Assembly: GCA_030998225.1 (NCBI GenBank)
Contig: JAPYXD010000679.1
Coordinates: forward strand, 682,001-746,000
Reading direction: 5' to 3'
Origin: Diplolepis rosae
Taxonomy: Eukaryota > Arthropoda > Insecta > Hymenoptera > Diplolepididae
Length of the DNA stretch: 64,000 bases
Shown: in pieces, positions 1 through 64,000 of the stretch
How the letters are laid out: the number at the start of each line of letters is the position of its first letter
Position numbering within the stretch: position 1 is the stretch's first letter
Position numbers and translations under genes: made by a program
Notes under the pieces: generated by a model
What the model was told of the DNA's origin: nothing
The model's database searches: none
What the model saw: only the letters and a program-made list of their open reading frames with translations

Positions 1-123
1 TCATGTGTGTTGGATTTTTTAGACCTTCCGTTGATATTATAATTGATGGAATTGAAGTGGACTTTGAAATATTTATTGTTGTTGTTGTATGATCGTTAGA
101 AGTGGATGCCAGTGGTTCTCGAT

Positions 124-1994
124 TTATGCTTTCCTCAGTGCACCCGTGCTGGGGAGAGCTTTGGAGTTTTCCTGATTAGCTGTTTGTGATTGGTTATTTG
201 GTCGTATCTTGCAGTCTCGTACTAAATGACCGGGTTGTTTACAGTAATTGCAAATTATTTCAGTATAATTTGAATTTTGTTGAGTGTCATTATTTTGTAA
301 AAATCTATTTTCATATGGTTTATTTCGATTTTGAAACTGTCCTGAGTTAAAGTTTTTATACTGTCCTGGATTCAATTGTCTATTAGTATTATTAACATTA
401 TTGTTATTATTGTAAACATTTCTAGGAAAATTATTATTATTGTTGTATCTTTGTTGTAAAAAATTATTATTATTGTTTCTATAATTGTTATTTCTATTTT
501 GTAAAAAATGATTGTTGTTATTATTAAAATTATAATTTTTATTTCTTAAAAAAATTGTTATTTGGAAAATTATTGTAATTGTTTTTTGCAAAATTATTAT
601 TATTATTACTTCTTTGACCATTGAAATTACTATATCCTTGTTGGTTAGGATGCAAAAATTTTTTTTGTTTATTGTTAAGAACTGCATCTTGAGCTTTACT
701 TAAATGAAAACATTTTTCAGTTGTGTGACCTGGTTTTTTACAAATTAAACAAATAGTTTTATTTTCAAGTGCTACGTTGAATCGGGTGGTTTTTATTACT
801 TTTATTATTATTAATTGATTCTTCGGTTTTTAAATAATCCGTATTTCTATTTCTTCGCAGTGAAGAAGATGCAGCCAGTCTTCGTTCTATGTCTATTGTA
901 TAATTAACTACTTCCTTAAATGTGTCCTTTTCTTCTACACGAATTTCTAACTCAGGACGCAAACCTCGTATAAAACATTGAATTACATCTCTTTCTAAAT
1001 TTTGTTTAAAAGCATTATCTACCTGACCGTCATTATTAAGTCTGTGAGCATCTTCTATTCTATCAGCAATTTCTTTAATTCTAGCAGCATAGGAAAGGAC
1101 ATTTTCTCTTTCCCACATAAATGTATTACCTAATTCTCCCTGCAATTGATATACGCTTTTCGCAGGGGCATATACTCTTTTCAATTTTTCTATTAATTCC
1201 TCTATTGTTGCATACGTTGACCCAAAAATACATTTTCGTGCCTCACCAGACAATTTACCTCTCAATAGACGTGCAAGATTTTCTTGGGCAGCAGGTGTCG
1301 GCAGCATTGCCTTTGCTTCCATGCAACCCTCAATAAAATGGGACAATGGGAGGTTACTTCCGTCGAACAAAGGGACCACCTCTAGCGCGTCGCGTAAGGA
1401 TACCTGCTGGCTGTTAGGTATGGCTACGGCCATCTCTTCGTTGCTTACTATTACGGGATTATCCTGATTTATGACTTCTGTATCGCTTTTGTCGTCGTCG
1501 CTATCGTTGTTACTAATTAGAGAGTCGCGTGCCAATGAGGTTTTCAATTTTTCTTTCAAAGTTTTGTTTTCTATTGTTATTACCGTTGAGCTTAGCAAAT
1601 TAGATTCGTCAAAATAAGATAATTCGTTCGTTAAAGTTTGATCTTGATTACTAGATCCTGTCACAATGCTTAAATCTTGACAAAAACTTGAATGAAACCC
1701 GCTAGTTTTACTGGAATTTTCACTTAATATGCTTTGATCATTAATTAGCGTCTTGTCAAAACGTGAATCGTCTAGCTGAAGAGTGTCATCTAATTCTTGT
1801 TCAGCAGGAAAAGGGTTTGAAATATCTTTGTATTTATTATCGACTAAATTTCCCTTGATTTTACCTGATCTTTTTAGTTTCAAGGAATCTATTTGATTCT
1901 GATCCACAATTTTTGCGAGTTGGTTATCTTGTTTGGCTTTACTACGTGTGATAACCTTTTGGGCGGATTCTACAGGGGTATTTGAATTTGACAT
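124..1994 (-). pseudogene. gag: Gag polyprotein, family A minus copy (frameshifted)
   Basis: Capsid/nucleocapsid precursor of a Ty3/gypsy element. From ATG at 1994 an open frame of 409 codons covers a charged N-terminal part and a Ty3-type capsid region (around DALEVVPLFDGSNLPLSHF). It shifts out of frame near 770, just before the first zinc knuckle. A second open segment (687-124) holds a long Asn-rich stretch, a CCHC knuckle beginning CNYCKQPGH, and the same C-terminal end as the plus copy (ALPSTGALRKA, then stop). At protein level it closely resembles the gag at 3945-5602 and keeps the first ~70 codons missing there. The frameshifts and mixed frames near 540-780 mean it is not functional as it stands. 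Confidence 0.85.
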
Positions 1995-3063
1995 TGAGTC
2001 ATTATAATTTTACAGTTTCCCTTTTATTGAGCGTTATCTTAGATTATTTATTGTTAATTATCAATTGTTTATAACAATTTTAAAAAACTACATGTAAAAT
2101 TTTGTTTGTTAATAAAGTGAAATTAGTAAAAGTATAATTTTAGTTTAAAACCAATCATAAAAATGATATTAATAATAATTATTTAATTATTTTTATTTGT
2201 TTATAACAAAATTAAAATTTGTACTCTTTTATTGGGAAATAAAATAACAAAATGAGAATATAATTCTATAAAACATTCAAATAAATAAATAATCGCTCAA
2301 ATTTTTTTGTAAAATTATAATGTTAAATAAAACATTTGTTAAAATTATAACAATATATATATATATGTATATTTATTTTGTACCAACCACGTGTGTCTTT
2401 TGTAAACTATAATAATCTATGTTATTAAATTAATAAATTATAAATTGTTTTTTTTTGTTTAAATAAATAAAATTGTTTATAACAAGGATCAGATAAGATT
2501 CGAGTTATGCACAATTTATTCTTCTCTAGACTGGACAAGTTAGGCTCAAGCTCAGATCCTTGGACAATCTTTGCAAATAAAAATATTCTGTTCCTTAGCA
2601 GAGTTAAAATCAAAGTTATAAACAATACAATCACAAGCACTTCGAACTTTGCCCTACCCAATGATCGTAATCAATGGTGACCGTTCAACGTACCCAAAAG
2701 GGACTTATACTCTCGTGTGCTGTTTTTTTTTTTGTTTGTTTTAACTTAAATCAAAACTTAGTTAACAAATTAGAATAATTTTTTAATAAGATAAGTTACT
2801 TAATCACTTAGGTTAGCCTCAAGGTCAGATCCCTGCGTGATTTTTCAAACTTATTTTATTTTATACAATTTATATAAATTATAAAATTTCAAAGAAATGA
2901 TTTGATTATTAAATCATTAAGGTTAGCCTCAAGGTCAAATCCCTTTGTGATCTAACAAATCTATTTTATTGAAATTTCAAGTTACAAGTTGAAATAATAT
3001 TTCATAATCATTTATTTATTCACTAGAAATAATCAATGCGTTAATTTTCAATTGACTTGTGTT
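1995..3063 (-). other. 5' untranslated leader of family A
   Basis: About 1.07 kb of AT-rich sequence between primer site and gag ATG, with no supportable ORF. It holds three direct copies of a ~23-nt motif (GTTAGCCTCAAGGTCAGATC on the plus strand) at 2539, 2812 and 2922. Repeats in gypsy leaders can be protein-binding or packaging sites, but nothing here proves that. Confidence 0.55.
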
Positions 3064-3080
3064 TCCCGGCCGATGCACCA
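3064..3080 (-). promoter_or_regulatory. Primer-binding site for tRNA-Gly(GCC)
   Basis: The plus-strand bases TCCCGGCCGATGCACCA are the 3' end of insect tRNA-Gly(GCC), including the CCA tail, so the minus-strand element RNA could anneal this tRNA to prime reverse transcription. It lies 14 nt from the inferred LTR edge, farther than the usual 0-5 nt. Confidence 0.85.
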
Positions 3081-3094
3081 GAAAAAAGGAAGTA

Positions 3095-3944
3095 TGTTAC
3101 GTCACAAATACGTAAATACTTACTTTGATCGAAGATTCCTCGTTTTAAGTTAGGATCGAATGATCCTCGCTTAGGGATGAGGATAAGTCAATGAAAGACA
3201 CAATGATTATGAAAATAATACAAATTGAATTTATTTTACTGGTTAAAATTTCCGGATATACATTCGTTAAGACAATTCTTATATAATGTAGGCACAGGCT
3301 GGTTGGTACGTAGGTGAGAAAGAGACAAAGAATAAAGATAGAGAGAGAGAGGTTCGGTACCTTTATGATTCGTAAGTTGTGTTGAGGTTTAATCCACACG
3401 GCGGTGAGTTGTAAGTACTGGATCCCCACAGGTGTATTCCAAGTGTGTGAGAGAGACGGAGTTATAGGCCGCACAGGTATATTCCGTAAAGGGCGGCGAT
3501 TCAAATTTACGACACTGTTCGAAGATCTTTACAAGATCTATTCAAGTCTACGATGACTTTTACGACTCCCGAACTTGGATTTTAAATTGTCCCAATCGAA
3601 TTTTATTAATCTCAAACTCAGAGATTTCCGAAGTTAAATTGAAATACCGCACTGGACTATTGTCGCGAGACCGGTTATAAATCCGAAGGAAAATTTAAGT
3701 GTCGAACTAGACGAAGAATTTACTGACTGCTTTCTCTTGGTGTGGGCCTCTTTTATATTTTTCTATACAAATTGACGGTCAGCGAAAATCGTGACGTAGT
3801 CATATCTTCTTAGAGGAGAAGGGGCCCTATACTGCTCCCTACTTCCCCTACTCCCTATTCCCCTTTATCGATTCTCTCATAGATTTCTAACTCAAACCAG
3901 CCTGTGTGTATTATATACATTCAAATACGTCGCGGGACGTGACA
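3095..3944 (-). repeat. 5' LTR of family A minus copy (850 bp)
   Basis: On the minus strand it begins TGTCACGTCCCGCGACG and ends GTGACGTAACA, a short imperfect terminal inverted repeat. It matches the 3' LTR at 18783-19598, strongly at both ends and in the R/U5 part but poorly in the middle of U3, so the two belong to different subfamilies. A GTAAGT splice-donor consensus lies in U5 (plus 3118-3123), conserved in the other LTR. Confidence 0.88.
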
Positions 3945-5602
3945 CACTCTTAAGTTAGATGATTCAAGTTTAGACAAGACTCTAATTAATAATCAAAATA
4001 TATCACGTGAAAATTCAGAAAAAACTAGCGGGTTTCATTCAAGTTTCTGTCCAGATTTAAGCATTGTAACAGGATCCAGTAATCAAGATCAAACTCTAAC
4101 GAATGAATTATCTTATTTTGACGAATTCAATTTGCTAAGCTCAACAGTAATAACAGCAGATAATAAAACTTTGAAAGAAAGATTGGAAACCTCATTGGCA
4201 CGCGAATCTATAATTAGTAACAACGATAGCGACGACGACAAAAGCGACACAGAAGCCATAAATCAGGATAATCCCGTAAGAGTAAATAACGAAGAGATGG
4301 CCGTGGTCATACCCAACAGCCAGCAGGTATCCTTACGCGACGCGCTAGAGGTGGTTCCATTGTTCGACGGAAGTAACCTCCCATTGTCACATTTTATTGA
4401 GGGTTGCATGGAGGCAAAGGCAATGCTACCGACACCTGCAGCTCAAGAAAACCTCGCAAGGCTATTAAGAGGTAAATTAACTGGAGAAGCCAGAAAATGC
4501 ATTTTTGGTTCTACTTATACAACAATAGAAGAATTGATAGAAAAATTGAAAAGAGTATATGCCCCTGCGAAAAGCGTGTACCAGTTACAGGGAGAATTAG
4601 GTAATACATTTATGTGGGAAAGAGAAAATGTACTTTCCTATGCTGCTAGGATAAAAGAAATTGCCGACAAAATCGAAGATGCTCACAGGCTCAATAATAA
4701 TGGTCAGGTAGATAATAATTTTAAAGTAAACCTCGAAAAAGACGTAATTCAATGTTTTATACGCGGTTTGCGTCCTGAGTTAGAAATTCGTGTTGAAGAA
4801 AAGGATACTTTTAAAGAAGTTATTAGCGACAGTATTGATATAGAACGAAGATTAGCTGCAAATTCCGCACTACGAAGAAATAAAAATGTGTATTATTCAA
4901 AAAGTGACGAATCATCTAATAATAAAAATAACAAAACAACCCGATTTAACGTAGCACTTGAAAACAAAACTATTTGTTTAATTTGTAAAAAAACCAGGTC
5001 ACACAACTGAAAAATGTTTTCATTTAAGTAAAGCTCAAGATGCAGTTTTTAATAATAAACAAAAAAATTTTTTGCGTCCTAACCAACAAGGATATAGTAA
5101 TTTCAATGGTCAAAGAAGTAATAATAATAATCATTTTGCAAGAAACAATTACAATAATTTTCCGAATAACAATTTTTTAAGAAATAAAAATTATAATTTT
5201 AATAACAATAACAATAATAATTTGCAAAATAGAAATAATAATTATAAAAACAATAATAATAATGTTTTACAACAAAGATACAACAATAATAATAATTTTC
5301 CTAGAAATTTTTACAATAATAACAATAATGTTAATAATAATAATAGACAATGGAATCCAGGACAGTATCAAAACTTTAACTTAGGACAGTCTCAAAATCG
5401 AAATAAACCATATGAATATAGGTTTTTACAAAATAATAATAATCAACAAAATTCAAATTATACTGAAGTAGTTTGCAATTATTGTAAAAAACCCGGTCAT
5501 TTAGTACGAGACTGCAAGATACGACCAAATAGCCAATCACAAACAGCTCATCAGGAAAACTCCAAAGCTCTCCCCAGCACGGGTGCACTGAGGAAAGCAT
5601 AA
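3945..5602 (+). pseudogene. gag: Gag polyprotein, family A plus copy (5'-truncated, frameshifted)
   Basis: The gag frame is open from the junction with the minus-strand LTR. It holds the capsid-like region, then a first zinc knuckle starting CLICKK that is broken by one extra A in the A-run near 4987-4994, giving a stop at 5008-5010. Downstream (5072-5602) are an Asn-rich linker of ~110 residues, a second knuckle with pattern C-x2-C-x4-H-x4-C (CNYCKKPGHLVRDC) and the C-terminus. The minus copy has six A where this one has seven, so the frameshift is probably copy-specific. pol follows in the -1 frame, open from about 5533. Two knuckles separated by a poly-Asn linker is unusual for Gag. Confidence 0.87.
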
Positions 5603-8600
5603 ATCGAGAACCACTAGCATCCACTTCTAACGATCATACAACAACAACAACAATAAATATTTCAAAGTCCACTTCAATTCCATCAATTATAATATCAACG
5701 GAAGGTTTAAAAAATCCAACACACATGATGATTGATACTGGTGCTGCTCGAAATTTAATTAAACAAAAGGTTCTCAACCCTGAAGTACCAATAAATAGGC
5801 ATAACGTATTGAAACTTACAGGAATTAATGATTTACCACTTTACACGTTAGGACAGGTAAAAATAAACATTTTTGGTTATCCAACGATATTTAACATTAT
5901 TCCGAATGAAGTCCCAGTAGAAGAAGATGGAGTATTAGGATCAGAATTTTTTCAAGATAATAGTGTGAATATAAACTATACTTCAAAATGCTTAGAAATT
6001 GAGAACCACTGTTACCCTTTTAAATCTACCAAATCATTTACTATTCCAGCTCGAACAGTTATAACATTTTATGTTAATATAAAAAATACAGAAAAGAGTG
6101 AAGGGTATGTACCTCGATTGCATATCCAAGATGGCGTCTACGTAGGTGACGCAGTTGTAAAAAATCACAAGGGAAAAGCCTATTTAAAATTTGCAAACAC
6201 AAATGAAATCCCAATTACATTATCCGTCCCATTAGTTAATTTAGAAGACTTTAAAGAACAAGAATGTTATAAACAAATTGAAAATTTAATTACTTTCAAA
6301 CAAACAAATAACGAAGATATATCAAGTAAAATATTAAATAACTTTTTAAAAACTGACAATTCTCTAATTAACTCATGCAAATTTTATAATGTAACAGACG
6401 AAGACAGAGTAGAATGTATTAAAAAACTTCTTCGATTAGACCACTTAAATCAAGATGAATATGAACATGTAGAAAAATTAATTAAAAATAATGCAGACAG
6501 ATTTCAAATCCCAGGAGAACCACTTGAAGCTACTAATGTATTACAACATTCAATTCCAACTGTAGATGACGCTCCAATTTTTTCAAGACAATATAGATTT
6601 CCCCCAGTTCACAAGGAAGAAATTACAAGACAAGTCGATGAATTATTAAAAAATAAAATAATCAAGCCCTCACAATCACCATATAACACTCCAGTGTGGA
6701 TAGTTCCTAAAAAACCTGATTCTCAAGGAAAAATAAAATGGAGAATGGTTCTTGATTTTCGTAAATTAAATGAAAAAACAATTGGCGATTCGTATCCTTT
6801 ACCTAATATAAACGATATACTTGATTCTTTAGGATCAGCAAAATATTTTTCAGTGTTTGATTTAGCTACCGGTTTTCACCATATAAAAATGAACCCAAAA
6901 GACTCACATAAAACCGCATTTTCTACACCTCACGGTCATTACGAATTCGATAGAATGCCTTTCGGTTTGAAAACAGCACCCGCCACATTTCAAAGATTAA
7001 TGGATTTAACATTAACTGGATTAATCGGAACAGAACTTTTTGTATATCTTGATGACATAGTTATATATGCAAATACTCTAGAAGAACACGAAATTAAATT
7101 CAACAATTTAGCAGAAAGACTTAGAAAAGCAAATCTTCATTTACAACCAGACAAATGCGAACTTTTACGACCTGAAGTAGGATATTTAGGTCATATAATT
7201 GATAAAAATGGAGTACGTCCAGATCCAAAAAAGATAATAGCTGTAAAAAACTTTCCAGTCTCAAAAACACAGATAAATGTTAAACAATTTTTAGGCTTAG
7301 CAGGATATTATAGACGATTTATTGATAGATTTTCAAAAATTTCAAGTCCTTTAAATCAACTTCTGAAAAAAGATACACCTTTTAATTGGACAGAAAAACA
7401 ACAAGCAGCTTTCGAAATTTTAAAAGCAAAATTATGTGAAGAACCACTTTTACGACGACCTGATTTTTCTCAACCTTTTATACTCACAACAGATGCCTCA
7501 GGATTTGCAATAGGAGGTATTTTATCACAAGGTAAAATAGGTAAAGATAAGCCAATAGCATATGCTTCACGTAGTCTAAGTGATACTGAGAAAAAATATG
7601 GTACATATGAGAAAGAAGCTCTTGCTATAATATTTTGTGTAACTCATTTTCATCCTTATTTGTATGGGGGAAAATTTACTTTAGTGACTGATCACAAACC
7701 TCTAGTTTGGTTTCAAAATTCTAAAGACCCTTGTTCACGAGTTTCACGTTGGAGATTGAAACTCGCAGAATATGATTTTGATGTAATTTACAAAGCTGGG
7801 AAAATGAATGTAAATGCAGACGCTCTCTCAAGAAACCCTATTGATGATAACAAAGAGAAATCAAGATATTTACAAGTTGACGCCAATGATACTTTTATGA
7901 CTTCCCAAGAAAAAATGTTTTCCAAGAAAACTTTTACAAGAAAAAAACAAGAAAACTCTAAAAATGAATATTTTCCGGAATTCCTTAGTGAAGAATCACT
8001 CAGTGAGATTGGTAAGAATATTTTAAAATACACAAATTTATTCAAAAATATGGCTTCAAGACTTATTTTTATGACAATATTTTTATTAAGTCCAGTGTTT
8101 TCCAAAAAATACGAAAATTTATCATGGAAAATTCGATTTTTTTTTTCTTCGTAAAAAATCGATTTGAATCGAAACGAAACTCAAGAAAAATTAGACGAAA
8201 ATTTTTCTTCTAAACCTCTTATGAAAAAACCACGAGGTAGGCCAAGAAAAAATCTACTTACAAATTTGAAAAATATTCCCTCTCAAACAAAAAGAAAGAG
8301 AGGTAGGCCAAGAAAACAAATGTTTGAAAACGAATTACCAGAAATAAATGTGCAAAAGGGAAGCCGAACAAAAGTAGAATCAGATTCCGACTCTGATTCT
8401 GATTATTTAGATTATTTGAAACAAACTCAAGCAAAAAATAAAAAGAAGAAGAATGCCAAGAAGCCAAAAAATATTAATGAATTTGAAAGTGAAGAAAGTG
8501 AGAATTATTTTTCAACCTCAGAAGATGAAATCAACGACATTGAAACCTCACACGAAGGAAATGATGGAGAAAATTATGAAGAAAATTGGGAAGAGAATTT

Positions 8601-10371
8601 TGAAGATGATCTTGAAGACGATTTTGAAAAGAATTTCGAACAGAATTTTGAAGAAAATTTTGAAGACAATCTTGAGGAAAATTTTGAAGAGAAGTTTGAA
8701 GAAAACCAAGATGAAAAATTGGAAGAAGAATTTGAAGAGCTTTATTTTGAAGAAAATTTGAGATTAAACCGAAGATCTCAAATAAATCCTGGAAAAATCG
8801 ATAAAGATCATGATAATTATAATCGTCCACCCCCAGAACCTCCTCCTATAAACTCTCAAACAGAAAAAATTATAACAAAGAAAAATTTAGTTGAATGTCG
8901 CGATCAATTAACTATGCGAAAAGATAATTATGCATATTTTGTTACAACAAATGGAACTCCTCGCGACAACGGATCAAAAACTTTAGAAAAACGTGAAACT
9001 TTACCAAAATTTAAAAATTTACAAAAGGGGATAGCAAAAGAGATTAAAAAAGGAAACTACTACCATTTTGCACTTCCAATTGAAGAAGAAACTAAAGATA
9101 ATTTATCTGAAACTTTAAATAATATAAAATTATCAATTAATTCATTACATGAATTATCTCAAAAATTTAAATTACGATCTATTAGTATATCAAAAACTTC
9201 CAGAATTAATCATATACCTTGGGAAGAAGTGAAATCAATTTTCGATTCAATTTTTTCAAATTCAACTACAAAAATTATAGTTTGCAATGGAATAACGCAA
9301 TATCCAACAAAGGAACAACGAACTCATTTAATTGAAGAAGCTCATTCTTCAGCATTAGGAGGCCATAAAGGCGTTACAAAAACTTATAGCCGAATTCGCC
9401 AAAAATTTTTTTGGGAAAATATGAAAGTAGACATTCAAAAATATATTCAAGGCTGTTTACAATGTCAACTGAAAAAATTAATCAGAGTCAAAACAAAACA
9501 CCCTATGGTAATCACTGACACACCCACTACTGCTTTTGAAAAAATATCAATGGACATTGTTGGTCCACTACCTGAAACAAAATCTGGTAACTTATATATT
9601 CTAACGATACAAGACAATTTTACCAAATATTCTTTAGCAATACCTCTTCCTAATCACCAAGCTAGTACGATAGCAGATGCTTTCGTGAAAAAATTTATTT
9701 GCATATTTGGATCACCGAAAGGAGTACTTACTGACCAAGGCAGAGATTTTTTAAGTAATTTATTAAAAAGATTGGCAAAACGTTTTAGAATTAAACAATT
9801 TCATACCACAGCATTTCACCCTCAATCAAACGGGTCATTAGAACGTTCACATCATGTTTTAGGAGAATATCTCAAACAATTTGTTGCAAAAAATTCAGAA
9901 TGAGATGATTGGCTTGAACTAGCAATGTTCTCATATAATACTAGTGTACATGAAGGCACAAAATGAATGGAATTTGTTGAATATGAATTGGTTTTTGGTA
10001 AACTAGCTCGTGAACCTTCCAGTGAACCTTTATCACAACAAGAAAAATTACAAACATATGACGATTATTTAATTAATTTCGTAACACAACTACATGAAAT
10101 GCGAACACAAGCAAGAGAAAATCTTATTTCAGCAAAAGAAAAATCGAAATTATATTATGACAAAAAAATAAGTCCTTTAGAAGTAAAAATTGGAGATTAC
10201 GTGTTTTTATTAAAAGGAGGTAAAATTAAAAAACTTGACAGCCATTGTACAGGGCCTTATGAAATATTGAAAGTGTTAGGAAAAGGGAATGTCAAAATAA
10301 GCTATAAAGGCAAACCTACTGTTGTCCACATTAATAGACTAAAACGCTCACATGTGCAAGTACAAAAGTAA
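5533..10371 (+). pseudogene. pol: Pol polyprotein with AT-hook/acidic insertion (three in-frame stops)
   Basis: One continuous frame interrupted by TAA 8152-8154, TGA 9901-9903 and TGA 9964-9966. Counting from ATG 5725: protease active site DTGA at residues 4-7; reverse transcriptase with YLDD at 441-444; RNase H with TTDAS near 589 and VTDHK near 655, ending ADALSRNP. Instead of the usual ~100-residue spacer there are ~490 codons before integrase: a hydrophobic stretch (MASRLIFMTIFLLSPVF), two AT-hooks (RGRPRK), a Ser/Asp block and an acidic repeat of the type ENFEDDLEDD. Integrase follows with an HHCC zinc site (HSSALGGH, CLQC) and D-D-E residues (MDIVG, TDQGRD, LERSHH), then a C-terminal domain ending near 10371. 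Not active as it stands. Confidence 0.92.
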
Positions 10372-10592
10372 ATAAATAAAAATAGAAACAAAATATCTGT
10401 ACCTTAATTATAAAAAAAATATATATATATTTATATATATACATATACAACTTAAATAAGATATAGAAATTTTATTTTGTCGATAAATAGTAAAAATATA
10501 AAAAATAAAATTTTTTTTTTATGAAAATATATGTTTTATATATAAATTAAAAAAATATATAAAACAAAATAAAAATGAATTTTCAGACATAA
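10372..10592 (+). other. AT-rich non-coding spacer with branch/acceptor sequence
   Basis: Very AT-rich sequence between pol and the CARD ORF. No ORF. It ends in two candidate 3' splice sites, TTTTCAG at 10580-10586 and TTATTCCAG at 10597-10605. Confidence 0.5.
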
Positions 10593-10892
10593 CACATTAT
10601 TCCAGATATAATAGAACAAATTCATCGCAAACGCATAGATGATCTCATTGAAATAGTTCCCTGTTTTATCGACATGGTAGCTCTCTGGCCATACTTAATT
10701 CAAACTGGAATTTTTAAGAAAGACGACTGTAATATCCCCACATGGAACAGAAATCTAAACAATCCAGAAATAATAAAAGACATTTTTTCAACAATCAAAA
10801 CAAGAGGACCGGACGCATACAAAAATTTAATTCTCAGTTTACGGCTATCAAATCACATTGTCATAGCCGACATGTTGGATATAATGAACTAG
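10593..10892 (+). CDS. CARD-domain-like protein
   Basis: About 100 open codons after TAA at 10590; the first ATG in frame is at 10674, giving 72 residues. The pattern fits a caspase-recruitment domain: amphipathic helices, a 'GIFKKDDCNI' turn, and a last third (TRGPDAYKNLILSLR, then IADML) that resembles the C-terminal helices of insect initiator-caspase (Dronc-type) CARDs. Helix 1 of the fold lies upstream of ATG 10674 (PDIIEQIHRK). The start may therefore come from splicing at 10605, a non-AUG codon or a lost ATG. CARD proteins bind other CARDs in apoptosome complexes, so a retroelement copy could act as a decoy inhibitor. That role is inference. The out-of-frame open stretch starting at 10742 belongs to the env frame. 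Confidence 0.62.
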   Translation, partial: HIIPDIIEQIHRKRIDDLIEIVPCFIDMVALWPYLIQTGIFKKDDCNIPTWNRNLNNPEIIKDIFSTIKTRGPDAYKNLILSLRLSNHIVIADMLDIMN

Positions 10893-10996
10893 GAACGCAA
10901 AATACAAAAATTAAATCAATAACTTCAGAAATATACATATGTAATGATAAAACATTTTCCTATTCTTATATTACAAAGCAAGCTGCTAATTGGAAC

Positions 10997-11009
10997 CCCC
11001 TTTTTCCAG
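10997..11009 (+). promoter_or_regulatory. 3' splice site before env1
   Basis: The run CCCCCTTTTTCCAG ends at 11009, two bases before the env ATG at 11012. A pyrimidine tract plus CAG directly before a start codon is what a spliced subgenomic env mRNA needs. Confidence 0.65.
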
Positions 11010-11011
11010 AG

Positions 11012-13042
11012 ATGGGATTACGAGGCTTCCTTTTGGCACTGCTCACTTGCAACCTCATCTATATAACAACAGTCTACGCCATCATAGGATTCGATTGCGG
11101 TTCAAATCAATCAAATATTACGACATTATCTTTACTAGAGGTAGGAGAATGTGATCTACCTCGATCTCAAGTACATGTTGAAAGAACTTATATACAACTT
11201 TTACAATTAACTGGATTTTCAAATACAAAAGTAATACAATGCAAAATAGAAATTCGACGCGCTATCTCTCATTGTGGTATGCATTCTCACAGTTCCATAG
11301 TAGCAAATGGTCACAGTGAATATATACATGATGTTACACGATATCAATGTAATCAAATGCACACAATAGGAACATTTTTAGTAACCCCTTCTCTTCAGAT
11401 GTCAAAGTTAAAAGTAAACGAAACTTCATTTCATAGCGTTACTTTAGCAGGTTCTGTAACACCTAACGGAGACTGTACTGGTACACAATTTTCTGACCCA
11501 TATGGAACATGGAATAATGTCGTAGTCCAAGCAATATTCAAAATAACTTTACAAAAACATTACGCGACTATTCATCTAAATTCAAATAAAATTCAATTAG
11601 GATCTGGAATAATATGCACACTTTCAGACACATTCTGTACAGACGTAGAATATGGGCAAACATTATGGGATACATTACCTAATGACGTATGTAATTTTAA
11701 CAAATATGAAATTATTTATGAAGGACCAGCAAATAAAACATATGACAACACGACAGACAATTCTGAAACCTTTTATTCTTTAACGACTGAAGATATAACC
11801 TTCGTACTGGCTGAAAAAACAAGAAAACCAGTTTGCAGTTACGTTTTAATACAAACTGAGCATCCAAAATTATTAATTTTTTAAACCAGACCTGGGAATT
11901 CATTTTTAGAAAATAAACATTTAGAAGTTCAAAATATGGACATTTTCACATACGTCAATTCTAAATTTATATATGTAGAACGACACATACGCACTGAAGT
12001 AAATAGACTTTGTCACGATGTTCTTACTCAACGATGCATACTTGAACAGCAAGTTTTTAGAAATACATTAACCTTAGCAACCCAATCGCCAGACGAATTT
12101 GCATATCATTTAATGAAAGGCCCAGGATATATGTCAGTAATTGCAGGAGAAGTAGTACATATCGTAAAATGTATACCGGTTGAAGTAAAATATCGCAAAA
12201 CTGAAGAATGTTATCTACAACTACCAATATTTAGAGGAAAGCAATCCTTTTTCCTTTCTCCACGAACTCATATATTAACAAAATCAGGTATCCAAACAAA
12301 TTGCAATTCTTTCCTTTCACCAATGTACCTTTTTGGAGAAACCTGGTACAAATTACTTCCAAATCCTGTCGAATCCATAGCACCAACTACAGTAAAACCT
12401 CTCACAAAAGCAACCGGGAAATACACAAATCCTTCATCCTTAGCAACAAGTGGCATTTATTCTCAATCTGATCTTGATAAACTGCGAGATCATATTATGT
12501 TTCCAGCAGAAAAACCAATGATTCTAAATTCTTTAGCTAGAGAAATAACAGGACATCCAACTATTAATCAAGGAATATCATTAACGAATTTATTTAATGA
12601 AGATGTAATTGATAAAATTGCTGAATCCGCATGGGGTAGATTTTGGACAATTTTTACAAGTTTTGGAACTACTAGTGCAGGCCTAATTGGATTAATAATA
12701 ATAATTAGAGGGATTAAATTGATAGCTGATACCATTATTCATGGATATGCGCTACACAGATTATTTGGATGGTCTCTCCATCTACTAGGCGCCTTCTGGG
12801 ATTCGGTCACTAACCTCTTATTACACTTAGGTACCCATCGACCTCCTGGACCTCCTGCTGAGAGTCATCAAGAACTGCTAACAGCTTCAGCGCCACAAAG
12901 CTCAAAAGAGGCACCTAAAAGTCCTTCGTATTACGCAAATACTACTTCAGGTAAAGATCACAATAATACAAACACAACTCTTTATCCTCACTCTGAACTA
13001 AAAGAAGAACTTAGTAGAACCCACTACTCTATCCAAATCTAA
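11012..13042 (+). pseudogene. env: Envelope glycoprotein 1, chuvirus-like (one internal stop)
   Basis: A 676-codon frame from ATG 11012, broken by TAA at 11882-11884 (codon 291). The N-terminus is a signal peptide (MGLRGFLLALL..., about residues 1-23). The ectodomain is Cys-rich with several N-glycosylation sequons (NITT, NETS, NKTY). Near residues 553-571 is a transmembrane stretch (GLIGLIIIIRG), then a second hydrophobic helix, a Pro-rich tail and a long polar cytoplasmic end. The ectodomain (GECDLP, YIQLLQL, CGMHSH, then MKGPGYM and SGIYSQSDLDKLRDHIMFP) looks like glycoproteins of chuviruses and related negative-strand arthropod viruses, not like the F-type env usual in gypsy. It would mediate attachment and membrane fusion. 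Identity rests on recalled family resemblance. Confidence 0.72.
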
Positions 13043-13051
13043 CATCTTCAG
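13043..13051 (+). promoter_or_regulatory. 3' splice site before dsRBD gene 1
   Basis: CATCTTCAG ends at 13051, one base before ATG 13053, and the env1 stop is only 10 bp upstream, so translation probably depends on splicing. Confidence 0.55.
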
Positions 13052-13052
13052 A

Positions 13053-13790
13053 ATGTCGCATGTTCCTTTTACAACCTTACTAAACAAAATTATTCAACAA
13101 AGAGGAGATCCACCCCTCATTTATGAGATACTCATTGAACAAACCAATAATAATGAATGTCTATTTCACGTTAATTTACAATGTAAAAATTATATAATAA
13201 TGAATAGTGGCAAAGATAAAGAAAATGTAAAGCAAAAGGTAGCACAAAATTTATATAATGCCTTAATTAATGAATCAAAGGAAACAAATCAAAACGTCCA
13301 ACCAAACTCTATTAGTAAAAATTGCAAAAAATTAAACGAAATTTGCACTGAAAATAAATTTGAGTATCCAAAATATACAGTATTACGATTAAAAACCTCA
13401 TCAAAAGACTCAACATACATAGCAATTTGTTTCATTAATAACATTAAACAAATAGGAATAGCAAACTCAATAAAAACAGCTAAGGATTTTGCTGCCATAA
13501 AAGTTATTAATTCTCTTTCGCATAAAGACGAGAAATGTGAACTACGTTAGATAAACTCACTAGAACATTTGCATGTAACAATTCAAGAATCATCTATAAA
13601 CGATCCAAAACCTTCAACGAGTAGCCAAATAACAAAACCTATTACTTCAAATAACAATCGTGAAAAAAATACAAATTCATATAAAATGAAAACAAATAAT
13701 AATCATACTGCATCATCTTTCTCTGCGAAAAGCTTTAAAAAATGTTTTAAATGCGGATATAGACCTCCCAACCAGTACAATAAATTCTAA
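13053..13790 (+). pseudogene. Double-stranded-RNA-binding protein 1 (two dsRBDs, one stop)
   Basis: A 245-codon frame with an internal TAG at 13548-13550. The first 165 residues hold two domains with the dsRBD pattern. One is at about residues 5-72 (LLNKIIQQRGDPPLIYEI ... VKQKVAQNLYNAL); the other is at about 89-154 (LNEICTENKFEYPKYTV ... AKDFAAIKVINSL). After the stop the same frame continues as a Ser/Thr/Asn-rich linker and the start of a zinc knuckle (KKCFKCG) that lacks its second half. Such proteins bind dsRNA without sequence preference; viral ones often suppress RNA interference. The neighbouring genes at 13897 and 17922 share the dsRBD-plus-knuckle layout, which points to duplication inside the element. 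Confidence 0.68.
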
Positions 13791-13896
13791 TATAAACATT
13801 CCATACCGATTCAGGAAATCAACTGCAATCGAGCATTACTACGACGAGCCTACACACGTACCAAGTTACCCAAAAAAGAAATACAGAACAGACTCC

Positions 13897-14412
13897 ATGG
13901 GATTTTTAAATCATGTAGAAATTTTAAGAATCTTCACGATAAAATATGGACTGCCGTTACCGCAATATACAGTCTATCCTGATCCGAATTCGAAAACAAA
14001 CTCATTTTTTCTCGCACAAATTAATATAAATGAACATTTCGTTATACAAGCCGGCCCTACTAGTGAATTAGCAGAAAATAGAGCAGCTTTAAAATTATTA
14101 TTGCTACTAATAAGATCATACGATCTCTGCGACGAAAAATTTTATAATAATGATGATAAAAAAAGGCAAAAAACCAAAAATCAAAGTATTCAAACCGATC
14201 CAAGACCAAAATTAATACCTTGGGAAAATTCCTGTAGATTTTGTAACACTCAAATGCATGCTACAAAAGAGTGCCGTAGACGAAATATTTTTAAAGTAGA
14301 CAAATCAACCCAATTTCCCCCTCCAGTTCCACCAAGAAACTCCTCAACATTTAGTAGACTTTTTTCCCCTTTTCTCCAAAAAACTTCTAGACCTAAATCC
14401 AACCATATGTAA
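13897..14412 (+). CDS. Double-stranded-RNA-binding protein 2 with zinc knuckle
   Basis: Intact 171-residue ORF. Residues 5-70 fit a dsRBD (EILRIFTIKYGLPLPQYTV, AQININ, then AENRAALKLLLLL). A CCHC zinc knuckle follows (C113, C116, H121, C126), then a Pro-rich stretch (PPPVPPR, 141-147) and a basic C-terminus. The basic KKxAK patch of strong dsRNA binders is replaced by TSELAENRAA, so affinity may be low. ATG 13897 is preceded by a CAG at 13812-13814 after a pyrimidine-containing run, with no ATG between, compatible with a spliced mRNA. A role in RNA binding or silencing suppression is inferred. Confidence 0.62.
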   Translation: MGFLNHVEILRIFTIKYGLPLPQYTVYPDPNSKTNSFFLAQININEHFVIQAGPTSELAENRAALKLLLLLIRSYDLCDEKFYNNDDKKRQKTKNQSIQTDPRPKLIPWENSCRFCNTQMHATKECRRRNIFKVDKSTQFPPPVPPRNSSTFSRLFSPFLQKTSRPKSNHM

Positions 14413-14442
14413 ACATCCTATTTTATCCAATATTAATCCTAC

Positions 14443-14455
14443 TTTTCTTTTTCAG
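14443..14455 (+). promoter_or_regulatory. 3' splice site before env2
   Basis: A strong polypyrimidine tract ending in CAG (TTTTCTTTTTCAG) at 14455, 16 bp before ATG 14472. It is the best acceptor match in the element. Confidence 0.7.
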
Positions 14456-14471
14456 CCTTCCGAGAAGCCTA

Positions 14472-16244
14472 ATGAATTTCCTTAATCAACTAGCATCCAG
14501 AGTGTATTTAATTTTAATTCCACTCCTTTTCTCCAAAGCAGAAAAATACTTCATAGACTCACAATTTTCTCATTCTTCAGGGATTTATTTTGAACCAATT
14601 TCAAAAGTTCGTCTTTTTTCTGAAAAATATCATTTTATATCTTATATCGATATCTTTCAGCCAGACGTACTTAAATACAAAATAATAGATTTCTCACATA
14701 AATTATATGAATATTGCATACTCTCAAATATTGCCAATAATTGTAATTTATACGATCATCAGACACAACTTGATTTTATAGAACAACGCATCAACTATTT
14801 TCTTGAAGAAATATCATTTATATCTAGACAAGCTCGTAATATCACGAATATTTCTAACACTAATGATCCATTCTTGCAACAGATACAAAAAGTACTTTTA
14901 GAATTAAGAATGAGAAATGAAACCTCCCTTTACTGGCCCAAAGAAAATTTATTTCTACTTCCTAATCCATATTTCCAAAAAGTTACAAATCTTTCTTCAA
15001 AACTTGACAACATTATGACCTAGAAAAAATGGCATAATTCTCAAAAAGATCCAAATATTCACCTATATCGAATATTAGCAGCAAATTGGCTTAAAGACCT
15101 GCATGAAATTTCTCAATCTTTTCTTTTACTCCTTGACCAACTTACAGAAGCTATTACCCATGCCGCAACTAATTTATGGCACCCTATGCTACTTCCTGAT
15201 ACCTTCTTAGACTTCAAATCCAACAAAGAAGACCCACACCTTTCAACATCCCTTTTTTCTATTGTCCTTCCATTTTCTAAAATACAATACTTCTTATTCG
15301 ATAAGTACTTGATTTTTATTATGACTATACCAATCCCATCTGCTGAAGAATTTCAATTATTTAAACCACATCCAATTCCAATACATCTCGATTTTAATAC
15401 TGACGCAATTTCCTCTATTTACATAAAACCTCAAAATTCTTATCTCGCTATTTCTTCAAATAACCAATCATACTTTATAACAAATGAAAATTTCCTCAAT
15501 GCATGTTATCAAAATGGATTCCAAACATTTTGTCACCCACCAAGATCTATATCTAACATCGATAACAATCCTATTTGTGAAACATCAATGTTTCTAAATT
15601 CTCAACCATACAAGTGTAAAATATTCATCAGTTTTAGTGAATATCCCTTTCTAACACCATTGCAATTTCATCATGGATGGCTATACTCAACAATTTTCCC
15701 CCGACAAATTTTCTTATCATGTCGAAAAAACTCTAAACACTCCAAGGAATAGGAATTTTGCAAACAAAATCAGGTTGCAATCTAGATTCATCAACTCCAT
15801 ATTACCATCTTCAAAACCATTTGAATATAATGGATAATTCAATTCCAGTCAGCAAATCAACTACTTCCCTTGCTATAATTTCACCATTTTTATATAATAT
15901 TTCCATTCAAGAGCCTCACTTACTAAAAAAGGTATTACTTCTTCTTCAGAAAAAAGAAGACATGCCATTATCAATCTTCGAAAACCATGTCTTTATCCTT
16001 ACAAAATATGCAAAAATTCAAAAAAATCATTCCATCAATTTTTATTTCTAGTGCACATAAATTAACATTAGCACTAATCTTTATCACTTTACTTATGATT
16101 ACAATTTTAGGATTATTACTATTGAAAATTCAAAAAATATCTAAAAAAATAAACAAAACGCCAACACGTATAGAACTTATACAAAAAACTCCTTTAAGCT
16201 CAGTGACAAAACCTTTACTGACCGACTTGACGTTTAACTTTTGA
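14472..16244 (+). pseudogene. env: Envelope 2, baculovirus-F/errantivirus-like (stop and frameshifts)
   Basis: A second, unrelated envelope frame. It starts with a signal-peptide-like segment (RVYLILIPLLF) followed by SGIYFEP and IDIFQ, features seen near the N-terminus of insect gypsy F-like envelopes. TAG at 15021-15023 interrupts it; the same frame reopens and runs to 15752, including a HAATNLWHPMLLP segment of the type that follows the fusion peptide in F proteins. A shift near 15725-15750 moves the GIGILQTKSGC motif into another frame, and a second shift near 15990 returns to the first frame, where a transmembrane helix lies (LALIFITLLMITILGLLLL, about 16065-16125). Family assignment rests on motif order. 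Confidence 0.66.
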
Positions 16245-16581
16245 CCTTTCCTTTATTCCATCTTTCACCCTTTTCTTTAATAGACTTTAAGTCAATTCAC
16301 AAAATTTTTCAGATACAGGTACATTCCGTCCTTACCTTTCTCAAAACCACATGCATGAACGTCCTATACCGTCAGAAGGACAGTTTTTGTACCCACGTCT
16401 TTAATGTTTCTTACTAAAGGAAAAACAAACTCTAATATAAAAGTTGTTTTTCTGACGGAAAGTAAAATACCTTTAGCAAAATCTTTTACCTTGCATGATT
16501 AGAAAATATATTTAAAAAGTTATTTTTCAATCTCCTTATCAGACCTTAATAAAATAAATCTATTCAAACAATTTGTAGAAA
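16245..16581 (+). other. Pyrimidine-rich spacer with splice signals
   Basis: No ORF. The stretch holds TTTTTCAG near 16306-16313, closely followed by CAGGTACA, and ends in ATTTGTAG (16571-16578), three bases before ATG 16582. It reads like an intron leading to the next gene. Confidence 0.45.
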
Positions 16582-16989
16582 ATGATACCAACTCCAAGTG
16601 AACCTATTGTTAACCATCTTGGACCAGTAGACGGTGTATGTCCGCAAGACTATCCGATAGCATACGCGCACTTATTACAGAGTTATTGCTTCGAATTAGA
16701 ACCCTCAACATTGTTTTTATATTATAATCACCGAACCACAAAAAGATATTGCCAATTCTGTTTCGAGAAATTAGATCAAGAAACTCAAAATAACTGTGAA
16801 TTTTTTACTTCATGGCATTCCATTTGTAAATTGGAATGCATATATATGAATTGTTACGGCTGTCAAGAACTATTAATTACTCCGCGAAAAAAAGCAGCTG
16901 ATTGTAGAGAATGTATCGAACAATATTTAAATTATAAATTCGAAATTAGCCAAGGAAACGAAATTCAAGTAGAAAATACCCCTGCATGA
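16582..16989 (+). CDS. Cysteine-rich putative zinc-binding protein 1
   Basis: Intact 135-residue ORF with no family I recognise. Cysteines form C57-x2-C60, C72, C82, C86, C91-x2-C94 and C108-x2-C111, enough for two zinc sites. The next gene has the same layout, including exactly 13 residues between its last two CxxC pairs, so the two are paralogues. The N-terminus is Pro-rich and there is no signal peptide or membrane segment, so a cytosolic or nuclear protein is likely. A CAG/TAG acceptor just upstream suggests expression from a spliced mRNA. It could be a regulatory or host-interaction factor. Confidence 0.62.
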   Translation: MIPTPSEPIVNHLGPVDGVCPQDYPIAYAHLLQSYCFELEPSTLFLYYNHRTTKRYCQFCFEKLDQETQNNCEFFTSWHSICKLECIYMNCYGCQELLITPRKKAADCRECIEQYLNYKFEISQGNEIQVENTPA

Positions 16990-17112
16990 TTATACGTATC
17001 TACCTTCCACGCATGTAATCACGCATGAAAAATTTTGTTAAATTTAATAAAATCCTTAATACTAAAAAATTGTAAATTTTGCAAATATTTCAAATTCCTT
17101 AAATATTGTAAA

Positions 17113-17124
17113 TTTCTCCAACAG
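17113..17124 (+). promoter_or_regulatory. 3' splice site before cysteine-rich gene 2
   Basis: TTCTCCAACAG ends at 17124, four bases before ATG 17129. Confidence 0.55.
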
Positions 17125-17128
17125 AAAA

Positions 17129-17557
17129 ATGCTGCCCCAAGAAATCGAAACAATCGAAGCAGAAGAAGTTCGAGCAAGCGAGCAGGATGTTCAGCCATAT
17201 TTTGAAAATCAATTATGGTCAGAATACTGCTGCACAACCCTGGTCGAGAATTTTTACATGAATGTTCTCGAAAAAAAACTTGTTTGCGAGGATTGTTGGA
17301 TGACAGAACTCAGCTTTTTCGAAACCGAAGTAACATTACCCGTCCGAATAGACCACATAGTTACTAAAGACTTATATTGTACATTAAAACTATCTAGCCT
17401 CGACTGCTCCATTTGCAATACACAAATTTTTTACATGCGGCAAAGAGCAGATTTATGTGTAACTTGTGCCGAACGTATAATTCATTTATACCAACAAGAA
17501 GCACTGTATAACGACGTCGATTCCGAAGCATCGACTATTATTTATAACGACGAATAA
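17129..17557 (+). CDS. Cysteine-rich putative zinc-binding protein 2
   Basis: Intact 142-residue ORF, paralogue of the preceding gene. C53-x2-C56, C84, C93-x2-C96 and C110-x2-C113 keep the spacing of the other protein (27 versus 25 residues to the single Cys; 13 residues between the last pairs in both). Outside the cysteines the sequences differ strongly, so the duplication is old while the fold has apparently been kept. Both ends are acidic (IEAEEVRASEQD; DVDSEAS). No known family could be named. Confidence 0.62.
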   Translation: MLPQEIETIEAEEVRASEQDVQPYFENQLWSEYCCTTLVENFYMNVLEKKLVCEDCWMTELSFFETEVTLPVRIDHIVTKDLYCTLKLSSLDCSICNTQIFYMRQRADLCVTCAERIIHLYQQEALYNDVDSEASTIIYNDE

Positions 17558-17898
17558 AAATAATAAATCAAAACATATTTTTTTATTATTCTTTTTTCTA
17601 AATATAAACAATATCTATTAGTAACTTTTGTTAAAAAATTTTCCCTTTTAATTTTTTATTCGTTGTTTAAAATCATATTTCATATACACCACTACTTCTT
17701 CCTTAACCGCTATAATGTAACGACAAACCTTAATAAATTAAAATATTCTTAAAAACGGACAACTGTTTTCTCTGCATGAAATATCTCTTTGAGTTAGGAA
17801 ACGCGGAAAGTGAATATATCAACAAACACAAAATTATTACAAAAAAAAAACTAACTAACTTTAGAATTTCAATAAATTCAATCATCAACTCAAACAGG
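17558..17898 (+). other. Spacer, no gene seen
   Basis: AT-rich sequence between two accessory ORFs with no supportable coding frame. Probably intronic or untranslated. Confidence 0.4.
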
Positions 17899-17912
17899 TA
17901 ATTCTTTTGCAG
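17899..17912 (+). promoter_or_regulatory. 3' splice site before dsRBD gene 3
   Basis: TAATTCTTTTGCAG ends at 17912, nine bases before ATG 17922. It decides the start: a longer frame from a TTG at 17907 would begin inside the acceptor. Confidence 0.65.
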
Positions 17913-17921
17913 ATCAAAACA

Positions 17922-18371
17922 ATGGCCTTGCAGACAAGAGACCTATCGAAAGGCACTGCTGTACAAGTTTTAAACGAGATAAGCATTGAGTATGATTTCT
18001 CCGAACCCTCATATACTGTAAAATCGCTTGGAAAACACCAAGAACTGCCACCGTTCCAAGCAACTTGCGAAATTTTTAAAAATAAAATAACTTTTTCTTG
18101 TATTGGGGAACCAGCCCCTCAAAAAAAGTCTGCAAAGCAAAATGCAGCATCTAAACTCTTGGAAATGCTTTCCACAAGATATGTACTTTTAGAAGAAATG
18201 AAAGAAAAAAGCTTAATCCCAGAAACGAGAATTTTCAAAATAAGTGATGAAATCAGTAAAGAAACCTTGCAAAAATGGACCAACTCTTGTGAAAGGTGTT
18301 TTCAAAGAGGGCATTTAGCTCATAACTGCCGCAACCCTTTACGTAATAGAAAATATAAAAATAATTCTTGA
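17922..18371 (+). CDS. Double-stranded-RNA-binding protein 3 with zinc knuckle
   Basis: Intact 149-residue ORF, the clearest dsRBD in the window. Residues 11-83 run from the VQVLNEI helix through EPSYTV, CEIF and FSCIGEP to KKSAKQNAASKLLEML; the KKxAKxxAA signature at 68-76 carries the basic residues that contact dsRNA. A CCHC knuckle follows (C123, C126, H131, C136; CERCFQRGHLAHNC) and a basic tail. A start at 17922, after the splice acceptor, is preferred. It is likely a nucleic-acid-binding accessory protein. Suppression of host RNA silencing is the obvious hypothesis; RNA packaging is an alternative because of the Gag-like knuckle. Confidence 0.78.
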   Translation: MALQTRDLSKGTAVQVLNEISIEYDFSEPSYTVKSLGKHQELPPFQATCEIFKNKITFSCIGEPAPQKKSAKQNAASKLLEMLSTRYVLLEEMKEKSLIPETRIFKISDEISKETLQKWTNSCERCFQRGHLAHNCRNPLRNRKYKNNS

Positions 18372-18771
18372 AAAAAAAAATAAATAAAAAAAATTTTTTT
18401 TACGTTTAATATTATGGCATGATATAATTTACGAATATGAAATAAAAATTATTGATGTATTTAGTTATTAACAAAAAAATCATATGTAACCTTATGTTAA
18501 GTTCATACTATTTCAAAAAACTATGTAATTATTTATAACAAAAAATTATTATATTAAGATAATATAAATTTTAATGACATCCAAAAAGAAATGGTCGATA
18601 TTGAAATGTATCAAATAGTAGAATACAAATTGTAAAACAGACGCAGAAATGAATGTTATATTTTGTTACTATATCAGAAAAAGAATTTGAATGTATCGCT
18701 TCAAAAACATTAACGAATGTATTCTTCTTCCGAAGATTCGATCGCGGATGCTTCACCCCCGCGCTCGAACT
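18372..18771 (+). other. 3' untranslated region of the giant element
   Basis: AT-rich, no coding frame, leading to the polypurine tract. Confidence 0.55.
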
Positions 18772-18782
18772 AGGGGGGGAGG
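18772..18782 (+). promoter_or_regulatory. Polypurine tract
   Basis: A purine run (A, seven G, A, two G) directly before the LTR start TGTCACG, the plus-strand DNA primer of LTR elements. Confidence 0.85.
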
Positions 18783-19284
18783 TGTCACGTCCCGCGACGC
18801 ATTCGAATGTACTATAGGCACAGGCTAGGTCTAGAGAGAAATCTGGGGAAATTACTAAAAGAGAGAGAAAACCACCTATTGAAAAGAGAGGTATAACTAC
18901 GTCACACGCAGCGGGAGACTGCGCAACGCGTGACGTCACCAAAAAATATAATATAAAAAGGACACACCGCCAAGGGAAAACTAGTCTTGTGAGCAGTATT
19001 TAAGTGCGGGATTTTCTAAAAAACTAAAAGGGATTCTCAGCGTGAGACAATTATACCGTGCAGTTTGACAGTGTAAAGACCCGAGAGTCATAAATTTACC
19101 GTGGTCCGTTTTTCAATCCTTGAAAGGATCCTAGACTCAGTGCCAAAAAGAGTGAATAGTTGTTGTGTCCTTGTCACACCTGTGGATATTCACTCCTTCG
19201 CAGTCACACCTGTGGGAATCGCATCGCAGTCATACCTGTGAGGAACATTTAAATAAACAAAGGGAAATCATAAAGGTACCGAAC

Positions 19285-19372
<88 letters not shown>

Positions 19373-19598
19373 TGTCTCTTTCCAACCAACCAGCCTGTGC
19401 CTCCAATTATAAATCAATTGTATCGACAATTAAATATTTTCAATTTATAATTATTTTAATAAATTCAATTTTTATTATTTGATAATCATTGTGTCTTTTC
19501 ATTGACTTATCCTCATCCCTAAGCGAGGATCATTCGATCCTAACTTAAAACGAGGAATCTTCGATCAAAGTAAGTATTTACGTACTTGTGACGTAACA
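18783..19598 (+). repeat. 3' LTR of the giant family A element (816 bp)
   Basis: Begins TGTCACGTCCCGCGACG and ends GTGACGTAACA, like the LTR at 3095-3944. U3 differs, while R/U5 (around 19380-19598) is highly similar. GTAAGT at 19570-19575 is a perfect splice donor in U5. The right edge is confirmed by the flanking repeat. Confidence 0.9.
19289..19370 (+). repeat. (CT)n(AT)n microsatellite inside the LTR
   Basis: About 48 bp of CT followed by about 35 bp of AT. The same LTR position in the minus copy has only a short interrupted CT run, so this tract expanded in this copy. Confidence 0.9.
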
Positions 19599-20285
19599 TA
19601 TGTGAGATACAAAAAAAACGTTTGGATGGAAAATTGTTTGCCTGAATGAAGTCTACAAATTCTCATTTAGATATTTCGGGACAGTATGTATATTTTATGT
19701 TTTGATTTTTGATATTAAAAAAATTCGATTTTTTTCACCAAAATATGTGAGATACGAAATAGGCGTTGTTCTGTTTTTTCTTTTTGAGAGATTTGGAAGA
19801 AGATAAATTATTTTAATCATGTAATTTATTAAAAAGTTACTGAAATGTATACAGAAAATCGAGCGCGAAGCGCGAGCGCCATGATGAGAATGTGTTCCTT
19901 AAGGCTGATAGAGCCTTAAGTAAATTGAATTTCCTGTTTCACTTAAACTGAAAAAGAAACTTAGTGAATTTGAGAAAATGACTAATTTACATCATCTTTA
20001 ATATCATTAAATTTGTTTGAGCTTCAGTATTAAATTATAAGAGATTGAATTTCCTGTTTCACTCAAACTGAAAAAGAAACTTAGTGAATTTGAGAAAATT
20101 ACCAATTTACATTATCTTTAATATCATTAAATTGGTTTGAGCTTCAGTATTAAATTATAAGAAATAAACTTAAACGTATGCGAAGAGCACAAGAACAAGC
20201 GCGAAGCGCGAGGTCCAGAAAGAACGTAGCGCGAAGCGCGCGATGAGAATGTGCCCGCGAAGCGGGCACATTTTTTCTATATACT
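19599..20285 (+). repeat. Interspersed repeat copy A with GAA-loop hairpins
   Basis: No gene. It starts with diverged 155-bp-type units (ATATGTGAGATAC motifs) and continues with hairpins GCGCGAAGCGC near 19870, 20200 and 20230 and the perfect 8-bp-stem hairpin GTGCCCGC-GAA-GCGGGCAC at 20251-20269 followed by six T. The same order recurs at 25720-26680. Confidence 0.7.
19924..20163 (+). repeat. Two 120-bp tandem repeats
   Basis: ATTGAATTTCCTGTTTCACT starts at 19924 and again at 20044. The two units differ at only a few positions. Confidence 0.9.
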
Positions 20286-20617
20286 TTGAAAAATATTGAT
20301 CTGAAATAAGTATCTAAAAGATTTTGTGAAATTTTAAGATGATTTAAATACTTGAAAAATAATTTTTTAATGAAATTTAAAGTCTATAAATGCTTAAAGA
20401 TTCGAAACAAAATATCGATTTCAGCATTTTTTTTTTAAATTATGTAGAGAATATTTTATAATAAGATATCATTCAAGATGAAATACAAGTTTCAAAAATG
20501 AAGGGTTTGAACGTTTTTGTAATAGGTAACATCTTTGGTATGAAAATTTCGATAAATAAATGTAAATGAAGTGTTTGCAGATTTCAGGTAGTTCATCCAC
20601 AAAAATTAGACTTCAGG
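20286..20617. other. AT-rich stretch, no gene seen
   Basis: No ORF. Near 20540-20585 it carries a segment (AATGTAAATGAAGTGTTTGC) that recurs in direct orientation at 21260-21283, just outside the long inverted repeat. Confidence 0.4.
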
Positions 20618-21235
20618 CAAAAATAGATAAATTTTTTTTCAAGAATAGCAATATTATTATTGAAGAGATCATTTGGAAGAAAAGAGATTAGTTTCCAAGA
20701 AAAAAAATTAAAACATAAAAAAATAATTCATTTAACAAATTTTATTTTTACCCGGACTTGATTTCTTATCGCTTATTCATACCAAATTTTAGAAAATGAT
20801 GTGATTCTGTGAAATCACGGATAATTTTTTTAAGAAAAAGGCTTTCTACAACTTAACCGTTTCCATTTTTTGGAAATTATAATAAATTCTTTAATGGCTA
20901 AAAGCATTAAAAATAAAATTTCCAAAACAAAATTCTTGTAAAAAAATTACTGAATTTGGTAAAAACTTATTCATTTTAGAAATATGGAAACGGCTAGGTT
21001 GTATTAGGTCTTTTTCCTGAAAAAACGATTCTTGATTTATTTGAATCACATCATTTTTTTTTAAATTTGGTTTGAAGCGATAAGAAAAAATGTCGGGGTA
21101 AAAATAAAATTTGTTAAATTTATTTTTTCTTATGCTTCAAATATTTTTCTTGGAAATTAATCTCTTTTCTTTGAAATGATCTCTTCAATAATAATTTTTC
21201 TATTTTTGGAAGCAAAATTATCTTTTTTTACCTAA
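20618..21235. repeat. Long imperfect inverted repeat (~270-bp arms)
   Basis: The left arm (about 20618-20885) reads in reverse complement in the right arm (about 20955-21235). Shared landmarks include AACAAATTTTATTTTTACCC, TTATCGCTT and CCGTTTCCAT. Transcribed, it would form a long hairpin. Possibly a foldback element; no target duplication identified. Confidence 0.8.
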
Positions 21236-22223
21236 GACATATGGCAATTTCAATAGATGAATGTAAATGAAGTGTTTGCTGATTTAAGAAAATACATAAA
21301 TTGTATGTGAATTTACACCTCAAACTTTTCTTGATATGAAGCTAAGTCGACAAACGGTTGCTAAAAAATAAAATACATTGAATACAATTTTTTGGAATTT
21401 AACATCTTTTAGATGACAATTCGTATGTATACATATATATAAACTACCATCGGAAATTACAGATTGACCTAGAGTTACAACTTTCGTCAAAGTGTTTTAT
21501 TTTATAGAAAGATATTACACAAGAAATTTCAATTTAGATTTAGATTTCAAAAGGTTGTTTCAGTATGTCTTCATAGTGATTTCTTAACCTAATCAAAATA
21601 TTTTTAGAAATAAAATTGGGGTTGAACAGAATTCAAAAAAGTCATGCAATTTTTAAAATATGTAGCTTTTTCAAGAAGTTTTTAAAAGTCGACGTATATC
21701 ATATTTTAATAAATTTAGAAATTTTTATCAAAATATTGATAGTTTGGATTTTTTGAATTCTTGAAATGAATGTAGTACAATCATCATTTGAAATTTGATG
21801 ATTTTTCATTACCATCTTTGATTCTAGAGCAGAATCTAGCAGAAAAATTCCAAAAACATCTTAATTAGTTAGAAAAATACTATGAAAACTTACCTTTGAA
21901 ATGAGACTACAGACTTTTTATAATGTTAATTAATTTTAGAGTTATTAATATTATTAAGAAAGATCTAAATTTGATGTCTTTTAGATTCTCATCATATGAG
22001 AATTAAGGTTTTGGTTTTATGTCAAAAAGGACTTTCGAAATTTTCATCAAATCTTTACGTTTTGAGACCCCCTGAGTCAGAAAAAACGGTTTTTACGAAA
22101 ATGTCTGTCTGTCTATCTGTCCGTCTGCAGTAGTAATAGGTCATATACTCGATAACTCTGGATAGAAAAAAATTGTCAGATTGAATTGAGCTTATGCATA
22201 CATTATCGCAGCTGAAAAAGTAA
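21236..22223. repeat. Diverged repeat modules, no gene
   Basis: 21250-21420 resembles 26840-27010 and 27300-27480 in direct orientation. 21392-21660 is an inverted copy of about 27590-27900. Near 22105-22130 is a degenerate (GTCT)n run. No supportable ORF. Confidence 0.6.
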
Positions 22224-23999
22224 CCCGTGCAGAAATTTCATTTAGGATATAGTAGGGCCCTGTCTACTTTTCCCTACTTCTAGTCGGGATCTAGTAGGGA
22301 AAAGTAGTCAGGCCCCATCTACTTCTGTAACGCTGTTTTAGGCAGGCCCTATTTTAGACATCTAGTCGGGCCCTGATTAGAACACATATCTATTGCCTAA
22401 CCGTACAATGGGGCCCCAGCTACACGGAGAAAAATAGTTGAAGTAATTTTACTCAACTCTGTCGATTAAACTTGGGATATAAGGACATTTGAACATCTAT
22501 TAAATCCTAGTCGGGTAAAATCAATTTGATATATACCTAATTCACCAAAAGTGAATAACAATAAGCGTTACATATTATTTCAACTGGCAATGGTATGGTT
22601 CTCTCAAATAAAAAAAAATTCTTACCTCAAGCCTGCCAATAGTCATCCGGTATATACATAAACAACTTACAAATACATTCACACCATTACGGACGTAGTC
22701 AATCATATTTTAAATTACAAATACACTTAAACATATAGCCTTACATATATAAACCTAATAACAACACTTATATATAGTACGATACGCTTTTGTCGAATCA
22801 CGCACACGCTCGCTTACAATGCTGAGATATAAAATTTGGAACTTTCTTATATAGTGACTGCATGAGTTATTCAGAGCTTGTGAGAGTAAGTGCCGTCAAT
22901 AAAATTTTGTAGCCTTACTCAAGTAAAAATAAATCAACTTTTTTAATTATTGATTAATAAAATATTTTTAAAAATTAATATAATTACACAATTATTATAA
23001 CTATGATTATTGATATATATAATATAATTATTAAATTACATTTAGTATACATTTTTATTATAACAACGTATGAAGTTTAGTGAAACTAAATTTTCAAATG
23101 TACATTAAAAAATTGCATTATTATTAAGAAGTATCTTGTATAAAAACATTTAAAAGAAGGTTCTTTTATTTTCTGTGTTTTATATTTTCAAAATATGGAT
23201 TTTACATTTGCGAATTCCAAATTATTATTCTGCCTGAGTAATTTATGTGATATTTCATATTTTATGTAATACACTTATCGATTTTTTTTTGTATAAATTT
23301 TCATAAGATCAATTTAATTTTAAGAATTTAAGTTTTTGAAATTAAAAAATTTCCATGTGTGCCCAAGGCGCAGATTACTTTCATTCGTTCCTGCGTGAAT
23401 AGATGTAGCTGTTGGAATAAATCTTGCGATTCACGGTTTACTCAACTCTCGATTGAAGCGTAGAGTAGAATGAACGGAAAGCTCTACTATTTTTGTGATT
23501 TAATGAGACTGGTTTTTGAGAATTATACTACGAGTAATAATATATATATTTAAAAAATTTTAATGCACGCTTTCATACTTCACCCTACACTTCTGAATTT
23601 TACTCAACTTTGATTAATTTTCGAACATTTAATATATCACAAATAAATACAGTGATACTAAATAACTTCTAACTTGTCCTTATGTCCCAAATTTGATCGG
23701 AAGTTGAGTAAAATTACTTTAACTATTTTTCTTCGTGTATGTCTTTACATTTTTCGCATGAGCATGCGCAGCAAAGAATATCTAAACTTTTTATTAAAAT
23801 AAGGAACTACCTAGGGCCTGACTAAAATCCAAAAATAGGGCCCAACTAGAAGGAACTAGTTTTTCTAGAAACCAAACAGGGTGAACCTTATCAACGCCTC
23901 GCCGGGGCCCGCCTAGAACTTCCTAGTCTACTTTTTCTAGCGAGGGCCTAACCGTAGCCCTACCTTAAATGAGGACAAATCGGGCGATTTCTGCACGGG
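22224..23999. mobile_element. Candidate outer TIR element (CCCGTGCAGAAAT ends)
   Basis: CCCGTGCAGAAAT at 22224 reappears inverted at the right end (ATTTCTGCACGGG to 23999). The flanks inside are rich in GGGCCC/TAGTAGGG motifs on both sides. It is split by the element at 22423-23737. No clear target duplication, no ORF. Confidence 0.55.
22423..23737. mobile_element. TA-flanked TIR element, family 1 (1315 bp)
   Basis: CACGGAGAAAAATAGTTGAA at the left end and its near-perfect inverse at the right, flanked by TA on both sides. TIRs of about 70 bp contain GTAATTTTACTCAACT. No transposase ORF, so non-autonomous; the TA site fits Tc1/mariner-like or other TA-inserting families. A half copy lies at 35420-35919. 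Confidence 0.8.
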
Positions 24000-24795
24000 A
24001 AAGACAAGTTCGTTAACCAGATACATCTGACAAAAATTGTCAAAATAGGAGCATTTTTTGTGTTTTTGAAAAAAACTTTATGAAAAAACCAAAACTTTTA
24101 AGACTGGTTTCTGATAATTCTCGTAAATCTCTACTAATTATCCTGATAATATTTTACAATTAAAATAAATTTAAGAAAGTTGCAGAATATTAAAACTTGA
24201 AAAAAGTCAATATCCATTTTCCAGTTAAATTATACGAGATACGAATAAAAGTTATGATCAAAAATGGTTTACTACATAAAGATCTACAAAAGTAATAACT
24301 GTAAAGTGACATGTTTGATGACATGTCTGCTATTATATTGACCCAAAATTCAAAGAATTTTTGTTAATTTCTCATTTTTTTGGCATTGGGTCAGCCTCTT
24401 TTTATTTTCTTCTATTAATATTATCAATGCTACTTACGATAAAAAACGCAAAAAAAGAGAGAAGGCAAACGTTTGGGCCACATATGGGGGCCTTCTTCAG
24501 TGCCATAAATTGAAAGATTAATTCAAAATTTTCGTAAAAGATAAAAATGTAGAAGATAGTTAAAATAAGGATAATAATGAAACTCAAAAACTTATCTCAT
24601 TGCTTGCAATTCAAAATGAAGAAGTCCAGTAAGCAACAACACGAATTGGAAAAAGTATGTAGAATTCACTGTATATAGAAAACCGGATAAAATGAACGAA
24701 AAACTTAGAAATTTGTAAACAACAGGCTAGAATTTTTGTTTGTTTTTTTTCCTTTATAAAGAACGGATGACCATTTCTTCGACCGTTATATTATT
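24000..24795. other. No gene; degenerate hammerhead-like motif
   Basis: AT-rich. On the minus strand about 24467-24500 reads CTGAAGAAGGCC ... GGCCCAAACG, close to a hammerhead ribozyme core (CTGANGA, stem II, GAAAC) but with one core base changed. Confidence 0.4.
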
Positions 24796-25719
24796 ATATC
24801 ATATATAGGTTTGGTTTCGTCGGTCTTAGGGTCAATAAAACAACATTAAAGAAAAATTATTAAATCAATTTATATCAATAAAAATATTATTATTTCAATA
24901 AATTGTAAGGCTGAAATTATAAATATTAATCGAATTTGCCATGGCATTATTTAACATATGATTTTCAAGTTTGTATTCTCAAGCTTTAGCACGCTTTTCA
25001 TTCACGGAGCAACTTTTTATATCAATTTTTACTATAGTATTTTTCAATTTAGGGAAAAACGTATCACTTTGAGAATTTTTGTTAGTAAAAATACTAAACT
25101 TTATTATAATGATATGAAACTTCAGCATAGTCCATAGCAAATTTTACTATAGTTTATACTAAAGTTTATACTAAAGTTTCATATCAATATTATAAAGTTT
25201 AGTATTTTTACTAACAAAAATTCCCAAAGACATAAGTTTTTCCCTAAATTGAAAAATACTATAGTAAAAATTGATATAAAAAGTTTCTCCGTGTTGGTGA
25301 ATTTAATTCAATTTATCGTAGCTTCGTCTCTCTATCCTAAAGTTTGCGTTGCTTCATCGGATTGTACACACCGTATTATAATGTAATTTTAAATTATTGA
25401 AGCCCTCAATCTTTGAGGCTTTAATTTTAATAACATTTTCAAGAATAAGACTGAATCTTCATGTGTGCTTTCGTTTTTTTGTAATTTATGCAAGTACTTA
25501 TTTATTATATCAACACAACATATAAAATAGTTCTCTTTGGAAAAAGAAATTTGATGGTAAATTGATTTGTTCATTTTTTAGTGACATATATATTCCTTGA
25601 AAAAGACCCGCAGTGAGGTTGAAACATAGGAGAATTTTTGACCAAATATAATGAAGGAGTTTTTTATAGAATATTGTTTTATTGACCGCAAGACCGACGA
25701 AACCAAACCTATATGATAT
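24796..25719. mobile_element. TIR element (~49-bp ends) with nested foldback
   Basis: About 24796-24845 (TTTGGTTTCGTCGGTCTTA) is inverted at 25671-25719. There is no transposase. It contains the smaller foldback at 25003-25293 and a hammerhead-like motif near 25600-25632. Confidence 0.65.
25003..25293. mobile_element. Foldback MITE (291 bp)
   Basis: Near-complete palindrome: CACGGAGCAACTTTTTATAT at the left, its inverse ending TTTCTCCGTG at the right, arms of about 130 bp. Its terminal CACGGAG is shared with elements at 22423 and 53561. Confidence 0.8.
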
Positions 25720-26680
25720 AAAGATCTACAAGTTTGAACTGCAACATTTTTTCATAAGATGTATATTTTTCTTTTTAATTAAAAAAAAAAATACCATTGA
25801 AAATCCGAAATTCAATTTTTTAACTAAAATATGTGAAATACGAAAAAAACGTAAGAATGGAAAATTGTTCGTTTCAATAATATATACAAATATTTTCAGA
25901 TATAGTTTCTAATAAAACGTATATTTTTTATTATAATTTAAAAAAATACGATTAAAATTCCAAAATTCCATTATTTGAACAAAATATGTAACATACGAAA
26001 AAAACGTTGAGATAGAAAATTATTTGCCTAAATGAGGTCTACAAATTCTCAGTAGGACATTTTTTGACAAGATATATATTTCATGTTCTGGTTTTAAAAA
26101 ATACAATATTGAAAATAAAAAATTCCATTTTTGAACCAAAATATGTGTGATACAAAATAAGCGATAATACAAAAAATCGTTTTCTCTAAAAGAGTCTATG
26201 AATTCTCCTCCTTTTTTAAATATTTGGAAGAAAATAGATTTTTTGTAATCTTGTAAATTATTAGAAAGTTACAGAAATGTATACAGAAAATCGAGCGCGA
26301 AGCGCAAGTTTCATGATAAGAATGTGTTCTTTAAGGCTGATAGAGCTTTAAGTAAATTGAATTTCTTTTTTCATTTGAAATCAAAAACAAATTTAGTAAT
26401 TTTGAGAAAATGTAATTCACATCGATAATATTATAAAATTGACTTGAACTTAAGTATCAAATTACAAGTAATAAATTTAAATAATAATGAAACAGGACTT
26501 ATATCGACCCCTAGTATTAATATTCAAATATTGTTCATGTTCTTAGTTGGCTTTACGGTCCGAAGAATATAAGACCGAGTGCGACGATCTAATCGCGCGC
26601 TCCAGGCGCGCTCAAACTTGCAAGCGATGCGCGCCATGAGAATGTGTCCACGAAGTGGGCAGATTTTTTGTAGTATATTT
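25720..26680 (+). repeat. Interspersed repeat copy B (155-bp units and GAA hairpins)
   Basis: AAAATATGT-type motifs at 25826, 25981 and 26138 mark three diverged tandem units of 155-157 bp. These are followed by GAGCGCGAAGCGCAAG near 26290 and a weaker hairpin GTCCACGAAGTGGGC near 26645. Collinear with 19599-20285. Confidence 0.7.
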
Positions 26681-28690
26681 TTACAAAATTAATATTACGC
26701 TCTTAACTTGGGCTTATTAGAAGCAAAAATGAGTTAACTTTTATTTTAGCATCATGAAAAAATGTTAACCTTTTATTATAAAAATTAAGTTACTTTAACA
26801 ATAGCTTAAATAACATATGAACCTCTAATTTCCGATGGAAGTGTCTGTGTAAAGAAAGGTTTTAAATATTACAAAAAAAGCATAAATTGTATTTGAATTC
26901 GCATGCGATCTTGCACTTTGAGATTTATTCGGTGTGAAGTAAATTCGACAAATCATTACTATAAAGTAAAATACTTGAAAAAACATTTTCAAAATATTTA
27001 ATATTTTTACACGAATGTACATACAGTGGACCGGCAATCGAAATACCCGTGCTCGAATCCCTGTGCATTCGAAAACGTCTTTTTTCCACAGAAAGATTTT
27101 CAAATTCTTTAAACTTAAGTATGTAACTATGAACGTATTAATATGTTTAATGTTTTTAAATTATTCAATGTTTTATTAAAACAATTAAAATAGTAAATTG
27201 TAATGACCCTTGATTTAACTTATAATAGACTTCTTCATTTATGGACCCTAAAGCCAATGCAATTTATTAAAACATTTTGAATTCAAAATAATTCTGAATG
27301 TTTGAGTATAAAAGGTTTAAATATTTGAAAAATACATAAATTACATCAAAATTAGCACACGAAATCGTACACTAACTTTAATTTGGTATGAAGTAAAATT
27401 GAAAATAAATCCTTTAGAATAAAACATTTTGAAAAAACTTTCAGAATACATAACATATTATAAATGAAAATTTAAATATATAAGTATAAATAAAAGGTTT
27501 GATTATTCAAAAGTAAAATATATTATATCTAATATTTTATCGAACAGCAAACTTTAAGATTTTATACACATACACATTTTTAAAATTACACGACTTTTTG
27601 TAACATGTTCAACCCCAGCATATAGAATCCAGAAAAGACTTTCTAAAAATATTTTAATTAGGTTAACAAATCACTATGAAGACATACTAAAAAAAATCTT
27701 TTAAAATTTTAATTTTTTTACATACTTATTAATTTCCTTCAAAGAGATCTAAATTAAAAGTTCTTTTGTAATATCTTTCTATAAAATAAATCACTTTAAC
27801 GAAAGTTGAAACTCCAAGTCAACCTCTGTAATTTCCGTTGGTAGTTTATATATATATATACAAATTGTCATGTAGAAGATGTAAATTCCAAAAAATGTTA
27901 TAACTACAAAGCTTCAAAATTTTGTAATTAAAATTTTAATATAAAACTTTAAGCATTTATTGACCTTGAATTCCATTGGAAAATTTATTGTTTACTGTTC
28001 AAATCTTCCTCCGATTTCAGAAGAACAGACAAATTAAAAATTACAAAATATTTCATTAAAAAAATTGAACTCGTCCATATGATCTTGTCATATTGTAACA
28101 AGATTTGAACACTTCGGACAAAAATTTTTATGTAAAATTTAATATCGATAAATATTTACATGTTCATATGAATTAATGCACACATATTTTAGCTTCTTAA
28201 TTTATCCACATCTGTTAGAAAATTTTTCCTTTCCATAGACCATTTCATTTTTTTAATGATTAGTCTGTGCTTAGGCTACAAAAATGTGAGATGAAAATAT
28301 TGCTAACATAAAACTGAGAATGTAAATTTTAAACTTGAATTTTATGTTCATCTCTTCTTAATAGAAAATATCTCTCTAACTAAAAAGTTCTTAAATGCAC
28401 AAAATTGATAAGAAGTATGGAAATTTGAATAGGAAAATATATATTGATTCAAATTTGGAACATTTATTGGCATCAAATTTTACTGAAAGTTTATTTTTGA
28501 AGTGTTTAAATGCTTATAAAATTTTACACGATATTTCAGATTTTTATTTTAGGCAAATTTTTTCCAAAATATCGGAAAAAAAGTGTTGTCTCTTAAATAA
28601 CATATTTCGTAAATTTGAATTTATCGTCTGCTTCGCGCCTCTTTTGCACGGTTTCGACAGAAATACACAATTCTCAATTCCGACTCGATA
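26681..28690. repeat. AT-rich diverged repeats, no gene
   Basis: Contains two direct copies of a ~180-bp module (26840-27010, 27300-27480) and the inverted partner (27590-27900) of 21392-21660. No coding frame with recognisable content. Confidence 0.5.
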
Positions 28691-29156
28691 ACCGAAATAC
28701 CGAAAGCGTGAAATCTAAAAATAGCATTGCATGAAGGAAGCGAGGAGAATAAGGAGAAGTGGGACGTGTCGTTCTCGCGTGCAAGAGCGACGAGGAAGAA
28801 ACAAGGGCAGCGCGCGCCGTTGCCCCTCCATAGAAATTCTGATGGTAAATCATTTCTGGATTTTCTAACTTTCATTATTTACCGACGCGCAAAGTACACC
28901 TTTTGCGCAACGCGTTCAGAGGGCGCGTTTATCAGCCCACTTTTGTGAAATTCTCTTATTCCATTACTTTAGCAATCTCCCAACTCATCTCTGGTTTTAC
29001 TTATGCGCCTAACTATATACGCAGATTTAGAAGTTACTTACGTTAGACTGATAATCTAACTACTTAAATTCGAATTTTCGCGCTGAGTTGGTCGGTAATT
29101 CAGACCACACTTTTACCAACATATTTGGTTATTAGTGAAAGGGTGCCCTTATAGCT
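28691..29156. other. GC-richer stretch, no gene recognised
   Basis: Locally higher GC around 28730-28930 and short open frames without family features. Could be an old repeat or regulatory DNA. Confidence 0.3.
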
Positions 29157-29164
29157 AGTACCGG

Positions 29165-30238
29165 CAGTGTTGCCAATTGCATGGAAATTTCCCGGATTCC
29201 GGGAAATTTTGACTGACTTGGGAAATTTCACGGGATGTCAAGAAATTCCGGGAATTTCCGGGATATTGTCTTATAATTTCCTTATTATGTATTAAATTTG
29301 CATAGAAGATTTAATAAGAGATCTTTCGTTAAACACAACCAATCATAATGAGTTTTGATTAAAAAAAAGAAGCATTTTATTGGTTGCAGGCCCTTAGGGC
29401 GCTTTCATATGTCATAGTGCTCTCATGCCACCAAGTGGAAAAGGCCTATTGCTATTCATTTCACTCTAACTCCTTCTGACGTCATATACTAAAGTGAGAT
29501 GAGCAGATTTTTCAGGTTTTCAAATGAATGAGTCACATCTCTTGATAGTCGCTTATGTGTAAAATTAGCCTAAAGTTTCTCACTTTATCTATGTTGATTG
29601 GATAAAAGTATTATGTCCCAAAAAAGAATCATTGAATGGAATTTGAAATAGATTTTTAAAATATAGAGTTCGGAAATGTATATATTTTTGATTAGAAAAG
29701 AGAATCCCAAATTACCTTGTATGCCTGTAAGTATAAATTATATAATTATTTTGATTCTCTTTGATTATAGGAGTGAAAAGATAGAAAAGTAAAGATATGT
29801 TTCTGTACAGTATTTTCTAAACGTGATCAGTACGCATATATTGTTTATACGTTTATTAGTAAAATATTGTCTCTAGTAGGGCATGTGGTACTTTACCATA
29901 AGAGTAATTTAGTTCTTACGGGTCTTTATCCACAATTTTTTAAAATAATATTTGTTCATCAACGTAAAGAACATAAAGACTGAGGTCGATGGACAATTAT
30001 TTGATTTAGAATTTTGATTATTTTTCGAAATTAACAAATATATATTTTTTTAAAACTATGAAAACCTAGGATAAGACATATTTTTAACAGAGTTTAAAAT
30101 ATTTAAAGAATTATAAGAAGTTTTAGATGATTTTAATTTACGGGAAAGTTCCGAGAAGTTTTGAAATTTGTCCGGGAAAAGTTGGGAATTTTCTATCGAG
30201 CTGCCGGGAAGTTAAGAGCGCTCACTCCGGCAACACTG
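29165..30238. mobile_element. hAT-type non-autonomous transposon (1074 bp)
   Basis: Ends CAGTGTTGCC and GGCAACACTG, with a perfect 8-bp target duplication AGTACCGG at 29157-29164 and 30239-30246. The subterminal regions are full of short CCGGGAA motifs in both orientations. An 8-bp duplication and CAGTG ends are diagnostic for hAT. No transposase. Confidence 0.92.
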
Positions 30239-30246
30239 AGTACCGG

Positions 30247-30613
30247 AAACCGGCACACCGTTACACCTCCCCTCTTATTTAAAAAGTTGTTTGATATGGT
30301 GTGACAACTTTTTATCTCAAAGTTTATTTATTGGTATTGGATTTCGTTTCTAGCCTGATTTATTGGTGATGTTGAATGTTGTTTATAAACATTCTTAATT
30401 CTAAAAGGACCGCTCCTCGAGGTTACTACTGTTACTTTAATTCCCTTATAGAAGAAAATAATTGAACCCGATTTAATCCGATTAAACATTTTTCCAATCG
30501 GTTTGAATGATGATTCTGAAATGTGTTTCAGTCGGAGCCACTTCAATTCGTTCCATTCGGATTCAAATGGGAGTTGTATATTTTGGAAATCGAAGGTTAA
30601 GGTGATCATAAAT
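30247..30613. other. Unassigned stretch with a 93-codon minus-strand ORF
   Basis: A minus-strand frame (30609-30328) has no recognisable domain or neighbours that support it. I do not call it a gene. Confidence 0.3.
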
Positions 30614-30819
30614 AAGGCCTTATGGTATGCTCTGACGTCACAGATTATATACGACCGCTTTATAATTGAATTAATAATTTTAAGAATTTCCTGGAGAAGA
30701 CAGCAATGCAGAAAAATGTAACGAATTACTGTCTTCCCCGGAACATTTTTTAAAATTATTATTCCAATTCTAAAGCGGTCGTATATAATCTGTGACGTCA
30801 GAGTCTACAATACGGCCTT
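30614..30819. repeat. Imperfect palindrome (~90-bp arms)
   Basis: AAGGCC at 30614 to GGCCTT at 30819. The arms share TCTGACGTCACAGATTATAT and ACGACCGCTTTA, plus an inner GAAGACAG/CTGTCTTC pair. Probably a MITE. Confidence 0.8.
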
Positions 30820-30879
30820 CAGTTTATTTATTTTAAAAAGATATAGAGAAAGCAAGAAAAAGTTGACAATAGTATATTA

Positions 30880-30914
<35 letters not shown>

Positions 30915-30979
30915 GTGAGGAGGAAAAATGGCAAAATCTTTTATAGACGTTGTACAGGACTCTCCTAGGACGGGTCTAG

Positions 30980-32625
30980 GCAGAATCCCTTACGCTTACC
31001 AGTTCCCTTTCTTGCATTTGTGGCGATGTTAACCACAGCTTGGATGGCGTCCACCGTGGACCTGCCTTTCCTGAAACCGAACTGGTTCTCCGAGAGACCG
31101 TTCTCCCCGACCAAAAGGGTCTGAAGCCATTGTAGAATCAACTCCTCCAGAAGCTTCCCCATCGTATCCAATAGACATATTGGTCTATACGATGAGGGAT
31201 CCCCTAGAGGTTTGTTGCCCTTCCTCAGCAGGACCAATCTCTGCTTCTTCCAGTCTGCGAAGAATCTCCCCTCCCGAAGACAGCAGTTGAAGGATTCTAA
31301 GAGGATCTCCGGATATGCTCCGATCACCTCTTTGAGGATTTCGTTCGGCACTCCGTCGATCCCCGGCGCTGTCCTTGCCTTGAGCCTTCCACCCGCTCTC
31401 TTTAATTCCTCGAGAGTGAAGAGTTCCTCGCGCCGGACCACGCAGGAACTTCGGTCCTGCCTTTGGAACGGCTCCACGTGTGGAAACAAGTTTCGCACAA
31501 TATACTGGACTTGATCGTGATTGTCCAGGCCCGGGGCCTTTCTTCTAGTCACCAATTTCTTGGTGACTATTTTGAAGGCGAGGCCCCATGGGTCCTTCTC
31601 GACCTCTCCGATCAAGTCTCTCCAGCATTGAAGTCGGCTTTTCTTTATGCCTCGCCTCAAATCTACTTTCGCCCTTTTCCATGCCTCGTGCAGCAGAAGA
31701 TCACCCTTTGAGCGAGTGAATCTCCGCCGCGCTGCGAGGCATTCTCGACGTAGGGTGGCCAACTGGTCATTCCACCAGTACATCGAGCCCCTGGCTTGCC
31801 TGCGCTTGCGGCGGGGCATCGAGTAGTCACAAGCTGCGACAACCTTTTGCCTCGCCGAGCGCACAGTGTCCTCCAACGACCCAGCAGGCTCGACCCAACC
31901 AAGCTCATCGATGAGCCTGGTCGTTTCGAGATGTACTTTAAGCCTCTCCCTGCAGAGCCGTCTCGCGTTCCAGGAGGGGCTCCTCCCTTCACTGCCCCTA
32001 TCCTTATCCACTGCTTGGCGCCCTTGTTCTAGATTGAACTCGATCACTGGTGGTCACTCAAGGTTGTCTCCTCGAGAACCGACCAGCCGCCTATCCTTGA
32101 GGCGAGGCGAGGCGCGGCAATTGTGAGGTCAATTATTGACCCCCCCGCTCCTCGTCTGAACGTAATCTCTTTACCCTGATTTAGGACTATCAGGTCATTC
32201 CTATTGACCATCTCGCCGACCAAGATTCCCCTCCTGTCTAGGCGGGCCTCACCTTATTCGGGCGACTTACTATTAAAGTCACCCCTTATGAGGGATCGCC
32301 CGATAGCCTCACGGAGGCTTTCCTCGAGGATGTTAAAGACATCGAAGGGATCGCCGGGGGAGAAGTAGCAGCTGTACACACGCACACCCGCCACTTCCAC
32401 CCAAACGAACCCCGCGTCGGTCTCCAGGAAGTCCCCGACGCCCAAATCAGGGTTACAAACAAGGATGCCGGCCCTCCTTGATGCATTCTGATACCAAGCA
32501 GAGTTTTCGGACCACTTGTACTGCTCACTAATGAGCAGCACATCGGCCCCCCTCTCCCTGGCAGTCTGCATCAGGAGGTCCTGGGCATCCTTCCCCCTTC
32601 CGAGGTTGAGCTGCAGGAACTTCAT
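30980..32625 (-). pseudogene. R1-type ORF2: endonuclease and partial reverse transcriptase
   Basis: The start ATG (32625-32623) overlaps the ORF1 stop as ATGA, typical of this clade. The apurinic-like endonuclease is visible (MKFLQLNLGRGKDAQDLL, LISEQY, RGDFNSKSPE). A TAA follows the last motif near 32254, and a one-base loss near 32047 shifts the frame. RT begins after a long N-terminal region (TAPGIDGVPNEIL, SSYRPICLLDTMGK, NQFGFRKGRSTVDAI) but stops at KGFC, before the catalytic YxDD motif. It cannot transpose by itself. Confidence 0.88.
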
Positions 32626-33962
32626 TTCCTGCCTCTCAACCTCCGAAGCTCTTCCCGGAAGACCGGGCAGGAGCCGCTCCCTGACACATGGGCGACATCC
32701 TTGTCGCCCCTGTCTACACATGTCAGGCACCTTGGTGGTGCCTTACAACCCCTGGCCAAGTGTCCCGTGGCGCCGCACCTCCAACAGGCGTTTTTCCTGT
32801 CGGGGTTGCTGCAGCCCCGGGACCCGTGACCGTACCCAAGGCACCTGAAGCAGCGAGCGACTTCCGCGTGCTCGCAAATGCGGCACTCAACCCAACCGAT
32901 TCTCAATTTACCTAGCATAAGCAGACGCGCAGCGTCTGCCTCAGCCAGCCTGATCACTGCAGTCTTCACCCCAGCAAAGCGGGTGAAGAGCCTGCAGGAT
33001 CCATCGAATGCCGGTCTGCCTAGTGCCAAGCACAAGGCAGCCACGACCTCTTCTTTCTCAACGGTCTCGTCGAGGTCCCTAATTTTGAGGGACCTCGTCG
33101 AGACCAGGGCTGAAATTTGCGCCCTTTCCCCGACCACCAGGTCGAGCTCCTTTCGGAAGTCCGAAACGTCTCCCCCCTTTTTGAGGACCAGAAGGACTTC
33201 TTCCTTCCTGGTCCTCCGGATAGACAGGACCTCAAGTCCTGCCTTCCGGGGGTCGACTTTCGCCTTCATCTCCTTCAAGATGTCGGCGTAGGACTGGCCT
33301 TCCTTCGCCGACACCTTGATGGCGTCGCCCGACCTGGCGGGCGAGGAGTGCTTCGGTTTCAATTTGGCAACAGTTCCCTGTGCCTTAAGCACAGGGTCCT
33401 TCGCCTTTTTCTCCAGTTTTTTTTCATTTTTTTCATTTTTTCCGCCGCGTATTGTGACCACTTGCCAGTCCCCTTCTTTTTTTGGGGCCTGGCTCTTGGT
33501 CACTTGGGCGTACGAGGGTGACGGGCCGCCCTTCCCCCTCTTAGGAGTTTTTTCCTGAGGGGGGGAGGGGGCTGCCCTTTTCTCACCCTTCGCCTGGCTT
33601 TTTGGGGTATCTCCCAGAGAAGCCGATCGTGGTCTCTGGAAGATCCTCATTTTTTTCGTGGCGGGGTGGGACTCCAGTCTCTTCTGGATTTCCAACCCGC
33701 TTTTCATTAGACACTCTTGAGTGTTCAAGAGGCTGCCCAGAACCTCAGCAGCCTCACCAACACTCGTTTTGACGGTGGTCGGGGTGTTCTGACGCATCCC
33801 GTCTTGTATAACTTTGAGGGCCATACTTAGCCTCTCCATTTTTCCGCTTTGCTCCTTCAGGAGTTGAAGGACGTCTTGCCATCCCTCAGCCCCTGGAGGA
33901 GTGTGTGAGTGCGCATCTGGCGCCTTCACCTCTCCATCTCCTTTATTTTTAACAGAATTCAT
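32622..33962 (-). CDS. R1-type ORF1 (Gag-like nucleic-acid-binding protein)
   Basis: Intact 446-residue ORF. The N-terminal half is charged and basic. An RRM-like region covers about residues 240-350. Two CCHC knuckles follow at 371-384 (CFRCLGYGHGSRGC) and 393-406 (CWRCGATGHLARGC), with extra cysteines before and after, as in R1, TRAS and related insect LINEs. It would coat the LINE RNA. Intact ORF1 beside a broken ORF2 suggests a fairly young insertion. Confidence 0.88.
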   Translation of the reverse strand: MNSVKNKGDGEVKAPDAHSHTPPGAEGWQDVLQLLKEQSGKMERLSMALKVIQDGMRQNTPTTVKTSVGEAAEVLGSLLNTQECLMKSGLEIQKRLESHPATKKMRIFQRPRSASLGDTPKSQAKGEKRAAPSPPQEKTPKRGKGGPSPSYAQVTKSQAPKKEGDWQVVTIRGGKNEKNEKKLEKKAKDPVLKAQGTVAKLKPKHSSPARSGDAIKVSAKEGQSYADILKEMKAKVDPRKAGLEVLSIRRTRKEEVLLVLKKGGDVSDFRKELDLVVGERAQISALVSTRSLKIRDLDETVEKEEVVAALCLALGRPAFDGSCRLFTRFAGVKTAVIRLAEADAARLLMLGKLRIGWVECRICEHAEVARCFRCLGYGHGSRGCSNPDRKNACWRCGATGHLARGCKAPPRCLTCVDRGDKDVAHVSGSGSCPVFREELRRLRGRK

Positions 33963-34817
33963 ATTTATTACCCTCGTGTCTTAAGACGGTTCGCCCATCA
34001 TGGGAGCCCTACCGCAGTAGGGCTACTATCCCCGCCTGTATAGATCCCTAATTATGTGCGCCGAAACCGAGAAGCGGCTTATCGGTTGGTCGATCCTATC
34101 GGCACATTAAATGAAGCTAGTAATGTTAACCCCTATCGACTTAGCGGTGCCGGGTCCGCCCCGACACCTGACCCGGACTTCAGGCTAGACGGTGTGCGAT
34201 TTATCCTACGCAGCGTTGGATATAAGGAAATACTGACCAGGTAATCCTTCGTTCCTGCGCCCGGGCGTCCATGATTTCAACCCCGAAATTGGCTCCAGAC
34301 AGTAGGAACGTGACCGCGAGAGGGTAACGAGGGAAGTTTAGCGTCACCGCCGCATGCGCATTTGAGGAGAAACCCCGATTAAGGGGCCCCCCGCATTCAT
34401 ACCATGTCCACTCATGCGGCATCAACGAACCTGTTCAAGGTCCCCCGATGCTTTTGCTCCACACCAGGTCCTCACGCGCCTGAAGGTTGCAGAGAAACCA
34501 TTCCAACGCGTGCGCCCGGCAGGCCCACCGCTAGGGAAAAGCCCGTCTATAGGGCCCCCTTGACGGCCATCCTGACGGCGACAGCCCAACTGCTGGCAAA
34601 GTCCTTTCGGCCACTACCGTTGGTGGGCTGCAGGACTCGTCTGCTCCGTGCATGGCCTCACACACTCCTCTGGGCGAGACGCTGCCTTCCCGCGAAACGC
34701 GCTTTCGGGTGTTGGGTGTGTTGCGTTCAGTGTCGCTGTAAATGTGTTGTGTCATGTTGCTGTCTGTGTGCTCCCTCCTCCTTTCTCATCCGGGCTTGGG
34801 ACCGGCAATGGCGGAGT
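33963..34817 (-). promoter_or_regulatory. 5' UTR of the R1-clade LINE
   Basis: GC-rich, no supported ORF, bounded by the target duplication. It should carry the internal promoter; no motif could be assigned with confidence. Confidence 0.6.
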
Positions 34818-35003
34818 TAGTATATTACATTACAAGGGGCGAAACAGAGCGATTGCATGAGTGTGAAGTTTGCTTTGCCGGAGTGAAACGAGGGCTGCAA
34901 TCACACGAAATGCTTTCGCTGTGTTTTGTTTCGAGTAATGTATACTATTTATACTATATTATATATTTATACTCTGTTTCGCCCCTTGTAATGTAATATA
35001 CTA
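34818..35003. mobile_element. Foldback MITE at the LINE insertion site (~186 bp)
   Basis: AGTATATTACATTACAAGGG at 34819 is inverted at the right end (CCCTTGTAATGTAATATACT to 35003), with CGAAACAGAG in both arms. The LINE target duplication is its left terminal sequence, so the LINE inserted at its edge. Confidence 0.82.
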
Positions 35004-35419
35004 TTTCATAGCAACTCTTTTGAGAATCTGATTGGCTGTGACTGTGAAGCGGGTTGAAACAGCGCTTTTCAACCCTAGGGTTGAAAATTGTAGTTTCAAC
35101 CCGCTCTACAGGTACCGAAAATCGGATTTTCAAAGGAGGCGCTATGAAAATTATTTTTTTGAAGTAGAAAAATAACAAAATATTGATAGTTAATACTTTG
35201 CTTTGATTTTAAAAATAATATTTATTTATAACCGATCAACTTTCGGTTGATTTTTCTTTATTCGTTCAAGAAATAATACTGACATTCGAATTGATATGCT
35301 TCAATAAGTTTACAGCTAAAGTTCATTGATCACAACAAGGTTAAATGTATTTTTTAGAATCACACACGAACATAAATAGGCGTAACTGAATTTATCGACG
35401 GAGTAATAAACTTTTTTAA
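35004..35419. other. No gene seen
   Basis: AT-rich sequence without recognisable feature beyond short local inverted repeats. Confidence 0.35.
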
Positions 35420-35919
35420 AAATAAGATATAAACAAATATCTAACATTAGGTACTTCCTGAATATATGTTTAAGTTGTATTTGTAATTTGAAATATGATT
35501 GGCTACGTCCGTAATGGTGTGAATGTATTTGTAAGTTGTTTATGTATATACCGGATGACTATTGGCAGGCTCGAGGTAAGAATTTTTTTTTATTTGAGAG
35601 AAGCATACCATTGCCAGTTCAAATAATACGCCCGATGCTCATTTTACCCAACTACGGTTTGAAGCACCTCAAGCGTCGGTGATATACTTATAGATTTCAT
35701 GTTAACCCACTGACGCATGTTGGTGCCCTGTCGTCGATAACGTTTTACTCAACTCCTTACTATTCCCTATGTAACGCTTATTGTTATTCACTTTGGGTGA
35801 ATTAGGTATATATCAAATTGATTTTACCCGACTAGGATTTAATAGATGTTCAAATGTCCTTATGTCCCAAGTTTAATCGACAGAGTTGAGTAAAATTACT
35901 TCAACTATTTTTCTCCGTG
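35420..35919 (-). mobile_element. Half copy of TIR family 1
   Basis: Reverse-oriented match to 22423-22760, ending TTTTTCTCCGTG at 35919 followed by TA. The other half is missing. About 130 bp near 35630-35765 is absent from the full copy. Confidence 0.78.
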
Positions 35920-36454
35920 TAATTATCATAAATCAGTGAACACATTCCAAAGAGATAACAAAACTGCTTTTTCATTAATGATTATATTTAGAATGTTATT
36001 GAAACTTCACTACCATCAGTCTTATCCTTATTTTCAATTTATTTTATTTTATTCAATCTCTACTTCCCTCTCATTTTCACTCTCAAAATCAGATTCGAGT
36101 AACTCCTCCTTTTCATAATTTTCAAGAACACTAGAGTCAGACTCCGCAGTCTCTGAATGTTTTTCTCCTTCATACCCAAGAACAACTTCTCTCTTATTCT
36201 GAAATATCTCATTCTCTTACAAAGTAAGGTTTCAAGTTATTTTCAACACCGGAATTTAAAATTTCTATCAATACTGACTCTTCTGTTTCCACTAATCCGG
36301 AATCAAAATGAGTTTTACTGTCACCTTCATTTGCTCCTCTAATTGGACGAATATTTCTCCCTACAAACGAAAAATATTATTATTATAGTGACAAAAAAAT
36401 GTATTTTAAAATATCTTAAAATATTACTTTTGTTGGATTTCGAATTAGGTTTCT
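35920..36454. other. 3' flank of the BEN gene, no separate gene
   Basis: Ser/Glu-poor, AT-rich open frames only. May include the 3' UTR of the minus-strand BEN gene. Confidence 0.35.
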
Positions 36455-38901
36455 TCAAATCTGCGATTTTTTCGCAGATACTTTATAAGTTGCAACGTCA
36501 ATAGTTTCTTCTGATACATTATTTTTCTGCAACCAGTATCGCGTGATGTCTAGAAGTGTACAATGTACGTTATTCTAAAATACTAATCTGTTGGTAGATT
36601 TGACTAATATTTGAATTTAAAATATATATTTTAGTCTCTTCATATTAAAATATTGAGAACTATGAAAACGTAATACATTTTTTCTTGATTCATTTAATAC
36701 TGTAAATCCACACGTATACCTTTAATTGCTAAAACTCTAGTAGAATCTAATTTATTAGGAGCGTGATCTTCACCATGTTTCCGTTTCCTGTTACTGACTT
36801 TGCCTGTTATAGTTGAAGTAGATAACTCATGGGGCTCAAACAGAATATCACACAGTGTTTTAACGAATAAAGCTACTGAATTCTTGTTGCAGGCCTCATT
36901 ATATAAATATTGAGATAGCCAAACGCCTCTACCCAAGTGAATCTGCACACAATTCATTATATATCAATATTTGCTCTTTTTAAAATAAAATTTAAACTAT
37001 ATATATTCATACGAATGAACTATATTACTAACACTATCGTCATCTTTTCTTATGTGTCCTGGGGGAGGATGCGGAGATACAGAACCCGTCTGACAACATT
37101 CCAAAAGTTTTGCTAAAAAAATTCAAGGTAATTCAATACTAGTATTGTTTGTGGCGTATAAGTAGCACAATTAAAAAAATTCAACCAATGCTAAATCAGT
37201 AACAGTAAATATTTTTAATTTTCGCAATATTCCTATTTCTTTTTTTTTATTTCTGACGTAATATACCAATTTTATATAATTTACCTTCGAACTCATCATG
37301 GCAGTTGAGAAGGTCTTTTTGCAATTCATCAGTTTTCTGCCTTAATTCTCGCATTTCCAACTCCGCTGCTCCAGCAGCATTGCATTGCTGTTCCAATTAT
37401 TTCGTAAGATCCTCAATTGTTTCTTCTAGCTTCAGGATACGTTCTTTGCACCGCATGTTTTGACAGTCCAATAAGTCCTCCTGCAAACATAGATTAGGTT
37501 ATGCAATGCAAATTAGAAAAAGTAATACAGTTAAAAGGTATTGAAAGTAATGAAAGTTGGCCACTGAAATTGAAAAAAATTGTAAGCATAGATGGGCAAT
37601 AGTTATTACAATATTTTTCTATAAGTTTTCTAATTCTTACCTGATAAGATAAATCTGTATTATTTTTTTCTGAATAAACTCCTTCTTCCACAGCATTTTT
37701 TATGTAGAAGTGCTTTCTAGCAGCAGTGCATGTATCTGAGCTTTCAGAATTTATGACTGTTCGAGTGTCAGAGGAGATTCTCTTTTTAAAAACACTTTGG
37801 GAACCAAAAGTACTGGAATTAGTTGGAAAAATTGGTTTATCAGATGAAGATGAAGAGATACTACTTTTTCGAGACGGATTGTTCTTCAAGGCTCTTGAAG
37901 TAACATTTGAGAGTTCTTTGCATGGAACTTGCTTCGTTAGATCCTTTGTTGTCGAAAGCGGACTTTTACAATTACCAGAAAAAGCCCTTTTTGAAGACTT
38001 CTTTTGAAAAATTCTTGAAGGAAAAGAGTTGCTGCGTTGTACGTTAGATAGAACACATTCACTTGCCAGAACTTGGGGACTTACAGCAAAGAATTTATTT
38101 TGTTTTTATTTATTTTGTTATTTTTATTCGGGTTTTCAGTAGTTTTCGGAATAGGTGATTTTAAATTTTTACCTTTGATATTCACAGTATCGGTGCTCTT
38201 TCCTGTATTAATTTCTTCAATTTTTTTCTGTATTTGTTCTTTGATATCATCAGTTCTTTTCCTTGTGTTAGAATCCTACAAAAGTTAAAAAGTGTAATAA
38301 AACTATTATTTATGGAGTTAGGAACAATTGATAAAAAAATGTTTAGTAATAATCAAAAAGTCATTTTTCATTGCAATAAAGTAACAAAATAAAAACTTAC
38401 ATCAGAGGGTTTTCGAACTTTAATGACGTTTGTGTCAGAGGACGAGGTAGCAGAATCCAGATATTTTGAATTTATATTTTTCGGTCGTTCATTCTCGATT
38501 TTATATTGTAGTTTCGGTAGAGATTCTAATAATTAAGCAGATAATGTATATACAAACACATAAGGGAAAAAATGAATTTATATATATATATATATATATA
38601 AAATATGTAAATATAATATAAATAATATTATAATAAATAATAATATTAAATAATAATAAATATATTATAAATAATATAATATAAATATGTAAATTTATGA
38701 CTTACCAGCAATATGCAATAATGATGCTGAAACATATCCATTCTTATCTCCAAGAATCTTGTACTTCATATTCAAGTTGAAGTCTCCAGCTTTTTCAATG
38801 CACAGAGGAAAATGTTTGACGTCACCGCTGGATATTATGCGCTTGGTTCCTCTCAGTCTGCCACTTTTATATTTGCATTGAAAATAGAATATCATCTTCA
38901 A
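36455..38901 (-). pseudogene. BEN-domain protein gene, seven exons, two lesions
   Basis: Exons, read on the minus strand: 38901-38706, 38525-38401, 38275-37641, 37480-37285, 37112-37021, 36942-36720, 36549-36455. Each junction has AG and GT at the right places, and outside exon 3 the codon phases agree across all six introns. Product: an N-terminal chromatin-protein-like segment, a Lys/Ser-rich linker, a coiled coil (EDLLDCQNM ... LRQKTDELQKDLL) and a C-terminal BEN domain (IHLGRGVWLSQYL ... HELSTSTITGK). BEN domains bind DNA or chromatin and occur in insects, polydnaviruses and some transposons. A TAA at 37397-37399 cuts the coiled coil, and an A-rich stretch near 38085-38115 shifts exon 3. 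Recent pseudogene or sequence errors. Confidence 0.75.
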
Positions 38902-39599
38902 TGTGTTTTACCGCAAAATAAACAACAAGAATTTTATTTCATTTATATAGAATTCACTATAAAACTTTTACGGAGGTTAGGAATCTTCAACCGGCATGCG
39001 GCGTGTCCGCGCACGTAGCGTGCGTTTTACGTCCTTAAAAAGTTTTTCCCGCGTGATACTTGGAGACATGCGCATTTTTGAAACCGAAAAACCATAAACA
39101 GAATATAAACTCATGTATCGAAAAACGATTTTTATTATATATTTGAAACATTTACAATTGGAATATAACAGTACTGCGAGGAATTAAAAAACTTCAGTTA
39201 ATAATTTTTTATACAATCATTTACGAGTTATAATAAATAAACTGTTTTAAATGTGCAAAAGTGAATTGCAATAAACATAAACTGAAAAACTTGGATCAGT
39301 ATATACCAACATATGTATTATAAATAACATTAACAGCGTGTAAGTTGAAAAAAATAATTATTATGTTTTTCTTATTAAATGATCTTAAAGTTTCTTTTTC
39401 TAATTACGTAAGTACAAAAATTAAAGTTCTGTGTGGTTTTTCTAACTTTTTTCTTACAATCTGTTCATGTGTTTTGGATTAAATATTGATAAATTTATTA
39501 TTAGTGGTATACTAAAGTATGTATAGCGAAAAATTGTAGGTATCTACATATTTTCTCATTTAATAACATTTTTTAGACAACAAAAATTGCGATTTCAAT
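38902..39599. promoter_or_regulatory. Possible shared promoter region of two divergent genes
   Basis: About 700 bp between the ATG of the BEN gene (minus) and the ATG at 39600 (plus). AT-rich with a short GC-rich patch (39000-39030). No repeat seen. Promoter role is inferred only from the head-to-head layout. Confidence 0.35.
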
Positions 39600-42500
39600 A
39601 TGGACAGTGATGAAAGCAATGGTGCAGAAGAAAAGTCGAGACAAAGCTACCGAAAATTTATTCGACCCAATTACAAACCTAGCCATGTGTCTTCGCTGAC
39701 AGATCATAAATGGAAAAAATCTGTCCGAGAAAAGTTAAATAACTCTGCAACAGAACATTATAATGCAGGTGAAAATCTCTAACAAAAAAATTATAACCTC
39801 GCAAATTACACAATTGAATAAAATAACGAAGTTTATTTAAAATTTTAAAGATGAAACACTTGAAATTCAGCAATTACAAGATGGAATATTTAATATAATG
39901 CACAAAATAAAACATTTAAAGCATTCTGTAATTTAAATAATTTAACCCATTAACGACGAAAATCGTTTATTTTTCAACATCCCCGATAGCAATGTCGTAG
40001 GAAACATTTGTCAATAACACATCCATCGGATTTACCAAAATTTATACATAATTGGCCTAAGATGCGACCGCAAAACGCTAAGATTTTCCATGCATTCAAA
40101 ATGAGCCTACTGACAGAGTAAAATCTGCAGCATAACAGATCATTCGTATTGAGACCTTCCATTCCCTTACTACTTCTCCATTACAGCAGCATAGTGTATG
40201 CATCAAATGTAGCATTCTGAAAGATGCATTTAGGCTGCTTTTTTGCACCACACCATTATAAGGCGACACAGCATATGATGCTCAAATAAATGCGTCACTA
40301 CTCATGACTTTAAAATAACATGTGGGAATATTTGTTGGGTTGCTATAGAATGTATTTGGCCAACAAGTTGATCACACCAATGCAAATTTATTTTCAGGCT
40401 ACTTAGCGAAGTTAAAAATTAACATTGAGTACTGCTTACACAAAAATTATTAACATTATTGCAAAATCCCAAAACTTCGTTTTTTTTAGTAATAAGGAAA
40501 CGAACCTCAAGTGCCTCACTGACATCACGAACCAAACAAACAAAAATTCTCGGGTTAACGATTTTCTGATGAAAATGATTGGAACACAGAAAAATGTTGT
40601 AAAAACCAAAAGAAGTAGAATAATATTACAAAATAAAAGCAATTTATTCGAATAACACTTGGCACGCGATACAATAAAACCTAACATTCAACGAAATAGA
40701 GGTATGCTTTCTGTAATCCCAAAAATCTATTCCGCAATTTTCAGCCATCGATAATATTTTGGAAGAGTTCATGCGTATAAATATTACGTAAACCCTAAAA
40801 ATTTTTTGACGACAAAAGTCTCAATAATGCATAAATATGAAAGTAAATCTCGAATCACTGTTGACTCTGTAATGATTGAAACATCCTATGCGAGTTCACG
40901 CACTCCAACGCATGACACTGTGATGTTGCCTCTATTGACAGAAGTCTGCGGCGTCTCTAATGACTGACTGAATGCTCATTCGTGGCAAAATTGTATTCAA
41001 CACGTGATTGCGAAAAAAACATGACAAGATGTGACCCCACATTTCTGTGTTATTACGGCATGACATTTTAACGCGTTAATCACACGTAAATGCACAATGA
41101 ATAGTACACTGGAAATACTCAACAAATCTTTTTCGCGAATAAACACAAATAAGTACCAATCATTGATAGATATAAATCTCTCATTTCAATTGACGAAATG
41201 TTGAGCTCAATCTTTTGCTATCGGGGATGTTTTCGAACCTAAATTTCATGCCTATAACAGAATAATGAATGGATGACAGTCAGTCTTCTTTATATATTTG
41301 AGTGTGCTCTAACGGAAAGGAAATTTTTTCTATATTTATGTTGATGACTTTTCCTTCTAAAATTATGTTAGAGTACACTCGAAAATATATGGAACACGGA
41401 ATTTCATCCATTCATTCATGTGTTACGGGCATGAAATTCATGTTAAAAAAAATGTTGAAAAAATAAACGATTTTCGTCATTAATGGGTTAAGATAAGACG
41501 CTATTTGAAAATTTAGAAATGATACAAATTACAATTTCGTCTCCTATGAAATGGTATATAACTTGTTGTGATTGTTTTATCTGTAAAAAATATGAAATTT
41601 TCTACGATTTGATGGCCACCTTCTACTTATATATGGTGTTTGAAATTATGAACATTTTGTTCACCTGCTCTAGGTCTCTATTCATGGTATCATTTCAGAT
41701 ATTTTTCTTTCTAATAAAATAAATTTGTTGTGCATTCAAGATGAAACTCCCAGTTCAAGTGATGGCTCAGTACAAAGTGAAGAGGAGAAATTTTTCGAGG
41801 AAGTTATTGCGAGTAGTGTTGAAGTAAGTTCTGAAGAGAGTGACGAATTTCAAGTTCAGGATTTTCGAAATCAGAATAACGATGAAATTTATGAAGAAGT
41901 CAGAAATGAAGGTGAAGAGTATGAATTCCACATTCACAATTTAAATAATGAGCCACTGGATAGTGATGGATCTAACACAGATAACAGAAAGCATTACTCT
42001 TGTGAAAACAGAATTATGTTCGACAAATCGGGATTTACAATTCGTGATGTTGTTGCCATGATTAGAGGATTAGCTATAAGATACTGTTTAACACTTGAGG
42101 CGCGTTTAGCTGTAATTAATTTTTCAAAACTCTGTGCAGGACCAGAGTTTGACAGCATAAATTTAAGTATTTATGTAATTTCCAACATTTTTTATGCTCC
42201 CGATGACAGAATAACATTTTGCTTTTATTGTCCATCTTGCAAAAAAATTCTTGACTGTCGTTATAAGAAAAAAGGTACTAATCCAGAGGGTTTATGTGAC
42301 AAATGCGGTACTAAGTGTAATTTATCTGTCACGAAGGGAAATTTTTTTTAGCAGGTGACTTAAAATACCAAATAGAACATCTATTTTGACATCCCGAAAT
42401 TAAAACTATGCTGAATGCATTGGATCATAGAGACCGTAATATGAATATCGATGTGAATGATATTCAAGATGTGCAGGATGGAATTCTACATACAAAGGTT

Positions 42501-42923
42501 AATTCCACAAACTGTAACACGGTCTTAACTTTTAACTTCTTTCTTGATGGTGCTGCCCTTCGACGTAGTAGTGCCGAAAGTTTTTGGTCCATTCTTGTAC
42601 TCATAAATGAATATGGAGTATATAATAGAATAATTAGATATCCTTTTGACCTTAATTTTGAATGTAGATCTCACGAATCCCACCTACAAGATGTTTACAT
42701 GGCTCTGCAGCGCAAAGAAGCTACAGTCAATCTGAAACATATCCGTCAAACATTTGTAAGAGGCGTAAAAGGTTCTTCACCTATGATGGATTTTCGAATA
42801 TATTTTAATATGGTTTGGAGTTTTCCGCTTGAGTACATGCACGGAGTTTTAATAGGACCAGTTGAACAATTATGGGATACTTGGGTGAAAAAGGGCATTA
42901 TCTCTGCACAAGACATTCGAAAT
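39600..42923 (+). pseudogene. Transposase-like gene (tnp2-like), spliced, broken
   Basis: Exon 1 39600-39768 (MDSDESNGAEEKS...) ends in a GT donor. Exon 2 starts at 41741 after an AG, and the phases join in frame. Exon 2 has an acidic N-terminus, a helical part and a zinc ribbon (FYCPSCKKIL ... LCDKCGTKC). The T-run near 42340-42348 shifts the frame and TGA follows at 42387-42389. The remainder (FFLDGAALRRSSAESFW, GVKGSSPMMDF, LEYMHGVLIGPVEQLWDTW) resembles the tnp2/EnSpm-type transposase-like proteins widespread in insects. It ends by running into a minisatellite at 42924, losing the C-terminal catalytic part. Family assignment is from recalled motif resemblance. Confidence 0.55.
39946..41487. 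mobile_element. piggyBac-type non-autonomous element (1542 bp)
   Basis: Starts CCCATTAACGACGAAAATCG and ends in the inverse (CGATTTTCGTCATTAATGGG), flanked by TTAA on both sides (39942-39945, 41488-41491). TTAA targets with CCC...GGG ends are the piggyBac hallmark. The ~35-bp TIR continues into a second inverted block (ATCCCCGATAGCAA). No transposase recognised. It sits in the intron of the transposase-like gene. Confidence 0.88.
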
Positions 42924-43135
42924 CGGTGCAGCACTAAATCAGCACCGGCGCAGTACCAACATACAGTGTTGGCAAATAACCAACTTTTGAGTAATGCCAA
43001 GCGTCGGTGCAGCACCGGTGTGGTACCGCTTTTCAGTATTGGCGATCAACAAATATCGCGTAATGTCAAGTATCGGCGCAGCACTGGATCAGCACCGGCG
43101 CAGTGCCACCGTTCAGTGTTAGCAAATAACCAATT
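42924..43135 (+). repeat. GC-rich minisatellite (~70-80-bp units)
   Basis: Three irregular units starting CGGTGCAGCAC/CGGCGCAGCAC at 42924, 43005 and 43074. It shares the theme CAGCACCGGCGCAG with the array at 50885-51180. Confidence 0.75.
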
Positions 43136-43339
43136 AATTCAAAAATTTGATCGCTTTCTTTCAAAAATATTTTATTTTATAAAAAATCGATTTAATAATT
43201 AAGAATCTTACAAATTTTAATCAGAATCATAAATCGGGATAAAATCTAAAATTTCCCAATTACACAGAGCCTACACACTTCTTACACGGCCCTGCAGTAG
43301 TTGAAGGTTATAAGCGCTATTTTCTTTCTTGTATTCGAA

Positions 43340-43440
43340 GCGTGCGCAGCCGAGAGGCTTAGTCGTTAGGTTAATAATGCGTTAATTGTAAGTAGATAGG
43401 GTTCGAACCCGCAGCGTTAAGAATAATTTTTAATACTACC
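43340..43440 (+). repeat. tRNA-derived SINE head or tRNA relic
   Basis: A box-A-like TTAGTCGTTAGG (43359-43370) and a perfect B-box core GGTTCGAACCC (43400-43410) are spaced as in a tRNA gene, but no acceptor stem closes. Most likely an RNA polymerase III-derived SINE. Confidence 0.5.
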
Positions 43441-43732
43441 TATACGAGCGTTTGTGTAGTGTAGAGGGGAATGTGTGTTTGTAGGTAAGTTTGTATATAA
43501 AAATAGTAAGTTAGATTCTGCTTGAAAGTAAATAAAGTTTTGAAATGTACTAAGAATATTCATCGATTCAACTACTGCTCTTATTTGATTTACCTATGTT
43601 CCTGCAGTTCACTTAACTTCAAAAATGACACTGGGGCCTTTACGAACTACGGAAAGTAAGTTAAAAAGTAGTCAAACCTACTGAGATTTTTTTTCTGTGT
43701 ACGTGTAACGAAAAAGTATTGTCAATTTACAC

Positions 43733-43957
43733 TGTTACAAGTGAAAACTGAACTTTCTATTTTCAGAAAGTAGTGACATCAAACTGATGTCACTTTGTAT
43801 GTTTTATTCTTGAGAGGAGATTTTAGAGAGAACTGACGAGGCCTGCCTGTACCTCTACATATATAGGCAGCTAAACCTAGGAGGGGGAAGTCATCAACCT
43901 CTACATATATGGATAGCTAAACCTGGGGGAAGGAGGTCATTATCTGGCCTGGTAACA
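43733..43957 (-). repeat. 3' LTR of family B minus copy (225 bp)
   Basis: On the minus strand it runs TGTTACC ... TTGTAACA. It is the same length as the LTR at 56306-56530 and near-identical. It holds a 46-bp internal duplication (ACCTCTACATATAT at 43851 and 43897). A PPT (AAAAAGGGGGG on the minus strand) abuts it at 43958. Confidence 0.9.
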
Positions 43958-44254
43958 CCCCCCTTTTTAGACATAAATTAACCCTTTAATTTCTAGATTT
44001 TACCCGTCTGTTTTAGACATGAATTAGTCTCTTGATTTACTAAATTATTACCCTCCTTACTTTTGGTATTTCGGTGGTTACCAAGGGTTGCAAGCTAAAA
44101 TTGTACGTGAAAACGTTCGTCGGCGTTGTTACCTTTGTTTTTACACAGAATATACAGAGTTTTTGGGCATACACTTTTGTATGAATTCGAGTATTCCTAA
44201 TCTGTACAGAACATAGGCTGATCCTAATCCTAGCACTGTGTAACCTAAATAGCT

Positions 44255-45143
44255 TTACCAATGCATAGTTGTTTCTCTCCATGTTCTTAGTCTTCTGTCA
44301 GTGGCTATTGATTTTAACATATTTTCTGCATCGTCTAGGCTTAATTTGGCTTGTCGTAATTCATTGTTATCTATAATTTTAGGGAGACGTATTAATTTAC
44401 TTTCTAAGGTTTTTAGATCATCGTTAGAGTAACTAATGTTGTATGTTACATTGAATTCGTCGTAAAATTGTCCCTTTAGATTTTTGCTAAGGTACAGTGC
44501 GTCCATTTATAGATTTTACAATTTGAACCCGTCAGTAGTGAGGATTGTTTAATCTTTAGGTGTTCTATTCCTGTTTCGCAGCTAATATCTAAATCTACCT
44601 CGTTCATTGGTACTATTATGTATCCGTTTAGTACGGGTATGAGGCAAAAGGTGAAGTTTTACATTTGTTCTCTGAGTATCGCTTAAATTTCGTAGCTTCG
44701 CATGTTTCACTGTCAGTCAACCGAAGGTTTGGTTGGTTTTTTTCGCAAATTTTATATTCGCTTATCGTCGTACATTTATTTATTGTTTCCTTGTCAGTAA
44801 TTACATATGAGTCTCTAAATTTTATTACATAGTCATGGTCAGGAATTACTGCAAGGTATAGGTTTTGGATAGGATAAGGGATAGGTATAATGTGTTTGAT
44901 GGTACCCTCTTCCTGTTCTATAATGGGAATTTTGAGTACATAGGTGAATAGTCCTTTCAGGATGGCAACTGATAGTTGACTTATTCCGATTATGTGCTGA
45001 TAGCTGCTTTCGTCTGCATCAAAATGGTATCTTATTCTGTGTTTTTCTTCAAATTCCTTAATAGTTGTTTTTAACATAGCAGGTGTTAATATTTGAGGAT
45101 GGATGATTCCATGTTTAACGTCGTTGATAGCGTTGATGGCCAT
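44255..45143 (-). pseudogene. env: F-like envelope remnant, family B
   Basis: Two open pieces. 45143-44628 (MAINAINDVKHGIIHPQILT ... FTYVLKIPII ... EYKIC) fits the middle of a baculovirus-F/gypsy envelope, after the fusion peptide. 44506-44255 is a helical stalk-like piece in another frame. Signal peptide, furin region and membrane anchor are not seen, so it is a remnant. Confidence 0.6.
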
Positions 45144-45176
45144 GTCTATGTCTTCGATAAATAAATTGCTGGTTAG

Positions 45177-48100
45177 TTAGTTAGTTAGTGGTTGGCTATC
45201 GCCGCTATTAGAAATACTAGGGCCCTCATTTGGAGAATAAGGCATACACTGATCTATGTGTACTCTCAGTATTGTATCTTTATTCCTAATGCGTAGGCTA
45301 TTATTATCTAGGTAATCTATAACTTCGTAAGGACCTTTCCAGGATTGTTCTAATTTGTTTTGTTTGGTGTTGTTAAGGATTTTGACTAGGTTTCCTAGCT
45401 TGTATAAAGGGTGTGTCCTTACTATTCCTTCATCTAATCTTTTCTTCGTTTTTTCCAATTCTGTTTGGACTCTTTCTTTAGTTTTCCGGATGTTTTCTTC
45501 ATGTTTCCTTTTCCATTTTCTAATTAAATCCTGATATGTTAAATTAGGTGAATTCTCGATTTCGAATGGGATATTAGGCATCCTTCCAAACGTGAGTTCG
45601 AATGGGGTAAATCCTGTGGTTTGATTTATTGTGGAGTTTATGACGAAAGTAACATATTTTAGATTTTCGTCCCAATCGTTTTGATTTTCTGCTATGCTGG
45701 TCTTAATTAAATTTTTCAATGTCGAGTGCATCCCTTCAATGTTTCCATTTGCTTGTGGATGAAAGGCAGTAGTTTTGACGTGTTTAATCCTTAATACCTT
45801 TTCGAATTGATCCATGAGCTCGGATAAAAAGTTAGTTCCTTGATCAGAAAGAAGGGTTTTAGGGGATCCAAAGATGTAAATGTATTGATCTATTAGAGCT
45901 TCCACTATTGAATTTGAAGTTTCGTTTTTTAAAAGTATTAGTGAAGTATACCTTGTTAACCGATCTTGAATACTAAGTATGTACTTATTTCCTTTGGGTG
46001 TGACCGGTAAAGGGCCAAAAATGTCTAGTGCTACCTTATCGTTTGGGTTGATAGGTATGTCAGGTATTATACTTTCAGCTTGGTTTTTAATACGGGTGGT
46101 TTTTTGTAGTTGACAAATAGGACATTTCTTTACATAATCTTTAATGTCTTGATCCATATTAGTCCATAGTCCAATTCTTTTAGCTTTTTCTATGGTGTTC
46201 TGATCTCCTGTGTGGTCTCTATGGGCTTCTTTGATAATCTGTTTTCTTTCTTCCTTATTAAGTTCTCTAGTTTTAGAGAAACAAATGTGAAAGTTTTTAT
46301 CTAGGTAGTAGTTTGATAAAAATTCCATTATTTCTTGGATTACTTCTCGTTCCAATGGTGTTAATAGTGGATCTCCGAAGGATAGTCGGACAATCGTGAG
46401 TTTTTCATTGACAAATTCCTCGATAAACCAGCTTAGTTTATATAACCAATTTTCCTCGTTGTATATGGGCATATCATCTTTTGTTACCTCTTTCCATAGC
46501 TTTTCTATAGCATTAGGTTTTGTTTTGATTTTTCCCGTTGTGGGTTGTAATTTCCAATTTATAAAATCTGTATACAGGTTAGTTGTTTCTTGCGGTGTTT
46601 CTGTTGTTTCTTCTTCGGTTTTGGTAGAGTCTTCGTGTGATAGTTCCCTCATTCTTCTTTCGGATAGTTTGATTCTTTTCTTTAGAGTTTCTTCATGGGT
46701 TATTCTAGGTACGTCACGAATTTATATTTCTGGTAGTTTATCCTCCAAGCTTGGTTTTCCCTCTGTAAGTCCTATTCCGGCTTTTCTCATTGCTTCATGC
46801 AGGGTATCTCTGTTAATAGGGAATATTCTTGAGAGACAGTCTGCTACTTTATTTTCCTTGCCTTTTACGTACTCTATTTCATATTCATACTCTTCCATGC
46901 GTAGTCTCCAACGTAGCAATCTAGAGCCTGGATCCTTCACGTTGTCTAACCAAACCAAAGCACGATGATCAGTCTGTATTTTAAATTTTTTACCTAACAG
47001 ATATTGTCTAAGTCTTTTCATGGCCCATACTATGGCTAAAAGTTCTTTTTCCGAGGTGGTATACTTTTCTTCTGCTTTGTTCAGAGTTCTTGAAATGAAT
47101 AAGCAGGGGTGTCCGTCTTGGCTTAGCACTGCTCCTAATCCTTGGTTTGATGCGTCGGTGGTTAATATGAATTGCTTTGAGAAATCAGGGAATTTTAGAA
47201 CGGGTACTGTTATTAAAGCGTTTTTCAAATCATAAAATGCTTTTTCACAGTCCGATGTCCAGTCGAATATGGTTTCTTTCTGTGTTAATTTTGTCAAAGG
47301 TCTTGCTGTAGTGGAAAAGTTTTTAATAAACTTTCTGTAGTAACCCGCGAGTCCTAAGAATGATTCTATGTCCTTTACATTTTTTAATGGTCTGAAATTC
47401 TTAATGCAATTTATCTTCGCGGCATTAGGCTCAACTCCTTCTTTTGTTATTATGTGCCCGAGGTATTCCAATTCCGGTTTAAGGTATTCACATTTCTTTG
47501 GTTCCAATCTTAGTCCCAGTTGATGAATTCTTTCTATCACTGCTGTCAAGTTATCGTTGTGTTCTTTTATAGTACTTCCAAATATTACAATATCATCTAT
47601 GTATGCGAAACATTTGGTTCCAATTAATCTCCTAAATGCATTATCCATCTTTTTGATCTTTTTGTTTTCCTCTTTCATTGGGATCTGGTGGAATCCTGCT
47701 GAGAGTTCGAAGGCAGAAAAAAATTTGTCGATTACCATTCTTAACTTGTTCCCTTTCTTCGGTACTATCCATAGTGGTGAGTTGTAGGGTGATTGGCTTT
47801 CTCTTATTATTCCTCTCTTTAGTAGTCTGTCAGTTCTTCCAAAGAGAATTGTCTATGTTTCTCGGGTAATTTGTGGGATCTTAAATTGATTATTTTTCCG
47901 CTTTTAAGTATTATTTGGTGTTCGGTGAGGCTGGTGCAAGGTAGAAGATCAGATTCCAATGTAAAGACATCTGAATATCTGGCTATTATTTTCTTGATAA
48001 ACTCTTTTTGATCTTTTTCCAAGTGGTCTAATCTTGAAGCTTTTAACAATTCGTTGAGTCTAATCGTTTTTTGAGGACTATCGTCTTCTTTAGTGATTAT

Positions 48101-48440
48101 TTTTTGTATTGGTTTGTAATTAATTTTCGGGTTTATTTCTTTGGGGTATTTCTCATTATTTTTCATAGGGATTTTTATTTGCCCGTTTCTTATCGCGCAC
48201 AGGCCATCTGAGATTTCTTCATTATCGATAATGATTATATATTGGTCTTCATCTTCAGTAGAGATAGTGCATATTTTTTCCGAATTTCCTGGTATGAAAT
48301 CATTACTCAGTTACAAAGGTAATTTTACTTTATCTACGACAAGGTATTTATTCGTGATTGCGCATCTTGGATATTTTTCGAAGAATTTTATTCCGGTTAT
48401 TCCGCCTTCTGGTAGGGGAAAATCGTTGGGTACTATGTGA
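45177..48440 (-). pseudogene. pol: Pol of family B minus copy (RT, RNase H, integrase)
   Basis: From 47738 to 45177 one frame broken by TAA at 46719-46721 carries RT with YIDD, RNase H (LTTDASNQGLG, QTDHR) and an integrase with HHCC (HRDHTGDQN, CPICQ) and D-D-E residues (LDIFG, SDQGTN, NIEGMH). Upstream, 48166-47819 holds the RT-connection N-terminus. Two internal losses remove parts of RT that the plus copy still has. A C-terminal tail runs to 45177. Confidence 0.88.
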
Positions 48441-48478
48441 AAGATATGCTCTTGATCAAAGAATTTTAATTTTGTAGA

Positions 48479-50017
48479 TTATTTTGAAATGCGTCGGTCA
48501 TTTCCCATTAAGAATGTTTTGTAGGTTGGTTTTCTCTCATCTTGATCGTCCAGTATTTCTTCTTTGATTATATTTATCGCGGCTCCTGAGTCTACTAATA
48601 GTCTGTATCTTCCTGTTCTTCTTCTAGCCTCATGTTTGTAATCGTCCGCATATGGAAGATATTCTGCTGAGTCCTCGAAATTCTGGTGGTCTGCTATTTC
48701 CTCTTCTGTCGTATTTTCCGCTTCTGTTGCCTCTTCCTGAATTACTCCTACCAGTGGTGGACATTTGAAACCATGGCCCGGGAGAAAACCCTGCATCACT
48801 TGGCATTGAGAGGACATGTGACCTATTTTTGCACATTTAAAGCAATTCATCTTTGATCTGTCACTTAGTGGAATAGTGCTATTTTGTGACTTGGGTGTGG
48901 TGTTTGCATTTAGTCTTGGTAGTCCAGTAGGCTTGGTCCAAGTTTCCATTGGTGGTCGTGGTATTTGTTTGACTCGTTGACTATCTTTTAGCCAAGTCTC
49001 GGTTTCTATTGCCAAAGCTTGGGCTTCACTTATTGTATTTGGTGTTAGTAAGCGTACTTGGATCCCAATTTCTCGTATTAAATTTAGTAAATATCAATTT
49101 ACCGCTTCCTCTTCTTCTAACTCTATTTTCAATCTTCTTTTAGTTGGGTTTACATGCTGTGATTGTACTAGGTAGTTTATTTCGTTGGTTATTTGTCTGA
49201 ATCTGAGTGTGAAGTTTTGTACCGTCTCGTTAAGACCTTGTTCGCAACTTTCTAACTTTGATTTTAATGAAATTAAAGAGTTAGTTTGTCTTAAATTTTG
49301 TCTTAATGCTGCGAATAAATCGTCGTAGGAATTGATTTGCATATATCTTATGGCTTTTTCTGCTGTGCCAGTGATCTTTCTTGCTAGTATCAAATCTAGT
49401 AGTATTTCCGGTTTTTCACACCTCAGTGGGGCTCGTTTAACAACTTTTATAAAGTCTTCCACGCCCATATCGTCTTGACCGTTAATTGTTTTTATAGTTT
49501 CTATAGCCAACTTAGCTCCCATTTTTCGTTCTTCGTATGGTGCTGCAGATAACGGTACCTGCATAAACTGTGGTTGGACATAGATATTTTCTTGTCTTCC
49601 AGGTATTTCTTCGTCAGTAGAGTGGTCGTCTGTCACTTCTAGTCGTCGTTGAAATTCGTTGTCTGTTTCTACAGTTCCTGCTCCTCCTATTTTCATGGAG
49701 AGTTTAGATATCTCCTTTATTCTATTTTCGTTTTCCCTTTTCAAGGCAGTAAAGGAAATCGTTAATGCCTCCATCTGGTTGAGAACCCTGCCCAGTAATT
49801 CGTCCGTAGAGCGAGAAGGAGACGGGGCTCGAACGGGTGATTGTGCTCGAGACATTATTGCGGTTGTGAAATTAAGATTTAGGAAGGATGAGTCAGTATC
49901 GTAGGATGAGTCAGTCAGATAACGTATATTATCGCGATGTTTGTCAAACGCCAGTGTGCTTGCTGGGTACTTATTCATAAGTATGTTTGTGACTCGGGTG
50001 TAATATGTCGCGAACAA
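48479..50017 (-). pseudogene. gag: Gag and protease of family B minus copy
   Basis: ATG at 50017. The capsid region runs to a TGA near 49091, where the plus copy has CGA. The same frame then goes on through a CCHC knuckle (CFKCAKIGHMSSQC) into the protease (LLVDSGAAINII). The direct gag-to-protease fusion here reflects a one-base difference near 48645 from the plus copy, where protease lies in the -1 frame. Confidence 0.85.
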
Positions 50018-50707
50018 TTTTAAGTGTTTTATTTTAATACAACAAAATGCAGTACAAGTAGCTACAAACTGTTACTGATTTTGAGGTAGTGTTATTTATT
50101 TTATTAAGGATGGCCAGTGCTTGTGAACACACAGAGTATAGCCAACCCGATCTTGCCTCAACTTTACCTTACCTGTACCGTAGTACAGTCACCGTTCGAC
50201 GTATGTAAAAAGGATTCATGCTCTAAGGCCCAAGATCGATTGAAGAAAGTGTTTACAGTATTGGCTTTCTTAATTTTAGTTGTTTGCTTACTGTGAACTG
50301 CTGCTCGCGGCCTGATGAATCCGTAGATTGCTGCCTTTCTCTTGAAGTGTAGGTGGGATGAGTCAGCTCCTCACTGTCGCTAACCGGTTGCCTGGCTGGG
50401 CGTTGGCTGCTTACTTACGCAGATGCGTCTTCCGCCTGATTGCGAGCCTCGTTCGATTTCAAAATTTTTCGAAGTAGCTTTACGTAGGATAGCGAGTACT
50501 TAATTCCTCGACTAATTATAGCTCACTTCTACTTACTTCCTTTATCGGGTCTTGCCGTAGCAAAAGATCCGGAGTTCCTCCTTCTTTGTGAATCCCGTGA
50601 GATTCTTTAATTACTCCTTTCACTGGTTCCTTGGATTCCAGTGTCCGTTTATGTTCAGGTATAGGCCTTTATGTGATTTTGTGGATTTATCGAGAGCACC
50701 TATCCTT
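50018..50707 (-). other. Leader of family B minus copy, truncated
   Basis: Untranslated, about 90% similar by eye to 56554-57265. It stops within the sequence corresponding to the end of the primer site. Confidence 0.75.
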
Positions 50708-50884
50708 AACCTTAATCTTAACCTTCCAAGCGAATATCCCTCCGTTGCCGTTAAAAACGGTAAATATTAGAGTCTTAACTCGAACATTCGCTGTACTTTT
50801 GATCTTAGCACAATACAGATTTTCGGAACATTTTCCAGTACCGCCCCAGTACTAAAAGACAACTCCCAGCCGAGTGACATTTTG

Positions 50885-51180
50885 TACTAGTGCCAGCACT
50901 GCACCAGCATTGAAGGACTGCGCTAGCGCAGCGCTGCTGGTCAGCACTATACAGTTGTTAACTATCGGAGTTCTGCCAGCACCGCGCCAGCACTGAAGGT
51001 CAGCGCTTACGCAGCACTGCTGGTCAGCACTATACCGGTGTTAGCATTCGAAGTTTTGCCAGCACCGCGCCAGCACTGAAGGTCAGCGCTTACGCAGCAC
51101 TGCTGGTCAGCACTATACCGGTGTTAGCATTCGAAGTTTTGCCAGCACCGCGCCAGACTTCATGAGGATCTATTGCCAGC
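50885..51180. repeat. 83-bp GC-rich minisatellite
   Basis: GGTCAGCACTATAC starts at 50939, 51022 and 51105, giving exact 83-bp spacing. A partial unit precedes and a degraded one follows. Core words GCCAGCACCGCGCCAG and CAGCACTGCTGG. Confidence 0.9.
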
Positions 51181-53560
51181 GCTGGAAGTCCGCTGGCAGT
51201 GCTGGCGCGGTGCTGCGCCGGTTGTAAATTTCCGCCTTGGCAGTTGCAGAAATTCATAGACTTCCGCGTAATCTATGTAAAAAGTCTAAGTGGAAAGCTT
51301 CCGAACGGAAATCTTGGCTTCTCTTTTTTAGTTTCCCCTGCCTAATGAATTATTTGCCTGCAAATTATTTAGAGCATTTCACGCTATTAGTAAATACAGT
51401 TTTCACTCTGCTAAAAACGAAAATTACGGAAGACGAGTTACGTCGCTGTAATTTGTGATATGATTCAATTTGTTGGCGAATTTGAAATTCTTTATGGAGA
51501 AGAAGCAATATTAGTAATATTAGTCCTGGGTAATAGATGATTTGCACTGATAAATCCAATTTATTTGCACAACACTAAGAGCGAAAAAGGCCAATGGTTC
51601 ATTTCCGCATTACACACAATCAATTTTGAATTTCCCTCGAAGCTTCCCTCGATGATCCTCGATGAAGTCCACCGTTGAATCTCAGGAACCGGAAGTTACT
51701 CGAAGATCGCTCATGTCCTTTGACGATGAAAATCCCTCGATGACCATAAAATAAAGAAAAAAAGCTTTTATTAATTTCCCTCAATTGGCTACTCGATCCA
51801 CCAATGTCAGAAAATCACTCCAGTCGATTTTGAATTGAATTAGAAGTTCTTGAAGCACAGCACAGGAACTAGCCAGGAACACAGGAACTCAGCAGTAATC
51901 GGCAACACGGGAACAAGCAATGAACAAGCACAGATCAGAAGCACGGGAACTAGACAGCAATCAGCAGCACAGAAAAATAAAATCAGAACATACTCTTTTA
52001 AAATATACTTCTTGAGAGTCGGATGGTTTCACTCTGGACACAACACACGCGAATCTCGGTAAATTAATAAATGTTAATGTATTTCAAAACTGTTAAGTCT
52101 GGACTAACAGTAACGCCTAATTATTACTTGATGGACCTTACGGATAAAAATACAACGATTCTACAAGTTCGACGAGTAAACTTGTAGACTATTTGAACGT
52201 GTCCAAATCAAAACTGAAACTGTCAAACTTGCACTCTACAAAACTCACGCATCCTCTTCACAGCTCTCCCCCACGCATCCCCTCTCTTTCAATTTCATAC
52301 GCTGGCCCTCGCTAGGCCCAGCCCAACTTCCCGGAGAAGCTCGACCGCGAGAATCCGAGTCCGAAGAAACCCCAGTCCTAGCCTCTAGCCTCAGCTGCAA
52401 TTTTTTTTATGGTCCTTGCAGTGAAAGCGCAAGAGAAGGTGGTAAAGCAGTAAATCTCAAAGGATTATTTCTTTACTTCCTTCTGGCGACCAGATATACT
52501 ATTTTCGATTTCTTTAGGGCTACGCGGGTAGATAGTTTCTATAGCTATATACCTAGCTGTTTCGTTTAGTTTTTGCCTATCTACAATAGATGTGTATTAC
52601 CTCTATAAATCCCTAGCTCTATCTTAAACTTAGTTTATTTAAATTCTAACATCCAGACTTAACCTTTCTTATCCTTAAAACTAGTATACATAGTAGTGAT
52701 ATATAACTTACAGAGAAATCTTAAAACTAATTTACAATGTCGAGTTTCTCGACGAGTACATATGTCAATCACTCGAAGAATAATCTAAAGTTTATTATTT
52801 AAAGATAGTAAATCTAGCTAAAGAATTTGTACGCTTTTCCCAAGGTCTTGTCCACATAACCAATTATGATTTTCAGCTGCACAACGTGGTAGAATAATTT
52901 CTTTAAGTACGATGGGAATTTCCTGAATTAAACAATGTTTTTGTTTGAAATTGAAAATACCGCGAGCTAATATCGAACATTCGATTAAATTAATTAATCG
53001 ACTTCGAGCGAGACCCTATAGTCGCTCGTTACAGCGTGGGCACAGTGGCGCTGCGTTTGGACGAAGCCTTCATTTGTTCGCACACAGCTCTGCTTCGTCC
53101 GAACGGTGTGTGTCCGGCGCAAAGCAGAGATATGCGCTAGCACATTCTGGCTACGCGAGGACGAAGCTGAGCTGTGTCAAATCGAACATTTTCGTAAGAA
53201 CACAGCTCTGCTTCGTCCCGAGCACATGACAGCTGCGTTCTCTTCACTCCGTGTACGTAGTCGACAGTAGCATTCTCCACTCCGAAACAGCTCAAGAATT
53301 TTGCAAAAGCATATTTAAAAAAAATATGTTATCGACATTTGTCGCCTGCCACAAAATATCGAAATACAATGAATACATAGCGCGACATATTTTATGCTAA
53401 TATATATATATATTTTAAAAAACGTATCAATTGTAATTTAAACGTCACAGTTTATAGATCCTAAGAATATTATAAATTTATATAAATTATGTATATATTA
53501 GGGCACAAAAGTTTGAATGCGTCTAATGTACGATATCTTTACAATGTTATTGCGACACTA
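51181..53560. other. Gene-poor spacer
   Basis: No supportable gene. Near 51850-51975 are loose repeats of GGAAC/CAGCA words. 52230-52390 is GC-richer. 53040-53225 holds CAGCTCTGCTTCGTCC twice plus inverted partners. A possible LTR edge at about 51807 could not be confirmed. Confidence 0.35.
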
Positions 53561-54812
53561 CACGGAGAAACTTTTCATTGTAAAATCTAGTATTATTATA
53601 TTTATTTTTACTAAAAGTCAATAGGAAGCGAGGATATAGTAACAAAACTAGTTCTATTTACCATAGCGGTAGGAGGAAATACATTTTTTTAACCAATTGT
53701 AAATATAGTGCAACTTTATAAATTACCATTGAGAGTTGCAAAGATTAATATCTTTGATGGCAAATTCAAACTAGAAATAAGTGATACCTATATAAATAAA
53801 AAGTAAAACTATCTATGCAAGAATTTGTCTTTTGAATAATATAAATTGCAAAATAGTTTAGAGAAATTACCATTGTCAATAGTAATGAACAATGAAGAGA
53901 GAAAGACTTGAATATTTTGCAATCGAATACATCATATATTGGAATAGTACGTTGTCAAAATCCCCATTGGAAATATTAAATGTACTGCCGAGTGACGTCA
54001 GATACGCCGAACGTTTCTGATATTACCCGAGAATCGCTCCATGTGCTCGTTATGATTATTTGTCGGTAGCCGATATAGTAATATATTTTTTTACATTTGA
54101 ATATGGCGCCTTTCTAACTTACGATTTTTTCTATCAGAGGGACTACCGAGCTTTTCCTCACAAATCGTAAAAGTTTCCACAGTTCAGTATATATTGAAGT
54201 TGCTAAATTCTAATTGACAATATTGACATATCACTGCGATGCATTTATGACTGTGTGCGTTGCGCAGTTAGGTTAAGTTGCGTTGAATTAGTATTTGAGC
54301 GTGCATTGGTATGTTTATTATTTATATTGATATATATATACGTGCATACAAAATCTAATAAGAACTATGGTAAAATTTACGAATGACTGATTTTTTTATA
54401 TCATGAAGGTGCGATTATTTCCTATTTTCGATAGGAAAAGTTATAAATATGGTTCCACTATCTCCAAAAGACTATGGTAATTCGGTTAGACAGAAGATGT
54501 GACTTTACTATTGTCTTTTGTAAACTTAACATTCTTTCTTAGCAATTAATGAAACATTTATTGGGTTTACTTCAATATAATTCGTTCGATGGGTCGATTA
54601 CGATTTTACTATTTAATGAAATAAAACTTGCTTTTGTTTTTAGGCATAAGTACAATTATATCACCATTTTCTCCAATATTATTAGTAACTCCATAGTTTA
54701 ATATTCAAAATAGTAATTTCTAAAAAAGTGACGTTATATCCTCGTTTCCTATTGACTTTTAGTAAAAATAAATATAATAATACTAAATTTTGCAATGAAG
54801 AGTTTCTCCGTG
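53561..54812. mobile_element. TA-flanked TIR element, family 2 (1252 bp)
   Basis: CACGGAGAAACTTTTCATTG at the left and its inverse ending AGTTTCTCCGTG at 54812, TA on both sides, TIR about 88 bp. No transposase. The terminal 10 bp are shared with family 1, but the rest is unrelated. Confidence 0.85.
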
Positions 54813-55170
54813 TATATCGTACGTGTGACATGTACGTGACTATATCGTACTTCAAATGTTAAAAAATAAATACGTGCTATATTTTCAACTTATTTAACAA
54901 TAAATATTATTTGAGAACTTCTTATATTGAATATACTTTTTCTTTTAAACGAAAATTTTTTTATACAAATAACATGCCTTTTTTTAAAATAAAGCACAAC
55001 ATTTATAACTTTAAGAAACTAAAATCTTCAATAATACTATAAGCAAATAAAATATATACGTAAAAATTTTTCTTTTCTCATTAGGGTGATAGCACTACTA
55101 TAAATTGTATTAATAATAATATCTCAATAATTATATATATGAATATATAATATATATATATATATATATG
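54813..55170. other. AT-rich, no gene
   Basis: Ends in a (TA)n run at about 55135-55168. Nothing else recognised. Confidence 0.4.
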
Positions 55171-55391
55171 TTCAATCTATTTCACTGATTCATCAGTCGA
55201 ATTCCACTGATTCTCAGTGAAAGACTAAAAGCTGCTGCCATCAGTGAATAGTCCCTGCGAATCAATGGCCGTTCACTGAATCAGGTTCAGATATATATAT
55301 ATATATAGGACTATTCACTGATGGCAGCAGCTTTTAGTCTTTCACTGAGAATCAGTGGAATTCGACTGATGAATCAGTGAAATAGATTGAA
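55171..55391. repeat. Perfect inverted repeat, 84-bp arms
   Basis: The left arm 55171-55254 (TTCAATCTATTTCACTGATT...) is exactly complementary to the right arm 55308-55391, with a 53-nt loop containing (AT)n. Perfect arms point to a recent origin. Confidence 0.93.
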
Positions 55392-56305
55392 CTCACTGAT
55401 TCAATAATCGGTGAAAGCTTCAGGTGGGAGTAACAAAACCAGCAATATATTTTAACGACCGCTGAACTCGTTTATTTTAGGCTAAACAACACTAAAACGA
55501 AATTAGGTAATTATTATTACTTTTAAGAGACGATGAATCAGTAAAGTGTAGATGAAAGTTTTGAATTCGCGAATTCAAAAGTTACGTTCACGTGACGCAT
55601 TCACTGATTCCTAAGTGAAATCAAAGCAGGGCACTGATTCATAAGTTGATATATTTTCACTGATATAATTAGTGACTATTTCACTGATTCAGGTTTAGAG
55701 AGTACTTATAAAAATGTGTACATTGAATACCAAGCTGTTGCTGAAGACTTTTAGGTACAAAATCGAAAAAACCGTGCAATGAAATTCGTCGCTGAGTTGA
55801 AAACATTCGATAGATCATATCTAAGCACAGTCAATATGTCATAAAGACTGAGTAAAAATTTTTTGTGATAGTTAGAATTTCACAATATAATCGTAAAGGA
55901 CAACTATACATCGTTATACCTTACGCGTTGAACATATAAAGTTGATATTCATTGCGCAGTCCACGTTTTTACGAAGAAAACGACTTTTTACTTCAAAAAA
56001 TCATAACTCGGAAACAAAAAGTTTTATCTACTAGAGATTTAGTGGAATTGAAACTCAAGGTGTCTTTTTAATGCGAAAAAAGTTTGAGAGAAAAAAAAAT
56101 ACACTTTTCGAGATATTGAATTTTAAAAAAATATTTCAATTTTTGTTTATTGCTAAATAAGAAATTAATAACAATCAACAAGCAATTGTTTATAACTGTT
56201 TTTGGTAGTCCAAATTATAACAAACATTTAAAAGTGAAAATTGTTAAAATCGGTCAATTTTTGACGAAGTTATAGACAATTGAAAAAAAAGTTTTCGCGA
56301 ATAAT
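55392..56305. other. No gene; TCACTGATTC words and a 22-bp palindrome
   Basis: Further TCACTGATTC-type words near 55395, 55600, 55632, 55658 and 55680. TTTTGAATTCGCGAATTCAA and the following AA make a perfect 22-bp palindrome at 55559-55580. The remainder is AT-rich without ORF. Confidence 0.5.
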
Positions 56306-56530
56306 TGTTACCAGGCCAGATGATGACCTCCTTCCCCCAGGTTTGGTTATCCATATATGTAGAGGTTGATGACCTCCCCCTCCTAGGTTTAACTGCCTAT
56401 ATATGTAGAGGTTCAGGCAGGCCTCGGCAGTTCTCTCCAAAATCTCCTCTCACAAATAAAACGTACAAAGTGACATCAGTTTGATGTCACTACTTTTTAA
56501 AAATAGAAAGTTCAGTTTTCACTCATAACA
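56306..56530 (+). repeat. 5' LTR of family B plus copy (225 bp)
   Basis: TGTTACC ... CTCATAACA. Near-identical to 43733-43957, with the same 46-bp duplication. Confidence 0.92.
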
Positions 56531-56533
56531 TTT

Positions 56534-56551
56534 TGGCGATCCTTCCAGGAT
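56534..56551 (+). promoter_or_regulatory. Primer-binding site (tRNA, possibly Arg)
   Basis: TGGCGATCCTTCCAGGAT, three bases after the LTR. Its complement folds as a T-arm half, a 7-nt acceptor strand, discriminator G and CCA, so it is a genuine tRNA 3' end. An arginine tRNA would fit, but I cannot be certain. Confidence 0.7.
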
Positions 56552-57265
56552 AGGTGCTCTCGATAAATCCACGAAATCACATAGAGGCATCTTGCTTATG
56601 TTCTTGCATCTTGTTTATGTTCACCTGAATATAAACGGACACTGGAATCCAAGGAACCAGTGAAAGGAGTAATTAAAGAATCTCACGGGATTCACAAAGA
56701 AAGAGGAACTTCGGATCTTTTGCTACGGCAAGACTCGATAAAGGAAGTAAGTAGAAGTGAGCTAAAATTAGTCGAGGAATTAAGTACTCGCTATCCTACG
56801 TAAAGCTACTTCGAAAAACTTTGAAATCGAACGAGGCCCGCAGTCAGGCGGAAGACGCATCTGCGTAGGTAAGCAGGCAACGCTCAGCCAGGCAACCGGT
56901 TAGCGACAGTGAGGAACTGACTCATCCCACCTACACGTCAAGAGAAAGGCGGCAATCTACAGATTCATCAGGCCGCGAGCAGCAGTTCACAGTAAGCAAA
57001 TAACTAAAATAAAGAAAGCAAATACTGTAAACACTTTCTTCAATCGATCTTGGGCCGTAGAGCATAAATCCTTTTTACATACGTCGAACGGTGACTGTAC
57101 TACGGTACAGGTAAGGTAAAGTTGAGGCAAGATCGGGTTGGCTATACTCTGTATGTTCACAAGCACTGGCCATCCTTAATAAAATAAATAACACTACCTC
57201 AAAATCAGTAACAGTTTGTAGCTACTTGTACTGCATTTTGTTGTATTAAAATAAAACACTTAAAA

Positions 57266-58546
57266 TTGTTCGCGACATATTACACCCGAGTCACAAACAT
57301 ACTTATGAATAAGTACCCAGCAAGCACACTGGCGTTTGACAAACATCGCGATAATATACGTTATCTGACTGACTCATCCTACGATACTGACTCATCCTTC
57401 CCAAATCTTACTTTCACAACCGCACTAATGTCTCGAGCACAATCACCCGTTCGAGCCCCGTCCCCTCCTCGCTCTACGGACAAATTACTGTACAGGGTTC
57501 TCAACCAGATGGAGGCATTAACGATTTCCTTTACTGCCTTGAAAAGGGAAACCAAAAATAGAATAAAGGAGATATCTAAACTCTCCAAGAAAATAAGAGG
57601 AGCAGGAACTGTAGAAATAGACAACGAATTTCAACGACGACTAGAATTGACAGACGACCACTCTACTGACGAAGAAATACCTGGAAGACAAGAAAATATC
57701 TATGTCCAACCACAGTTTATGCAGGTACCGTTATCTGCAGCACCATACGAAGAACGAAAAATGGGAGCTAAGTTGGCTATAGAAACTATAAAAACAATTA
57801 ACGGTCAAGACGATATGGGCGTGGAAGACTTTATAAAAGTTGTTAAACGAGCCCCACTGAGGTGTGAAAAACCGGAAATACTACTAGATTTGATACTAGC
57901 AAGAAAGATCACTGGCACAGCAGAAAAAGCCATAAGATATATGCAAATCAATTCCTACGACGATTTATTCGCAGCATTAAGACAAAATTTAAGACAAACT
58001 AACTCTTTAATTTCATTAAAATCAAAGTTAGAAAGTTGCAAACAAGGTCTTAACGAGACGGTACAAAACTTCACACTCAGATTCAGACAAATAACCAACG
58101 AAATAAACTACCTAGTACAATCACAGCATGTAAACCCAACTAAAAGAAGATTGAAAATAGAGTTAGAAGAAGAGGAAGCGGTGAATCGATATTTACTAAA
58201 TCTAAAACGAGAAATTGGGATCCAAGTACGCTTACTAAAACCAAATACAATAAGTGAAGCCCAAGCTTTGGCAATAGAAACCGAGACTTGGCTAAAAGAT
58301 AGTCAACCAGTCAAACAAATACCACGACCACCAATGAAAACTTGGACCAAGCCTACTGGACTACCAAGACTAAATGCAAACACCACAACCAGGGCACATA
58401 ATAGCACTATACCACTAAGTGACAGATCAAAGATGAGTTGCTTTAAATGTGCAAAAATAGGTCACATGTCCTCTCAATGCCAAGTGAAGCAGGGTTTTCC
58501 CCCGGGCCATGGTTCCAAAAGTCCACCACCGGTAAGAGTAATTTAG
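57266..58546 (+). pseudogene. gag: Gag of family B plus copy
   Basis: 426 codons from ATG 57266: N-terminal region, capsid (KLAIETIKTINGQDDMGVED ... FRQITNEINYL) and a CCHC knuckle (CFKCAKIGHMSSQC). It ends in TAG at 58544-58546, where the minus copy has CAG, so the C-terminal ~45 codons are lost. Otherwise it is more complete than the minus copy, lacking that copy's TGA. The protease frame opens in -1 before the stop. Confidence 0.87.
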
Positions 58547-60869
58547 AAAGAGGAAATAGAAGCGGAAAATATGACAGAAGAGGAAATAGCGGACCACCAG
58601 AACTTCGAGGAATCAGCAGAATATCTTCTATATTCGGACGATTACGAACAATTGAGGCCAGAAGAAGAGCAGGAAGATACAGACTATTAGTAGATTCAGG
58701 AGCCGCGATAAATATAATCAAAGAAGATATACTGGACGATCAAGATGAGAGAAAACCAACCTACAAAACATTCTTAATGGGAAATGACCGACACATTTTA
58801 AAACAATCTACAAAATTAAAATTCTTTGATCAAGAGCATATTTTTCACATTGTATCCAACGATTTTCCCCTACCAGAACGCGGAATAATCGGAATAAAAT
58901 TCTTCGAAAAATATCCAAGATACGCAATCACGAATAAATACCTTGTCATAGATAAAGTAAAATTACTTGAGAAACAGAGACAATTCTCTTTGGAAGAAAC
59001 TGACAGACTACTAAAGAGAGGAATAATAAGAGAAAGCCAATCACCCTACAACTCACCACTATGGATAGTACCGCAGAAAGGGAACAAGTTAAGAATGGTA
59101 ATCGTCTACAGGACAATAAACGAAGATACTGACCAAGATGCATATCCACTACCAATGATAGACGATATATTGGATCATTTAGGAAAAGCCAAATTTTTTT
59201 CTGCCTTCGACCTCTCAGCAGGATTCCACTAGATCCCAATTAAAGAGGAAGACAAAAAATATACCGCGTTTTCTACAACTCAAGGACACTTCGAGTATGA
59301 CCGAATGCCTTCTGGTTTAAAAAATGCACCAGCTACTTTCCAAAGAATGATGGATAATGCATTCAGGGGATTAATTGGAACCAAATGTTTCGAATACATA
59401 GATGATATTGTAATATTTGGAAGTACTATACAAGAACACAACGATATCTTGACAGCAGTGATAGAAAGAATTCATCAACAGGGACTAAGATTGGAATCAA
59501 AGAAGTGTGAATACCTTAAATCGGAATTGGAATACCTCGGGCACATAATAACAAAAGAAGGAGTTAAGCCTAATCCCGAGAAGATAAATTGCATTAAGTA
59601 TTTCAGACTATTAAAAAACTTAAAGGACATACAATCATTCTTAGGACTCGCGGGTTACTACAGAAAGTTTATTAAAAACTTTTCCACTATAGAAAGACTT
59701 TTGACAAAATTAACACAGAAAGAAACCATGTTCGACTGGACATCGGACTGTGAAAAAGCATTTTATGATTTGAAAAACGCTTTGATAACAGCACCCGCTC
59801 TAAAATTCCCTGATTTCTCAAAACAATTCATATTAACCACCGATGCATCAAACCAAGGATTAGGAGCAGTGCTAAGTCAAGACGGACACCCCTGCTTATT
59901 CATTTCAAGAACTCTGAACAAAGCAGAAGAAAAGTATACCACCTCAGAAGAAGAACTTTTAGCCATAGTATGGGCCATAAAAAGACTTAGACAATATCTG
60001 TTAGGTAAAAAATTTAAAATACAGACGGATCATCGTGCTTTGGTTTGGTGACACAACGTGAAGGATCCAAGCTCTAGATTGCTACGTTGGAGACTACGCA
60101 TGGAAGAGTATGAATATGAAATAGAGTACGTAAAGGGCAAGGAAAATAAAGTAGCAGACTGTCTCTCAAGAATATTCCCTATTACCAGAGATACCCTGTA
60201 TGAAGCAATGAGAAAAGCCGGAATAGGACTTACAGAGGGAAAACCAAGCTTGGATGATAAACTACCAGAAATAGAAAGTCGTGACGTACCTAGAATAACC
60301 CATGAAGAAACTCTAAAGGAAAGAATCAAATTACCCGAAATAAGAATGAGGGAACTATCACACGAAGACTCTACCGAAACCGAAGAAGAAACAGCAGAAA
60401 CACCGCAAGAAACAACTAACCTGTATACAGATTTTATAAATTGGAAATTACAACCCACAATGGGAAAAATCAAAACAAAACCTAATGCTATAGGAAAGCT
60501 ATGGAAAGAGGTAACAAAAGATGATATGCCCTTATACAACGAGGAAAAATGGTCATATAAACCAAGCTGGTTTATCGAGGAATTTGTCAATAAAAAACTC
60601 ACGATTGTCCGACTATCCTTCGGAGATCCACTATTAACACCATTGGAACGAGAAGTAATCCAAGAAATAATGGAATTTTTATCAAACTACTACCCAAATA
60701 AAAACTTTCACATTTGTTTCTCTAAGACGAGAGAACTTAATAAGGAAGAAAGAAAACAGATTATCAAAGAAGCCCATAGAGACCACACAGGAGGGCAGAA
60801 TACCATAGAAAAAGCTAAAAGAATTGGACAATGGACTAATTATGGATCAAGACATTAAAGATTATGTCA
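58547..60869 (+). pseudogene. pol: Pol of family B plus copy (protease to integrase N-terminus)
   Basis: In the -1 frame relative to gag: protease (LLVDSGAAINIIKED), a deletion of the protease-RT connection between VIDKVKL and LEKQRQF, and RT (SPYNSPLWIVP; YIDD). RNase H (LTTDASNQGLG; QTDHRALVW) and the first part of integrase (HRDHTGGQN) follow. Stops: TAG 59230-59232 and TGA 60049-60051, then a frameshift near 60835 and loss of homology at 60869. Confidence 0.88.
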
Positions 60870-61241
60870 TAACAAATTGAAAAAATAGATTTTTACCCCT
60901 AAAACGAAATTGCCGATGAATCTCAGAAAAAAAAATTTTCGGCCCAAAGAAAATACGTGTCTCATTATTTCAATCAAAGAGCAACATATTTGAGTTTCGT
61001 TAGAAAATAAATTCGTGTCCCGAATGGACCGGTTGAATTGGAATGGAAAGCATCTTTGTAATTTTATACTATATAAGTACTGGCATCTATATCCTCAGTG
61101 ACTTTTAGGCACAAGTATATACTAGTTGTTAGTGGATGTATCTTAGATTTATGTCATTCCTGAGGAAGTTTTTAGGTATTTTATCGGTGTTTTCTGTACA
61201 ATTTTATGTAAATTTTCTCACATTTTACAATTTAAAAAAAA
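60870..61241. other. No gene seen
   Basis: AT-rich, no supportable ORF. Confidence 0.35.
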
Positions 61242-61328
61242 AATTTTTCTACTAGCGGGCCATAAAGTGGACTTTATTGCCCCGTGCGGGGCAAACAAAT
61301 CCACTTTCTGGCCCCCTAGTAGAAAAAT
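61242..61328. repeat. Imperfect palindrome (41-bp arms)
   Basis: TTTCTACTAGCGGGCCATAA on the left matches the inverse of CTGGCCCCCTAGTAGAAA on the right. The arms meet at GCCCCGTGCGGGGC. A strong hairpin in either strand. Confidence 0.85.
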
Positions 61329-61503
61329 CGTGTGCAACACGGGAAAAACATTTATTTTACTCGTGTTACTTGCAAAATAATTTTTTTTTTCCCTTGTTGC
61401 ACAATGTACTATTACATTTTTCACATTATCAAAGTTTATTCCAAGATAGGGCTCATATGTGCAATATTTATTCAAAGTTTTGATGTTTCAGAAATAAAGA
61501 TCA

Positions 61504-61533
61504 CTCATGAGGACTCCGATCAGAGTCGAAACG
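61504..61533 (+). ncRNA. Hammerhead-ribozyme-like relic
   Basis: CTCATGA - GGACTC - loop - GAGTC - GAAAC. Stem II (GACTC/GAGTC) pairs perfectly and GAAAC is intact, but the consensus CTGATGA reads CTCATGA, which should abolish cleavage. Such motifs occur in Penelope-like elements. Confidence 0.4.
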
Positions 61534-61660
61534 TTTGAAAGTATATAACTTCCTGATTTATTATTTCTAGACCCTAAAGCCAATTATGAACAACAACATC
61601 GTATGAAATTATTATTTAAGGGTTGATACAAGTCCTATTTCATGAACAATTTTTACATTT

Positions 61661-62822
61661 AAAATTTTAATCTTTTCAATATGATCACGCTTAATGTTTT
61701 GATTCTAAAAATTGTATAGTCGAGACTTCCTTCACAATATTGTCACCTGGAGGAACAGATAAATCAATAAAAAATTCTTCGCTTATTGAGGTGTTTGAAA
61801 TATTTTCTTGATGCATTTTCATATAATTATATTAATTTAAATCAACTTAATTAAATTATGTGAAAGCTCAAAAAATTTCAATTACTTAATTGCAAGGAAT
61901 GATACGTAATTAAAGAAAACAAAATAATATTTAAAAAAAGTTCCATTTATGAGACTATAGAATTGGTCCAAAAAACTAATTTTACAGAAAATTAAAAGTG
62001 TACAAAAAATGTTTCCGTGTAAAAATACTAAGGGGAGAAACTTATGAAATAGCACGTGTGATGGATAAACATTGTGCTAAAAACGATATGCATGAATTGC
62101 ACATGTGGAACTATAAAATTGGTCTAAACTAACTTTACAAAAAACCTGTACAAAAACTTCTATACAAATACAGAGGGGAGAAACTTAGAAAAATTGCTCG
62201 TGTGACAGATAAACATTGTGGTAAAATTGATATGATAGAAAAAACTAAATTTACAAAAAAGTAAAAACTGTGCAAACAATTTTTTCCATAAAAATACAAA
62301 GGGGAAGAACCTTAAAAAATTACACGTATGACCTACGTCTCAGGTGCACTTGGCTGTCCGCGTTGTTCGGGGGAGGAATCTCTTTCTTCCTCCCCTGGCT
62401 GGCGCGGCTAGTCGGTTTGACCAACGGGCGAGTGGCCGCGGGTGGGAGTTCCGGGCAAATGGATGACGGAAGAGTCGTACGCGACTTTAAGCTGGAAGCA
62501 ACCACCCGTCAAGTTTGAAGCCGAAAGGCGGTTCCGCGGGCGGTGTATTGGTTCAGAAGAGGGGGTTTTTTGGTTTTAACAGGTATGCCTAGACCCGTCC
62601 TGGGAGAGTCCTGTACAACGTGTATAAAAGATTTCGCCATTTTTCCTCCTCACCAAAAAAAATAAAAAACAAAAAAAACAAAGTAAAAACTGTGCAAAAT
62701 AATTCTGGACTCTAAAGCCAACCAAGAGCATGAACAATATTTGAATATTGTGAAGGATGTCTCGACTATACAATTTTTAAAATCAAAACATTAAGCGTGA
62801 TCATATTGAAGATTAAAATTTT
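61661..62822. repeat. Inverted repeat pair (~80-bp arms) enclosing tandem repeats
   Basis: 61661-61740 is inverted at 62745-62822 (ATGATCACGCTTAATGTTTT shared). Between the arms, three diverged units of ~120-150 bp (GGGGAGAAACTT; GATAAACATTGTG) lie at about 61967, 62117 and 62240, plus an inserted R1 3' end. No ORF supported. Confidence 0.7.
62340..62680 (+). mobile_element. 5'-truncated R1-clade LINE 3' end with poly-A
   Basis: GC-rich insert ending TTTTTCCTCCTCACC then an A-rich tail. 62582-62663 matches, in reverse complement, the 3' UTR next to the poly-T at 30884-30982. This copy shows the intact 3' UTR of the same family. Confidence 0.82.
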
Positions 62823-62857
62823 CAATGAAAAAATTATATATAATAATAATAATAAAA

Positions 62858-62859
62858 AA

Positions 62860-62926
<67 letters not shown>
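62858..62926. repeat. (TA)n microsatellite
   Basis: About 70 bp of almost pure TA. Confidence 0.95.
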
Positions 62927-62929
<3 letters not shown>

Positions 62930-63077
62930 ACTATTTATTATTATTATTTTTATTTTCCTTGGTGCTACAATTCAGTTTTACACCGTCACTTGCCATTTAT
63001 CCTCTTAACGCAATAAACACAAACTATTTTAATTACCTTATTTATTTACATTAGGACTTATTTATTGAGCACAGACT

Positions 63078-64000
63078 CTAGTCCTTAACATTTAGAATTT
63101 TCTCTATCTTGCCTAGTTTTGAACATAACTCTTCATTCACTTCCTTCTGTAGATCTGCCAGTAACTCCTTCCTCAAGTCCTTCGTCTTTCTCTTTTCTCT
63201 CCAACTTTTCCACCATTCCTTTTCCGGTGCTTTTAACTTATTCATTATCTATTCACATTCGATAACATGCTGTAGTGTTTCTTATTTGTTTCTGCTTTGG
63301 ATCTTCTCTATCGTCTCTCTTCTTTTCCATCCTCAAATTTCCACTCCATATAATGCCACCGTTTTCACCGTTGAGTCCATAAAATATAGTCTTCTCTTAA
63401 GATCTGTTATCGCAGCTCTATTAGTTTCACTCCATACCTTATTGATTAATTGTTGCGTTTTTCCTGCTGCTTTTTTTATGTGTGTATTGTATTGATTTGT
63501 AGCCGTGAGCCAAAATCCAAGGTAGTTACATTCTCTTACTATTTCTAACTCCCTGTCTTTATAATTTCACTTTTCTTCTTTCCTTCTGCCTCCGTTTCCA
63601 AATACCATAATCTTCGTTTTCTCCACATTCACCTCCATCAAATTCTTATCCGTCCATCTTTCTAAGTTTCTAATCATTTTATCTAACTCCTCCTTATTCT
63701 CCGCAACTATCACAGCATCATCTGCATAAAGCAATGCATAGATCTTTGTATTTGAACCTGGCCTCAGAACCGTGCCTCCATCTCTTTTTCTTCTTAGTTC
63801 TACTTCTAAATCATTAATATAGATATTAAATAAAATAGGGCTAAGCGGGCACCCCTGCCTCAAACCTTTTTTTGTTATAAATTTTTCAGTCTTCTCTTCT
63901 CCTACATATTACTTTGTTCCGCGTGTCTTTGTAAATTTCTTTGGTCATTTCCAGGAACTTCCCCTCTATTCCCATCCTCTCCATTTTTTCCCAGAGCCTT
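63078..64000 (-). pseudogene. Non-LTR retrotransposon reverse transcriptase, C-terminal part
   Basis: Runs off the right edge. On the minus strand: a thumb/finger part (LWEKMERMGIEGKFLEM), a frameshift near 63895, then RQGCPLSPILFNIYINDL and the catalytic LLYADD. A post-RT region follows (NYLGFWLTATNQYNTHIKK, LYGVEI) with a stop where Trp is expected (about 63330), an internal loss, more stops near 63240-63290, and a Lys/Glu-rich C-terminus ending at TAG 63078-63080. A jockey-superfamily-type LINE by motif style; the exact clade cannot be told. Confidence 0.82.

What the first reader, a model, noticed from the sequence alone, without database searches (positions are those of the whole stretch)
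3945..19598. A 15.6-kb 'complex' Ty3/gypsy retrovirus with two envelopes and a block of host-interaction genes
Pol is ordinary Ty3/gypsy. Downstream are at least eight further frames: CARD-like, chuvirus-like env, dsRBD x2, dsRBD + knuckle, F-like env, two Cys-rich paralogues, dsRBD + knuckle. Then come a PPT and an LTR matching the LTR linked to the sibling gag. Known insect errantiviruses carry gag, pol and one env. This content resembles the accessory-gene load of complex retroviruses and may be an undescribed lineage.
Basis: partly seen in the sequence, partly recalled or inferred. Interest (0 to 1): 0.95.

Follow-up and report, generated by a model that had tools for sequence, protein, structure and literature searches.

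The report
Two-envelope gypsy retrovirus with accessory genes
This is a real and recently active retrovirus-like element of an animal genome that carries two envelope-type genes and six further genes, including a caspase-recruitment domain and double-stranded-RNA-binding proteins, which suggests that complex, host-manipulating retroviruses also arose outside the vertebrate retrovirus family.

Summary
The finding holds. The plus-strand element is one provirus of about 17.5 kb; its 5' LTR, leader and gag start lie left of the window, and a TATG target duplication bounds it. A second copy of a sister sublineage (span 17.7 kb, CACT duplication, LTRs one mismatch in 849) sits in its gag. Of 12 post-pol stretches read from other copies, 12 carry the CARD and chuvirus-type env genes and 9 keep at least part of all eight genes, in the same order. 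Between sublineages dN/dS is 0.12-0.28 for seven genes; for Cys2 dS is saturated. A second, diverged family in the same genome has the same order integrase-CARD-chuvirus-type env, with its CARD above Pfam's cut-off. The F-like env keeps signal-like and transmembrane segments but has no conserved furin site, so the chuvirus-type env is probably the fusogen, as GP64 is in group I baculoviruses. Proposed, untested: CARD as apoptosome decoy, dsRBD proteins as shields against RNAi. Single-envelope relatives are known (errantiviruses, Anakin); my searches found no description of this gene set, but the closest survey was not readable here.

The parts
3945..19598 (+). Right part of the provirus (gag remainder to 3' LTR); the left part (5' LTR, leader, gag start) is L043:839-2736 = G000:C351:666339-668236
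   Evidence: LTR pair, TATG on both sides, interruption by the sibling with CACT on both sides
1..3944 (-). 5' part of the sibling provirus (sister sublineage) nested in gag; it spans C351:668237-685944, interior not read
3095..3944 (-). 5' LTR of the sibling, 1 mismatch in 849 to its 3' LTR (L043:2737-3586)
3945..5602 (+). gag remainder with CCHC knuckle, frame broken here
   Evidence: one frame in other copies
5725..10371 (+). pol (RT, RNase H, integrase), in three open pieces here; in other copies the pol frame is -1 relative to gag with a 70-nt overlap
10611..10892 (+). CARD gene, 93 aa in the family, start codon lost here
10742..13042 (+). chuvirus-type (Monjiviricetes_fusion) env, one in-frame stop here; up to 766 aa in other copies, the likely signal peptide and true start (MGLRGF...) about 90 residues in
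   Evidence: start inferred
13053..13550 (+). dsRBD1 gene, two dsRBD stretches; cut short here, 245 aa in other copies
13690..14412 (+). dsRBD2 + knuckle, open frame without its start codon here; 194 aa in other copies
   Evidence: (20.8 bits, cut-off 23)
14472..16244 (+). F-like (Baculo_F) env, broken here; about 593 aa in other copies, TM near its end, no conserved furin site
16582..16989 (+). Cys1, 135 aa, CxxC-rich, no known family
17129..17557 (+). Cys2, 142 aa, CxxC-rich, no family above cut-off
17922..18371 (+). dsRBD3 + CCHC knuckle, 149 aa
18772..18782 (+). polypurine tract directly before the 3' LTR
18783..19598 (+). 3' LTR, TG...CA
19599..19602 (+). target duplication TATG, partner at L043:835-838

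Best explanation
A complex, envelope-bearing Ty3/gypsy endogenous retrovirus. SHOWN: one element of about 17.5 kb, LTR - gag/pol - CARD - chuvirus-type env - dsRBD1 - dsRBD2/knuckle - F-like env - Cys1 - Cys2 - dsRBD3/knuckle - PPT - LTR, with 4-bp target duplication, many copies, recent insertions and purifying selection on at least seven accessory genes. INFERRED: gag and pol make and integrate the particle; the chuvirus-type class III glycoprotein is the fusogen; the F-like protein lost its cleavage site and is kept as a non-fusing surface protein, as happened to F in group I baculoviruses that have GP64; the CARD protein is a decoy that binds the apoptosome (Dark/Dronc type) and delays death of the infected cell; the dsRBD proteins cover double-stranded RNA and blunt Dicer/siRNA silencing, perhaps also helping RNA packaging through their knuckles; Cys1 and Cys2 are zinc-binding regulators of unknown target; expression is presumably by splicing. 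Anatomy about 0.97 likely, the set of roles about 0.45.
For: Both LTRs and the TATG duplication. Gene order in 12 of 12 (CARD, chuEnv) and at least in part 9 of 12 (all eight) stretches. Full-length frames of each gene in 6 to 11 of 12. Cys1 listed behind 34 of 56 pol copies, a lower bound. dN/dS 0.12-0.28 for seven genes, bootstrap upper limits 0.18-0.71. Second family with integrase, CARD above cut-off and chuEnv in the same order, env listed right behind the CARD at four more places. Youth: sibling LTRs 1 mismatch in 849; second-family copies 99.7-99.85% alike. F env: no conserved furin site, against errantiviral F envs that keep it (PMC12992720 passages) and like group I baculovirus F (PMC4864199 passages). 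CARD.
Confidence: 0.65

Rival explanations
1. A chance pile of nested insertions: an ordinary gag-pol element with unrelated fragments behind it.
For: The window does hold a nested insertion (the sibling) and other repeats; 3 of 12 stretches are deleted, interrupted or truncated.
Against: Same gene order between pol and LTR in 9 of 12 stretches, target duplications, purifying selection, same order of the first two genes in a second family.
Confidence: 0.01
2. The dsRBD/knuckle proteins serve the virus's own RNA (packaging, reverse transcription, nuclear export of unspliced RNA) and not RNAi suppression.
For: Knuckles like those of nucleocapsid in dsRBD2 and dsRBD3; a genome with many genes needs unspliced RNA export (general knowledge of complex retroviruses).
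Against: Nearest solved relatives of dsRBD1 and dsRBD3 are RNAi proteins, Loquacious E 0.0047 and a plant Dicer E 0.003; weak, since most solved dsRBDs are of that kind.
Confidence: 0.3
3. Both envelopes fuse, each for another cell type or route (for instance soma-to-germline and between hosts).
For: Both are under purifying selection and keep a signal-like start or a TM segment.
Against: The only RXXR of the F-like env (RQAR) reads RQAH in the sister copy and no fusion-peptide-like stretch follows.
Confidence: 0.2
4. The accessory genes are captured passengers without function, carried along by an active gag-pol.
For: Every gene is broken in some of the 12 stretches.
Against: dN/dS below 1 with bootstrap for seven genes; fixed lengths such as 149 aa at 62% identity in other assemblies.
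Confidence: 0.03

Closest known systems
Errantiviruses / insect endogenous retroviruses (gypsy, ZAM, tirant; Metaviridae)
   Same: Ty3/gypsy gag-pol, TG...CA LTRs, F-type env downstream of pol (PMC12992720 passages).
   Different: They have one env with furin site and fusion peptide; here a second, chuvirus-type env and six further genes, and the F-like env has no conserved furin site.
Anakin (BEL/Pao elements of mosquitoes with chuvirus glycoprotein)
   Same: Capture of a chuvirus-type glycoprotein as env (PMC7642597 passages).
   Different: BEL/Pao pol and no further genes described in the passages seen; here Ty3/gypsy-type pol. PMC10084718 (passages) reports no clear capture by Gypsy elements.
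Gypsy elements with type III fusion glycoproteins (Chary et al. 2026, PMC13172572)
   Same: The paper states that some mosquito gypsy regions carry type III glycoproteins shared with RNA viruses (passages).
   Different: No second env, CARD or dsRBD gene is mentioned in the passages seen; the underlying 2025 survey was not held.
MDG1-group elements with sORF1 and sORF2
   Same: Precedent for selected accessory frames in insect Ty3/gypsy elements (PMC11952523 passages).
   Different: Two small frames upstream of gag and no env; different proteins.
Complex retroviruses (lenti-, delta-, spumaviruses; Retroviridae)
   Same: Works like them in outline: accessory genes downstream of pol that probably act on host defence (recalled).
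   Different: Pol, envelopes and accessory proteins are of other origin; no membership claimed.
Group I alphabaculoviruses (GP64 plus F homologue)
   Same: A fusion protein of another class beside a retained F homologue without furin site (PMC4864199 passages).
   Different: Large DNA viruses; parallel only.

Membership tests
Ty3/gypsy (Metaviridae) | Pol order RT - RNase H - integrase with Ty3-type domains | tested here: met
   RVT_1, RT_RNaseH, Integrase_H2C2, rve, Integrase_p58_C in this order
Ty3/gypsy (Metaviridae) | LTRs TG...CA, PPT, primer site, 4-6 bp target duplication | tested here: met
   that the primer site fits tRNA-Gly is recalled
Errantivirus | RT tree inside the errantivirus clade | not tested
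   no named reference sequences at hand
Errantivirus | F-type env with furin site and fusion peptide | tested here: not met
   Baculo_F domain present, but no conserved furin site or fusion-peptide-like stretch
Anakin (BEL/Pao with chuvirus env) | BEL/Pao pol | tested here: inconclusive
   one search lists Ty3-type models and no BEL-specific model, but no tree was made
Chuvirus-type glycoproteins | Full-length Pfam Monjiviricetes_fusion domain | tested here: met
   profile 6-649 of 653, 824 bits, in an intact copy
CARD (death fold) | Match above Pfam's cut-off | tested here: inconclusive
   main family 15.5 bits against 23.9; second family 30.9 bits
CARD (death fold) | Six-helix bundle with CARDs as best structural matches | tested here: met
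   no Foldseek E at 0.001 or better, helical-bundle caution
dsRBD proteins | Match above Pfam's cut-off | tested here: met
   dsRBD1 45.5 and dsRBD3 29.9 bits against 23; dsRBD2 20.8, below
Viral suppressors of RNAi | Loss of silencing when expressed | not testable with these tools
   function not assayed
Retroviridae (complex retroviruses) | Retroviral pol with tether between RT and RNase H | tested here: inconclusive
   RNase H domain follows RT closely and fits Ty3-type models; no tree was made

The most novel reading that the evidence does not exclude
An independent invention of the complex-retrovirus way of life in Ty3/gypsy elements: a class III fusogen beside a retained, de-fused F protein, a CARD decoy against the host apoptosome and three dsRNA-binding proteins against RNAi, recently active in this genome, with its CARD-env core present in at least two deeply split families.
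Probability: 0.5. Interest if true: 0.94.

Novelty: new variant of a known kind. Interest (0 to 1): 0.88.

Why it matters
Env-bearing Ty3/gypsy elements are usually read as gag-pol-env. A recently active family with two envelope-type genes and six more genes, most of them shown to be under selection, would mean that accessory-gene arms races (apoptosis, RNAi) are not special to vertebrate retroviruses. It makes testable why a virus keeps two envelope proteins, and whether retroelements carry their own suppressors of small-RNA defence. The CARD gene would be an unusual case of an apoptosome-type domain in a retroelement.

Tried and rejected
Rejected: chance composite. Rejected: plus element and sibling as two copies of one subfamily; LTR, leader, gag start and dsRBD3 differ by 7-32% where they align. 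Not accepted: Cys1 and Cys2 as proven paralogues. Led nowhere: IMG/VR scans with dsRBD3 and with the second half of chuEnv (no relative confirmed); Cys1 fold prediction (pLDDT 35); PDB and Pfam on Cys1 (only 1-2 of 22 members touch any one family, best E 0.0073); single-sequence PDB search with the CARD, one designed protein; PDB search with chuEnv, only glutathione transferase rows at E 0.02; tRNA scan of the window, none; naming the host, no tool gave a name. One further copy fetched (L044) was too decayed for gene comparison. Papers on two env genes, dsRBD or CARD genes in gypsy elements: none seen in searches (listings only, plus passages of the papers named in the report); the survey of Chary and Hayashi 2025 was not held.
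Full report
What was checked. The window is G000:C351:682001-746000 of a 758-Mb genome in 428 contigs. The host has no name here; that it is an arthropod, probably an insect, is inferred from the kinds of envelope and of CARD, not shown.

The provirus and its ends. The plus-strand LTR at 18783-19598 is preceded by a polypurine tract and followed by TATG. A stretch left of the window, L043 = C351:665501-670500, holds the partner 5' LTR from L043:839, preceded by TATG, then a primer site, leader and gag start. At L043:2737 a minus-strand element begins that ends at window 3944 and is flanked on both sides by CACT. So the plus element, about 17.5 kb without the insert (C351:666339-668236 plus window 3945-19598), was hit in gag by a second provirus whose span is 17.7 kb (C351:668237-685944; its interior was not read). 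The plus LTR pair differs by 9 mismatches and 30 gap columns in 818; the sibling's LTRs by 1 mismatch in 849. The sibling is young and of a sister sublineage: LTR 78-87% alike where it aligns, leader 68-93%, gag start 73%, dsRBD3 79%. Behind both 5' LTRs lies the same TGG-led primer site; that it fits tRNA-Gly is recalled.

Other copies. The pol query scored 56 places of 13315 first-look candidates: the window's own and 55 others 95-97% identical. I read 9.9 kb behind pol in 12 of these 56. BLAST of the window's pieces finds CARD and chuEnv in 12 of 12, and the order CARD, chuEnv, dsRBD1, dsRBD2, F env, Cys1, Cys2, dsRBD3, LTR, each gene at least in part, in 9 of 12 (in L031 Cys2 is too diverged for blastn and was seen as an open frame; L033 and L042 have partial Cys2 or Cys1). 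The exceptions are an internal deletion (L032), an interruption with the end outside the stretch (L036) and a truncation behind chuEnv (L040). Genes of main-family copies are mostly 96-100% identical to the window (LTR and pre-LTR vary more, down to 83%); L031 is a sister lineage at 70-94%. Frames open at about full length, of 12: CARD 11, dsRBD1 10, chuEnv 7, dsRBD2 7, Cys2 7, dsRBD3 7, F env 6, Cys1 6 (cut-offs in that script; L031 and L040 count as misses for chuEnv although long frames remain). Cys1 has 150 listed places of 1136 candidates, 133 without a stop (my count). By position, 34 of 56 pol copies have a listed Cys1 behind them, 27 of the 34 at 10.9-11.05 kb. The main-family pol frame opens 70 nt before gag ends, in the -1 frame; the frameshift itself was not tested.

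Selection. Main family against L031, dN/dS: CARD 0.25, chuEnv part 0.17, dsRBD1 0.28, dsRBD2 0.12, F env 0.13, Cys1 0.14, dsRBD3 0.13. Codon-bootstrap upper limits: 0.71, 0.24, 0.45, 0.21, 0.18, 0.29, 0.23; for Cys1 the lower limit is set by saturated replicates. Cys2 is saturated at synonymous sites, so no value is claimed. dS climbs from 0.20 (CARD, chuEnv) to 0.69 (dsRBD2), 1.2 (F env) and 1.9 (Cys1): the sublineages look mosaic, as if pol to dsRBD1 had been exchanged recently by template switching (inference).

Domains. In an intact copy the chuvirus-type env covers positions 6-649 of 653 of Monjiviricetes_fusion with 824 bits; 62 of 68 listed genome places, of 2274 candidates, have no stop (my count). 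The F-like env matches Baculo_F at 1.1e-22, has a hydrophobic start and a TM segment, but its only RXXR motif (RQAR) reads RQAH in the sister copy and no fusion-peptide-like stretch follows. In group I alphabaculoviruses the F homologue lacks the furin site and GP64 does the fusion (PMC4864199, passages); the same division of labour is my reading here. dsRBD1 has two dsRBD stretches at a loose threshold; dsRBD2 and dsRBD3 each have a dsRBD and a CCHC knuckle and are homologous over both (E 3.4e-6); dsRBD2 is below Pfam's cut-off. Cys1 and Cys2 carry CxxC pairs but fit no known family, and their likeness to each other is weak.

Elsewhere. Relatives of dsRBD3 (73 of 96 candidates), of the Cys pair (100 of 248) and of the CARD (52 of 53) lie on short contigs of other public assemblies, unnamed, down to 62% identity for full-length dsRBD3. 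Some may come from the same or a sister species.

Known work. Read: parts 1-3 of 5 of PMC12440569, which names Errantivirus and Anakin as captures of baculovirus and chuvirus envelopes; passages of PMC10084718, PMC13172572, PMC7642597, PMC11952523, PMC12992720, PMC4864199. Gypsy elements with type III glycoproteins are thus already mentioned in print; two envelopes plus this accessory set were not met in searches. The survey most likely to hold relatives, Chary and Hayashi 2025, was not held.

Verdict. The anatomy is close to certain; it is not an artefact. The functional reading (fusogen plus de-fused F, apoptosome decoy, RNAi shield) is a hypothesis from domains, selection and parallels.

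Noticed in passing
L045-L047; G000:C358:1649178-1651503, C350:4006001-4008326, C347:166314-168639, C410:2518587-2520819: A second, diverged family with integrase - CARD - chuvirus-type env, copies 99.7-99.85% alike.
   Followed up: partly
8164-8900: Between RNase H and the integrase domain lies a long acidic, repeat-like stretch preceded by two RGRPRK-type AT-hook motifs by eye (Pfam AT_hook 13.3 bits, below its cut-off).
   Followed up: no
10742-18371 against L031: dS rises tenfold from chuEnv to Cys1 between sublineages, pointing to recombination.
   Followed up: partly
44628-50660 (-) and 56623-60858 (+): Two inverted, 94-97% alike Ty3/gypsy copies of another family; its integrase is 33% identical to that of L045.
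   Followed up: no
30965-33962 (-): Fragments that look like a non-LTR retrotransposon (endonuclease, reverse transcriptase, CCHC gag) in a GC-rich stretch, by eye.
   Followed up: no
genome G000: Many other elements carry ordinary F-type env genes that score higher (72 listed of 2166 candidates, 134-172 bits).
   Followed up: no
G000:C284:24095373, C269:1375024, C356:1068946: Three further CARD matches above the cut-off that may be host genes or more viral lineages; not read.
   Followed up: no
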